Part shown: one piece after another, positions 1 through 64,000 of the stretch | Position numbering within the stretch: the first letter of the stretch is position 1 | Layout: each line of letters begins with the position of its first letter | Assembly: GCF_000003815.2 (NCBI RefSeq) | Contig: NW_023365837.1 | Span: 92,145 to 156,144 of the forward strand | Origin: Branchiostoma floridae | Lineage: Eukaryota > Chordata > Leptocardii > Amphioxiformes > Branchiostomatidae | Length of the DNA stretch: 64,000 nt | Reading direction: 5' to 3' | The notes under the pieces: model-generated | Databases searched by the model: none | What the model was told of the DNA's origin: nothing | Seen by the model: only the letters and a program-made list of their open reading frames with translations | Program-made: the position numbers and the translations under genes

Positions 1-247
1 TCCTCAGGGCTACATGGCGTACCACTGCAGCGGTGAGTGCCCCTTCCCGCTCAACGAGCACTTGAACGGCACCAACCACGCCGTCATACAGACGCTGGTG
101 AACTCTCTCACCCCCGACTCGGTACCCCCGGCCTGCTGTGCGCCGACCAAGTGGTCGTCCATCTCCATGTTGTACTTCGACAACAACGGAGACGTCGTCT
201 TGAGACAGTACGAGGACATGGTCGTAGACGGCTGCGGCTGTAGGTGA
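1..247 (+). CDS. ADMP: ADMP-like TGF-beta/BMP ligand, C-terminal exon (partial)
   Basis: The window opens inside the last coding exon; the reading frame starts at base 2 and the TGA is at 245-247. The 81 visible residues are the carboxy half of a TGF-beta cystine-knot domain: a GEC motif, an NGTNHA block, a CCAPTK motif, and a terminal CGCR. The NGTNHA block and the DNN..VVLR.YEDMVVD end look more like ADMP (anti-dorsalizing morphogenetic protein) than BMP2/4 or BMP5-8. This is a family judgement from recalled motifs, not an alignment. ADMP is a secreted BMP-class dimer acting in dorsoventral patterning. Signal peptide, prodomain and furin site lie upstream of the window. The main alternative is another BMP2/4-class paralogue. 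Confidence 0.75.
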
Positions 248-803
248 AGAAAGAAAAAAAAGAACTTTGGTTTCAAGCTTGTATTTAAGTCTAAGAAGAG
301 TGTTTCCAGAGCTGTGTATTGTACAGAACGTCCAGCCGAAGGATGTGTATTCCTTATTTGTGAAAATCTGATGGGGTGACAAACAGCACAATAGGGGAAA
401 ATGGATGTGTCTGGGTAGCTGATGACCAATTACGCCATTATAGCCCCACGGTGGTCTACAAAATTGACACGAGTGTAACCGATACTTGCTCAAAATTCGC
501 CATTTTTCTTGTCACAAAAAAACAAACAATTCCCCATTTTTTTCACAAAGTATTTTGAATCCTCTGACTGTTCGTGTAAGGTATAAAGAGCATAAAGTAC
601 TTCCAGTCGACTGCCTGTAAATATTATTGTAACGATTTGTATATATGTAATTTGAGCAGAGTTTTCTATGCAGGGACTGTTGTTTATTTTCCTAAATTCT
701 AAGTTGACAAAGGAGCAAAAATATTTACAATAGCATTGACTAAATGGTGCTGATATGACAAGGTGCCAGTATGGTTGATTGTTTAGAGAGCTATGTCAAT
801 AAA
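248..803 (+). other. 3' UTR of the ADMP-like gene with AATAAA at 798-803
   Basis: An AT-rich non-coding stretch follows the stop codon. A canonical AATAAA lies at 798-803, about 550 bases after the stop. No other gene is visible in it. Confidence 0.5.
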
Positions 804-1884
804 ACTTCTAACATTTTTACGATGGTCTTTTGTTTCTCGTCTTTCAAGTTACATTTCACATTAAGGTTTATAGACACACGGACTAGTAAGATAAACAAAG
901 TTATCTTGAAGGGATCATGGTCATGAATAAGAAAAACAGAAAAATAACCTTCAATTATTTGTCTCACAACATAACCGTTAACACATTGCGAAATGATAAT
1001 AATATTCTTAAAATTCGTACTAACGATACCTTCTAATGTCTTGCACAAAAAAGACGCACATTGCAAACTAAAATGGTTCAAAAGTTAGCACTTTAAAATT
1101 ATCGACAATGATCACGTACTCCGTACTCTCCAAGCAGAGTTTCGACTCAGGCTGTTTTTTGTGGAATTTTTAGGCATTTTCTATTTTGTACCCTCTTCTT
1201 GATTAAAGAAAACGGATTCTGTCCCGCGGCCCTGTTAAAACGCCTAAAACACGTCAAAAACAGCCAGAGCCGAACCTCTGCCTAGAGAGAGGTGTTCCGG
1301 AGCAGGTCAGATTACGAAAGGTGGTCATTAAGTTGATTCTCGGACTCACGAATCTTTTATACACTCTAAGTTGCGTGCCTTTAGTCATACTTGTGCGTTT
1401 AGCAAGATATTTCTATCATAAAGTTCAACTTAGATCGCACCGACGTTCATGCACCCGCGTATAATCGAATCAACATTGGACGTCGATGTTTAGACATCCA
1501 GATATTAAGATCTGCCGTCACCGACGAAAGATGCTACTAGTGTCTGAAAGTAAATCACAAAGACATAACCAGTTTGAGTAACTGCTCTTTGGCGAATCAA
1601 CGCAGCCTTACAAAAATAACCGCAACGATGCCTTATTCAATTCATATCCTTGTCATCTTTCTAATTGTAAAAGTTATATGAAATGAAAATTTGCAATTTC
1701 AGAACACAAAAGATCAAATAGTTCTCTAAAACTTCAAATAGCTCTATCTCTAAACTCTTAAAATTTGAAACAAAAATCCCTTTAATGACACAAACCATTG
1801 CGGGAACTTTAAGTCCCAACTTTATGCATAAATGCATCTAAGATTTACACACACACACGCACGCACACTCACATACGCACGCAC
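804..1884. other. Intergenic sequence, nothing recognised
   Basis: No splice-bounded open frame or repeat family was recognised. A short CA-rich microsatellite begins near 1850. Confidence 0.4.
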
Positions 1885-1887
1885 AAT

Positions 1888-2530
1888 GATAGTTACACTC
1901 GCCAAGAAGGTTATATATATGTTTTCGTTAAATCGTTAGCGTTTGACTGTATGTCAGTACGATGACTCAAGAGTGTCTTGATATTGGTTAGGTTAGCCCT
2001 TTTCGTGTATGATTACATTTTGGACCCCCTAGCGGTACTTTAACGGTTTTGATACCTCTTGTTATCTCAGGAAAAATGAAGATATAGTTTTGGGTGTGTC
2101 TGTCTGTCTGTGTTTCCGGATATTTGTGGGCAGCATATAATAATATGCAATAATATACAATAACTCAAGAACCTCTGGATGGATTGCCATGGTATTTGGT
2201 ATGTTGGTAGGTGTTGGAAAAACGAAGGTCAATGTCAATTTTGGGCCCCCTGGTATGTGACCTTGGTAATGCAGCAGAAATTCCTTTTTTTTTTCTTTTG
2301 ACCTAGATGTGCTATGGTCTTGATTTTTTGGTGGCAGATAGCTTGTGACGTAAGGAATAGGTGGTGTATGTTTGGGTCCCCTAGCAGGTTGCTCTGGAAC
2401 TGCAGGAGCGTTTTTCTCTAAATCTTCCAAGGAGGATAACTGGACAAGGGAACGATAATTTTAGATGATATTTGGTATGTAGGTAGCTTAGACAGAGGCG
2501 TACATAATGAAGTGCAAATTATGCAAAGTG
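1888..2530 (+). repeat. Interspersed repeat, 'gccaagaaggttatat / gggccccct' family
   Basis: The stretch begins with a GCCAAGAAGGTTATAT-like motif. It then carries repeated units with 'ataactcaagaac..tggat', 'tatttggtatgt.ggtagg' and 'tttgggccccct(agcgg)'. The same order of motifs recurs at 19365-19830, with partial copies near 20480-20620, 51370-51500 and 61640-61680. The class is unknown. Short open frames here are repeat translation, not genes. Confidence 0.55.
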
Positions 2531-3216
2531 GCACTTAATTTGCATAATTAATGAGGGAAATCTATATTTGTAATGATTGTCATTGTAGGACTCAAATACC
2601 TGTCATGTATGTAGTTTGTGGCTGGTAGAACACTACCAGATATCAATTACTAGAAAAGTGATATAATTCTTCTAAATGGTAAATGATGGCACTAGGCTAA
2701 TGTGACACCTTTATGTGTGGAAGTAGCACTCATATACAGCCAAGTCACTGAACTCAATACAGCAGACACCATCTGTATATAGAAATAAAGAACTATCATC
2801 CACATGCTAGCATAAGGCCGTATGGATTCTATCATATGGATGGTATTCTTGTGTCCACCAATTCCCCCATGAAAAGAAACGTGATGTAACTTGTGCAAAT
2901 CAGCTGCTGTACTGGTCTTTACAGAGAGATCTGAGCAAATAATTAATTCAGAAATTGCCCACAAATTTGAGACAAAGATGAGAATGTATGAATCAGATTC
3001 TTACCGAAAAAGATATTGAAACAACACAAAACAAAATAAGCATATTAATCAGTCTAATTTCCTCTCATATGAAAAGTAAAATAAAAACATACAAATTTCT
3101 TTTCTTATGAACATGCAGCCAACCCTTTCATTGGTTGAAACACTTAGATTTCCATGCTTTCATTGGTTGAACTGCGCGTAATTTTGTCCTACATACAACA
3201 TCCGCATTTTTACTGT

Positions 3217-6152
3217 TCATGCAAAAAAGTCATTCTCTCCGGAGAAGAGATCAATTTCTTGAGTCCCAGGGCTCGGCTTGCTGGTGAGGTTGGACTTCCT
3301 GGCAGCATGTCTGAGTTGTCTGCCACTCGTAGACTCTCCTGATGTACCCTGAGAACTGCAGGGACTCGAGGCCCCGTCTGGCAGGGTCCTGGTGTCCGCC
3401 CGGTTACCTGCTGGAGTACAGGGTACCTCTTGGTCTGCAAAAGATTTACTGTATGGTAGGTATGGGTAAAAGGTAAAGCTAGTCTTATGTACGGCCCTAG
3501 GGGTTAATAAGTGGGTTGTTATCCACATGGTATTGAGGAGCGGGGCCCATCATCTTTTAACTCATCTGCTGAAGTCAGGTAATCTCTAAGCAGATCTTGC
3601 GTGGCCAATTAACTCCTCTGCCAGCTACAATCCTTCCCCAGCTTGTGATACTATCTTAGGGTTTACGGAAAAGGCTGGCCTGTCTACCTGGGCTGTCTAC
3701 CTGGGCTGTCTACCTGGGCTGGCTATCACGTCAGGCTACTTGGACCTACGAAAGCCCATTGGGACAAAAGCTGTTTTAGCAGTAGGGGTTGTTTGTGCTC
3801 AGCGAAGAAGCTATGTGTGAAGGATCTGTGCGTTATTATGTGAATGAGCTGTGTGAAGTGGCAGTGTGTGAAGGAGCTGTTTGTGAAGCAGCTGTGTGTG
3901 AAGGAGCTGTGTGTGAAGGAGCTGTTTGTGAAGCAACTGTGTTTGAAGGAGCTGTGTATGTTACATAACCCAGAGGTTTTGGGTTTGAATCAGTTGATAT
4001 GCCACCAATCTTGTGCGCTTGGGAAGGGCTCTTACCACGACTTTCCTCCCTTCACTAGGGTGGAGAAAAGAGTATCTAGCTTTGGTAAGGGCCCTCCCTC
4101 AGATAGGGCATAGAACCCACTCTTACGGAAAAGACTAGGGGTCCTTCCTTCCCAGTGTATTAGTGGTTCAAAACTTAAGTCCTATGGCCACACCTGGGGT
4201 AATTGCTGTTGTATTGAGGTCACCTTAGTTAGCACCAAATGGCAGCAGTTCCAGACCCTTGCACTTTAGCAACGCTTATTTCAAGCTCCTCACAATTCAA
4301 TTGTCGATCCTAATGTATGGCACAGAAGCCGGGACCCTGACAGCCACTAAAGAACAGCTCCTGGACACCTTTGACCAACTAGCCACCACTCCAATCAGCC
4401 CGATAAGTTGTGTTAACAGCCCTTCCCAAGGGAACAAGATTGGTGGCACATCAACTGATTTGAACCCAGAACCTCTGGGTTATGTAACACACACAATAGC
4501 TTCACACATAGCTTCTTCATTGCGCACAAACAACCCCTACTGCTAAAACAGCTTTTGTCCCAATGGGCTTTCGTAGGTCCAAGTAGCCTGACGTGATAGC
4601 CAGCCCAGGTAGACAGCCCAGGTAGACAGCCCAGGTAGACAGGCCAGCCTTTTCCGTAAACCCTACTATCTTATGCCACGCAAGATCTGCTTGGAGATTA
4701 GACGTTATGTACCCATCATTTTCACACCTGGGTAGAATAAGGTCGTGTGAAGTGCCTTTCCCAAGTGCAAGCGATCGATAGCATGACAAGATTTGAACTT
4801 CGGACTTCTGCGCTCTGGGTCAAACACCCAACACAATTAAAAGTCTATCTCTGTCTATAACATTAGTACTGTACTTTTGCATAGTTGCAACTGCAAATTC
4901 CTTGTTTCAATATACTCCTACTTTGCATTGTGCCACCATTTGAAGCTACCTGTGTTCATAGCAGCACCTTGTTGGTTAGTCTAGTCCTGAACAACGTTAA
5001 ATGTAAAATGACCCTGGTGTAATTTGAAAGGAATTGATCCGCCCTGTTTTTACCTTGTGGCATTGGTGATGTAATCTTCTGCACTTTGTTGAATTGCTGA
5101 TTTTCCAGTGGGGTAGATTTTGGTGTTGCAAACTTTGGTGTGCACGGGACAGACCTCATACCTAAAAGTGGTGATTAAAAACAAAGAATGTTAAAGGTTC
5201 AGTATCTGTATCTCAGTACTTTTTGCAGCACTCCATAACCCTCTTTAATGGCATTTCCATAATGCAAATTTTTGCAATTCAATCATTGCTTTATTTGGCA
5301 GGACTTGGTCATGAATACCGGGGTAATAATGATGGAAATTGATGGGCGCACAGTTTTGCGAGGGGGGGATAACATTAACGTTATAACAACAGCTTTTACT
5401 GTAAGTGCTTTCAGGGCTCGAAATGCCACCTGCATGTGCAGGTAAAATTGGAGCTGTGCAGGTATTTCTGGTGTCTACCTGCACCTAACCTGCACTGGTC
5501 CATGTACTGGGTTTTGTACATAAATGTCCTATGATGTGGATTGTTATTAGCTGCATTGTTACCACCTATAAAGTATAAAGAAGAAATAGCAATGGTTCCT
5601 GAACACTTTTGTTGACGATCCATACCTTATAAATTCAGAGTGGTGCATGTAAAATTTGTCTGGTGCAGGTAATTTTTTATGTAATCTGCAATACTCACAT
5701 AACTGCTGACACACACAAAGACAAACAAACACACCAACTGATTAGTAAACAGAACCTCCATTGTTTTGTTTTTTTTACGGATAAAGTTGGTACAGAATGA
5801 ATCTAAACTGCATGGCAAGAACTTGTTGGGACCATACTATAAGCAGCGATACCTAGCTGCAGTGTGGATTAGTGCAAAAACCGGTCACCTAAACGTCGTC
5901 TATGATTGTTAATTGTACAATAACATCACGCTACAACAATAACTTGATTGCTTGTGAATGAAAGAAAAAATGCTACAACTAAATCTACGCACGTGGAATC
6001 GCAAAAGGACTGTCCAGTGGATCTGGAACCTTCCTACGCAGGTGGTCAACATCAGGCACATGTCTGGACGGGGGCACAGCTTTGGTCATCAAAAATGGTG
6101 AACATGGCACGTAGTGGAAGGGCGAACTGGCACACTCCTCGCTTGCCATCAT
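3217..6152 (-). CDS. Uncharacterised small SP/TP-rich protein, four exons, divergent from the PP1-docking gene
   Basis: Exons on the minus strand: 5989-6152 (start ATG 6152-6150, a second ATG follows directly), 5779-5807 (29 nt), 5054-5161 and 3217-3434 (stop TGA at 3219-3217). All junctions are GT-AG, phases match, and the total of 519 nt gives exactly 172 aa. I do not recognise the family. It has no predicted membrane segment. It is rich in proline-directed sites and repeats a 'VPC(S/T)P' motif three times, followed by FATPKSTP. A basic stretch, RQLRHAARK, precedes an acidic-hydrophobic end, DLFSGENDFFA. The first exon starts about 130 bp from a CCAAT-box cluster shared with the divergent gene. 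CDK-type sites plus that promoter suggest a cell-cycle protein (inference). Intron 3 holds a large foldback repeat. The 29-nt exon is the weakest element, but it is what makes the phases agree. Confidence 0.6.
3810..3960 (+). repeat. Degenerate 15-bp tandem repeat (gtgtgtgaaggagct)
   Basis: About ten degenerate copies of a unit like GTGTGTGAAGGAGCT lie inside the left arm of the 3540-4800 foldback. They are open in one frame but are clearly repeat-derived. Confidence 0.6.
3959..4185 (+). mobile_element. SINE-like repeat, copy 1
   Basis: Begins 'cccagaggttttgggtttga' with a B-box-like GGTTTGAATC, and continues with 'ttgggaagggctctta' and 'cttcactagggtgg'. The same order of motifs recurs at 39652-39910. 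The tRNA relationship is weak. Confidence 0.4.
5412..5690 (+). mobile_element. MITE of the CAGGGCTCGAAAT family ('tgcaggta' type), 3' truncated
   Basis: Starts with the TIR CAGGGCTCGAAAT and carries the 'tgcaggtaaaattggagctg' interior found at 33603-33930 and 50357-50697. The right TIR is not visible. It lies in intron 2 of the minus-strand small gene. Confidence 0.6.
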
Positions 6153-6274
6153 CCAATTTCAGAAGATTCTCCTAAGACAGTCTTTTAAGGACCGCGCTTT
6201 AAGTAAAATACAAGAAATCGCGAGTCAATTTCGTCCCAGTATGTGTGCAACATTGATCTAATCAAATCTAAAAC

Positions 6275-6525
6275 TTTTGGCCAATCGTTGAGCATTTAAC
6301 ATTTTTTTCTAGCCAATCAGTAAGGAGATAACAAATTTTCCCGATTTAGCCTAGCATCACATCCGGATCCTGTCAGTTGCATGCTGGGAAATTCTATCTT
6401 CATTAACTTTAAGCCAATCGCTGAGTATTTAACATTATTTCCCAGCCAATCAGGAAGAAGATAACACCCAGCTCCTGTCTGTTGCATGCTGGGAAGCTTC
6501 ACTTTCCCGGGCCTTGTTCGAAATT
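6275..6525. promoter_or_regulatory. Divergent cell-cycle-type promoter: 4 CCAAT boxes, 2 ZNF143-like cores, CHR
   Basis: CCAAT boxes start at 6281, 6313, 6414 and 6446, which makes two pairs, each with 32-bp spacing. Each pair is followed by GCATGCTGGGAA (6379-6390 and 6484-6495), the reverse complement of a ZNF143/Staf-like TTCCCAGCATGC core. A TTCGAA, matching the CHR consensus TTYGAA, lies at 6517-6522 just after TTTCCCGGGCC. The pair-plus-core module is a tandem duplication. NF-Y pairs at about 32 bp with a CHR are the known layout of G2/M promoters bound by MuvB/DREAM. The block sits between the minus-strand ATG at 6152 and the plus-strand gene. Confidence 0.7.
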
Positions 6526-6585
6526 TTTTCTTCGGGAGGACATTATTACATTATTACACAGACTGGCTGCTTTTGGGGATTTCAG
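6526..6585 (+). other. Probable non-coding first exon (3' end) of the PP1-docking gene
   Basis: The stretch after the promoter ends in TTCAG|GTACTT, a good donor at 6586. It could splice to the acceptor TTTTCACAG before 7950, the exon that carries the start codon. The transcription start is not visible. Confidence 0.35.
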
Positions 6586-6970
6586 GTACTTTTGACAGAA
6601 ATGTTGACAATCAGACGGTGTTGTTTATCTTTAGGATCACCATAAAGGCGTAAGAATTTCTGTATGGTTGCAAACTAGGGAATATTTTTTATCCTTGGCG
6701 TGGATTGTTTTGGTTGCCATTTTTCCCGCCATCACTCAGTTGCTCTGATGTTTTTCTCTGTCCCTTCCTTAGTCCATACTTGTGGTTGTGTGACCTTTGA
6801 TGATTAGTTGATATATGGATATCTGACCAAATGAAAATCACCACGGTATATGCTTGAGGTTATATTTTTATTGATATCAAAACATCCACTTTAAATATCA
6901 GTTTGTTTGTTTGTTTGTCATGGTGTCGTCCGCTGCGAGTTAGGTGAATATTGCTGAATAGCTTATTGCT

Positions 6971-7194
6971 GTAACGCTTAGTTCACCTTTATCCACAGGG
7001 TAACCTATATTCGTTGTGTTTACCAACTCGGTATTAAGGTTTATCAAGCTGGACGGACAGTGGTTTCAAGTTGTAATATGTTTAAAATATTGTAGTTTGA
7101 CACTCTCGTCTGTCGACTTAATATCCCTAAATACCCAGCTCTGACAACAACGGATATAGGGTACCCCACGGAAAAAAGTGAACTAGCGTTATAT
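6971..7194. mobile_element. MITE with TIR like GTAACGCTtaGTTCAC, copy 1
   Basis: The left end reads gtaacgcttagttcaccttt and the right end carries gtgaactagcgttata in reverse, with 'ggGTAACC' / 'GGGTACCCC' inside the arms. The second copy is at 55546-55768. Confidence 0.6.
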
Positions 7195-7307
7195 GTACAA
7201 AGAGGTTTGATATAGGGAGACCCTATACAACTCAACTTGGGTCTCCCTTATTTGTTTAATATGTACCTTTGACCCACAATTCACTGATGCCTGCACATGT
7301 GTACATC

Positions 7308-7724
7308 AGGGGTGCAAAGCATTTGCACAAACCCTATGAGATTTGTACGAACATTATGTGATGCGCACGAATCTCTTAATGTGAAAATGCACAAACGTTA
7401 TGAATTTAAATCACACAAATCACTATGGGGAAAATACACAAACGTTATGAAAATCACACAAATCACTATGCAAAAAATGTACGAACCTTATGCGAATGAT
7501 GTAATGACCCGGTGGTGGTCGAGGGTTTCGCATAAGGTTCGTGTAAATCGCATTAAGGTTCGTGTGTGTCACATAGTGATTTGTGCGAATCACATGAGGT
7601 TCGTACGTTTTCGCATAGTGATTCGTGTGATTTTCATTGGGTTCATGCATTTTCACATAGTGATTCGTGCGTATCACATAATGTTCGTACGGATTTCAAA
7701 GGGTTTGTGCAAATGCACCCATGT
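7308..7724. mobile_element. Palindromic element with 'cacaaatcactatg' repeats
   Basis: The left arm starts ggggtgcaaagcatttgcac and the right arm ends with its reverse complement. Inside, 'cacaaatcactatg'-like units run left and their complements run right. Related half-elements lie at 50187-50350 and 51220-51290. It lies in the 5' intron of the PP1-docking gene. Confidence 0.65.
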
Positions 7725-7974
7725 ATTTTAGGAACGGTGAGCAAGCTTATCTCATAGTGTTGTACTAGTGAACGAGTTGTGTTTACTGGTTTGTTGAAGA
7801 GTGTAAAGAGTTCATACTGTAAACTTTTTGCAAATGAATACGATTGCAAGCTTTTCTTTGTTGTTGTTGTGAGTTGAAAGGGCTTTTCAATAAAAACATG
7901 TAAATCATAATACTTTTGATTATTAATCAACTTAATTTTTTTTTCACAGTCAGCAGAAGTCAAATTATTTCAAG

Positions 7975-10900
7975 ATGAGCTCCAAATGGTAAGTCCTTGG
8001 TTCCAAAATGTGTATTGTGTTCTGTTGGAAAATTCTAAAACTGGTTTACTGGTGTAACATACCACAAGGCGTCACTTTAAACCCTGATAATTAATTTTCA
8101 ATTTTATTGGATCACCCCAATGTAAAAAAATGAGTTTCATCAATTATGATAAGCAGAGTTTGCGATATATAACAAATTTCATGATCAAAACTCAAAACAA
8201 AATGGACTGCATGCATGAAATTGTCTGTGAAATTGAAATGAAATAAAGTGTGTAAACGTGTGCGAACATGTACAGGGTTAGCCCATAGTAATAGCCTACG
8301 GCTAGTTGGGAAGACCTGGCTGTTTGTAAACAGCTGAACAAATAAATAAATAAATTGTTTTCATTTTGTACCAATGTTATTGCTCTTCTTTATAGGGTGC
8401 CATCCTTAGGTACCACAACACCTAAACAAAGCCCTGGTACTGTCAAAACCTACTCCAGAAAAGTGCCAGTAGCCAGGGTTGAAGACAGTGAGGAGAGTAC
8501 AGTGTTTCCACAACCATGTAGGAGCAATCCTTTCAGTGATGAGGGTATGTATTAGCCTGGGTACCATCCGGATAATAGTTCGCTCCTATGTTTGCTTCTG
8601 TTATCCGTCTGGAGACCTGCACATTCAAACCGTTTGGGAATCAAGGAATAGGTTCTAGAGCACTTGTCGATGCCAACAGGCCCTCCCGCAAGCAGACAGA
8701 TGGCTTGACCGGTGTTTGAACGCCTGTTCGAACGATGGCTTGAACCCATTCCATAATTCGCTTACATGTGGGGACCAGTCAGCGCCTGCGTCCAAAATTT
8801 GGACGATTCCAGACGTTGAGATGGTCCGCGTTCCCAGACGGAAACACAGAGAAGCGACTGTATATAGTGTATAATGAACGTCAGAGCTAGAAGCGACTGT
8901 ATATATGTGTATGATGAACGCCGGAGCGAACTACTTTCCGGATAGTACCCAGGCTAGGTATGTATGTGCAGGGCTTAAAATACTTGGTGCATGTGCACTT
9001 GCACCTTTGTGCAACCTACATCAAACTTCAGTCTGTGCGTACACCGGTGCAGGTAAAGGTAATAGTACACTAGAACATGTACACAGAATATTCCTGAAAT
9101 TTAGGTACCGGTATCATAAAAGTAATTAGCAAAACATTTGTCATACATGTACCGTTACAATGTATGATGTATTTGGGATTTTGAGGTTAGCTAATAGAAG
9201 TATGCTGTGCTCCTGAAATCTTTCTGTGCACCCAGATGTCTATTTTAGGTTAGGTGCACCACAGTTTGCCTAAGTGCTGCGTACCTAAGCTCAAATTCAG
9301 GTTCAGGTCCAAACTCAAGTCCAGAGATTCAGGTGTCCAGACCTGAACCGATGGCTTGTAAGTTGTATACTATGAGTAACTGAAGTGAATGATTGTACTG
9401 TATTTGTACATAGGGATGCATTAGGTGTTTCCGTCTTATTGTGTGTTTATCTCCAATTTGCCTTCAAGTGCGTACTTTGTTTTTATCTCGTCCTTGAACA
9501 GAAGAGCAGCTAAAACCACAAGACAAGAAGAAACAGCTTGTAACAGAGCTACAGTCTCACAACTGCCATCCCAAATGCTCCGAGGAAAGCTTACAAACAC
9601 CAGCAAAGAACAGACACTGGGTGGAAGAGAGATCCACTTCCCAGGACTCTGATAGAAAATCTGTCTGTGGACCACTGCCTCTCATCAAAGGAAAGTAAGC
9701 CTTTTACTACTACTTACTTACTTTACTTTAAAGGAAAGTAAGCCTTTTATTTGGTACAAATCTTAGGTTAGGTTTTCAGTAGCAGGGTTCTTTTTTTTTT
9801 CTATTTGCTTTTGGACAGATAAGGACAATGTGGAACTGCACTCAAGTTTTGTAACTTATATGAACAGTGCCACAAACACGTGCCACAAACACAGTACAGA
9901 CAGACAAAGGTAGTCTTTTACCTCCCCGACCGAAGTCAGGTAGTACCCATTTTTACACCTGGGTGAAGTGAGGAAGGTCGAGTTAAGTGCCTTTCCCAAG
10001 GCCACAATGTCGGGGGCATGGCGGGGATCGAACTCAGGACCTATAGATTCCGAGCCGAACGCTCTACCAGTTATGCCACGCCTGACGCCACAAGCAGGGT
10101 TCATTTACATAGTTACCTAGTACATTGTAGTGTGCTATGACAATTGACATTATTGATATCGGGTCATTTTAAGTGTCAAAGACAATACTTTTTCAAATAG
10201 GGCCTAGCAAAATTAATGTTGAGTTTCCAGTTATGGTCCTGAAAAATTAGTCTGTAGGGATTCTCTCTCTCTCTCTCTCTCTCTTCTATTTGTCTTAGTA
10301 GAAGTGATCCAACAAGTACAGTTTAGCTATGGAAAAATGAATTGCATCTGATTCAGACACTGCATTTTTCAACATCACTGTTTTAGGTATATACATTCAA
10401 GCACAAGACCATAATTATACAATAAATTGAACAAAGAAGTACAACCCTACACTGTCTTACATCCACTGACTGTTCAAAGCATTAAGCTATTAACAGATTG
10501 TGAAATACAGGCAGTCGGTTTTGAATTTTGTCACTAAGTTAGATGTCAGATCGAAAATCTCCCTTGCCAGTGGTCTACCAAGAAAGGCTAAGGCATGGCT
10601 CGAAAGTCATGTTTGGGATTAGGTGCACTGGTGCACCCAGCTTAAAAAATTGGGTGCAGCACTTAAATTTAAGTAGAGAGTCCAAAAAAACTAATGACAA
10701 AACTTAGTTACAAGCTATCAAATTCTTAAACAAGTACCATGACAGACATTTTTATTATCTTTCTAACAGTTAGATGTCAGGAATATGATGTATGCTAGTA
10801 TACTCGATATCTTTCCATACATAGACCTAATAAAACATTTGGGTGCACCCTGTGCACCCACAGAAAAAAATTGGGTGCACAGCTCCAGTTTTGGGTACAC

Positions 10901-13900
10901 CTGGGTGCACATGCACCCAGTATTTTGAGCCCTGGAGTTGATATGAAGTATGATTAATTGCTCTTGTTCAATCTGCCTTGTTTGTTTAAAAGGAAGATCA
11001 CACAAGTCTCTTGGAGATTGGCAGCTCTTCTTGGTAAGAAGAAGAAGTGGCCATCATTTTTCCAGAAGACACGGACAGGAACCCCTGTTGCTACTGGTAT
11101 GTTTTTTGTTTTATATCTGTAACTTCTGTGGGTTTAATATATCTGTGGTGTAAGATTCTACTGTGTTTTCTTAATGACTGTAGTGTATGAACACAAGTTA
11201 GAATATGCACCTGACCGATTTGGGGCAGGTCTCAGAGTCAAATCTGTAGGACTGAAATGTAGAATGGAAAAACTCAGATATGTGAGTACGCAATCTTGAA
11301 CATGTCTTAACTGGATAAATTCAAATTTATGATGTTTTATTCTGCGTACTATTATTATTAATTTAGCGTGAAACAAGGACTTGAATACAACGTTCTTGCT
11401 GAAATTTGTTCTTCACTGGCATTGTCCCTACAAACTTGTGAATTGGCCTACCGCAAGTTACAAAATCGCTTAGAATAGATGAAATGTTTTACAGGAAAAC
11501 GCCGTGTATAATTTTGCATCCTGCATAGAACTTTAGCACCATCTTACTCTATTTGAGATCCTTTCCCCATTTATCCGTGCAATGATGTGCAATTTTGAGA
11601 AAATTTGGCAGTTTTTTTTAAAACCAATTTGTACTTTTTGTCCTTTTCCCAATGCATAGGGAAACATAAGCAATGGATAAGGAAGCCCAGTGAATCTGCT
11701 GGACATAGGAATGAAGAGGTACATGTATACCACATTGTATGTTTGTCACCTTGATTATGGACTAGGTTAAAAATTGTTATTGGAGCACAGTGGGCTTGAT
11801 CAAAACTTTCTTGAGTGTGCAAAGTACATTGTGCACATATTATGCACTTTGTGCACCTTTTTTGCACACTTTGTGCAGTTTTTTTTTTAACTGTGGGTGC
11901 ACCAGTGCACCTAGAACAGTTCTACACTAGCAAGATATTCTTGACATTCAAGTGTCATGAAAAATGACAGAAACTGGCCTTTGTTGTATTACACGTAAAA
12001 AATTTGGAAGTCAGCAATTAAGAATTACAAATTCTAGCTCAGATTCTGAAGAGAGGAGGATACAAGGTTTGTAGTCTGGTTTTGCCGACATTCTGCTCAA
12101 TTTCATGTTGTGCAACCCAAATTGTTTTATGCATCTAAATTTTAGCCTAGCACTGCACTCAATTACAATTCAAGCCCTTTCATTATGTTGTAGCCTACTA
12201 GTCGGTATACCCACTTCCCCTACAGTCTCTAAAATGCTAATACTAACCTTGCTTTTTCCATCTTTAGGACCCAGAGAACATGTCATTGGGAGATGACAGT
12301 GTTTTTGAGAGGGAGGAGAAACAGTGCCCTGATAGTGACAGCTCTGAGGACCCTGAAACTTCATCTGGTATGTGTTTCATCCAGTATGACATTTAAAGTG
12401 TATGTCTCACTAGGATGCACCTGTTGGTGATAGGCTATTTAGGGCTTGAAATCCTTTTTCCTGCATAGCTGCACTGGTGCAGGTAACATTGAAAATTACC
12501 TGCACCAGACAAATTTTACCTGCACCACTCAGAAGTATTAGGAAGTATGGATCATACTAAAATTGTTCAGGAACAGCTATTTTTTTCTTTCATTCTTAAT
12601 AGGTCACCAGGTAACAGTCAATGCAGCTAATAACAATCCATGTACACCTACATGATGGGACATTAATGTATAAAACCCAGCACATGGACCAGTGCAGGTT
12701 AGGTGCAGGTAGACACAAGAAATACCTGCACAGGTCCAATCTAAAATTCACTTGTCCTGTCAGGCAAGTACATAAAAACTTGCCCGAACCAACTTTTAAC
12801 TTGCCCAAAATTTAGGTAACATCTTTCTATGGATTCCAGCAATGGAATTCTTGTATTATATATAATAGGCTTTATTATTTTTTGAGTTGATCAATGCTTG
12901 ATGCCATGACTGTGAAAGGTAGAAAGTATATCAAACCCTGACACTCATGGAAAAATCTTGCTTGCCCGATCGGACAAGTGGGGTAGGACATGCACTTGCC
13001 CGATTGGCACTTTCACTTGCCCTGGATAATCGGCCGGGGCTTATGGACTTGTCCAATCCTGTTGGATAAACAACCCATTGTTCTATATATTTCCCTTAAA
13101 GGGCGATGGAACTATCTTTACCTCTATGGTACCTACCTTTTCTGCGGGTCTACCGAAAGTGCGTTTGTTTCTTCTCGTTCCTTTTTGCTCTTTTTCGTTC
13201 CTTTTCGTTCCTTTTTGCACTTTCAGTACTTTCCTTTTTGCTTCTTTTCGTTCCTTTTCATTCCTTTTCGCTCATTTTCGCACTTTCGGTACACCGTTTT
13301 CTACAACCGTTACAGTTACAATATACTGTTTAAGACATGCTGAAATATTCTTATTGTCTCAACAGAAGAAAGTGACTACAGCAAAAGTGAAAGTGAGAGT
13401 GAGAGTCAGTCTGACACAGAGGTGCTGAGAGACACGGATACAATCACAGGTACATCAAAGGCCTTGTGTAACATATACTGATAGCTAAATACACTAGATA
13501 AGATTTATTTGCCGTAGGTTTGAGTTTGTTTGTTTGTGCCTTTATCTAAACTCGAAAAATACTCCATTAGGTCATAGGGGCCGCTTTTCGTGGAGGTCAA
13601 GTTTGCAGGAGTCGAGGTGTCAAATTATAATATTAACACAAAATTTCTATTGATAAAACAGAGAATAGAAGAATGCTAAATACATCAATAAATGAATGAA
13701 TAATAATAATGAAAACAAATAATAATCATTACCTTGTTAATTCCATACTCATTCGTGGATCGCTACTGGTTCACTAGTCGTTTGAAAGTTGAGATAGAAG
13801 TCACATTGTTGTTGTTGACTACCAGAGCTTGAAATAGTTTTTCAGCATACCCTCACTTGTGTAGGTAACGGTAGAAATTACCTGCATCAGACAACTTTTA

Positions 13901-16900
13901 CCTGCACCACTCAGACTTTAGGACTAAAATCTGTTAACCATTGCCATTATTGATACAATTTTTAAGACTTTATATCCGTACAAAATAAAGCGCTTACCAA
14001 CAAGCTTTCGATCAGTCCTCTGATCCTTCTCAAATTGTAATGACCCAAAACCGGAACGGAAGTGTGACGTCAGTAAAGTGTCAAAGGTGCTTGACAGTCG
14101 GTACCAGCCCCCGTCTCTGTTGAGGGAAGGTTGATGGGCTCTGATGTAGATAGCCTCTTTCACTCCCCGGGGAAAGTAATCCTGTTCGGAATCAAGTATC
14201 TTCACCTCACTGATTGTCTATTTTGGAACAAGAAGACATACAATCAGAGAAGGAACATTTGGTTTCCGTGCTAAAACAATGTGGCTACCCTGGTTGGGCC
14301 ATTGATAAGGTAGACTCACCCGGTACAGAAAAACCCAGGGCTGTAAACCGTGACCCTGGTCGTGTCAACAGAGGTTTTGTCATTCTCCTGTACGTAAAAG
14401 ACCTCTCAGAGGCCCTCAGGACTTTGACACTTTACTGACGTCACACTTCCGTTCCGGTTTTGGGTCATTACAATTTGAGAAGGATCAGAGGACTGATCGA
14501 AAGCTTGTTGGTAAGCGCTTTATTTTGTACGGATATAAAGTCTTAAAAATTGTATCAATAATGGCAATGGTTAACAGATTTTAGTCCTAAAGTCTGAGTG
14601 GTGCAGGTAAAAGTTGTCTGATGCAGGTAATTTCTACCGTTACCTACACAAGTGAGGGTATGCTGAAAAACTATTTCAAGCTCTGGTAGTCAACAACAAC
14701 AATGTGACTTCTATCTCAACTTTCAAACGACTAGTGAACCAGTAGCGATCCACGAATGAGTATGGAATTAACAAGGTAATGATTATTATTTGTTTTCATT
14801 ATTATTATTCATTCATTTATTGATGTATTTAGCATTCTTCTATTCTCTGTTTTATCAATAGAAATTTTGTGTTAATAATATTATCAGAGGTCAACCAAGA
14901 TGGCTGCCCTCTCAGGACCTCCAGCCCTGGGGATTCCAATCAAGCCTAATCCCCAGCGGGGGAGGTTCCTGGAGGACACCATCTACACTAGCTAAGTAGT
15001 GAATAGGGTTTAGAGTTCTTTTTTGTTCTCATTTATAATTTTCGTTTGCTAGTTAGGAGGAAAAATTTCACTTCAATGTGACATTGGCATGGCGCCCCCC
15101 TCCCACCCTAGCGATTCTTACCTTATGAGTTTACGAACGTTTTCTTTTGTTTTCACTGCCCTTCTCGCCATTAGTATGTCTAGCAATGATTCTTCAAGTG
15201 CCCCTTGTGGGATTTGTGACCTACCAGTTACTTGGTCTGACAGAGGAGTAGAATGTGAGACATGTGGAACCTGGTTCCACGCATCCTGCCAGCACATTGG
15301 ATCCGACACTTACCTGAACATCACCCTTGACACAACATGGCGATGTGTCATCTGTGCCAATGCAAACTACAGCAGCACTCTCTTTGACCTACACGGAGTT
15401 GAACAGGAGTATAGCAGAAACCTTAGCTCCTCCTCCCTCCCAGACAGCGAATCAGGATTCAAGCCTCTTCACTCCTCTACTCCCACCCGCAACAGTCAGC
15501 ATGGCAGACAGCTCAATCGACCATTGAGGATGCTGAACGTCAACTTCCAGTCAGCTTCTGGAAAACCCGCAGAGATAGCAAATATGTTGCACAGCACTAA
15601 ACCAGACGTTGTCTTTGGAACAGAGACCTGGCTCTACCCAGACATCAAGACCACAGAGTTCTTTCCTGATGGCTTCAACGTCTACAGGAAAGACCGCACC
15701 GGAAAGATTGGTGGCGGAGTCCTCATCGCAGTCAGGGATCACCTGCAGTGCACAGAGGTCCCCGAGCTTGACCCTGGCGGCGAAATTCTGTGGCTGAAGC
15801 TACTTATACGCAACCAGCGTCCTCTCTACCTCTGCGTGTTCTACCGCCCTTCCTCTTCTGACAAAGCAGCCCTTGAGAAGCTCGACATGGCACTTCGCAG
15901 AGCCTCAGCAATGAAGAACGCCCAACTGATCATTGCCGGTGACTTTAACTTCCCATCATGGAACTGGGAAGCCATGACGCTGAAACCAAACCCCGTTTAC
16001 ACGACACTTCACCAACAGTTCGTCGACCTTCTATATGATACAGGTCTAGACCAGATAGTACAGGACCCTACACGTGGGGAAAACACACTAGACTTAGTCC
16101 TCACAAACTCTCCATCCCTCATCCCCCGTGTTGAAGTCATCCCCGGTATCTCCGACCACAGCATCGTGTACTTCGAGTACAAGACCAAGCCGGAAGTACT
16201 GCAGAACGCTAACCGTCCCATCCTCCTCTACGGGCGCGCCAACTGGGAAGCCATGAAGCAGGACATGGAGACACTACAGCAGAGCTTCACAGACCCGGAA
16301 CACATGTCAACAGAAGAACTGTGGCAGAAGTTCAAGTTGGCATTGAAAGGTAGCATAGCCAAACATATCCCAACTAAGAAACCTAGACGAAAAGAATCCC
16401 TTCCCTGGATGACCTCAGGCATCCATCATCTCATTAGAAAGCGTGACAGACTCTACAGGAAGATGAAGAAAAGTGGCAGCCTGGACATGCGGAAGGAAGT
16501 CAAGAATCTGAACAGAGAGATCAGGAAACAGATGCGGCGCTCCTACTGGAGATACACCGAACACCTGTTCTCTCCCACCAGCTCAGAAGAGAGCTCCAGA
16601 CCTAGTCTGAAAAGATTCTGGACCTACGTGAAGCACCAGCGCTCCACCACCACTGGCGTACCTGCCCTAAAGTCAAATGGAAAGCTTGTCGTTGACCCTA
16701 AACAAAAAGCCGAACTACTGAACAAACAGTTCTACACTGCGTTCAGCGAAGGAGCCACATACACAGCATCAGAATTCAAGGACCGGTGCCCAATGCCTGA
16801 CTCTCGTAATGACTTTCCCTCCATGGATAACATCACGATTAGTACCAAAGGCATTGAGAAGCTCCTGACAAGACTGAACCCCACCAAAGCAGCAGGCCCA

Positions 16901-19900
16901 GATGGCATCACTCCACGCGTGCTGAAAGAGCTGGCCACAGAACTCTCCCCCATACTCACCACCATTTATAAGTCGTCGCTACACACAGGCCAGGTACCCA
17001 AGGACTGGAAGGAAGCATTGGTGACTCCAGTGTTTAAAAAGGGAGAACACTACAAGGCATCCAACTACCGTCCTATCTCCCTCACCAGCGTCCCTGCCAA
17101 AATCCTTGAGCATGTCCTTGTTAGTGCCATCATGCATCACCTTGAATCGAACAACATCTTGTCCACTCAACAACACGGTTTCCGCAAGCACCACTCCTGT
17201 GAGACTCAGCTCCTCGAGTTTGTTGAGGAAGCCTCGTCAGCTATGGAGAGCGGTGTTGCAACTGACGTCATTATTATGGACTTTCAAAAAGCGTTCGATC
17301 GAGTGAATCACAGCCTCCTCGTACACAAGTTAGACCACTATGGGATCAGAGGGCGCACCAACAGCTGGATAGCGAACTTTCTCAGTGATCGCAAGCAGGC
17401 TGTGGTGGTCAATGGTGCCCAGTCGAGCTACGTGGATGTGAGATCGGGCGTCCCACAAGGTACGGTGCTGGGACCGTGTCTTTTCCTCACCTACATCAAC
17501 GACCTGCCGGAGAGGATCTCCTCCCCCTCTCGTCTATTTGCTGATGACACTGCCGTGTACCGGCTGATCACTTGCCTTGAAGACTCCTCAAAGCTGCAAG
17601 AGGACCTCGGTAAGCTAGAAGACTGGGAGAGCGAGTGGGATATGGCCTTCCACCCAGACAAGTGCAGTCAACTGCCCTTGACACGTGCCAGAAAGCCGCC
17701 CAATGCCCACACCAGTTATAAGCTCCATAACCACACCCTTGAACGAGTTCCATCCGCCAAGTACCTTGGAGTCACATTGCAAGCAGACCTATCCTGGGGC
17801 AAGCACATCGATAACACCTACTCTAAAGCCAATCGAACATTAGGATTCCTACGGCGCAACTTGAGAGTTTGTTCTAGCAAGACAAAGGAGCTGGCGTACA
17901 AAGCACTAGTCCGACCAGTTGTGGAGTACGCCAGCTCCGTTTGGGATCCTCACACCAACAGAGACATTAGCAAAATTGAAAAGATCCAACGCAGGGCAGC
18001 CCGTTTTGTCCTGAACAGGCACAGAAACACGTCCAGTGTTTCTGATATGCTGGAACAACTTCAGTGGCCTTCCCTTCAAGACCGACGCCGCACCAGCAGA
18101 CTCGCCATGCTGTACAAAATCCTAAATGGTCTGGCACACGTACGCTGCAAAACACTGAAGCCTCTACCTAGTAGCAACAGATGCCGAAGGGGTCACAGCC
18201 TACAGCTGCAACATATCCCCTGTCGCACCAACTACCGACTCAACTCCTTCCTCCCCAGGACTGTTCGAGAATGGAACAACTTGTCCGAAGAAACTGTACA
18301 GTCCCCATCCCTGGCCCGTTTCATTCTAAAAGTATCCAGTGCCTCCTAGAGCATTAGTGGTGACCTCTGACCCCAACATGTCAATTATTGCCGAAGACTC
18401 GGCAGCTGGACATTACGGGAAGAAGAAGAGAAGAGAATCTTTGACACGCACGGAGTCAAAACGTGCTTTAAACCCACAAAGACCCTGAGACAGTATTTGG
18501 TTGCACCTAAGGATAAAACTCCAAAGGCTGACAAGTGCGGTGTCATTTACCACATTCCTTGCCAAGGCCAAAACATCCGTGGCCCTTGTCAGGAATCCTA
18601 CGTAGGTGAAACTAGCTGCGCTCTTAGAACCAGGTTTCTAGAGCATAGACAGCCCAGTTCAGTCAAAACATCGGAGGTGTCGCAACACATACATATAGAA
18701 TCTCCGGGACACTCTGTGGATTTCGACAAGGTGAAGGTACTTGATTCCGAACAGGATTACTTTCTCAGGGGAGTGAAAGAGGCCATTTACATCAGAGCCC
18801 ACCAACCTTCCCTCAACAGAGACGGGGGCCGATACCGACTGCCAAGCACCTTTGACCCTTTACTGACGTCACACTTCCGTTCCGGATGTGCGACTTAGGT
18901 TTTGGGTCATTACAACTTGAGAAGGATCAGAGGACTGATTAAAAGCTTGTTGGTAAGCGCTTTATTTTGTGTACGGATATAAAGTCTTAGAAATTGTATC
19001 ATTATGTTAACTACCATCACAGATGAACTTACATTCAAGCATTGCCATTATTTCTTTTATATTTTATAGGTGGTAACAGTCAATACAGGTAGTAAAAATC
19101 CACAATGCACCTACATCATTCATAGAACATGTATATATGTAAACCCAGTACATGGACCAGTGCAGGTTAGGTGCAGGTAGACACCAGAAATACCTGCACA
19201 GCTCCAATTTCACCTGCACTAACCTGTATATGCATTTCGAGCCCTGTGTTTACATTGTACATAGGTCAGCAATTTTCCTTGCTGTTTCAGTAGCAGGGTA
19301 TCTTTTTACAGAGAGGGGTTTGCTAGCAGTGCATGCAGTGCATGCCTCAAGCATGGTACTCATTATTACCTTCACCAAGAAGGTTATATTTTGGGTAGTG
19401 TTTGTATGTGTGTATGTTGGTGTGTGTGTTTGTAGAAGACCACCATAACTCAAGGACGCTTGCGTGGACTGTACTGATATTTGGTATGTGGGTAGGTCTT
19501 GATGACACCTGGAAACGATTAGATTTTGGGCCCCCTAGCGGCTTGTTATGGTACTGCAGCGGAACTCCCGGTTTGGATATCTCAAGTTCTGAACATGCTG
19601 CGGATATGATTTTTGAGTGGTAGACAAATCTTGATGCCGAGAGTAAGTGGTATAGGTTTGGGCCCCCTAGCGGCTTGTTTTGAAACTGCAGGGCAGGTTT
19701 AGGGTCAGACTTTGAAAGGGAATAACTCAAGGAGCGGTTAACAGATTGCTATGATTTTTGGTATGTAGATAGCTTAAGTGATGCTTCATATAATGACATA
19801 TTGATTATGCAAATTGGTCTGGTATACAGGCACACAGCCCTAGTCACAATCTTCAGCTGCTAATCAAAGACCTTCAAACTTTTCCTTAGTGTTTTTATTT

Positions 19901-22900
19901 ACTTGAATAGTTGAGATTTTGTGAAGAAGATAGAAGTTGTGTTTATGTAGATGGGTTGCAGCAGTTCAAGATGAAGAGTCAGTGGTCTCCAGAATTTCCA
20001 GGGCAACAGAAGTTGGAAGATGTCACGAAAGGTGCACCTACTTCTGTTCAAGGTAGTGTGCAGACTTTTTTTACCATCCCATGTTGGACAGGTTTTCTAA
20101 GGTTTACTTGTCCAATCGGGCAAGCACATAAAAAATTTACTTGCCCAAACCAGTTTTTCACTTGCCCAAAATTGAATTGTTACTTTTATATGCATATTCA
20201 CTTCCGGCAATGGAATTCTTATTATTGCGTCTAATTTTCTGTTTGACTATTGCTAGATGTCATGACTGTTAAAAGTAACAAGTATATCAAAATCTCACTC
20301 AATGGAAAAATCTTTCTTGCCCAATCAGGCAAGTAGGGTAGGTCATGCGCTTGCCCGACAATAGGGCTAGGGGACTTGTCCAACCCTGCTATCACCAAGT
20401 TACCGTTTTGGTATATTTACTGGCTTTGTGGACAGTGAAAGCAAACAAGCTATGAATGTATCTCAATCATACATATTTTTATATATTAAGTACTTGTAGG
20501 TGTCAGAAAAAGGAAGCCTAAGGGCATTAGCTTGTGGGCTCGGAAAGAAGTGATATAGCCTGTGGTCCCCTAGCTGTGTGTTTGGGAAACTGCAGGGATA
20601 TTTTTGTTGAAGACTTTGGTTGTACAGTCCTGATGGTACTATCATATAATATTGCTTACAGAAAATTGTAACTTTTCAGGTCAGAAGCTATCATTGTACC
20701 ACAGATCACTTCCTAAGGAGGTTTATGTCAGCAACAAGTTTCACCTACTGGAGAATCAACAGACAGGTATCTAATTAGTGTTAGGCAAGTTTTTAGAAAA
20801 TGTACGTGCCCTGTCAGAAAAGTATATATGAAATCAGTCTTGAACTAGTTTAACTGTCATATTCAACACAAAAAATTGGACTAACCCAAATTTTCGACTG
20901 AACAGCACCAGTCTTTGTCAAGGAATGAACAATCCACTGCTGCCATGACGTCATTTCAGATAGAACACATGATTCAGTGAGCAGTGGATCATAAGTTGCA
21001 GGAAGTCTATGGCGCCCACCGTCTCTGTTCAGGGATAGTTGTAAAGCTCTGATATAGATGGCTTTTTTTTGGCGTTGGATATTAGTTTTATTACAGTTAG
21101 ACTAGTTCAAGAATGACTTCTACTAACACAGATGAACTTTCAAGTTACATATGATATCTACTTGCTCAAACCATCTTTTTACTGGCTGAAGTTTGAAAAA
21201 ACATATTTGTAAGTATGCGTTTTCACTTCAGCAAAGAAATCCCCATTTTTTTCAGTAAATGGTTTTAAAAGCATGTAACTAAAGAATTTAAACTTCAAGA
21301 CTAAAGGCTTGAAACTTACTAAATTGACACCTTGTAGTAGTAGCAGGGACATGCAGTGTTATACCACACCTTGTAGGACTGTCATATAGATCTACATATA
21401 GGAAAAGACAGGAAGAGTCACCATATCTTCTTTAGAAGAAGTAGTGACTCAAAGTTGGTGACAAGCTTTTAGGGCTGGTCAGATTGGCTAGTGGACCAAT
21501 ATCTTATTACATCTACCCATGGAAAGATTGCACTCATGGAAAAACTACACAGAACATGTAGTTTATCAATCACCACTTTGACTTCAATGAACTTTTCTAA
21601 CCCTGAGTTAGTACAAAAATATACGATATATTCATTTCTATTGACTTTTTATTCCTGTATGTTGTGCAGAAGCGTTTATGGTTCTTCAACAGTTTATAGG
21701 ATTTGTTTTGTGACATACAAATATTGAATTTCCGTTCATGATTTTCATTTGGCCCAGTTACCAGCATTTCAGCACCGAGGGCAGATCTCGTTCATCTAAT
21801 GTTGTCTTTTGGGTTGGTGGAAAAACACGACCAGTCCGGACTAAGGAAAAATCTGTCCAGTCTGAAAAGTAAAGCAATGGTCCACTGTACATTGTGCTTG
21901 TCAAACAGAGCTAAGGGGAATTTTTTCTGGTACAATGAACTACCGGGGTAGATTAAGTGTACCCTTTCTTTGGCATTACTTCAATGTACTTTTTATCATA
22001 TCTACAGACTCTGGGAAGTTAGGTCACCAACTACACAATCAAAACAGGTGAGACCAACCTTTATCTTGAACTGTAATACACCAATAGGTTATCTTTAATT
22101 TTGCTTGTTGATATTTAGTATACATGAATGAAAATTAATCCATAGTATCCATAATAAAGTCTGAGTTATAATATAGTCTTGTTATTGTTTTGACAGGAAA
22201 ATCAGGCATAAATCAACTGCAGAAACAAGTAGGCCATTCACCTCATATGGTATGTAAAAAAATCTTTGTCTAATGCATTACACTACAACCCTACCAACAA
22301 CCTACAACTGCCACTCTACAACCCTTGTCTCCAAGGCGTGATGTAGCTAGCCTTGCACTATTCTATCGCTACTTCCATGGTAAATGCTCGGCAGAACTTC
22401 ACTCGTTTGTGCCTACAATACGAACCTTCACTGCAACTGCAAGAACCCGTTTTGCCACTTCCACGGAAGCAAAGCATCCTTTTTTCCTCAACAATCCTCC
22501 AAATAGGAGGAAGTTCCACGCTGAGAGCAAGAACAACAACTTTCCCAGAACAACATCGCTATGGAATAAGCTTCCACGGACTTGCTTCCCCATGGGGTAC
22601 AATCTGAAACTGTTTAAGTCAAGTGTTAACAGACATCTTTCTTCTCAATACAGTACTGTAACCCAAAACGCTTGAGTGGCTCCATGAGCCTTGTTTTGCA
22701 GTGAATCCTAAGTAAATAAAATAAAAATTCAAAAATTACATACTTTGTGTTGTACTTTAGACTGCCATAAGTAAATCCTATAATTTTGTACATTCCTTTT
22801 CTACTTGTAACTTGTAGTCCATGTTGATTTCACTAAATGCTTCTCATTAATTTTATAGAAGATGCTGAAATTGAGGAGGAAGAAGCTTCTTCCCAATCCT

Positions 22901-25900
22901 TCTCTGACTCAGAGGGCTCAAGTCTCAGGTCCATTCTCAAGACAAGCTCTAAGACATCAAAGAAGGCAGACTACTCGACTAAGGTGTTTTGAATCTTTCG
23001 AGCTACTCAGATAAGGATGAACTGAACTGAACTGAACTGAGCTACTCCACATTTTACCTTATTTCATTTTCCTTCCCATTGTACTTTTGTTCCAAACACA
23101 ACACAATATAATTTTTAGGATGTGAAAATAATTCTCTTGTCTTGTGTAATTATCCCCTTCCTATATATCCAGTTTTATGTCATACCTGGGTCTTGATAAC
23201 ATCTGATATGGTTGTTCTGGGCTGATTGGTATTTTATATTGCATGGGCTAAGAAGCTGTATTGTATGGACTTCCATTAAATGACTTGAACACACTTTGTG
23301 TGTGCTGAGCTTTGGAAAATTCAAATGTTTGGATCAATCCCAATCTGCCAAATCCACCTTAGGAGGACTAATCCTGTGACATGGTGAATCCTTAATCTCA
23401 AATCCTTAGAATTCTTGGCAGGCCTTTTCACCATAGAGGTCCATATGCTGTGATTTAGATCCCTTATGCTGTGATTTGCGCACCTATGCTATGATTTAGA
23501 TCCCTTACGTTGTGATTTGGGCCCCTATGCTGTGTTTCAACCAACAAATGGGAGTTCTCAGTGTAGTTTTGCACAAAGGGTAAAGTAAAGTTGGCTGTGT
23601 TGCGCTATGTTTGGCCCTCAAAGCGCAGGAAATAGTGTTTCAGGGGTTTAAAGATTAAAGAATTTCAGGAGGACGAATCCCCCAAACGCCTTACAATACT
23701 CACGTCTGCATTGCGTACCATGTGGCTTTGCTGCACTAAGATGCCCCTATGTTGTGAAAATCCCGGTGAGAACACTGTTCCTGATATGCATAATGGGTCT
23801 ATTAAAGAAAATCTATCTTACCAGGAAGCACATGATGATGGAGAGAGGAAGCAGGTGTCGTTCTCCCCAGAGGTTCAGGTATCTCAGATAGACAAGAACA
23901 CCACTCATCCCCGCCAACGGGCGTCACTCGTCATCAAACCCTGCACAATCCCTGCTGATGTCGGACCATCTCTCACGTGTCAAAAGGTAAGAGTTTTAAA
24001 ATTCTTCATTACCTGGCATTAGGGGTACGGTGTACCAGTACGAAACCATTTTTTCGTGCACTACGGTGGCTGGCGTTCACAGGTTTTGAGGAGTATTGGT
24101 CTAAGAAGATAGCAAGAGCGACGTAGCGGAGAGATGATAGTCCTACAGTTTCTACCAGGCTTTTAGCTTGGATTTTAAAATACTATAGGGAGTCCAAACT
24201 TATTGGTGAGTCGCTGTAAGTGACTATTGTAGGGGTGTCCGGGGGCATCCACCTTCCATGGTGCAGAGTTTTTGATGATTTTAAGTTATAAAAGTGCATT
24301 CTTAGGTATCCCAAGAGGCAAAAATACTGTTCCAGAGGTCACAGTAGAAGACTGTGACCACAGATGACCTGGTTGCATCCCTGGTCAATCAGAATTTCAT
24401 GCTTGTCAGACGATTTTCTCCCAGTGTAAGGGCGTCCAGGGGCATAAAATTTCTTGTTATTCTAAGAAAAGTGCGTCCAGATGACGCGTTGACGCATGCC
24501 TGGCTAAAAGCCTGGTTTCTACAGTCAAACTTGGTCTTACTTTACAGAGGCAGTTAGCGTTGTTTACGCAAAATAGGATACTCTAACAATCATATTCCTT
24601 TGTAGCAAAATGGACCATTGTTTTGAGAATTGTCTATTTGCGAACAATTGGGTACAGGTTCAGGTCTGGACCTGGACTGTATATACCTGTACTTGAATTT
24701 TCTGTACCAGTATACCCACACCTACCTTGCATCCATCCTATTGTATTTACGTTTGTCCCTTTGATTCCTTCCCTGCAAATAATCTGACACCCTTTTTATT
24801 TGGATTAATGTTTCAGATGCTGCTGCAGAAAACCAAAAGGAAAGCTGGAGTAAGTAAGCCAACAGGAACAGCCCCTACGGAACATACCAACCCACGGGAG
24901 GATGGGGAAATGGAAGGGAGGCAGAGTCATAGTGAAGGCAGGGCAACACAATCCTTCAACAGCATTCTCTTAGGTACTCCCAATGGTTTCACTTCTTACC
25001 TTTACTTTAATGTCAACACCTCAACACAGTCTTGCATTTTGTTTTGTATTTACAGGGGAATAAAAAGGAATTTTTTTATTGATTAAGAGCAAATGAAAGA
25101 GCTACAATGTAGCCAACGTTCCCAAGTTATGGTCAAAGTTAGGATGGTCTACAAGGCAAGCCAGCTGGAAAAGCTCATAAACATCGTAGCAAGAATTGAT
25201 GAAACATGGCACCTGTATTTAACAAGGGCCTGAAGTGACAGCTTTGTTTATTTATTTATTTTATTAACATTCTCCAAATACAGTGGAAGGTACGGCAGAA
25301 CATTTGTTTCTTGTTAAAAGATGCCTGTGGCTGCCATACCGAACCTTGTGATAGCTTAAGTTTTAATTGGCAACTAAACTGAAAGTTTCTCTACAGCTGC
25401 TGAATTCATTTTTACTAGTGTTACTTCTTTATGTACACTTAAGTCAACCGCACAATGTATTTTCCAATATTAGGAGGAAATAGATTTATTTTTTATTTTT
25501 TTCAAAATCAGGTGAAAATGCTTGCACTGATCGGTACAATTTACTTGCTGCAGAGCTACTTGTTCAGCCAATGATAGTTGTCAGGAAATTGTAGTGATTT
25601 TGCTGGCTTATGTTTAGTAGGTCAACATCCTAGCATGAACCATGACCCAGGAAGCAGCAGTAACAGCGATGAGGACAGTAGCAATGATGAGGAGAAAGAC
25701 TCTGAAATAATGAGAGAGGCTGCCAGCACACAGGGTAAGACAGTTTTAGGCCTAGCAAAACAATTCTGGTTACAGTCCTGAAAAACGAGCTTGGGATTTT
25801 TTTTAATTGCATTTTATCTTTTTTAGATTTCAGTCAAAGTGATGTAACAAAATTGTGATTATACAGATTTGCATTGTGCGAGCACAAGTATATATATGAT

Positions 25901-28900
25901 TTAATTAACTGAAGTGCAGTGTACATTACGATACTTACAAGGTACAGCCACTGTCTAAGTACTAAACAAAGATAGGTTGATGGGTTTTGCTAGGATATGG
26001 GCTTGGTAACCAGAAACATAGCATATTTTTCCATGGCCTTGTCTGAACTCTTCCCATGAATAAAACTGAAGCTTTATGCATTTTCTCTCTTTAAGTTAAA
26101 GTTGAACTTATGATCATGTGTAAAGTTGATGTCATAAACTGTTACCGTAACAACAGAATTTCATTCATGCCCTCTTGTACCTGTATAGTTGATAGTCAAC
26201 CTGTGGCAACAGGTGTTCCAGTCATAAAGAGACACACAGGTGAGACAGTTATGATATGCAGGTTTATATATAGAGAAATTGCTACACACAGTTTTCTTAA
26301 TCATCCACTGCACAGTATTTGCAACTTCTCTTGCACAGCACCTCAGAGGTCAATGCACCAGTTCACGATAGATTATGTATTAAAAATGTTGTCCAATGAA
26401 TGCAGTGGAAAATGAAACACACTTAATAAGTCAGTGCCCTCTCTACGAGGCTGAAAGAAACAGATTGTTTCAAACTGTTGCCTCAATTTCACTGAGCTTG
26501 AGACATTTAGAAGATCAGCAAAAGACTACATATTTACTCAAATCACAAATCATTTTGAGAAAGTGGGACAATTCATTAACCACTGCCTTTAAAGAAGAAG
26601 TCAAACCCTACAATTATAGTACACTTAGTACCATTAAAGTAGACTAGAAACCAATGTACTAACTCTACTCTTATTTCGATACTGTACATGCGATTAACAT
26701 TCGGGCATGATTTTACAAATAAAGTCACCAAATATTTGTAAGAAATACTGGCACCCTGATACAATTTTCACCTGAAATGCATCTCTTCATACCCTTTTCA
26801 GCTATGACAGTAATTAAATGTCATTTTGCTGCACATTATGGAAATCTCAGGTGAAACCTAGACCCACGAAATTTGCTGTGCGCTTTCACGGACTCCTGTA
26901 ACAGTTGCAGAAGAACTGGGGTGTGCAACGCTAAAGCTATTAGGGCACAACCCGCCGTACATGCTTTTTGGGTGGTCACGTCTGCCGCGTTTTTAAAAAA
27001 AACGTCCACTGGGCAAAGAATGGCAAGAGCAGGGAGGGAGTATGTTTCAACGCACATCACTTGCACGGTTGCGCAAGGTGTGAGTATGTGGTCTGCATGC
27101 CTGGCCATGAGCGGTTATGTGCATCATTTGTTGCGCAAATGGTAAGTGAGTTGAACGTGCGATCTCTGTGAGGTTGCCACGTTACCGTATGCAGGCCCTA
27201 CTTACATGTGCTGCATACGTACAGTGTCCTTACTCACAGTACGGGGCACGCGCGTCGCCCATACTGGCTTGTACGGGGAGCGAATTCGCAGCCTGATGGG
27301 AAAGAAAGTTTGACATGCATGTAGAGTCCTACGGCGTGTATGCGTGCTCCCAAATCCGTTGAATTTCGTATGGAGGCGGTAAATACCACTTACAGATCCC
27401 AAAAGATTGCCCACGTTTTAGCACTCAGACACCACTCAGTTGCACGTATGGTGGGTTGTGCCCTTAGCTAGCTACTATCTTATACTATGGCATAAATTTT
27501 GACTTGTCCAACAGAGTTTTCTCCTGACCTCTCTAGATTACTTGCAGTTGAACTCGACCTTGGTAGACAACGCCTTGGCCTGCAGTATCCTGAAGTTGGA
27601 CCCTCCTGGAGTATCACCCATAGCAGGTAGGGGGAGCTTTTCAATATAATCACCCCGACCAATGGAATGGGGACGTGTCCCGTGAATGTGCACAGTCCTC
27701 CAGAAAAGGGGACAGTCCATCCATATTCAAAACAATACCTCCAGTTTTCATGGAGGTGATGATGTAAAGTAAAGAGAGATTCTTCAAACAGTGACACTTT
27801 GAAAGGCGTAAACACGTACGTGTCTGTTCAGTACGTCTTGTTGACGGAGTGACCTGGGTTGCCCAAGTCTCGCATGGGTCCATGCAAGTCTTGGACCTAG
27901 TGTCGTGCTCCCGCAAGACTAGGTCACCACTCTGTTAACAAGGTGTACTGAACATTGGAAGTATGTGTTTACACCTTTCAAAGTGTCCCTGTTGTCAATA
28001 CAGTCAAACCTGTATAAGCGGTCACCTCTGCATAGCAGCCACCTGGCCATAGTGGCCACTTTTTGTCGGTCCCACCTGTCCAACGTGGCCACGGCCACAC
28101 GATTTCCAGTCCCGTTGACACAGAAACACTGCCTATTGCACCATACTGCAGCCTTATGTCACCCTGCACCGAGTTTGAAATTGTAGTTTGCGAGGATTTG
28201 GAGTTCCTGACAGGGTCATTTTGGCGGTAGCAGAAGGTATGCGTGCCTTGAGCATTAAAGTGCAAGTCTTTGTCGGTGAATTTACCGATCGAGACAATGC
28301 TACTTGGTGAGAAAGATTAGTGGGAACTGAACTCATATGTTGCTTGCTCATGGTCAATTGATCAACATTTTCTCTATAGTGGCCACCTGTCTATAGTGGC
28401 TATATTTCTCCAGTCCCTTGAGTGGCCGCTATAGACAGGTTTGACTGTATTCTATTAACTGTATTGATGCCCGACTGATGAACCACTTCAATGATCCTCT
28501 AGAAAGTATTTTCCCATGTATCCCAATCTCTTTCATGTTAGATGCTGCCCACACCACCAAGGCCGTTGTTCCTACTCTACTCGATGATGTCACGCCACTG
28601 TCTGTCCAGACCCAGCCCAGGACAGATGGGAGCTCTCAGAAGCGCTCTGTTGAGAAAAGGTGAAGTCATGCTGACACATCGTGCAAAATAATTATCTTTT
28701 TCTTACCATTTGTGAAAAAAGGTCAAACTTTGTTCCAACACAAAAGAAAACTCACCATAAATTTTCGGCCAAGGACTTTGACCTTTGTCAGATGAATGAC
28801 TTGCTACACTAATCCGGAAGTTATCGGATGACGTCAGGTAGCAGCAAATCAAAAATGGCGGGAAGACAAAACCTGCCACCATCACGGTTCAAAGAGGGTT

Positions 28901-31900
28901 GATGTCCCTTAATGTTAATGGCCTCCTTGACGCCCCTCACGAACCAATCCTGTTCGGAGTCGTGAACTTGAAGATGCGAACAAAGTGTTTTTGTTGGAAC
29001 AAAGTTTAAATTTTTTTTCACTATAGAATTTACCAGCACAGATGAGCTTTCATTCGGATAATTATCTCACCAGTTTAGTTTAGGCCTAGGAAAAAAAGAA
29101 ATGTTGTGTTTCCTGTTTCCCTACATATCCTAAAAAAAACTGACAAAGTGGATGGGTAGTAGAGTCAAATAGCTTTCAGTTAGAATTTTTATTCAGCCTG
29201 CTTCATATTGAAATAAAAAACACTGCATGTCCTTTCTATAATGAAGAATAAATGAAATCAAAGTTTGACACTGAAAGATATGTGTCATTATGCATTTCAG
29301 TTTACTTTGTTCAAATGTATCAATTTGTAATATGTATCACTAGAGTTTCAGCCAGCCTGAAAAAATTACAAGGAAAAAAAAAAGATATTCCCTACCTAGC
29401 AACACTTATTTTTTAGGACTGAAACAGGAAACTCAACATTTTTTTCCTCAGCTTTATCCTCTGTGTGGTAATACATGTACCGGTTTCTTCCTAAGTCCCT
29501 GTTAAGTATGACAGCAAAGTTCATCATCCTAAAATGCTACATTCAGAACTGCTTTCAGTATGTGTCTGTCCCTGGTGCTGAATCATGTACTATTGTTAAT
29601 CCATTCAATAATGTGGTTAGTAAAGGTAGCAGTTGGGGGAAATGAAGTAGTTCATGGCATTAAGTTTTAACAGTTGGAACAAAAATCACTGTCTCAGATG
29701 TTGAATGATCAAATAATTCCTATGATGAGATATTAATGGGTTGGTAAAATTAAGCGAGTCAACAGATCAAGAATGACAGTTTAAAAAAGTTAAAGTTTGC
29801 CCATACATCTACAGATGCTTAGGGTGGCTCCCATCTCCACTTCGAAGCCCTTGGGCCACACATTTGTGCAAGTCACTACAGCAGGGGGCTGGTCCGCTGG
29901 TAGTGATGTGTGTTTAACTTCCATATTCTTCCTCATTACAGTATCAATTTATTTTTTATTTTTCAAGAGCTTTGATGGAAGGTAAAACTGTACATTGATT
30001 AATTCATGCTGAGGCCGCCATACCAGTGTAATGTCTTGGTTCTCGGTTTAAAAAGAATGAGAGGTACATAGAACATTGACCAATCAGAAGAAGAGATACG
30101 TAATCTCAAGTCGTGAATAATAACATTGACCAATCCTGATTACAGATACAATGCTAAATTGAAATATTAACATAAAAACAGACTCTGAGTGGAAAATCTG
30201 TACATTTTGGAGAGTGAGTCATGTTTTTACCCAAGCCTTCTGTTTTCATAACATTCTCTAGCTAAGATTATGTATACATTTTTTTTGAATGTCTGAGAAT
30301 GTACAAATTAAAATTGATGTGGGCTAATTTTGACGTGATGCAAATCCAGGAGATTCTTGAAGCCAACAAAGTCTGGAGAAAAGAATCAAAGGAAAACCAC
30401 TCAGGAGCAGTTTGAGAGTACAGGTAAGTCTCTTGATATCATAACTGTCCCCATGTTGGTGTCCCTATTTGCATTTCAGTCAATCATAGCTCAAGCATTC
30501 TGGATCATTCAAATCTTTTGGCCCTCAAAACTAAGCACTATGACATGTCTTAACAATTCAGAGAAGAGATTACCAGAGTTATACTTAGCATTATTGCTAA
30601 CAGAATACAAAATGATGTGTGCTATGAGCTATCATCCTATGAAATGAAATGCAAATAAGGATATTATGGAAAGTTGGTAAAAATGCTCTATTGGGGCCTT
30701 TTTCCTTGTAGTACTTCATATGTAAAAATATTGTTATAGCTGCATATTTGTATACGATCTCTCTTTTATAATATCACATCATCTTCCCACCCAGGTGAAG
30801 TAAAGGAAGTCAAGAAGAGAAAGTCAGATGCCAGTCTCCCCTCCCAGTCAGGGCTGAGGTCTATTCTCAGTGGATCATCACAAGTAAGGGTCACGTTGGA
30901 TTGTTTTCGACTTGTCAGGTTATGTAGCAAATCAATATACATGTAATATTATAGTGAAAATGCACAAACAACGTGTAATGATTATCCATCATTTCCACGG
31001 TTAGACAGATTTCTAAATAATCTACTGGCCTGACCCAACTTTATATATACTGGCCTGAAGTTTAGTTGATATTGAATTTTGATACTTTTTTTATACATTA
31101 AGGAATTCATTTAAATTCATTTTTCAGTTTAGAAGAAAAGCAGTTAAGATTATGTAACAGTGCTTTAACTACAAGTCTAAGGTTTTAGGACTCTTCCTTC
31201 TTGCTAAGTTTTAAATTTTGTGTTGATGTCATGTACTTCTAAAAAATGACAAGAAACCTAGTCTCAATGCATGATATCTTGTGTTAAGGTCTGAGAAGCT
31301 TCTAGGAATGGTCAGTTTGACGAGCTTCTGGGAGCGTCGTTAATTCAGGCTAGTGGACTACATCTGCCCATGGAAAAATCACAGCCATGGAAAAATCACA
31401 ACCATGGAAAAATCACAACCATGGAAAAATCACAACCATGGAAAAATCACAACCATGGAAAAATCACAACCATGGAAAAATCACAACCATGGAAAAATCA
31501 CAACCATGGAAAAATCACAACCATGAAAAAATCACAACCATGGAAAAATCACAATCATGGAAAAATCACAACCATGGAAAAATCACAACCATGGAAAAAT
31601 CACAACCATGGAAACATCACAACCATGGAAAAATCACAATGGCCTGATTGTTGAAGTAGGACTTGTATTTGCCCAAATGGCACTTTTACTTACCAAGGGC
31701 AATTGTACCTATTTATAGACTTTTCCCACCCTGAGTTCTGAAAGGAAACTTTCCTCTGTATTCCACAGGGCAGTGGCAGTAAGAGAGTTCGCTTTTCTGC
31801 AGAGCTCAGTGCCTCCACAAATAGTGGGAGAAACTCGATTGCCTCCTTGGTTGTCAAGTCTGTCAGATTGAGCAGTAAGAAACAACTGTCCATGTCCAAT

Positions 31901-34900
31901 TCAAGAAAAAAGGTGAGTTGATGGTTTAAAAAAAAATGACCAGTTCACAAGGACTTTTTGTAAGCCATGTTGATTTGATGGTATGGTTGACATTTGCATG
32001 TGCATCAATTTTCGTCTGACTGTTTTCAAAGAAAAAGTTTGAGACCATACTGTCAATCTTATCAAGAAAATGATCAGAAAAAGGGCTCTTTTTAAACAGT
32101 TGGAGAATGCCAAAGTTAGTTCCAGAATCAAAAAAGAACTTTAAGCGGCCTAACTGGATAAAGGTGGTATTTGTTGTGGTGTTTTTTGTATGCAATCTCA
32201 GATTATCGTAGTTTGTTGGCCAGGGGACTGCAGTTATTTGTTGATGCTTACAATGTATTACATTTCTTGATGTGTTCTTCCTGTGCAGGACCCAGCAACC
32301 CCTCACCCTTCTACAGGGAGGTTTAGACAACGGGTCAGCACAGCGAAGAGTGGCCGGAATATCAGAAATGTAACCTTACAGGCTAGTGTGAGTGGGTACT
32401 CATTCTTTTACTTTAATTGCTGGTAACGACATAAGGCCAACAAAAATGTTGTGTTTCCTGTTTCAGTCCTGAAAAAAGTAGGGTTTGTAGGTAGCGATTA
32501 TCCTTTTTCATTCTAGTATTTTTATAGGCTGGCCAAAATTGTAGTGAGACATATTACAAGTCTAGTCTTTTTAGAACTGTTACAGTTCTGCAGTAGGTAG
32601 AGCTTTCAATTGGTGTTTTGCAAGATATCAGCTTCTTCAAGATTTCTTCATAAATTCAGAAAGACCTCATGGTTTTGTTTCAGTACTAAAAGGTTCTCCT
32701 CAGTCTGCAATACAATGTATCTTATTATCAATCTAAAATCATATGGTATATCATTCTCACGTCCAATGCATCATCTTTTTTCTACAGAAGGATCTGTCAT
32801 CGATACACATACCAACCTACGATGAAAGTGACTTACTCATCAACAACTCTCTTCCTGGAGTTACTGTCAACTCCCGAGAGATTGCTCCAGACTCCCTGTC
32901 CTTTGAGCAACAGAATAAAGTCAGTGAAGTCTCAAAGTCTCAAAGTGGAAGTGTCAAAGTGAGTATGGTTCACCCTTAAATAGTTTCATCAGGTTGGTCA
33001 ATACTCATATAGTAAGGTTTTTCCAACACAACCGAAATAGTACTCGCTTCCAAAGTTTCAATGTCTATCAGACACCATCATCAGGGTAGAATGGCTGGAT
33101 CGGGGCTCTAGCCAGCTTGAAATTTTTTTCCATCAGCCAATTCCCACTGTCGCAAAAACCGCGATAACACTAATTCCAGGAGCTATTAGAAAGACTGAAC
33201 TGAGACCTTGAAAAATGGGTTTTAATGAGATAATCGTATGCAAAAGAGCGCCAACATACTTTGTCAACAATAGCAAAACAAACAGTGTGTGGCTTTTACG
33301 TAGCAAATTTCTGTCCATTGATGGAAAAACGGACGCTGGCTAGAGCTGTGGGCTGGATCTACTTCTCACTGCTACTTATAGCTGATGTAGGTGGCGCTGC
33401 AGCAGTGAGAATGCCGTCCCAAACGTGGCTCAATTTGTATCCCCCCTCATCTCTGTTCATAATCAAAGCTGACTTCCTGATCGAGACTGTTTCCTTTATC
33501 CAGCATGTCTGTCTGTTTTCTTGTCTATAAAGCAGTGAGAAGTAGATCCAGCCATTCTACGCTGATGATGGTGTCTGATAGACACCGAAATGTTGGAAGT
33601 GACAGGGCTTGAAATACCACCTGCATATGCAGGTTTGTACACTCAGGTGAAATTGGAGTTGTGCAGGTATATCCGGTGTCTACCTGCACCTAACCTGCAC
33701 TGGTCCATGTACTGGGTTTTATACATAAATGTCATATAATGTAGGTGTATATGGATTGTTATTAGCTGCATTGACACCTATGGTGTATAAAAGCAATGGT
33801 TCCTGAACAATATTAGTATGATCCATACTTCCTAAATTCAGAGTGGTGCAGGTAAAATTTATCTGGTGCAGGTAATTTTCAATGTTATCTGCCCCATGCA
33901 GGTATGTAGAAAAAAGTATTTTGAGCCCTGGGAGTACTCTTTTGGTTTTGTTGGAAGAACCTTACTATATGAGTATGGTTCAGTAGGTCATCATCACTGG
34001 CAAAAGAAGCCCTTGTGATGAAGGGAGGAGGTAACCAAAAAGAAAAAATTGTATTGGTGCAAGGTAGCATGGTATACTGCCCAGTTTTAGCTTCCTTCCC
34101 TCTGCCTTCCTTCTGGATCTTCTGTCCTGCAGACAGGCCAGGTTTCGCTAGAGGGCACTCTTTCCTCACCCTGCATGTGGCTATTGCTCAATGTACTTGT
34201 GAAATCTGTTAAAATATAGTTTCAATCCATTAATTGTGAAACAATCTGAATAGCATCCCAAAAAGTTTGATATTTAAAAATGAAATACCTAGGACAAAAG
34301 TGTGGCTATACATTATTGTACATGAAAGGATAAAGCAGCAAATGTTTTCACAGCTTACCTGCAGGACATGTTATGGTCAATAGGAGGCGTGATAAGCTCT
34401 TTATACAAGTCATAACAACTAGGCTAAGCTTAGAATGCCACCATTTTACCTCACCATTATCTAATGGTTACGTGGCCAGCCATTGAAAAGCATTTTGTTG
34501 TAATTTAGAAAGATTCTGCAGCTGGCATCATGGAACAGGCTCAATATAACTCACATATTGGAGAGAACAGAAACTGTATTTCTAACCTTGGGTGTGGAGA
34601 CTATTTCCATGCTACAGTTATTCACAACACTTCAAGGTTTTGCACTTTATTCAAAGTACTCTTTCCCTTGTTTCTGTTTGTTAGAAAGGCAGGTACAAAA
34701 CCAGGAAGCCTGCTACCAAAGCTCACAGTGCACGGAAAACCGCCACCCTTAGAGCAAAAGCTTCAGCCAAGGTATTCACCTGAACCGTTAGATGTCATGT
34801 ACATGTAATACGAAAAAAATTGAATCATATTTTTTCAAGAAAATTTATACCAAGTACATGTACATGGTAGAAACATAGGGGACATACACATGTACACATT

Positions 34901-36240
34901 TTTGTACATGAGGCAATGGACTGTTCATTTACATCACAACAAAAGACTAAACAAATAGTAATGCTCGCTGTTTGCTATCCATTGTGTTGAGATAAGTTGG
35001 GTTTGGCTTCTTTTTGCAAAAGGGTTTTGTGATTTTAACAAGTCAGAGAAACTGACTGTGAATGTGGGAAAGTTTGTGTATGTCGTGGCGACTTCTTTAA
35101 ACAGTGCATTTCTTCTATGGTGGTAAACTGAACAATTGGAGATGTGTTGTCAAGTCTCCCACAGCTTTACCTAATTACAGTGTTCACACATTCTTTCCTA
35201 CACTAGTAAAAAAGTGTCATTGAATTATGCAACTTCTTTCTTCTGTTTACCAGCGTCTCAGCTCTAAGTCTATGTCAAAAGCCTACCCTCAATGCTTTGT
35301 TGAGCGACAGGAGGTTTTCCGTGACAAGACGGCCACGGTGCTTATGGCAGTGAGAGAAGAATCGTCTGATGACATGGATGCAGACGAAGGTAACACTGGT
35401 TTCATACAATAAATTTTCTTTCAGTATACAGCAGGACTGTCTCCAGGACCCGTCCTTCTGTCCCAGGACGGAAATTTGCTAGTTGGGACAGAAAAATTTA
35501 CACTATTTTACACCAGGAAATTCAACAACATGGTCTCCCAAACAATGAGTGGGACGGAAAAAGATTTAAGCTGGAGACAGCCCTGGTATGCAGGGAGTTA
35601 ATTTCGCTGTGTAAAAACTTAAGGGAATTTCTTGATGGGAGACATTTGCATCATTTTAACAGAATACACACAGAATACACGCTACTGACTTTGCAGCAGT
35701 AAAGAGTTTGTCACAAACATAAAACTGCTGAAAATATTTAATGATTTAAAGTACGTGTGTTTGTGTATCTGACTTTTACCTGCGCTACATAATAATTGCA
35801 GTCGTAGAACAAAATTTATTAGTATTTCGGTATATTTGAGAAATTGGGCAAATTTATCTAAAAGCACCAAATTTGGCTTCCATAAAAATTGTAGTGTTTT
35901 CTATGGAGGCATCTCAATTTCTGTTCAGAATTGATGTAAATGGGGTTATGGGCCATTTTCTGACCAGAAATGTGTACTGGGTATGTGGGGCTTCTGTGCT
36001 CTGTAATTCAAGTGAAATGTAAGTGAAGTGAAATTTGATATAGGGGTGCATAGGATTATGTACACAGGACTTAATTTTTCTAGCTATGTTACTGGACTAT
36101 ATTGACTCAGAGTTATAATTGTAACCACACATCGAAGCAGAAGTAGTATTAATTATATTCCATTTTTTTCTTCTCCAGACTTGATCGAAAACCTGATGTA
36201 CACAGCCCGCACAGGAATGGTCTCAATGTGGGCAAAATAA
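7975..36240 (+). CDS. Uncharacterised Ser-rich protein with duplicated SILK/RVxF PP1-docking cassettes, about 25 exons
   Basis: Coding exons with matching phases: 7975-7988, 8396-8544, 9502-9694, 10993-11096, 11660-11718, 12043-12066 (weak), 12268-12367, 13366-13449, 19927-20052 (acceptor uncertain), 20680-20766, 22008-22047, 22197-22249, 22859-22983, 23825-23986, 24817-24973, 25621-25734, 26189-26239, 28542-28659, 30350-30423, 30795-30883, 31769-31912, 32289-32387, 32788-32958, 34685-34771, 35254-35389, 36179-36240 (stop TAA). This gives about 870 aa, of low complexity, rich in Ser, Lys and acidic runs, with no membrane segment. Cassette A has LRSILK (exon 22859) then KQVSF (exon 23825). Cassette B has LRSIL (exon 30795) then KRVRF (exon 31769). 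SILK and RVxF are known PP1-binding motifs. The C-terminal part is basic, then ends in an acidic patch and DLIENLMYTARTGMVSMWAK. No orthologue is recognised; a mitotic PP1 scaffold is an inference. Confidence 0.65.
8553..8956. mobile_element. MITE inserted on the exon 2 splice donor, 9-bp TSD
   Basis: The TIRs are TAGCCTGGGTACC at the left and GGTACCCAGGCTA at the right (imperfect inside). The flanking GGTATGTAT is duplicated at 8544-8552 and 8957-8965. The duplicated bases contain the GT donor of exon 2 (donor at 8545). The 9-bp duplication is MULE-like; the superfamily is otherwise unassigned. Confidence 0.8.
8967..9060. mobile_element. Fragment of the 'gtgcaccc' MITE subfamily
   Basis: Starts 'agggcttaaaatacttggtg' and holds 'gtgcacttgcacc'. 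This is a diverged left part of the elements at 10600-10935 and 61927-62077. Confidence 0.45.
9870..10092 (-). mobile_element. tRNA-derived SINE, copy 1
   Basis: The minus strand reads GTGGCATAACTGGTAGAGCG (A-box region), then GGTCCTGAGTTCGATCCC (B box). It continues into a shared body with 'cttgggaaaggcacttaac' and 'cacccaggtgtaaaa.tgggtac'. The same body occurs at 57106-57335, and a head fragment at 61500-61580. Confidence 0.75.
10261..10284. repeat. (CT)n microsatellite
   Basis: About a dozen CT dinucleotides lie in an intron. Confidence 0.8.
10600..10936. mobile_element. MITE, 'gtgcaccc' subfamily with CAGGGCTCgAAA-type TIRs
   Basis: The left end is 'ggctcgaaagtcatg' and the right end 'gtattttgagccctgg'. 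The interior is full of 'ggtgcaccc' in both orientations. A fragment of the same type lies at 11815-11920. Confidence 0.6.
12441..12733 (-). mobile_element. MITE, 'tgcaggta' subfamily, interrupted
   Basis: The left end is 'agggcttgaaatcc' and the interior is the 'acctgcacc' type. The right end runs directly into a second MITE at about 12735, which suggests nesting. Confidence 0.55.
12735..13065. mobile_element. MITE, 'cttgcccgat' family, copy 1
   Basis: Repeated 'acttgccc' motifs and terminal 'gacttgtccaatcctg' match the element at 20075-20395, which has the same order. TIRs are imperfect, of the type AGGGTTGGACAAG. Confidence 0.55.
13625..14090 (-). repeat. Left arm of a near-identical 460-bp inverted repeat
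   Basis: Reads as the reverse complement of 14422-14885 with only a few differences. Both arms contain a Penelope-like 3' end ('ccgtacaaaataaagcgctt') and the same internal MITE fragment. The arms therefore arose by duplication after that insertion. Confidence 0.8.
13930..14210 (-). mobile_element. Penelope-like element, C-terminal coding end and 3' region
   Basis: The minus-strand frame carries DSEQDYF.RGVKEAIYIR and QPSLNRDGG, the region after the GIY-YIG nuclease of Penelope-like retroelements. It recurs intact at 18434-18895. It is joined head to head with plus-strand Penelope sequence at about 14212. Confidence 0.7.
14212..14421 (+). pseudogene. Penelope-like coding fragment, interrupted
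   Basis: The frame reads SEKEHLVSVLKQCGYPGWAI and RGFVILLYVKDLSEALR, the stretch just upstream of the GIY-YIG domain in Penelope-like proteins. It breaks off at about 14416, and the same reading resumes at about 18434 after a 4.0-kb insertion (right inverted arm plus LINE). Confidence 0.65.
14422..14885 (+). repeat. Right arm of the 460-bp inverted repeat
   Basis: Mirror of 13625-14090. It starts CTTTGACACTTTACTGACG and ends 'tgttaataatattat', immediately before the LINE 5' end. Confidence 0.8.
14886..18438 (+). mobile_element. Apparently full-length CR1/Jockey-type LINE
   Basis: A 5' leader of about 200 bp precedes one long ORF (15089-18349). A short 3' tail ends in a purine-rich 'gggaagaagaagagaaga' run, after which Penelope coding sequence resumes. 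No disabling mutation is visible. It lies in a large intron (13449 to about 19927) of the PP1-docking gene, in the same orientation. Confidence 0.75.
15089..18349 (+). CDS. LINE polyprotein: PHD finger, AP-like endonuclease, reverse transcriptase
   Basis: An intact ORF of 1086 aa. Residues 40-89 form a C4HC3 zinc finger of PHD type (C40, C43, C56, C59, H64, C67, C86, C89). Residues of about 145-370 are an endonuclease/exonuclease/phosphatase fold, with LNVNFQS, ETWL, AGDFNFPSW and a terminal SDHS. About 585-860 is the reverse transcriptase, with NYRPISLTS, DFQKAFDRVNH, SGVPQGTVLGP and the catalytic FADD. The C-terminal region shows the WDPH and QRRAARFV blocks usual in CR1/Jockey elements. 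It copies its own RNA at a nicked target (target-primed reverse transcription). An in-frame Met at residue 30 is an alternative start. Clade assignment to CR1 rather than another Jockey-group clade is uncertain. No ORF1 is visible upstream. Confidence 0.85.
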   Translation: MAPPSHPSDSYLMSLRTFSFVFTALLAISMSSNDSSSAPCGICDLPVTWSDRGVECETCGTWFHASCQHIGSDTYLNITLDTTWRCVICANANYSSTLFDLHGVEQEYSRNLSSSSLPDSESGFKPLHSSTPTRNSQHGRQLNRPLRMLNVNFQSASGKPAEIANMLHSTKPDVVFGTETWLYPDIKTTEFFPDGFNVYRKDRTGKIGGGVLIAVRDHLQCTEVPELDPGGEILWLKLLIRNQRPLYLCVFYRPSSSDKAALEKLDMALRRASAMKNAQLIIAGDFNFPSWNWEAMTLKPNPVYTTLHQQFVDLLYDTGLDQIVQDPTRGENTLDLVLTNSPSLIPRVEVIPGISDHSIVYFEYKTKPEVLQNANRPILLYGRANWEAMKQDMETLQQSFTDPEHMSTEELWQKFKLALKGSIAKHIPTKKPRRKESLPWMTSGIHHLIRKRDRLYRKMKKSGSLDMRKEVKNLNREIRKQMRRSYWRYTEHLFSPTSSEESSRPSLKRFWTYVKHQRSTTTGVPALKSNGKLVVDPKQKAELLNKQFYTAFSEGATYTASEFKDRCPMPDSRNDFPSMDNITISTKGIEKLLTRLNPTKAAGPDGITPRVLKELATELSPILTTIYKSSLHTGQVPKDWKEALVTPVFKKGEHYKASNYRPISLTSVPAKILEHVLVSAIMHHLESNNILSTQQHGFRKHHSCETQLLEFVEEASSAMESGVATDVIIMDFQKAFDRVNHSLLVHKLDHYGIRGRTNSWIANFLSDRKQAVVVNGAQSSYVDVRSGVPQGTVLGPCLFLTYINDLPERISSPSRLFADDTAVYRLITCLEDSSKLQEDLGKLEDWESEWDMAFHPDKCSQLPLTRARKPPNAHTSYKLHNHTLERVPSAKYLGVTLQADLSWGKHIDNTYSKANRTLGFLRRNLRVCSSKTKELAYKALVRPVVEYASSVWDPHTNRDISKIEKIQRRAARFVLNRHRNTSSVSDMLEQLQWPSLQDRRRTSRLAMLYKILNGLAHVRCKTLKPLPSSNRCRRGHSLQLQHIPCRTNYRLNSFLPRTVREWNNLSEETVQSPSLARFILKVSSAS
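18434..19015 (+). pseudogene. Penelope-like element: GIY-YIG endonuclease part and 3' end
   Basis: The frame from about 18434 to 18897 (stop TAG) reads FDTHGVKTCFKPTKTLRQYL, then CGVIYHIPC..SYVGET..LRTRFLEHR (a GIY-YIG nuclease core) and QPSLNRDGGRYRLPS. The reverse transcriptase is missing. The 3' region contains 'aagcgctttattttgtgtac' and 'acagatgaacttac', shared with the other Penelope fragments here. Confidence 0.8.
19066..19256. mobile_element. MITE fragment, 'tgcaggta' subfamily
   Basis: The interior is of the 50357-50697 type and the right end is 'gcatttcgagccctg'. The left part is missing. Confidence 0.55.
19365..19830 (+). repeat. Interspersed repeat, 'gccaagaaggttatat / gggccccct' family, copy 2
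   Basis: 'accaagaaggttatatttt', a GT-rich run, then two 'gggccccctagcggcttgtt' units and 'tttggtatgtagatagctta'. Same order as 1888-2530. Confidence 0.55.
20075..20395. mobile_element. MITE, 'cttgcccgat' family, copy 2
   Basis: The left end is 'tgttggacaggttttctaag' and the right end 'gacttgtccaaccctgc', with imperfect TIRs. The interior has repeated 'acttgccc'. Confidence 0.6.
20840..21125 (-). mobile_element. Diverged Penelope-derived fragment with inverted ends
   Basis: 'ccgtctctgttcagggatag' and 'ctctgatatagatggc' match the minus strand of the Penelope QPSLNRDGG region. It is bracketed by 'cttgaactagtttaactg' and 'cagttagactagttcaag'. Confidence 0.5.
22280..22740 (+). pseudogene. LINE remnant (C-terminal end of a reverse transcriptase protein)
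   Basis: The frame at 22325-22675 reads RRDVASLALFYRYFHGKCS, then TSLWNKLPRTCFP and LKLFKSSVNRHL. This is the carboxy tail typical of Jockey/CR1-group LINE proteins. It is followed by a short A-rich 3' end. It sits between exons 22197-22249 and 22859-22983 and is 5' truncated. Confidence 0.65.
23445..23545. repeat. Short tandem repeat, about 25 bp unit
   Basis: Four degenerate copies of 'cttatgctgtgatttagatcc'-like units, intronic, just upstream of the RVxF exon 23825-23986. Confidence 0.6.
26300..26645 (+). pseudogene. LINE/RTE-type remnant
   Basis: A frame around 26396-26645 contains VENETHLISQCPLYEAER, resembling the zinc-knuckle-like 'E(T/N)..H.L..CPLY' tail of non-LTR retrotransposon proteins. 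The upstream Cys pair is degraded. Confidence 0.4.
26936..27468. mobile_element. TIR element AGCTAaGGGCACAACCC, copy 1
   Basis: The left end is 'ttagggcacaacccgccgta' and the right end 'gtgggttgtgcccttagc'. The interior matches 38401-38718 in the opposite orientation. Confidence 0.65.
27780..27995. repeat. Foldback repeat, about 80-bp arms
   Basis: 'acactttgaaaggcgtaaac' in the left arm is mirrored by 'gtttacacctttcaaagtgt' in the right arm. The central sequences 'gtcttgttgacggagtgacc' and 'ggtcaccactctgttaacaa' are also mirrored. Confidence 0.6.
28001..28447. mobile_element. TA-flanked TIR element (Tc1/mariner/pogo-like MITE)
   Basis: The left TIR is CAGTCAAACCTGTATAAGCG and the right is its imperfect complement ending AGACAGGTTTGACTG. 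TA lies on both sides (27999-28000, 28448-28449). Internal 'tagtggccac' repeats. Confidence 0.75.
28715..29060 (-). mobile_element. Penelope-derived fragment with inverted ends
   Basis: The minus-strand frame reads VHDSEQDWFVRGVKEAINIK then QPSLNRDGG. It is bracketed by 'aaactttgttccaacacaaa' and its approximate complement 'ttgttggaacaaagttt'. Confidence 0.6.
31370..31645 (+). repeat. 17-bp minisatellite (accatggaaaaatcaca)
   Basis: About 16 nearly identical 17-bp units. They are open in all three forward frames because 17 is not a multiple of three and the unit has no stop. A single, unexpanded copy of the seed sequence occurs near 21518. Intronic. Confidence 0.9.
33101..33350. mobile_element. 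hAT-like MITE, GGGCTCTAGCCAGC family, 8-bp TSD
   Basis: Ends 'ggggctctagccagc' and 'gctggctagagctgtg' are inverted. GGCTGGAT is duplicated on both sides (33093-33100, 33351-33358). Same family as 62584-62909. Confidence 0.8.
33603..33930 (+). mobile_element. MITE, 'tgcaggta' subfamily, complete
   Basis: Left TIR CAGGGCTTGAAATACC and right TIR GTATTTTGAGCCCTG. It lies inside the right inner arm of the 33001-33978 foldback. Confidence 0.75.
35432..35585. mobile_element. hAT-like MITE, CAGGaCTGTCTCCAG TIR
   Basis: Left end CAGGACTGTCTCCAG and right end CTGGAGACAGCCCTG. Flanks GTATACAG and GTATGCAG are an 8-bp duplication with one difference. It is only about 40 bp past exon 35254-35389. Confidence 0.75.
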
Positions 36241-37319
36241 GTAGCATCTTCTCAACTTCTTAGCATTTAAGTTGCCAAATGATGACTTCTCTTTATTATG
36301 AGCCATGCTTTTCGCAAAGAGGTTGTGACTGTTGCTTATCAATATACGGAGATATTATTGTGATATGATATTTATGAAGAAGTACACCAAGGTCTCCTAA
36401 AAGGAACTAGTACCAAGCAACTTTGTATTCATTCATTTTGATGAGGTAGCATATATTAAGAGTATGCAGTATATAGAAATGCTGTACTGTTTATTATATT
36501 ATGAGTTCTAACTTAAACATATTGCAAACAAAAAAATATTGACAAGTGTTTCGTAGCACTGGGTAAAAGCAAAGAATTATGCCCAAAGTTCCCCATGTTT
36601 GCTAGTTAAAAAGCCTTGAACTGATATCTGACTGTGTAGAAAATGTAAAACTTCTGAATCAGTACTGTTGAAAGAAGTTATACTATTGCTAACACTTTGC
36701 TTTCCATGTATAGTGACCTACAAATGTATATATAGAAATAGAACTATTACCCCTCTGTTTAGAGTGTATGAAATTTTCGTCCATACATGTAAAAATGTAT
36801 AGTGTACAATGTAAAACTACAGTACTGTTGAAAGAAGTTATACTATTGCTAATACTTTGCTTTTCATGTATAGTGACCAGTCCTATAGATTCTGAAATAG
36901 AACTATTACCCCTTACTTAAGAGTGTATGAAATTTTGGTCCATACAGTCATGTAAAGAATGTATAGTGTATTGAAACACAGAGATATATCTAGTATTTCT
37001 AGCATATCTAGCAAGTGCTTATAAGTTATGTCACCAAAAATCAATATTTCCTGATTACAATCAGCCATAACAATATTATTGACAGAACATAATGTCCAGA
37101 ACATGCACCCTTCTTCTAATTTTTGATTTCTGCCAACAGGTTATCAAGTTGATATCCACCCATGATACAATGGTTGCTTGTAATCAGGAACTGTTGTATT
37201 TTAGTTTCATTGGTGACAAGAAGCATTTGAAATGTTCCTTTTTCTGCATGGCACCAAAGAGGTATAATAGACGAATATATGTGCCATTGTTTGATGGATC
37301 TATAAGAAATTCAAATAAA
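36241..37319 (+). other. 3' UTR of the PP1-docking gene
   Basis: AT-rich, with no further coding signal. AATAAA at 37314-37319 is followed by a GT-rich stretch. A roughly 80-bp block recurs within it (near 36660-36780 and 36820-36930), a small tandem duplication. Confidence 0.45.
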
Positions 37320-37675
37320 CATATTTAAAAAGTCTGTTTATTGTGATACCTTTCAACTAGGCTGTAGATTGTGTTGTCATAGCTTGCTGCATGTAATTAT
37401 GGATATTGAAGGTTTTTAAGATTTAAGTCACACTGATTATGTATACATGCCAAATGATAAACAACATCTAACTTTCTGTGCTCTTTAGGGCAAAGAACTT
37501 AGACACACCCTTTAAGTTGATCATAAAACTTTTAATGCCAAAGCTGCTATTTGACAAGTATTTGCATTTTACTTTACTAACATAAATGGATAGTCTGTAC
37601 TTGAAAAAAGTTGGCATTTTGAACCTTCCATAGTTTGCAAGAAGAAAGCTTGGTTCATATTGAACCCATGTTTAA

Positions 37676-38019
37676 GGCCATACCAATTTAATTAATTGGT
37701 TCACGGATTCGCTCGCTCCTATTTTTTGGAAACTCAAAAAAAAAAAAATTACCTCTGCAAATTTTCACCATTACTGAAACTAAACTTTCTGGTGTAGCAA
37801 ACTGGCCTTTATATTATAAGCTCCTTAAAATGTGGGTATTATTATTGCAGTTATATTTTTTGTTACTGTACAGTAAGAGTGTTTCTGTACTTTCTCAAGC
37901 TGAAAACTTTTTATTCTCTTGGACCTTACCTTTACCCCAACTATTTTACAATTTTTCCCCCTGTCGCTCCATATTTTTTATGAAAAATCTGTGAACCAAG
38001 AAATTAAATTGGTGTGGCC
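37676..38019. mobile_element. Harbinger-like MITE GGCCACACCAAT, copy A (TAA TSD)
   Basis: Left 'ggccataccaatttaatta' and right 'aaattaaattggtgtggcc' with TAA on both sides (37673-37675, 38020-38022). It lies between two convergent genes. Confidence 0.7.
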
Positions 38020-38400
38020 TAAAACGAAAAAAATGAGACTCTAACCTACAGCAATTCTGTTTCCAGGCTACCACTATGCTACAGATACATAATCCTTGTG
38101 TAGTATTTTCAAGACTACCGGTAGCCATGTTTTCTGTCAGCCCTCTCACGACAAACAGTGGTGGCCACTACAAACAGAATTCTTACAGCTGGAAACATAC
38201 TGAAAAAAACAAATCCAGTGTGGACTAGAAACAAAGTGACAACAGTGATCAGGTTACCTCAATTCAGTAGCCTGAGACATGTAAAAATGACATTGACTGG
38301 AAAGTAATAACCAGACTGACTTGAAACTTGGTTGACATTGAAAGAAGACTTCATACTTTACTTCCCCCAAATTTGAGGTATGCACTTGTATCTGGGTGAA

Positions 38401-38718
38401 GCTAAGGGCACAACCCACCGTACGTGCAAATACGTACTGTCTACATGCCAAAACGTGGGCAATCTTTTGGGATCCGTAAGTGGTATGTACCGCCTCTGTA
38501 TGAACTTGTAGGGAATCAGACGGATTTTGAAGCACGCAGAGACGCCGTAGAACGTAATGCGCAGGCAAAACTTTGTGTGCCATCGGGCTGCAGATTTGCC
38601 CCCAGTACGTGCCGGCCTATACAGCCTGCACGTTTTCAGAAATAAGTGGCGGTCGTGGTTGGCTTAAAAAAACAAAACATACGGACAAATTGCACGTACG
38701 GCGGGTTGTGCCCTTAGC
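38401..38718. mobile_element. TIR element AGCTAaGGGCACAACCC, copy 2
   Basis: Left 'gctaagggcacaacccaccg' and right 'cggcgggttgtgcccttagc'. It ends 70 bp before the SDE2 stop codon, so it may lie in the SDE2 3' UTR. Confidence 0.7.
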
Positions 38719-38787
38719 TTAAAGTGCAAACTCATTACCCTTGTGTCCTACACACAGTCTAGAGCAACTTAAGTCCACTGAGTTCCA

Positions 38788-41700
38788 CTACTGCCTCTTC
38801 TTCCCCTTCCCCTTGCTTGGTTTAGCCAGCAGTGCAGGGTCGTACTGGTGTCTCTCCAGACCCTTGACGGAGAACAGTCTGGCGGCTCTCTCCTGTAGGG
38901 TCCCCCCACACTTCAGCCCCAGGGCCAGCAGCCCTGCCTTCAGCCTGTCCAGTCCCAGGGACTCCAGCTCCCCTGCTGAACTGTACTCACTCAGGTCCAC
39001 GGCTTCAGGCTCCTGCAAAAGGCAACAATAAAACATTACAATATATATTAAGGCCACACCAATTTAATTTGTTGGTTCTCGGATTTCCCGACCCATTTTT
39101 TTCCGATTTGCAAAAAAATAAAATTTAGTCCCAAGAAAAATAATATAGGTTTTGCTATTGCAGACCTTTGAAAAACCCCATTCCAGGGGCACATATTGCT
39201 GATAAACCAATCAGAGCGCTTATTTGCAGTCACATGATCAGAACAGTGGTATCAAATCAAAGGAAGAGATTCATTGGATAAATCATGCCATGAAAAACTG
39301 AAAACTGGACTACTTTACCTTGTTTTTCTGTGTTAAATAAGTTCACCACAGACTTTTTGCAATTTTTTTTTCCGACCGACTGCCCCAATATTTTCTGGAA
39401 AATCCGAGAACCAAGACATTGAATTGGTGTGGCCAAATCAAAAGAGTTTTACTGAAAGTCTAACGTGGCATGGTATTGCATAGCGCTCACTTCAATTTTG
39501 ACTTTCAGTTCTCATGTTATACTTAGGTTCACTTATGTTGACTTATGTCATTTGATTGTTTTGTAATCTTAAATTGACTCCAGGAAGAATAGATTTTCAT
39601 TGTAAAGTCTAATTGGAGATCCCAATAAACAAACAAACAGTAAGAACATTTGGCTAAAAACCCAGAGGTCCTGGGTACTGGTCCCCTGATATGCTCTGAT
39701 TTTGTGCCCTCGTGGAAAAGGCTCTTTATACTTCACTCAGGTGAAAATGACTCACCGGTACCTAGCTTCGTTTAGGGACATCCCTCGGATAGTTCGTTAA
39801 ATGGAGGTCCCCTGATAGAGGAGAGACACCTAGAAACATGTTTAAGAACCCACCCTACTTGTCCAAAGGAGTAGGTGTCCTTCCTGGTGTGAGTGGTTCA
39901 ATTAAATCTGTCTGGATACTGATTGTGCTGTTTCAGTTGCCAAACTGGTCTGGAATGCCGCTTTAAGGCCGCATTATACGCTCCTCAACAGAGCATTTTC
40001 AGCATTAACCAGGCACTGAGTTGTTTCCCACTGGACATTGCATTAATGCCGAGTTGAGGCCGGGCCCATTAATCATCACTTATCATCTGGGTCTTTCCCT
40101 GAGTGCAGGAGAGGCCAGTACCCCACCCCTGACAGCTAGCTAGTGGGGGTGGTCACGCCACATTATGCCTCAGGAGTACTTGTCTTGCCACCCTTCCAAA
40201 ACACATGTGCCTGAAATAGGTCCAGGTCTTTTCTTCCTCCTCTCTTCAAAGAGAATGAAACTATGTGTACTATGGTAACTTTAAATGCTGACATACAGGT
40301 CCTGCAACATTTTGTAATTTTTAACAATAATGAATGAATGAATGACCTTTATTGTACATTTGTGCTCAAACAAGCTAAGTACAGGTCGTAGCGCTAGTGA
40401 TAAGGTACAATTTTGATATAAGAAAAAGGTATCTTATCACCTCTACATATGCTAATACATTCTTAAGTATGTACAAGTCTGTTGCAAGTCTGCCTTGGAT
40501 GACCCAGTCACTTAAAGGTCAACTGTCTTTCCTTTCACCTCCTACAACTGCTGTGATTTAGCAGTCAGCCTGGCAGAAAATGTGAGGAAAAGCAAAAGCC
40601 AGTCTGTCTGATTCAGTCAGACCAAATGACACAGTGTCAGATACCCTGTGCCTATATGTAGTCACTGTGTTCCCAGTTCCCAACAAGAAAACAATGATAA
40701 GGTGGCTGGGGATTAACCCATGTAGCAGTTGTTAATGTACGGGTCAACCGTAACTAATAGCTGTGGCAGAGAGTATTAATGCTCTTGTAATGCTCACTAA
40801 TTGGCTCAAGACACTGCCTGGCTGACAGTTGAGGGAGGGGTACATAGACAGCTATAATAGGTGCGAAATCACCATGGCAGAGTGCCCTATGCTGGCCTTA
40901 ATGCTGGTATAATGTTTCTGGCCTTAAAGCGGCATTCCAGACCAGTTTGGCAAGGGTGGTGTGTTTCGTTATAAGGCAGTTTACAGGATATCAAATACAA
41001 AGAGTGTAAGTCACAACAGTCAATACGTTTGTATCATGTACTGGAATAAAGATATCCTTCTGAATAGGACTTCTTGTCAGTTCTATAGCTTCTTCATTTA
41101 ACCATGGAGGTTGAAAAAAGGAACATCCTTGGAAGAACCTACCACTTCTTTCTTAGGCTCCTTGTTGCTTGTATCAGGAGAGTCATTCTTCGGTGGACTC
41201 AGCATCTGAAGTAGACCAGGTGGCTTCTCCTGCATACCAGCTTTGCCATCGCTAGAACCACAACTGGGCTCAAGTTGTGACTTCATACTATCCTCTTTAA
41301 AAGAACTTGAGTCTTTTTCGTAGACTGCGTCAGATGAACTTGTATCGGTGTCTTCTGCACACGAGGAGGCACTACTGCTAGCTGCTGCTGAGGCACTGCC
41401 TGATGCTGCACTGGTCCTGATGGCAGAGACACCAGTGATGAACTTGGTTTTAGTTCAAACGTTCAGATATTAAAATATAATAACAGTCTAGCAACTAACT
41501 AGATAGTTGTATTGTTGACAATACAGTTAAATGCTGGATCAATAACAAATGACTGACAAATACATGTACATTGACTCTAAAAATCAAGTGACTCTACAAT
41601 TCATTAAAATTGTACTTACGGGAGGTAATGTTTCCAAATTGGTGCTTAAATCTTTCGTTACCAGTTGCAATTATATCAACATTCAATGCTATTCCATGTA

Positions 41701-44700
41701 TCAGTTCAATGGGTATACATCAATGTTTCTTTTCTTCTAAAATGTGACTGACTGTCTTATGATGGAATGATTTGAAAGATATTGTCTTTGTTTCAAAACA
41801 TAATTTCATCAGGTTGGTATAGAGTACAGTGGAAGCCGCTTAATTGCACAGCCTATTTCTCAGTCAATTTGGTGCAATTATTCGGCTGGTGCAATAATGC
41901 GAAGGTATCCAGCAGGACCGCACCGGTTTGGGATTCAGGGATTCCGTGCAGTTAACAAAAGTGTGCGTTAATCCGATGTGCAATTAACTGGCTTCCACTG
42001 TATAGGATATAGGAGAAGCCCTGAGGAAGATGTCTGAACGACATCGAAACGGAAGCAATGTGAGTATAGAATTTGAGCTAATAAGTGCAGTACTTACTGT
42101 TTGGCACTGGCCTTTCCCTGGGACTGCTGAGATCTGAAGTGGTCGCTGGAATCCCCACTGGAGCCGCTGGAGTCATCGTGCGAGGCAGCAGCTTCCATGG
42201 GTCTGGCCGAGTCATCATCATCACTGTCACTATCAAGACTGTCCAAGTCATCCATCCCCTCTAGACCAACCCTGGAAGCATAGGGGGTTCTGTTAGCATC
42301 CATACTTGATGTGATATACACAAAATACTAGAAGCATTTTGAATACTAGAATACAAGGGCGCATATAGATGAGTCCTGCATTTACCCTTTTTTGGTTTAG
42401 ATAAAGCTTGCAGCCCAAAAAAGTTTTTAAGGAGGGTTTGATTCTTTGATAGCCAGGTTACACAGTAAAGAAAGTAGAATACAACTTTTTCCCCGCAAAC
42501 ATGAAAAATGTTGATGTGACCCTCTGACAAAAAAATCCTTTGAATTACATGTGGTGTAAAAAGAATGAAGTGACCTTGTGGGTATTTATAACCATGTAAT
42601 ACCATTACTTTTTACTCTACATTTTCAAAATCTCATCACCCTTCCGCACCATTCCCACAAAGGTCACTTCGCTACCTCGGCATTACCATTACCATTGCCA
42701 TTACTACTACTACAACTACAACTACTGCCATTACCATAATTTTACACTTAGGGACCGTACGGCATTTAGCGAGGGGGGAGGGCCGGTCGCCAGGGGGGGG
42801 AGGGCCAAGCAAAAAAATATTTTGCCAGGGGGAGGGCCTAGCAATTTTTTTTTTACTTGGGGGGAGGGCCAAGCAAAAAAAAATAGCTTGGTCTGCCAGC
42901 AAAATATGTCCCTTAAAATCCAAGAAACGGCGTTTCAGAGGGTCAAGATTTCAAAATTTTTCTGGACCTCTGCAAGGGATCGCCCGAGGTTGGCGCTCGG
43001 GATACAGTGAAAATGCGAAAGGGAGGGGGCGGGGCTTATGCATGACGCCCTCGAAAACCTTCTTCACGCACAGAAATGTTATTAAACTCTAGATTAGTCT
43101 GCCAGCAAAATTTACCCGTCTTATTGCCCTCAAAATGTAAGAAATGTCGTTTCAGAGCTCGAGGGTAAATATTTGCAAATTTCCCTGGATCCCTTTTGAC
43201 GTGACCGGCCTCGCGCCTTTGATGACCGACATCGTGATAATGTGTTTGGGGGGGATTTAATTTTGTATTTCTAAATTGAAATGCTATTAAAGTTAGCTTT
43301 GTTTGTCAGCAAAATATCTCCTCAAACTGAAGGAAATAGCTTTTAAGAGGGTCAAGATTTCAAAATTCTCCCGGACCTACCTTGCGATTCTTCGTGCCTT
43401 TGGCGCCGAACATGGTGTTCGGAACGTCGTTCTCAAAAACTTGAAACCCTCGTATTTTTTTTTTGAAATGTCATCTAACCAGCAAATTTTCCCATAAAAA
43501 AGCAATGCAGGAAATCGTGGCAAAAAAAGCGTGGCATTTCTAAAAGATCTCCTGCAAGTCTGCGGTCTCACGCCCGCCGGCGGCTAGAGAGAGGCGACCG
43601 GTCTTACCCCGCCGTGGGAAAATCAGTGTCACGCGTCGGCGCCCCCCTCCCCACTACAGTTTTGGAAGTCGAATGATCTCGAATCGTGCTTGTTTTGGTT
43701 TTCATTTTTTCCCCCCGATTTCCGTAAGTTATTACCACCACAGAACCAAGAAAAAGTCCAAAATATATGTAAATTGAAAATAGTTTTCGTCAAGCCGCTC
43801 AGGCCCGCGAGCTTGCAATACGTAAATTTAGGGAGCGGGGCGCGCGCCGCTTCGTGGCGCAAATCTACTAGAAATCCAGGTACAAATGCTTTTTAGGTGT
43901 TGTTTTAATATCAAAACAATGAAATAGCTTCTATAAAGCAAATATTTATGCCTCTATGAAGCAGATATTTATCCCTCTATTTAGCAGATATTTTGAGCCA
44001 TTCTGTTTTCCTTTTTTTACTAGGGGTGGGAGATCTGCTTCTCGATGAAAATCATGAAAAAGTATGACGTAAAGCACATTTCCAAATGCGGGAGCGCAGT
44101 GTTTTATTGGCGTCTTGAATATTTTTTTCAAAGTTGATAGGAGGGGGGAGGGCCAAGCAAAAATATTTTGTCTTGGGGGGAGGGCCTAGCAAAAAATAAT
44201 TTACCTGGGGGGAGGGCCATGCAAAAAGTTTTTGACCCGACCCTCTGGCGACCGGCCCTCCCCCCTCACTAAACGCCGTACGGTCCCTTAGGCCACAGCA
44301 AGTAAATTTTATGGATGACATCAGCACGCGCATTTATTTTCACCTGGTTTCAGAAAAAAATCCTCTTCGGGGATGGTCAGGTTGACCAAAATAGGCAAAC
44401 ACGCTGTGTTGTAGCCTAATAATCATACTTGTAGAACTGACAATAGGGAGGTAGCCATGACTATAGTCAGAAGTGAAACTTGTTGGGTCCTTGGGTAAAA
44501 GTGCCACCAATATGGAAGCCATGAATGTAGTTGCCAGCTTGGCAAGTGATACAGGTGTACCACACTAGTATCACTTTTACTACACTAGTTCACTTCTTTA
44601 ATGCTTTAAGGAATGAATGCCTTGTCAGTTGTAATGCCATGTTTTGTCACTTCAAATTGTGTAATTATACTACCTTCATGGTGTCTATTTTGAAAATGTA

Positions 44701-47700
44701 GCTACAGTGAAACCTGTCTATAGGGGTCACTCAAGGGACTGACCAAATTTGGCCCCTATGGGCAGGTGGCCCCTATAGGCAGTATAGCCAAAAAGGTACA
44801 TTTCACCACAAGCAATAAGTGACAGGGCATTCAGCTTCCACTGAGATACTGAGTATTTATTGACATATTATTAAGGTTATACATTTAAACTAAATATGAG
44901 TTTAAAACAAACAGTTTAATCAAATAGATTTGTATTAACTACTACTGCTCCCTTATTTCTGTATAGTCAAAATGTCATTAGCTATTAACAGAGAAGACAG
45001 TGTACTATTATTAGACATTAACACTAATCTGAGTCCGACCGACACCTGCTCCGAAATCAGCCGCTAGTTGACGGGGGGACTTGCCGTTCTCGGAACGCCG
45101 AATGCATGACCAACGTCAATGCGTGTCCCTCGGGAGTCGAAGCCTTCGACATCGTATTTCTGAGTCAAAACTGACAGACATTTGCTTGGTTCTCTTGTCT
45201 TTTATACAGTTAGAATTGTCTGAACACGAAGTCAGCGCCGCCATTTTCCTTTGTTCCTCGATCTGACTTTTCTGGGTAGCTTGGGTCACAGCGCGCGTCT
45301 TCGGCAACTTTGCCAATCGAATAGACAAATCGTGTAAATTCCGCTAGTTGCCGGCAAAAATTAGACGTTCAATCACTGCTGATCACAAGTTCATAATCAT
45401 TTCTAAACATCAAAACGCCACAAAAACTTTCACTTGTTCAGGAAGGCTCGGCTTGACTTGTCTGCATGCGCCATTATGCCAAGGTGGTCACGTCGAAATA
45501 AAACTGTCTCTACGTAGGCTTATTTCTTTGACAAAAATCCAACTTCGTCTAGTTCTTACATAAATAACGTCGATTTAATTGATTCTTATCGTTTTTATAC
45601 CATAATCACCGTATTTTGTGCTATAAATCAGAATTCTTGTTGCCACATTTTACCTTGGCAAAAATGGAGTCGTCCACTGACCCCAATTGACCTTGTTTAT
45701 CTGCTGAGGCGGCGCCATCTTGGAAAATTTACGCAAATACAATTCCGATATTTTTGGCCCGCGGAATACGAAAATTAGACCAGCGTACATGGATTTCAAG
45801 AGCCTATAACATCAGATACATGAACGGACGGTCTACTTGTAAAATCTGTCCATATATTCTTTCAGTCTGCACAGAAATGACGATGTAGAGAAGGGTAGAG
45901 TGCAAAGACTGAAAGAGTCCGAGACGAGAAAAACGCCAACAACACGTTGGTGGAAAAACTTCGCATAAAATCACATAATTTTGTAAAATGTTTCTTTATT
46001 CAATGTTTCCTTCGTAAATCGTCCAAGTTGAGCCTACATTTTGCTGATGTAGTGCAGAAATTGAAAAAAAGTGAACCCCGCGTGGGTTTTAGCGCGGCGT
46101 AACGCGGCCGGCCAGTCGCGCCGGTGACCGCTATCGGCAGTGTTGGCATAGCGGCCGGACTGAAAATCGGCTGGCCGCGACCGCATTCGACAGGTGACCG
46201 CTATAGACTATTTCTTAATGCTTAGGTCAATGGGAAAAATCCAAGGGACCGGCAAAAAGTGACCGCAATGGCCAGGTGGCCCCTATACTCAGGTGACCCC
46301 TAAGGCAGGTTTCACTGTATCTTGTTTTTTACCAATCTTGTTATTTTTCCACTCTGCATAGGATGTCATCCGTAAAATTTACTTGCTGTGGCCTAAAATA
46401 AAACCGTGGCTAGATCCCTGTACAGTCACTACAATACCAGCATAAGAACATACCAAGTGCAGAGCTTCTTTGTACCAGAGCTGGCCGGGCCTGCCTTCCT
46501 CTTCTGGGAACCTCCACTGGCAGCTGCTGCACCACTGCCAGATGGGCCGGCTTGCTCAAGTCCTGGGGAAATACAGAAAGTCAATTGAACTGGAAGTCAG
46601 CATTTCCGCCAGAGGGCCGTCCACTCGTCAAATGATGGCTTGGATGCAAACAGAGGCGGCCCTCATAAAAAAATTGCGACCCACATTGCCAAGAAATCGG
46701 TACACGGAAAGCCGCACACTGTTTTGCTATTGTTATGATTGTTGACAATGTGTGTCGGCGCCCTTTCGCATATGAGAATCTCATTAAAAAAACAGATTTT
46801 CACGGTCTCAGTTCAGCAAATGTGCCCTGACGCTATGACACAGACATTTCAAAAACCTGGTGGTACTCTTAACATATCGGTCGACCTCGCTATAACACTA
46901 CAAAGTAAATGTTGTTATTGGGAGAAAATAAGATGTGGTAGTTGAATGGAATAACGATGTGAGCTAGAGGAAAAACACATAGTGCTATGATGAAAGGTCC
47001 TCAATTGATTGACAAGCTGCCATGAAGGTAGAGAGACAGGGATGCACCGTTTTGCCTGTGAAAGTTAAGCTAGCTTTGATGTCAAATAATAGCCAACGGC
47101 TGTACAAATTCTCCTTTGAATGTAAACTAATAGTTGGAGTCTTTTGGGCCAAAGATGAGGGCAACATTCCATATAAGGGCAGATGTTGGATTTGTACATT
47201 GAATATAATGCCAGGAGTGGTTACTAACTCAGAGAAGCAAGCCAACTTTCGTAGACTTAGATATAGCTTCTCGAGGGTTTCTTTGACACTGAGAGGGCAC
47301 ACTTTCAAGTCTACTAGCGAACATCTCTTCCAGAGAATTATCCTGAAGCAAAATAACTGTGTATGGGATTTCTGAGAGGAAAGCCCTTGAGGAAAGCCCT
47401 TCAGCTACAAGACAACCAATGTTAATTGTTTCTTCATCCTCTGTAATTTTGGTAGATTTAGTAATAAACTTACAAGCACATTAAAGGGGAAGGACTAGCA
47501 AGCAAGGAAACTTGCTGACCTATGTGCCATTATACAAGGGTCGCAACAACAACAAAGATACATATAGAATTCAACACGATGTATTCCGTATCATCCGAGG
47601 TATCAGCCCGACCGTGGGTCGGATAGCCCTCCTCGGGAGGGCTGGGACCGAGGGTGATGCGGAATACACTGTGTTGCATTATATTTATGTCATAACCACC

Positions 47701-50700
47701 TGAGAAAACGCATATTTCGATGCGAAATGCACCAGAAGTTGAGAAAATGTTCAGGAATTCTAACACCCGAATCAGGTATTCGAATGTTCAACCGTGCCGT
47801 ATTCGGCCTGTTCGAAATAGTTTGATTTACTAGAAGGAAGCCTGTGTGATACAACTTTCGAACCTGTGTGATACGGAAAGTTATCACATGGTCCAAAACA
47901 CCCTTATCGAACGTTTTCATGTCACAGGTATGACATAAAGTACAATACATATGGCCTGTGGCTGTATCTTCTATACCTTTCTGAAGAGAGTCGGACATTC
48001 CCTCTGTGATCTGTCTCTTCTGTCGCTCGTACTCTGGATCGTTGAAGAAGTGCTTGTTCCTGCCGAGTCGCTCCTCACGTTTGCGTCTCTTCTCTTCCTC
48101 CCGTTCTCTCTCCCGCTCTGCCTTCTTACCCAGCCATTCCTGGAGTCTGCAGTGGATAAGAATTTTGGGGTTAGGGATTTTTCTTGTTGGACCTGTTGAA
48201 AAAGTGAATGCAAAAGATTTGGGACCAATTAGAAAAGGAATATATATACCGGCAGCCGTTCATACACATTTTTGGGGCTTACTGGTCCAAGAAAGTAAAT
48301 GAGAATGAAGTTGCCCATTTATAAGTTTCCACAGACAATCAGGTCCAGGATTAAGTCCGGACCTGGACCTGATTCCCTGGACCTGAACCAAAGCTTATCC
48401 TGAATTGACTGTGATGATGATGATGATGACTTATCTGTATTTGGGGTGACTTCAAGTTTACAAATGCGTCAATTTGACTGTCAAAACTTCTTAAATGGGG
48501 ACCGATAAACTCAAGTGGTCACTATACACAGGATTGTCATTGCTCGCATCAGTTGGAAAAATCATCCAAGAGACCACCAAAAAGTGGTCACATAGTTGCC
48601 AATGACGCGCTCTTGTAGAGATTGACACTTGTATAGGACTGAAGGTATTTACCGTTTATAGGGTTGGCAAATGTTTCCAAAACAAGGATGCAAATTGATG
48701 TCCACCACTGACAAGGGATTTAGCACTGTAAATGTATATAAGTTTGCGGGGATTTAATTTTACGGCAGCAAGAAAAAGGACTTCAAAGTTTTAAATTTGC
48801 GGTAACACCATGCTCTGTAGTCTCTTACTGCCATGGAAAAAAGTTTGCGGTGGTTTTAAGTTCGCAGTGAAGCGGCCACCACGAAAACCGCGAACATTAA
48901 TCCACCGCAAAAGTTTCTGCATTTACAGTACTGAGAGGAGATACTGAGTTCAGAACCAACCTTTTCTCATCGTTGACGTCCCTCATCCTCCTCCCACTGA
49001 GATCCCTGCAGGCCTCGTGGTTGGTGGTTTTCTCAATCTGTGCTCCGATGGCTCGCAGCATGGACCCAAAACCTGTGCGTTGAAGACAGACCAACAGTTA
49101 GACCTGTCCTTGGACTTATGAACGACTTACCATGGGCCATAGTCCTCTTTTCACCCACAGTAAGTCCACTGGTCTGAAAATGGACTTACTCAGGGAGGAC
49201 TGAAGATGTTAGGGCCTTACTCTGGATACTAACTTGCACCCAAACTAACACCAACAGTTCTCAAACATGGCAAAATCAAACAATCGTTCGCTTGCATCAT
49301 ATAAAATGGGGTGGACTTAAATGAGAGTAACTTCCTCTCTGACACTAGTTAGTCCACGTTCAGTCTAAATTCATACTCTTTTACTATTTTAGGTCCAAGG
49401 TTTATGTTACAATACACTGAAACAAGACTTCATGAAAGTACTAAACCAGTATTTCAATATTCTTCTCTGCCAGGAAGTCTTCTTTATAATCATTAAAAAC
49501 AGGTTTATCTAGCTTACACTAAGAGAAAAGCTTCCTGTATGAATGGAACCTTTATTTATTCAAATTGCAACAAGGGCAATACAATGTAGACACATAGGCA
49601 GCAGGCTGATATCGTGACCACATGCATACATATACAATACAAACCTCATGATCATCATTGACCAGTTTTCTCCTCTATCCATCCACAGGGCCCAAAAAAT
49701 CAAACCCGTGTGTCATGCAAACTACACTGGTGTGAACTGAACAAATTTTCACAAAAATATGAAATTTTAAAGCCTATCTAATAAAGTCTCCAATTTAGGC
49801 TAAGGTTTCACGGGAAAAGCGGATTTTAAAGGATTTTATTTTTAGGTAGCACCATCTGCTCTGAACCAACTGTCAGAAAACACTTGCTATATTCTGTATT
49901 CTTTTTACTGAAATTGTTTCAACTTTCAACAATACTTGGTATATGATATCCATACCTCCTTTGCCTCCAACCAGCCGAGGCCAGACCCTGTACACCCCTC
50001 CCGGCTGAATGGTATCCTCCTGCTGCACAATCTTGCCATGGTGTGTCACCACAAGGTCTTCAGTAGAAACTCCCTGTTTGAAAATTACAAAATTGAAAAG
50101 AAATTCAGAAATTGCACATCAACATCAAGTTCATTTATTAATTACTGGCATATGTAATTGTCGAAATACAGACCATATCCACCCCAGGGGTGCCTAAGCA
50201 TTTCCACGAACCTTATGAAATCCGTACTAACCTCATGTGATACACACAAATCCTTATGCAAAAACACACAAATCACTATGCGACACATGAATCACTATAT
50301 GCAAAAATGCACAAACCTTTTGTGATATGCACAAATCGCTATGTGACATGCATGAACAGGGCTCGAAATACCACCTGCATCTGCAGGTTAGTGCAGGTAA
50401 AATTAGAGCTGTGCAGGTATTTCTGGTGTCTACCTGCGCCTAACCTGCACTGGTTCATGTACTGGGTTTTATACATAAATGTCTTATGGTGCAGGTGTAT
50501 ATGGATTGTTATTAGCTGCATTGACTGTTACCACCTATAAAGTATAAAAGAAAAAATAGCAATGGTTCCTGAGCAATTTTAGTATGATCCATACTTCCTA
50601 AATTCAGAGTGGTGCAGGCATAATTTGTCTGGTGCAGGTAATTTTCAATGTTACCTCCACCAGTGCAGGTATGCAGAAAAAAGTATTTCGAGCCCTGATG

Positions 50701-51933
50701 AACCTTATTCAAACCGGCCAATTACTGCCAGGGTTAGCCTGGATACCATAACCCAACCTCAAATATCTTTGCACGATAGATACTTGAGATCGGGCTGGGG
50801 TTTGGTAACCAGGTGTAACAGTGGTGTTCAAGGACTGCTAAACCGAAGATGCCTAACGGCTTAAGCCTTTTGGCCGAACGGTTTGCACGTTCGATTTGTG
50901 ATCCGGCTGCCCGGGTTCGGCGCGGGTTCGAATCCCGGGAGCCGGGGTGTTGTTTCTTTCTGTTCTTACTCGCCCCTCTCAATTTCTACAATGGGGCACC
51001 GACTGACTAAATCTCTTCATACAATCTCTAAGGTTAACTAGCATGACAATAGGTTGTATAACTCTGCCCATCACAGGTAAGCTGGTTGGATGCTGTCGGC
51101 ATCCAGCCAATCAGGGATTACCAAATATGCTAATGTAAGCTCCTCCTCATATGGTCTAGACAGTCATTACCTAATTATCTCATATGTCAAAGGTCATGGC
51201 CGTTACACAGGCTATGCCAGGGTCTAAGTGCATATCACATAAGATTTGTACGATTTTCATAACGTTCCAGCAAATGTTTGGCACCGCTGTACTCAGCTAT
51301 TTGTTCCTTTTAATTACCTAAAGAAAGATTCTGGGAGAGTCTAAAGGTACATGTATTGTTTTGGCAGTGTATGTTTATGTTTCCAGACATCTGTGGTCAG
51401 CACAACTTAAGAACAACTGGATGGATTTTGACCATTTAGCATGAGGGAGGGTCTGCATGAGGGGAATCCTGGAAATGATTTTATTAATTAATTATGGTAA
51501 ATTTAGTAGAGCTGGCAATGCTAAACAGTGAATTCAAGTCAAGAAGGCTTGTTTCCGAAAGGTTTCCTACTACATCCAAATTCTCGCCAAGACTATGACA
51601 CGTTTCGTATACTGGACAACTTACTTGTCTTGGCTGGGTCTGTTGTTGGGTCCGTTTGATTTTAGCACATTTGTTTGGGGCTAAGGTTATAAGTCTCTAC
51701 ATCTGATAAGGAATGCGTCTCATACCAATTACCAAGAACTCTAACAAAGGTAACATCGTTGCCCCCCACCCCCACCCCCAGCCCCTCCCATGCCATAGTA
51801 GAGAAAAATTCACGTCTCGAACTTCTCTTACCTCATTTGCACAGAGAAACCGTTTCAGAGTCGATCCTGTCGATGTACGGTCGATCGTTATACAGGAGAA
51901 CCTTCCGTGAAGCGACGAGACGAAAATATCCAT
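38788..51933 (-). CDS. SDE2: SDE2, replication-stress/splicing regulator, eight exons
   Basis: Minus-strand exons: 51832-51933, 49956-50073, 48961-49072, 47977-48146, 46454-46562, 42098-42271, 41143-41416 and 38788-39012. They total 1284 nt (427 aa) and phases close exactly; human SDE2 is of similar size. Residues 1-71 form the ubiquitin-like domain ending in the GG~KGG cleavage motif (GGK at 70-72). Directly after come [16 protein letters not shown] and ACRDLSGRR, the family signature. Then comes a long basic-acidic helix ([14 protein letters not shown]), a KRK patch, a Ser/Asp-rich middle, and a C-terminal SAP domain with [20 protein letters not shown]. In other organisms the Ubl is cleaved off. 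The released part acts in pre-mRNA splicing in fission yeast, and in replication-stress signalling linked to PCNA in human cells. Introns are loaded with TIR elements. The start codon is 498 bp from the divergent CCDC175-like gene. Confidence 0.93.
39052..39434. mobile_element. Harbinger-like MITE GGCCACACCAAT, copy B
   Basis: 'ggccacaccaatttaattt' / 'gaattggtgtggcc' ends; left flank TAA, right flank AAA. It starts 40 bp upstream of the last SDE2 exon, within intron 7. Confidence 0.7.
39652..39910 (+). mobile_element. SINE-like repeat, copy 2
   Basis: 'cccagaggtcctgggtactg', 'cgtggaaaaggctcttta' and 'gtgtgagtggttcaa' follow the same order as 3959-4185. Confidence 0.4.
39937..40953. mobile_element. 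TIR element of 1.0 kb (GCCAAACTGGTCTGGAATGC)
   Basis: The left end is 'gccaaactggtctggaatgc' then 'cgctttaaggcc'. The right end is the same sequence inverted ('ggccttaaagcg' then 'gcattccagaccagtttggc'), a TIR of about 32 bp. No transposase frame was seen. In SDE2 intron 7. Confidence 0.7.
41827..42000. mobile_element. TA-flanked MITE (CAGTGGAAGCCGCTTAATTG)
   Basis: Left CAGTGGAAGCCGCTTAATTG and right 'caattaactggcttccactg'; TA at both sides. It ends 98 bp before SDE2 exon 6 (42098). Confidence 0.8.
42751..44287. mobile_element. Harbinger-like non-autonomous element, 1.5 kb, TTA TSD
   Basis: The TIR begins GGGACCGTACGGC at the left and its complement closes at 44287; TTA on both sides. Subterminal 'ggggggagggccaagcaaa' repeats occur in both arms. 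The middle holds about four degenerate units of some 190 bp that start 'ccagcaaaat'. No transposase was seen. Confidence 0.7.
44705..46317. mobile_element. TA-flanked TIR element, 1.6 kb (CAGTGAAACCTGTCTATAGG)
   Basis: Left CAGTGAAACCTGTCTATAGG, right 'ccctaaggcaggtttcactg', TA on both sides. Subterminal 'ggcccctat' repeats. The interior is unique and GC-richer in places; no long frame. In SDE2 intron 5. Confidence 0.7.
46690..46850. mobile_element. Fragment of the GGGCTCTAGCC hAT-like family
   Basis: 'tgttttgctattgttatga' and 'gacaatgtgtgtcggcg' match the interior of 62584-62909 almost exactly. TIRs are lost. Confidence 0.55.
47555..47770 (+). repeat. Interspersed repeat 'acaacacgatgt...gtgttg', uninterrupted copy
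   Basis: 'caacacgatgtattccg' and 'gcggaatacactgtgttgc' are inverted ends of a palindromic core. It is followed by 'gagaaaacgcatatttcgat'. The paralogue at 62405-63010 carries an insertion. Confidence 0.55.
48725..48930. mobile_element. MITE, ACTGTAAATG TIR
   Basis: Left 'actgtaaatgtatataagtt' and right 'aactttt.gcatttacagt'-type complement ('aagtttctgcatttacagt'). 'tttgcggtggtttt' / 'aaaaccgcgaac' inside. It ends 31 bp before SDE2 exon 3. Confidence 0.6.
50357..50697 (+). mobile_element. MITE, 'tgcaggta' subfamily, complete, 5-bp flank repeat
   Basis: Left CAGGGCTCGAAATACC and right GTATTTCGAGCCCTG. ATGAA precedes and follows (50352-50356, 50698-50702). Confidence 0.75.
50866..50946 (+). 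other. tRNA-like sequence (SINE head or tRNA pseudogene)
   Basis: TGGCCGAACGG fits an A box and GGGTTCGAATCC fits a B box, with a possible acceptor pairing. The anticodon stem does not pair well, so a functional tRNA is unlikely. Confidence 0.45.
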
Positions 51934-52431
51934 AGTTTGTCAATAGACAGACAACTAGAAACGGCCAAATAGTTCACTAGAAAATGGAAAGTGACGCAGA
52001 ACGAAACGACTGCGTACCGGAAACACTACGAGGTGGGCATCTCTATTTCCGGTTTAGTGAAGAATATTACACTATATCAAATGGGTGTTTATTTTATGTA
52101 AAAATAGTCTTAAAACATAAGAACATTACAAAGTGATATTATTTTTCTGATTTAAAACATCAATTTATCATGCATTATTTGTATGATTAGGATATTAACA
52201 ACTTACGTCAATAGTAAATATATTAAAACTATCTAAGTTCTACCTATCAATATTCGTAATAGAATCTTCCCTTCCCTGTATGCTTTTCGGTTTTGTGTAC
52301 TGTGACCTAGCTACCAACCCGGACATCTCTACGCTCTCTGCAATATTTTGATATCTTGAGATATTTTGAACTCTTCGTCGGTATTGGCAAAATTTTACAC
52401 ATTTCATTGTCGTCCGGGAGCCTTGTCAATC
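51934..52431. promoter_or_regulatory. Divergent promoter of SDE2 and the CCDC175-like gene
   Basis: The two start codons face away from each other with 498 bp between. Several ETS-like CCGGAA/TTCCGG sites occur (near 52016-52050), plus 'gtgacgcag'. No clear TATA box is placed near either start. The transcript starts are not known. Confidence 0.55.
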
Positions 52432-55400
52432 ATGTCTGCCGCGGTGACGACAGAGGTTCCCGGCGTGAACTCCGCCATAGAACACATGATGGACCTGAAG
52501 GGGAGGATGAGGGGGGAGAAGTTCGGGTTCGAGGAGCCTGACGTCGGACACTTGGACGTCGTGGCTGCGGCGCTGAAGGAGCTGGACGGAGAGCGTCTTA
52601 AGGTTCACGATGTTCTGGAAGTCGAGACCATCAAAGCCAGTATCCTCAGGCATCAACTCATGTTCCTGCCGGAACAGATCCAGGCGGAAATCTCAGCAGC
52701 GGTAAGGCGTTGGAAAACTAGTATTTTACTATTTTTTTATTACACTTGTCAATTTGAAACTTTGAGGCCACTGAAAGGGTCTTCCTGTCAAAATAAAGGC
52801 TCCCAATGTGATTTTTATAGTACACATGTATTAAAATTGGAAATATTCTGGATGAGACAATCGGTACGATATTGACATTTACTTCACCATTCTAGCACAT
52901 TTGTATCATTATTTTGTACTTTCAGAGTTTCAAAAGAACCCTAAAACATGCAGACATTAATTTATAGGGCCCCGCAATAAATCAGCACAGAATCGAGCCA
53001 CTATCGGTTTACCGTCAGTAATTTTTTAACCCGTGAGGTCACTGAGCGAATTGAATCTGATCCGCCCATTCGCAAATCAAAACTGGCTTCGGTCAAGTGA
53101 CGATTATCTCCGGAAGCATTCAGGAATCAAAAATTTGAAATAATGGCACGTGCAGCGCTCAGATCTTCAATGAGTTCTCAGCACCCAAATTTTTCTCATC
53201 TTTGCTCAATAACGGTCGATATGCAGTGATATGCTGTGTTTAGATTTTTTTCAGTATTGACAACATGTTCTATTTCTAACCTGTACCTGCGTTACTTTAC
53301 TTAACAGGTGCAGTCAGCCCGCGACTCTAACGCAGCAGAGATGAACAGACTAAGAAACCAGCTGGAGAGCCTCACGAGGTCTATCGAGGAGCTCGAGAAG
53401 AAGTCTCAACTCCTGAAGAAGGAAAATGAGACGCTGCTTCCTGAACGAGACATTGTCAGGGTGGGTTGACTGTTCTGTTCCTGAGCATGCACGTGACATG
53501 AACTTTTATATCTCTACTGTCCCAAAAGTATCCTGTAGAGAAATTCAAATGTACAGAGGTGAGCTTGTATTGTCCAAGACTTCTTTGTGCATAAGTGTCC
53601 GTGTCCTCAGCACTGTGTACCCCCAATACTGTCCATACCACGAGTAGTGTCCATACCCCAAGTAGTGTTTGTACCCCCAGTACTGTCAGTACCCCCTGTA
53701 GTGTCCGTACCCCCAGTAGTGTCTGTACCCCCAGTAGTGTCTGTACCCCCAGTAGTGTCTGTACCCCCAGTAGTGTCCCTACCCCCAGTAGAGTCCGTAC
53801 TCCCAGTACTGTCGGTACCCCCAGTAGTGTCCGTACCCCCTGTAGTGTCCGTACCCCCAGTAGTGTCTGTACCCCCAGTAGTGTCTGTACCCCCAGTAGT
53901 GTCTGTACCCCCAGTAGTGTCCTTACCGCCAGTAGTGTCTGTACCCCCAGTACTGTCCGTACCCCCTGTAGTGTCCCTACCCCCAGTAGAGTCCGTACTC
54001 CCAGTACTGTCCGTACCCCCTGTAGTGTCCCTACCCCCAGTAGAGTCCGTACTCCCAGTACTGTCAGTACCCCCTGTAGTGTCCTTACCGCCAGTAGTGT
54101 CTGTACCCCCAGTACTGTCAGTACCCCCAGTAGTGTCCGTACCCCCAGTAGAGTCCGTACTCCCAGTACTGTCGGTACCCCCAGTAGTGTCCGTACCCCC
54201 TGTAGTGTCCGTACCCCCAGTAGTGTCTGTACCCCCAGTACTGTCAGTACCCCCAGTAGTGTCCCTACCCCCAGTAGAGTCCGTACTCCCAGTACTGTCG
54301 GTACCCCCAGTAGTGTCCGTACCCCCTGTAGTGTCCTTACCGCCAGTAGTGTCCGTACCCCCAGTAGTGTCTGTACCCCCAGTAGTGTCCTTACCGCCAG
54401 TAGTGTCTGTACCCCCAGTACTGTCTGTACCCCCTGTAGTGTCCCTACCCCCAGTAGAGTCCGTACCCCCAGTAGTGTCCGTACCCCCAGTAGTGTCCGT
54501 ACTCCCAGTAGTGTCCGTACCCCCAGTAGTGTCCGTACTCCCAGTAGTGTCCGTACCCCCAGTAGTGTCCTTACCGCCAGTAGTGTCCGTACCCCCAGTA
54601 GTGTCCGTACCCCCAGTGCTGTCGGTACCCCCAGTAGTGTCTGTACCCCCAGTAGTGTCCGTACCCCCTGTAGTGTCCCTACCACCAGTAGTGTCCGTAT
54701 CCCCAGTAGTGTCTGTACCCCCAGTAGTGTCCGTACCCCCAGTAGTGTCCCTACCCCCAGTAGAGTCCGTACTCCCAGTCAAGTGTTTGTACCCAAAGTT
54801 CTGATACATGTATATATGAATACTACTAAAAATGGAGCTGACTTTCCGGAGGGTGAATTTCGACACATCTTCAATGTTGGGAAGGTCTAGAAAGAAAGCT
54901 GGTTTTGATTCATACAAACATGTAAGTTAAGCTCCCTTTAGATTATCAGCCAGATTTGATTATCATTTAAGCAACTGAAGTCAAGAATTACTGACGTCTT
55001 TTTTTTTTCAAACCCACAGAACCAACATGACGAGATCATCTCCCAGCTAAATCAGCGCATGGCCGACAAGGCCGGGAAGCAGATCACGCTCAACGAAACA
55101 CGAGAGAAGCTTCGCGAGACCAACCAGGAAATCCTGGACGTGGAGCAGGCCATCGTCGACCTCAAAGAAGACATGATAGAAGAGCGAGCCAACGCAAGAC
55201 TCGAGAAGAAGCGTCTCAAAGACAACATCGCCGACACGCAAGTGAAGATCAAGGATCAGAAGGAGGCCAACGAGGGCCTGAAGAAACAGATCAGCACCCT
55301 GATGGAGGAACTCCTGGAGTCGGACACGAAGAACAGCGAGCAGAAGAAGACCATCCGGCGGTCGGAGAACATGGTGGAGCGGCTGGTGAGCCAGGTGCAG

Positions 55401-58400
55401 CACCTGGAGGAGCAGCTGGAGAAGGAACAGCTGGAGAATGTGCAGCTGGATAAGGAAGGGGACAGGCTGAAGGAGGAGTTCCAAAACGTCAAGAAGGACT
55501 TAACAGGTTTGAAGATGTTTTTTTGAAATCTATTAGATTAGAATGGTAACGCTGGTTCACCTTTATCCGAGGGTAACCTACATTCGTTGTTTGTAAGAAA
55601 AAACGTATTTAGGGATATGAAGTCAACGTACGGTGGCTTCAAATCGGAACATTTTGAAAATATGGCAAATTTGAAACCACAGTCCACAGATTTAATACTC
55701 CTAAATGTGCTGTTTTTAAAGACAACGGATAAAGGTCACCCCACGGATAAATGTGAACTAGTGTTATATCCCAAAAAGCAGTTACTTAAGCAACTGGATA
55801 TGATTTTGGAAACGGTCAGACGTTTCAACTAGCATCCACCAGTTTTCGTCAGTGACACTGAAGTGATCTGGAAGAAACAGGTCTTTAATACTCTAACTAT
55901 GCATGAAGACAATCTTAGATGTCCTATAGGAAACGTTGTATTGTAACTAAAACTAAAGACAATTTTAGGTTGAAGACAATTTGGATTCCAATAGAAAATA
56001 ATGGGTAAGGTAAAGTCAAGCTGAAGACAATTTTGGATTGTTGAAATGTCTGACCATTTCCAAAATCCAGTCGCTTGAGTAATTGCTTTTTGGCTTATCT
56101 TATTACCTGGATGTCTAACCTTCATATAAACCACATCATTGAAGGTTAGACATCCAGGTAACAAATGATAACAAAATAGAATGACGGTTAATTATTAAAA
56201 AACTACAGAACAATATTACAATTCAAAATCATCAGTAGCAGAGGTCAAACTCCATGTTTCACAAGGGTATGAAGTTTATGTATGTAATTGTGTGTACTGT
56301 AATGGTTGGTGGTTTGTATCTGTCTTTGAGTTGACCAAGTCCTCTAAATGTTTTCTAAACATTGACAGTGTGGATGAGCTGATGTGGTATGCATTGTGTG
56401 ACTGACAAACAAATGTTTACTACACCTGTACAGGTAAGAAAGCCGAGCTGCTGAAGAGGTTACAGGAGTTAGAGAATGAGTGTGGATGATCTGATGTTGG
56501 TATGCATCGTGTGACTGACAAACAAATATTTACTACACCTGTACAGGTAAGAAAGCCGAGCTGCTGAAGAGGTTACAGGAGTTGGAGGATGAGTGTGGAT
56601 GATCTGATGTGATGTTAACGTTGGTATGCATTGTGTGACTGACAATGTTTACTACACCTGTACAGGTAAGAAAGCCGAACTGCTGAAGAGGTTACAGGAG
56701 TTAGAGGATGAGTGTGGATGATCTGATGTGATGTTGATATGCTTTATGTGACTGACAAACAAATGTTTACTACACCTGTACAGGTAAGAAAGCCGAACTG
56801 CTGAAGAGGTTACAGGAGTTAGAGGATGAGACTCAGGAGGCTCTGGAGGAAAACCAGCAGGTGGAGTCGCGCAGGTCTCACCTGAAGGCGGAGACTAAGA
56901 AGGCTGTGGAGGAGATGGAGTACAGTGCAGCTAAACTGGAGGAGCTGCGGGAGATCTCTCGTCAGGGGAAGGCGGAGCTGACACGCCTCGCTGAGGAGAG
57001 CGCCAGACTGAGGATGGAGAACCAGGAGTTGGAGCAGGGCATCGAACAGCTGCAGGTCGGGCTGCATACTAACCCTAAACGTAACACTAATACTAGCCTG
57101 AGAAAATTAGCGTGGCGTCATGTGTGGCGTAACTGGTAGAGCATTCGGCTCAGAATCTAGAGGTCCTGAGTTCAATCCTTGCTGTGCCCCTGACATTGTG
57201 CCACTTACACTTCATCATTTCACCCAGGTGTAAAAGTGGGTACCTGACTTTGGTCGGGGGTATAAAAAAAAAGACCACCTTTACCTCCTGTCTGTACTGT
57301 GTATGTGGCACTGTTAATAGAAATTACTAAACTAGAGTGCAGTGCCACGTCGCCATTGAAAAAAAAAACAAATAGGAAAAAATGTTTCCATAATTATTCA
57401 AAAATAAAAATGTTTCCATATTTTAGAATGCATATTTGAAAAAGTTGGTTATGATCATTGCAGGAGAACCACAAGGCAGCTGTACAGATGCTGAACAAGC
57501 AGGTGGAGGAGTCCAGAGAACAGCTGACCAGGGAGCGCAACGATAGGTTCGAACTCCAGTCCAAGAAATCCGACACACACAAGGACCTGGAGGAATTCAG
57601 GGCAAGCAGTTCAAGGTACATGACTTGTATGCTCAGGATCCAAATGCCTGATTGTATATTATCATAACCAGTTCAATATTCACAAATTTACATACATGGG
57701 TGGCAGTATGCATACCTTTCCGACTTCCCAGTGCATTTGACTGTAAGTTCATCTGTGACGGTTAAGTGAACATTAAGTTACAATTTTAAACTCTATATCC
57801 GTACACAAAATAAAGCGCTTACCAACAAGCTTTCGATCAGTCCTCTGATCCTTATCAAGGTGAAATGCCCCAAAGTTGAAATGACCTAAAAGAGGCCACT
57901 TACATCAGAGCCCACCAACCTTCCCTCAACCGAGACGGGGGCCGATACCAACTTTCAAGCACCTTTGACCCTTTGTTAATGTCACACTTCTGGTCTGGAT
58001 GTGTGACTTAGGCTTTGTGTCATTTCAACTTGATAAGAATCAGAGGTCTGATCAAAAGCTTGTTGGCAAGCGCTTTATTTTGTGTACGGATATAGAGTTT
58101 AAAATTGTAACAATTTCCAGTGCACTTTTTGTTTGAGGACACAAATTTCTCAACACCGTGTTGTATTCTATATATATTCAACGAGGTCATTTACCTTTTT
58201 ATGTTGTCAGGTTTATGGGGGAGATGAATCGGAGAATGGAGGAGGGGAAGAACAAACACATCCAGCTAACAGAGGAGGGTAAAAGGCTACAGAAGGAGAC
58301 TATAGAGGACCAACAGGCCATCAAGAAACTCAAGTCCAACATCAAGGCTGCTGAGAAGAGCTACAAGGAAATGGAGAAATCTTCCAAAGGAGAGATCGAA

Positions 58401-59237
58401 GGTTTGGAGCAGAGCGTTAGCAAACTTGAGAAGGGCATAGAAGACATTGGGAAGGAGCTAGAGGAGAAGACGCCCATGTGCGACACTTTTGAGGCAGAAT
58501 TTAAGGAGATCAGTAAAGAGTACGAAGAGAGGAAGAAGTACGTGGTCCAGAGTAAGAACAAGAAGAGCGGACTGGAGGATGCGGTGAACAGGGCAAAGAG
58601 GCAGATCGAAAAGATGTCTCACCCGAGGGGGAAGCTACAGGACGATCTGAAAAGCGGCCGGGCCTCCGCGTTACAACAGCTGCGAGACCACGCAGCCGAG
58701 GTCAGGAGCGTGGAACAGGACATCTACGAATCGGGACGGAAGCTCGAGCAGGTGGTCGACGAGAACAAGCGGTTCAAGGCAGCGAACAAAAATTTGCAGA
58801 ACGAGATCGTGGGACTGAAGGAGGATATCGAAAGGAATAAAAGCCAAAGGGACAGACTAGAGGAGATCTCAGCTCTACTGAAGGGACAGGTAGTGGAGGG
58901 CTGGGTTAGTGACATTGCAGCACAGAAGGAAAGTGCTGAGAGAGACAGCCAGATATTAGAAGACATCTCCTCCTTACAGGAGAAGAGTAAAGAGAGAGAG
59001 CAGAAGCTGACCGATATTACGTCCAAGCTAGAAGGCGAGCTAGGGTTGCTGGTCAGTTTTCTGGACAATGTGGCCAGCAGGCGACCGGTGGACACGCGAC
59101 AGAGCATGAGACCGGACGACGGCGCGCCTGTGGACTCGCAGCCTGTCGTTCTTACGAGGACTGGGAGGCGACAGGTGAAACGGCCGTCTCTAGCACCATC
59201 CAATCCTACGGCACCACTGTCCAACTGGAAACCTTAA
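52432..59237 (+). CDS. CCDC175: CCDC175-like coiled-coil protein, six exons
   Basis: Exons 52432-52701, 53308-53460, 55020-55506, 56784-57055, 57464-57615 and 58211-59237 (stop TAA) total 2361 nt, giving 786 aa; phases close exactly. Human CCDC175 is of near-equal length. Nearly the whole chain from about residue 95 to 720 is coiled coil (heptads of Leu with Glu/Lys). The order of motifs agrees with that family: LEVETIKAS..LPEQIQAE, then LNQRM.DKA..ITLNETREK, then KEREQKLTDI near the end. The assignment rests on recalled family motifs, so the name is provisional; 'long coiled-coil protein' is certain. Function is not established. The C-terminal 60 residues are a basic, Pro/Ser-rich tail. Intron 2 holds a large minisatellite and intron 3 a tandem duplication of the start of exon 4. 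Confidence 0.8.
53640..54785. repeat. 18-bp minisatellite (gtccgtacccccagtagt)
   Basis: About 63 copies with recurrent variants (ccctac, ccttacc, agagtcc, tactgtc). The unit length is a multiple of three and lacks stops, so very long frames open on both strands. It lies in intron 2 of the CCDC175-like gene and is not coding. Confidence 0.95.
55546..55768. mobile_element. MITE with TIR like GTAACGCTgGTTCAC, copy 2
   Basis: Left 'gtaacgctggttcaccttta' and right 'gtgaactagtgttata'. Same family as 6971-7194. It begins only 40 bp after exon 3. Confidence 0.65.
56103..56161. repeat. Perfect 22-bp hairpin
   Basis: TTACCTGGATGTCTAACCTT continues to 22 bases and is exactly mirrored at 56140-56161, with a 15-base loop. 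Intron 3 of the CCDC175-like gene. Confidence 0.9.
56368..56831 (+). repeat. Fourfold tandem duplication of an intron end plus exon start
   Basis: Units of 113-119 bp contain the acceptor 'cacctgtacag' and the first roughly 45 bases of exon 4. The copies of the exon start are at 56434, 56547, 56666 and 56784. Only the last runs into the full exon; the first three run into TGA after GAGTGTGGA. Confidence 0.9.
57106..57335 (+). mobile_element. tRNA-derived SINE, copy 2
   Basis: 'tggcgtaactggtagagcat' (A-box region), 'ggtcctgagttcaatcc' (B box), then 'cacccaggtgtaaaagtggg' and 'tgtactgtgtatgtggcact'. Intron 4 of the CCDC175-like gene. Confidence 0.75.
57735..58125 (+). mobile_element. Penelope-derived fragment with inverted ends
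   Basis: 'tatatccgtacacaaaataa' at the left is mirrored by 'ttattttgtgtacggatata' at the right. Between them lies diverged QPSLNRDGG coding sequence ('ccttccctcaaccgagacgg'). In the last intron of the CCDC175-like gene. Confidence 0.7.
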
Positions 59238-59760
59238 ACCCAGTCTGCTGGTCGTCTACTGCCATATTGTCCAGAAAATACCCTTGTAGCGTAGCAAGCT
59301 TTCCTGCTTCTGTATTCCACTGCTTCTGCATTCCACTTCAGTATCATTTCCACTACTAAATGATCTGGTCTTTACATTTTTTCCCTTCTTAAATGGCTTG
59401 CAAAGTATAATCTTTGCTCATACTTGTATTATACCACTTCTGGTGTAAACTGTAACATGCTATTCACAATTCCAAACTTCCATATTACTGCTTTACAGGT
59501 AACATGTCATGCTTGCTTACATTTTCAAACTGTATTTGGAGACTGTCATCTGGATTCTTTTCTGTACCACTCAAAACTTGCACACAATAGAAGAATCTGA
59601 CCACAATGTCTTTGCCTTCCTAATAAGAAAACTTTATTAACATGTTGTTATAAAAATATCAAAAGTTGTACGGATTCATAAAAATGTTTTTTTTTCCTGT
59701 ATACGATGGATACAGATTGTAACATTGATAATGTTGTTCAACCGTGTAATAAATTCATCC
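59238..59760 (+). other. 3' UTR of the CCDC175-like gene, AATAAA at 59748-59753
   Basis: AT-rich, non-coding. The poly(A) signal AATAAA lies at 59748-59753. Confidence 0.5.
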
Positions 59761-60115
59761 ATGATCCATACTGTTGCATAGGTAAAAACTGCTCCTTATT
59801 GTCTCTTTGAACACTCAACTATGAACATTGATAGTAAAACACACAACCAAAAAACAAATATTTCCAATTCCTACATTCTAATATCCAAGTCGCTCTACAT
59901 GTATTCACACAAATTACTACTAAAAACAAACATCTCCAATTTCTACATTCTAATATCTGAGTTGCATATTTACACAAATTACTCCTCAAAATCACTGAGG
60001 TATTTTCCATGTTGGCATTCATTTTTGTCACAGAATTGCATCATTTTGTCCTGTGGCCTGTCATATTTTCTTAATCTTAGAAACAAATCAGTACAGCTGC
60101 CTACAAAGTACATAA

Positions 60116-60698
60116 GGCCACATACACCATTCTAATTTTTTGGTTGTCGGACATTTGTGTGTGTAACTTTAAAGCAAGAGGGTAGTGTGAAAACTGGAAT
60201 GTAAACTTGGACCTGACACCATCCATTCTCTGGAACGAATTTCTGGAGAGTCTCACAGAACATAGAAGCTGTTACAAAATAGGACATATAGAATAATTCT
60301 GAGGTAGAAACTATGGTAGCTACATTAATTTTGTACATGTATGACAAAGCCTTAGAGCTGAGCCTATCTCTTACTTTCCTGTACCTGAGACACCAATAAG
60401 CTGAGTACCTGTCTATATATAAATCCCCTACCTTCTCTTGTTGGATGCCTCCGAAAAACACGGAAGCTAACACAGCAGAAAACTAAGAACAATCACAATT
60501 GAACACATCTGCAGAACTTCAAGATTTAAGAATAGCATGGATCTTAATGAATTTCAAGTTAAAGGAAATACTCTCTGTCTCATACCCCAATTTAGAGAGA
60601 TAAGGCCACAATGACCGCCCCTTCACTGTTTTTATACTGATATTTCAATCTGCCAAATTTTTCAAAACACAAAACCAAGAAATTAAATTGTTGTGGCC
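60116..60698. mobile_element. Harbinger-like MITE GGCCACA, copy C
   Basis: 'ggccacatacaccattctaa' left and 'aaattaaattgttgtggcc' right; flanks TAA and TAC. It is longer than copies A and B (583 bp). It abuts the kelch gene stop. Confidence 0.55.
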
Positions 60699-60718
60699 TA
60701 CAGCTCCTGATGATGACT

Positions 60719-62347
60719 CTACCAACACCACGTGTCTCCCACCGCAGTTCCACATGCATCATGGGAGACTGTGTGTCTGTGTAGCTGGTTGAAGAAGTGG
60801 CCGTTGTTGTCCCCCCCACCAAAGATGAGGATGACCTGCCTGTTGTAGTCCTCCTGGTTCTCCTTGTCCTGTACAGTCCTGGGGAGAGCCAGACCCTGGT
60901 GGCCACAACATGGGCTTATGGGCACTGTGTCAGCCAGGGCGCTCCAACTACAGGTGTCTAGTAGGGGGGAAAGTATGGCTCTTAGTTAAAATGTTGGCAC
61001 AATTACATGATGACACATTGCTGTACCACGTCCTTATGTGTGTCATCTGCACACTTTTGACATCCTCCTACGCAGGGACATCCAACAGCCAAACTGCCTG
61101 TCTGGATGTGCCCTGCTCTTTCAACCGTCACTCTTAGTTCCTGACGACGTCCCCCCCAAACCAGCTGTCAACCAATCAGAGAATAGGCTTTCCGTTTTCA
61201 AACGCTGTCTCGCATGTATAAGGGTAGCCTGTGTTTATACAATCTCTCGCTGGCTGGGGATAATGACCCCTGGGGCGGCGGCAATGCTATAGGCCCGGCT
61301 GCTAGGAGCGCGATTTTAGTCAGGCTAGTATAAGGGTAACCTCCTAATATTTATAAGCAGGGCAGTCAGGAACTAAGAGTGACGGATGAAAGAGCAGGGC
61401 ACATCCAGACAGGCAGTTTGGCTGTTGGATGTTCCTATTAGGAGGATGACTTTTGACAGATGAGCCGAGAGGTTTGGTGTGCGTCACTCCATCGTAAAGG
61501 TAAGTTGTGCCCCTCCAAATCTGGAACCTCTTGGTCCTGAGCTCAATGCTCTATCAGTTATGCCGCACCTACGCCACCCTTCCAGTACAAAAACACAACA
61601 TGAAAATCATTTCGATCCGTCAACACTTTCTTCAGTCATTCTTAAGGCACTAGGGGGTCCAAACCTACACCACTTACTCTCTGTTCCAAGAGCTTAGTAT
61701 TGAGCTTTGAAAAAAAAGACCAGAGTCTGTCTATCACACAGTACAAGATATCATAACCAGAAATTTCATTTATTTTATTTAGCCAGGTATGCACACTCAG
61801 GGCAAAAGCCCTGTTTTTCAGGAGAACCTGGTACACCAAACTTCACAACTATTCACTCCAACAAACATATAATTACAAAACACAACTATTCACTCCGACA
61901 AACATAGTACTAGCATAATTACAAAACAGGGCTCGAAATACTGGGTGCAGGTGCACCCAAAATTGGAACTGTGCACCCAATTATTTAAGTGGTGCACCCC
62001 AAATATTTTTGGTGCACCCAATTTTTTAAGCTGGGTGCACCAGTGCACCTAAGCCCAAAAATGAATTTCGAGCCCTGCAAAAACAGAACAACAATGCATC
62101 ATAACATAAATTCTTAACTATGGCTTCTACTGTGCTGAAACACACTGCAACGCACAGGTGAGTGATACGTCCAGAATCAAACTCACAGCTTCCAGAGGCA
62201 GGGCCACTAACTTTTGCACCACGCACATTACTTAATATTAACATCTTACCCAGTGAGAAGATGAAGGAATCTCCCATGACTTCATCCCCATCATATCCTC
62301 CATGGACCAGGAAGCTGTTACTGCTCAGGGGAACTGCTGTGTGCCAA
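60719..62347 (-). CDS. Kelch-repeat protein, 3' exons (partial model)
   Basis: Two minus-strand exons are clear. Exon 62250-62347 encodes WHTAVPL..NSFLVHGGYDG..MGDSFIFSL, a kelch blade. Exon 60719-60947 encodes WSALADTVPISPCCGHQGLA, then ILIFGGGDNNGHFFNQLHR, another blade, and ends with TAG. Their phases do not join directly, so a short exon between them is missing, or the last exon begins at a later acceptor. A possible upstream exon is 63440-63480, which is phase-compatible. Kelch blades form beta-propellers used for protein binding. Which kelch family this is cannot be told from two blades. Other 5' exons are not recognised or lie beyond the window. Confidence 0.6.
61042..61462. repeat. 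Foldback repeat with about 100-bp arms
   Basis: 'acatccaacagccaaactgc' in the left arm (61042-61145) is mirrored by 'gcagtttggctgttggatgt' in the right arm (61362-61462). In the kelch gene intron. Confidence 0.7.
61500..61580 (-). mobile_element. SINE head fragment
   Basis: The minus strand reads GGCATAACTGATAGAGCATT, matching the A-box region of the two SINEs. The body is absent. Confidence 0.45.
61927..62077. mobile_element. MITE, 'gtgcaccc' subfamily, complete
   Basis: Left CAGGGCTCGAAATACTGGG and right ATTTCGAGCCCTG. CAAAA on both sides (61922-61926, 62078-62082). Interior of 'ggtgcaccc' motifs, 151 bp. Confidence 0.75.
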
Positions 62348-62404
62348 CTAGGAACAGACAAAAATATTCTCAACAGTCATGACAAAAGTTAGCAACAGGA
62401 GAGA

Positions 62405-63010
62405 GACAGATGGGATACAACACGATGTGTTAGATGTGATCTGCTGTATCACCAGAGCTACCAGACCAACCGCGGATATGAAACATCAAATGGCCGAACT
62501 CTGAAAGGTGATCTGACCTGTGTGAGGGCTTATTACCTAGAGTAATGCGGAATAAACAGTGTTGTATTTCATTCATGCCATACCAGGGCTCTAGCCAGCG
62601 TCCGTTTTTCCGTCGCTGCGTGTGACGGAAAAATTTTAAAACCAATCCGTCAACTTTGACGGACAAAAAGCTCCTTGGTGGAAGCTACAGGCTGCTTGGG
62701 GACACCGTCCACGGCCGTAGAAGTCACACTGTTTGTTTTGCTATTGTTATGATTGTTGACAATGTGTGTCGGCGTCTTTTTGCATACAATAATCTCATTA
62801 AAACCCGTTTTTCAAGGTCTCAGTTCAGTCTCTCTAACTCCTGGAATAGTGTTTTCGCGACAATGGGAATTGGCTGACGGAAAAAAATGTCGAGCTGGCT
62901 AGAGCCCTGTGCCATACCCATCTGAGAAAACACACGTTTCAAAGCTAAGTTGAGGTAAATCCACATCATCCAACAAAAAAATTGTAACAACAGCAATTTC
63001 AACATTAAAA
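62405..63010 (+). repeat. Interspersed repeat 'acaacacgatgt...gtgttg' carrying a nested hAT-like MITE
   Basis: 'acaacacgatgtgttagatg', 'gcggaataaacagtgttgta' and 'gagaaaacacacgtttcaaa' follow the order of the copy at 47555-47770. The 62584-62909 element lies between the last two. Confidence 0.55.
62584..62909. mobile_element. hAT-like MITE, CAGGGCTCTAGCCAGC TIR, perfect 8-bp TSD
   Basis: Left CAGGGCTCTAGCCAGC and right GCTGGCTAGAGCCCTG. TGCCATAC is duplicated exactly (62576-62583, 62910-62917). Length 326 bp. Confidence 0.9.
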
Positions 63011-63499
63011 TTTTCGACAGGAACATACTCTGCCCATTCAAAGTGCATTCGCATTATAATGAAAGTTCGAATCTGTGTAGAAGAATGCTCTAGACAGGCA
63101 GTTACACTAAGTTTGTAATCCTGTTTTGCTGCCATCCTATGTAAATAATCTTATGTACTACAACCAGTCTTTTCCATCCACCTACATCTTTACTTTAGGT
63201 TCCGAGAACCTGTGTAGCTATTCCGAAAATAAATTTCGAGCTACACCTTATCAAACTTCAGACAAACAGGACTTGGTATATGACTGATTTGTATACTTGT
63301 ATGCTTATTTGTGATGACTTCACTATTAACATCTATTATCATAATACCGGTACGTTTACGACGATTTCTCTAGCCATACTGATTTGACAAATTGTCAACG
63401 CATCATTTTCTCCAGTTACATGTTGCTGTTATAGGTTACCCTTGCCACTTCTTCTGTGTAACTTTTCTGCCACTCTTGTCCTGCTAAAAGCGCAATATT

Positions 63500-63840
63500 G
63501 TAATTGTAACACACCGCGGAATTACACGGCGAACGGGCGCGTGGTTGGGAGGGGGTAAAAAATACCGGTAGGAAGAAACACGGCACAATTAACTGCCGCT
63601 ATGTACATTTATACATCCTCTGATGTTCCTTCCTTTTCTGTCGGTAAATGCATAAAACATAAACCTGCTTGAGCATACGAAATGTCATGAGAAAACGGAC
63701 GTATACTGTCAAGAATTTTCATTTAACTCCTGTCCGTCACAACCGCTATGACGTAACACTTCACTGCTAGCGTAGATATAAAAATGGCGGGAAAATGGCT
63801 GCGTACGTTCAATTTTGCCCCTTCAGTCGTAGATACGGGC
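63500..63840. promoter_or_regulatory. Possible promoter region near the window end
   Basis: CpG content rises. There is a 'tataaaaatggcgggaaaat' block at 63776-63797 with an E2F-type GGCGGGAAA and a YY1-type AAATGGCG. It could serve the kelch gene (-) or a gene beyond the window (+). No coding exon is seen beside it. Confidence 0.3.
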
Positions 63841-64000
63841 TATTATGCAACGGTTCTTCACACTTTTACATGAGTTGTAGGTCACCAACAGAAATTCAAG
63901 ATTGTTGTTGAATCATGTTCGTCTTGTGCCGTGAGCATGTGTAATTATGATCTATAAATTTGGCAATGAATGTGACAGTGTGTTCGTCCCACGACGAGCT

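Follow-up and report, generated by a model that had tools for sequence, protein, structure and literature searches.

A tandemly duplicated CCAAT pair at 32-bp spacing in Branchiostoma floridae: a candidate divergent NF-Y promoter

A module in which two CCAAT boxes 32 bp apart are followed by a ZNF143-like core occurs twice in tandem in a 64,000-nucleotide stretch of Branchiostoma floridae DNA (C279:92145-156144; this whole stretch is called the window below). The module probably acts as a divergent promoter that binds NF-Y dimers, carries ZNF143-like cores and drives a small orphan gene to the left and a long unrecognised gene to the right. The original prediction of a divergent CCAAT-pair promoter was upheld for the pairs, for the ZNF143-like core and, with tentative gene models, for the genes pointing apart, but not for the assignment to the G2/M type.

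Structure of the module and chance expectation

Four CCAAT boxes were located on the plus strand at 6281, 6313, 6414 and 6446, with successive start-to-start distances of 32, 101 and 32 bp, and the two pairs claimed at 32-bp spacing (6281/6313 and 6414/6446) were both confirmed. Copy 1 of the module (6272..6390, plus strand) contains the boxes at 6281-6285 and 6313-6317, and copy 2 (6405..6495, plus strand) those at 6414-6418 and 6446-6450. Both copies close with the identical 15 bases GTTGCATGCTGGGAA, at 6376-6390 and 6481-6495, where a common core of 12 bases had been predicted. The predicted tandem duplication was recovered in two blocks: 6272-6333 and 6405-6466 agreed at 85% (offset 133), and 6356-6390 and 6461-6495 agreed at 86% (offset 105). 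Copy 2 is shorter than copy 1 by 28 bp (16 and 12 in the alignment). The weak E2F-like string TTTCCCG is present on the plus strand at 6337..6343, in a stretch of copy 1 that is absent from copy 2, and again at 6503..6509, 3' of copy 2.

The alignment of the two copies contained 19 mismatches in 105 columns, a divergence of about 18%. None of the 19 fell within the 28 motif columns (two GCCAATC and TTGCATGCTGGGAA; hypergeometric p 0.0014), which, for columns picked after the motif had been seen, is a hint of constraint. When the 513-Mb assembly (513,431,437 bp in 431 contigs) was scanned with the 801 bp from 5900 to 6700, the only occurrence was the sequence itself, with neither an allele nor a paralogue, and the module is therefore single-copy.

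To estimate chance expectation, 300 sequences of 64 kb each were generated with a first-order Markov model. The window contained three CCAAT pairs with both boxes on one strand and a spacing of exactly 32 bp, against a Markov mean of 0.22, and none of the 300 sequences contained three or more. The arrangement of two 32-bp pairs 60-200 bp apart was observed once and was likewise absent from all 300 sequences. Four same-strand CCAAT boxes within 175 bp were also observed once, but at least one such group occurred in 62 of the 300 sequences, so that crowding of the boxes alone is unremarkable and their spacing is the unusual feature. The second CCAAT pair is not independent evidence, because it was copied from the first by the duplication. 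The third 32-bp pair of the window (3130/3162; 3130-3166, minus strand) belongs to a short duplication of TTCAACCAATGAAAG and is located some 50 bp beyond the stop of the leftward gene described below; no promoter was evident there, which counts against the promoter reading.

The 32-bp spacing and the ZNF143-like core across the genome

Two spacings, 32 bp and 37 bp, were counted genome-wide, with the pattern CCAATS, 25 bases, RCCAATS for the former and reversed patterns as controls. At 32 bp there were 780 matches against 182 for the reversed control; the 37-bp spacing, which is off by half a helical turn, gave 168 against 86. The first 100 listed 32-bp places formed 63 clusters by spacer similarity, the largest with 25 members. 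Over the stretch that they span (C1, C2 and, as far as 23.96 Mb, C3), the 37-bp spacing gave 26 places, unclustered and hand-counted. Redundant copies accounted for half (37 of 74) of the 32-bp excess within that stretch. The comparison of 63 clusters with 26 places points to a favoured distance of roughly three turns of the helix. The 32-bp pair is thus a general feature of this genome, partly by way of dispersed repeats. Five of the loci fetched (L013, L015, L031, L035 and L036) have a common repeat sequence, whose shared length reaches some 950 bp in the two loci that match furthest, with a 32-bp CCAAT pair near one end of the common stretch.

As repeats with such pairs are abundant and a single spacer cluster held 25 of the first 100 listed places, the module might have no function, being either a chance CCAAT pair copied in tandem or the remnant of a dispersed repeat. 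This is very improbable. The module is single-copy, gave no alignment better than E 0.37 with the 30 loci compared, and has spacers that reach no more than 52% identity with those of the 100 listed places; its motif columns have stayed unchanged in a diverged duplication. It is not one of the dispersed 32-bp-pair repeats.

From the 780 places 30 were fetched, and 21 were read after nine copies of repeats or neighbours had been dropped, namely the five loci with the common repeat, L022 (a neighbour of L021) and L039, L040 and L041 (a tandem array). L032 and L037, both kept, are weakly alike (72% over 183 bp). A gene start was recognised beside the pair in three of the 21 loci and in none of the other 18. 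The MCM5 start lies 384 bp on from the pair (PDB match, E 1.8e-11); CCAAT and E2F-like sites of its own lie closer to MCM5, so that the pair at this locus may belong elsewhere. The GTF2E1 start is 200 bp off on the other strand (Pfam TFIIE_alpha 1.4e-26, PDB 6.9e-58). This locus (L030) contains three same-strand boxes, two of them at 32 bp, with an exon candidate on the opposite side, and may be regarded as a close analogue of the window module. The third start, of an RMD1-3 family protein, lies 326 bp on from its pair (Pfam 2.8e-12), in a locus with TTTGAA sites.

MCM5 belongs to the S-phase genes, GTF2E1 to the housekeeping genes. In this small sample of 21 loci the 32-bp pair by itself is therefore no marker of mitotic genes; the spacing is over-represented genome-wide, in part in dispersed repeats, and is found near the starts of MCM5 and GTF2E1. 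Because the pair is general in this genome, the results suggest that a mitotic role of an unknown lancelet gene cannot be read from the spacing of its CCAAT boxes alone. For c-Fos-bound human promoters, direct CCAAT repeats are described in PMC4982600 as peaking at 31 bp, and binding of NF-Y to the same face is invoked there. A wider possibility, which we consider doubtful, is that NF-Y pairs three turns apart form a code that governs promoters throughout this lancelet genome. The code would be shared with humans, serve housekeeping and S-phase genes and be carried by at least two dispersed repeat families, and in the window the unit itself would have been doubled to adjust two divergent genes.

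The second element of the module was assigned by its likeness in sequence to a known core. The reverse complement of GTTGCATGCTGGGAA contains TCCCAGCATGC, which we take to be the ZNF143 core, and the GCATGCTGGGA cores of the module are on this assumption ZNF143-like. The 14-mer TTGCATGCTGGGAA had 32 matches genome-wide, two of them in the window, against one for the reversed control. No 32-bp CCAAT pair was present in any of the nine other loci read (L001-L008 and L010), three of which (L005-L007) look like copies of one sequence; one of the nine (L003) had a 33-bp pair about 200 bp away. Among the ten loci read, including the window, only the window combines a CCAAT pair with the ZNF143-like core.

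Flanking genes and direction of the promoter

A bidirectional promoter is understood here as one that separates two divergent genes whose starts lie about 1 kb apart or less. The tentative coding models on the two sides diverge from ATGs at 6152 and 7975. The leftward gene was modelled with two exons on the minus strand, the first at 5993..6152 (beginning MMASEECASSPFHYVPCSPF, with a weak donor score of 0.83) and the second at 3217..3434, running to the stop and giving 125 residues in total. Its acceptor is weak (0.50), and a stronger in-frame acceptor at 3407 would give 116 residues. Exon 2 can be read in another open frame as well, which makes the C-terminal half of the protein uncertain. 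Chain scoring favoured another first exon, at 4950-4959. No Pfam family was detected in the leftward protein, and its best PDB match (E 0.13) was not credible. Six SP/TP sites occur in the 125 residues, a number that was not significant in a permutation test (p 0.068).

Candidate exons of the rightward gene, all tentative and on the plus strand, extend from 7975 to about 36240 and would encode a long protein, disordered-looking by eye. The first coding exon (7950..7988) contains the ATG at 7975 (MSSKW), another (8396..8544) contains TPKQSPGTVKTYSRK, and a late exon (35254..35389) encodes an acidic end. Between them lie an exon with KQVSF (23825..23986), present in one scored chain only, and one with KRVRFSAEL (31769..31912), for which the scored chains use a shorter form that starts at 31803 and does not include the motif. 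KQVSF and KRVRF are RVxF-like motifs of the PP1-docking type. The occurrence of both in a protein of hand-chosen exons had a permutation p of 0.034. A phosphatase-1-binding chromosomal protein would fit and is offered as a lead. The best chains varied with the penalty: of three runs, two began at 7975 and one at 8914. They omitted one or both motif exons as hand-drawn; the scoring applied codon usage and splice frequencies of human to lancelet DNA. No splice donor above 1.5 for a rightward first exon was found in 6500-6800. No Pfam family was detected in the rightward protein, and a 330-residue selection gave nothing in PDB to E 5.

The Pfam scan, of the six-frame type with stops read as X, covered 202-6300 on the minus strand and 7941-15000 and 19000-39100 on the plus strand. 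No family exceeded its curated cut-off in these ranges except Pentapeptide, whose match falls in a 15-bp tandem repeat. Two more matches (E 0.09-0.1) were below their cut-offs.

Several other features were recorded in the neighbourhood. Two neighbouring TGF-beta ligands (Pfam TGF_beta 1.8e-12 and 3.3e-37) occupy the adjoining 10 kb (L009, C279:82145-92144) and window positions 2-201; judged by eye, one is Lefty-like on the minus strand and the other BMP/ADMP-like on the plus strand, ending at window position 201. SDE2 was found at 38.8 kb (38791-39015, Pfam 2e-28). LEFTY and SDE2 are adjacent in human too, so that the proximity of the Lefty-like gene to SDE2 may be an old linkage. An open frame of 1,098 residues at 15053-18349, with a PHD-finger-like start and endonuclease/reverse-transcriptase-like by eye, belongs to a LINE-type element. 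At 53617-54779 an 18-bp unit is repeated in tandem about 65 times, among coiled-coil-like coding stretches at 52.4-59.2 kb.

If the module is a divergent promoter, the 32 bp between the boxes of each direct pair, roughly three turns of the helix, would place the two NF-Y trimers of that pair on one face of the DNA. The trimers would bend the DNA and hold 6150-6560 nucleosome-free, and the ZNF143-like cores would bind the animal's ZNF143 factor and help to position transcription starts on one side or on both. For the rightward gene a start near 6520-6560 is assumed, ahead of an untranslated first exon. With the start placed there and the leftward ATG 129 bp from the nearest box, one box set could serve both genes. 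Tandem duplication of the unit at a later time has doubled the sites. The expected output would be broad or proliferation-linked basal expression with no specifically mitotic pulse.

The four boxes all have the same orientation, the plus-strand order of boxes, core and start suits the rightward gene, and both flanking gene models are tentative. These points would agree with a module that drives one gene only, the other gene model being wrong or its start lying elsewhere. Such a one-way promoter is nevertheless unlikely, since 129 bp is a normal promoter distance for the leftward ATG and NF-Y acts in both orientations.

The late cell-cycle assignment and comparison with known promoters

In a late cell-cycle promoter the NF-Y pairs would activate, MuvB/DREAM on the TTCGAA would repress in G0/G1, and both genes would peak in G2/M. 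The probability of this explanation is small. The TTCGAA predicted downstream of the module is indeed present at 6517..6522, and no TTYRAA other than this CHR candidate occurs in 6150-6700. The density in the 64-kb window (137 sites) predicts some 1.2 per 550 bp; a single site is thus close to chance. The TTCGAA lies 71 bp past the start of the last CCAAT box, outside the 12-42 bp range used for the genome search described below. No TTTGAA or TTTAAA occurs in 6150-6700, and the nearest TTTAAA within 5400-7400 is at 6890. The LIN54 consensus is given in PMC4974476 as TTYRAA with an A-T pair preferred at one of the two central positions, affinity being lower where this pair is lacking. TTCGAA at 6517 has no central A-T pair and is of the lower-affinity form, so that no optimal CHR was found in 6150-6700.

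Genome-wide, a CCAAT pair at 31-33 bp followed by TTYGAA 12-42 bp on gave 45 matches against 10 for the reversed controls. This over-representation would favour the late cell-cycle explanation, as would the two RVxF-like motifs of the hand-assembled rightward protein and, without significance, the SP/TP sites of the leftward one. However, 10 of these 45 come from a single repeat, and when 30 loci of the set were fetched and inspected by eye, none showed a recognisable mitotic gene within 1.5 kb. The repeat carries a 31-bp CCAAT pair with TTTGAA, and its 10 matches represent 8 places (L044, L057, L058, L070, L071 and others). In the five loci read, of which L070 and L071 are one place, the pair lies 81 bp before an open reading frame beginning MSAISRTDNPMERGD, as if the repeat carried a G2/M-type promoter.

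The human genes CCNB1, CCNB2, CDK1 and TOP2A are listed with CCAAT direct repeats in PMC4982600, which also speaks for a late cell-cycle promoter. For the human MKI67 promoter, mutation of the CCAAT boxes is reported in PMC8629999 to have cut activity without significantly altering cell-cycle timing. In the lancelet, two CKS genes, taken as G2/M genes, served as positive controls. The copy on C2 has one CCAAT box, followed 22 bp downstream by TTCAAA (TTTGAA when read on the reverse strand). For the copy on C3, no CCAAT box was present in the first 780 bp or so upstream, and the nearest TTTGAA lies 554 bp upstream. The NUF2 promoter, sought as a further positive control, was not located. With a weak CHR, these CKS controls, a pair-plus-TTYGAA count inflated by a repeat and the MKI67 timing result, the G2/M label is not supported for the window module. 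The promoter type originally proposed is weakened by the absence of TTTGAA and TTTAAA from 6150-6700, by a TTCGAA at chance level and by a pair that is general in the genome.

Compared with ZNF143/THAP11 SBS promoters, the window has the TCCCAGCATGC core on the minus strand, twice. A full ZNF143 site carries an additional outer ACTACAA block, and in this the window differs, no such block having been seen in the module. With the CHR/MuvB (DREAM, MMB) promoters of cyclin B2 and MKI67, as treated in PMC4974476 and PMC8629999, it has several CCAAT boxes in common; unlike them, it contains in 6150-6700 no TTTGAA or TTTAAA and only the lower-affinity TTCGAA, 71 bp away. According to PMC6292497, 25% of neighbouring protein-coding genes in amphioxus share bidirectional promoters, with housekeeping functions enriched. 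As in those promoters, two genes (tentative here) point away from a common interval; the published promoters are defined by CAGE, whereas the window is known from sequence. The words NF-Y, ZNF143 and CCAAT do not appear in the main text of PMC6292497.

A close correspondence exists with the c-Fos-bound human NF-Y dimer promoters of PMC4982600. Two direct boxes about 31-32 bp apart form the NF-Y CCAAT dimer, and the window contains two such pairs at exactly 32 bp, that is, direct repeats about three turns apart that are probably gene-proximal. It differs from the human promoters in PMC4982600 in that the pair itself is duplicated and is then followed by a ZNF143-like core. As a clean, single-copy, duplicated candidate promoter, the module is suited to testing NF-Y dimer spacing outside vertebrates.
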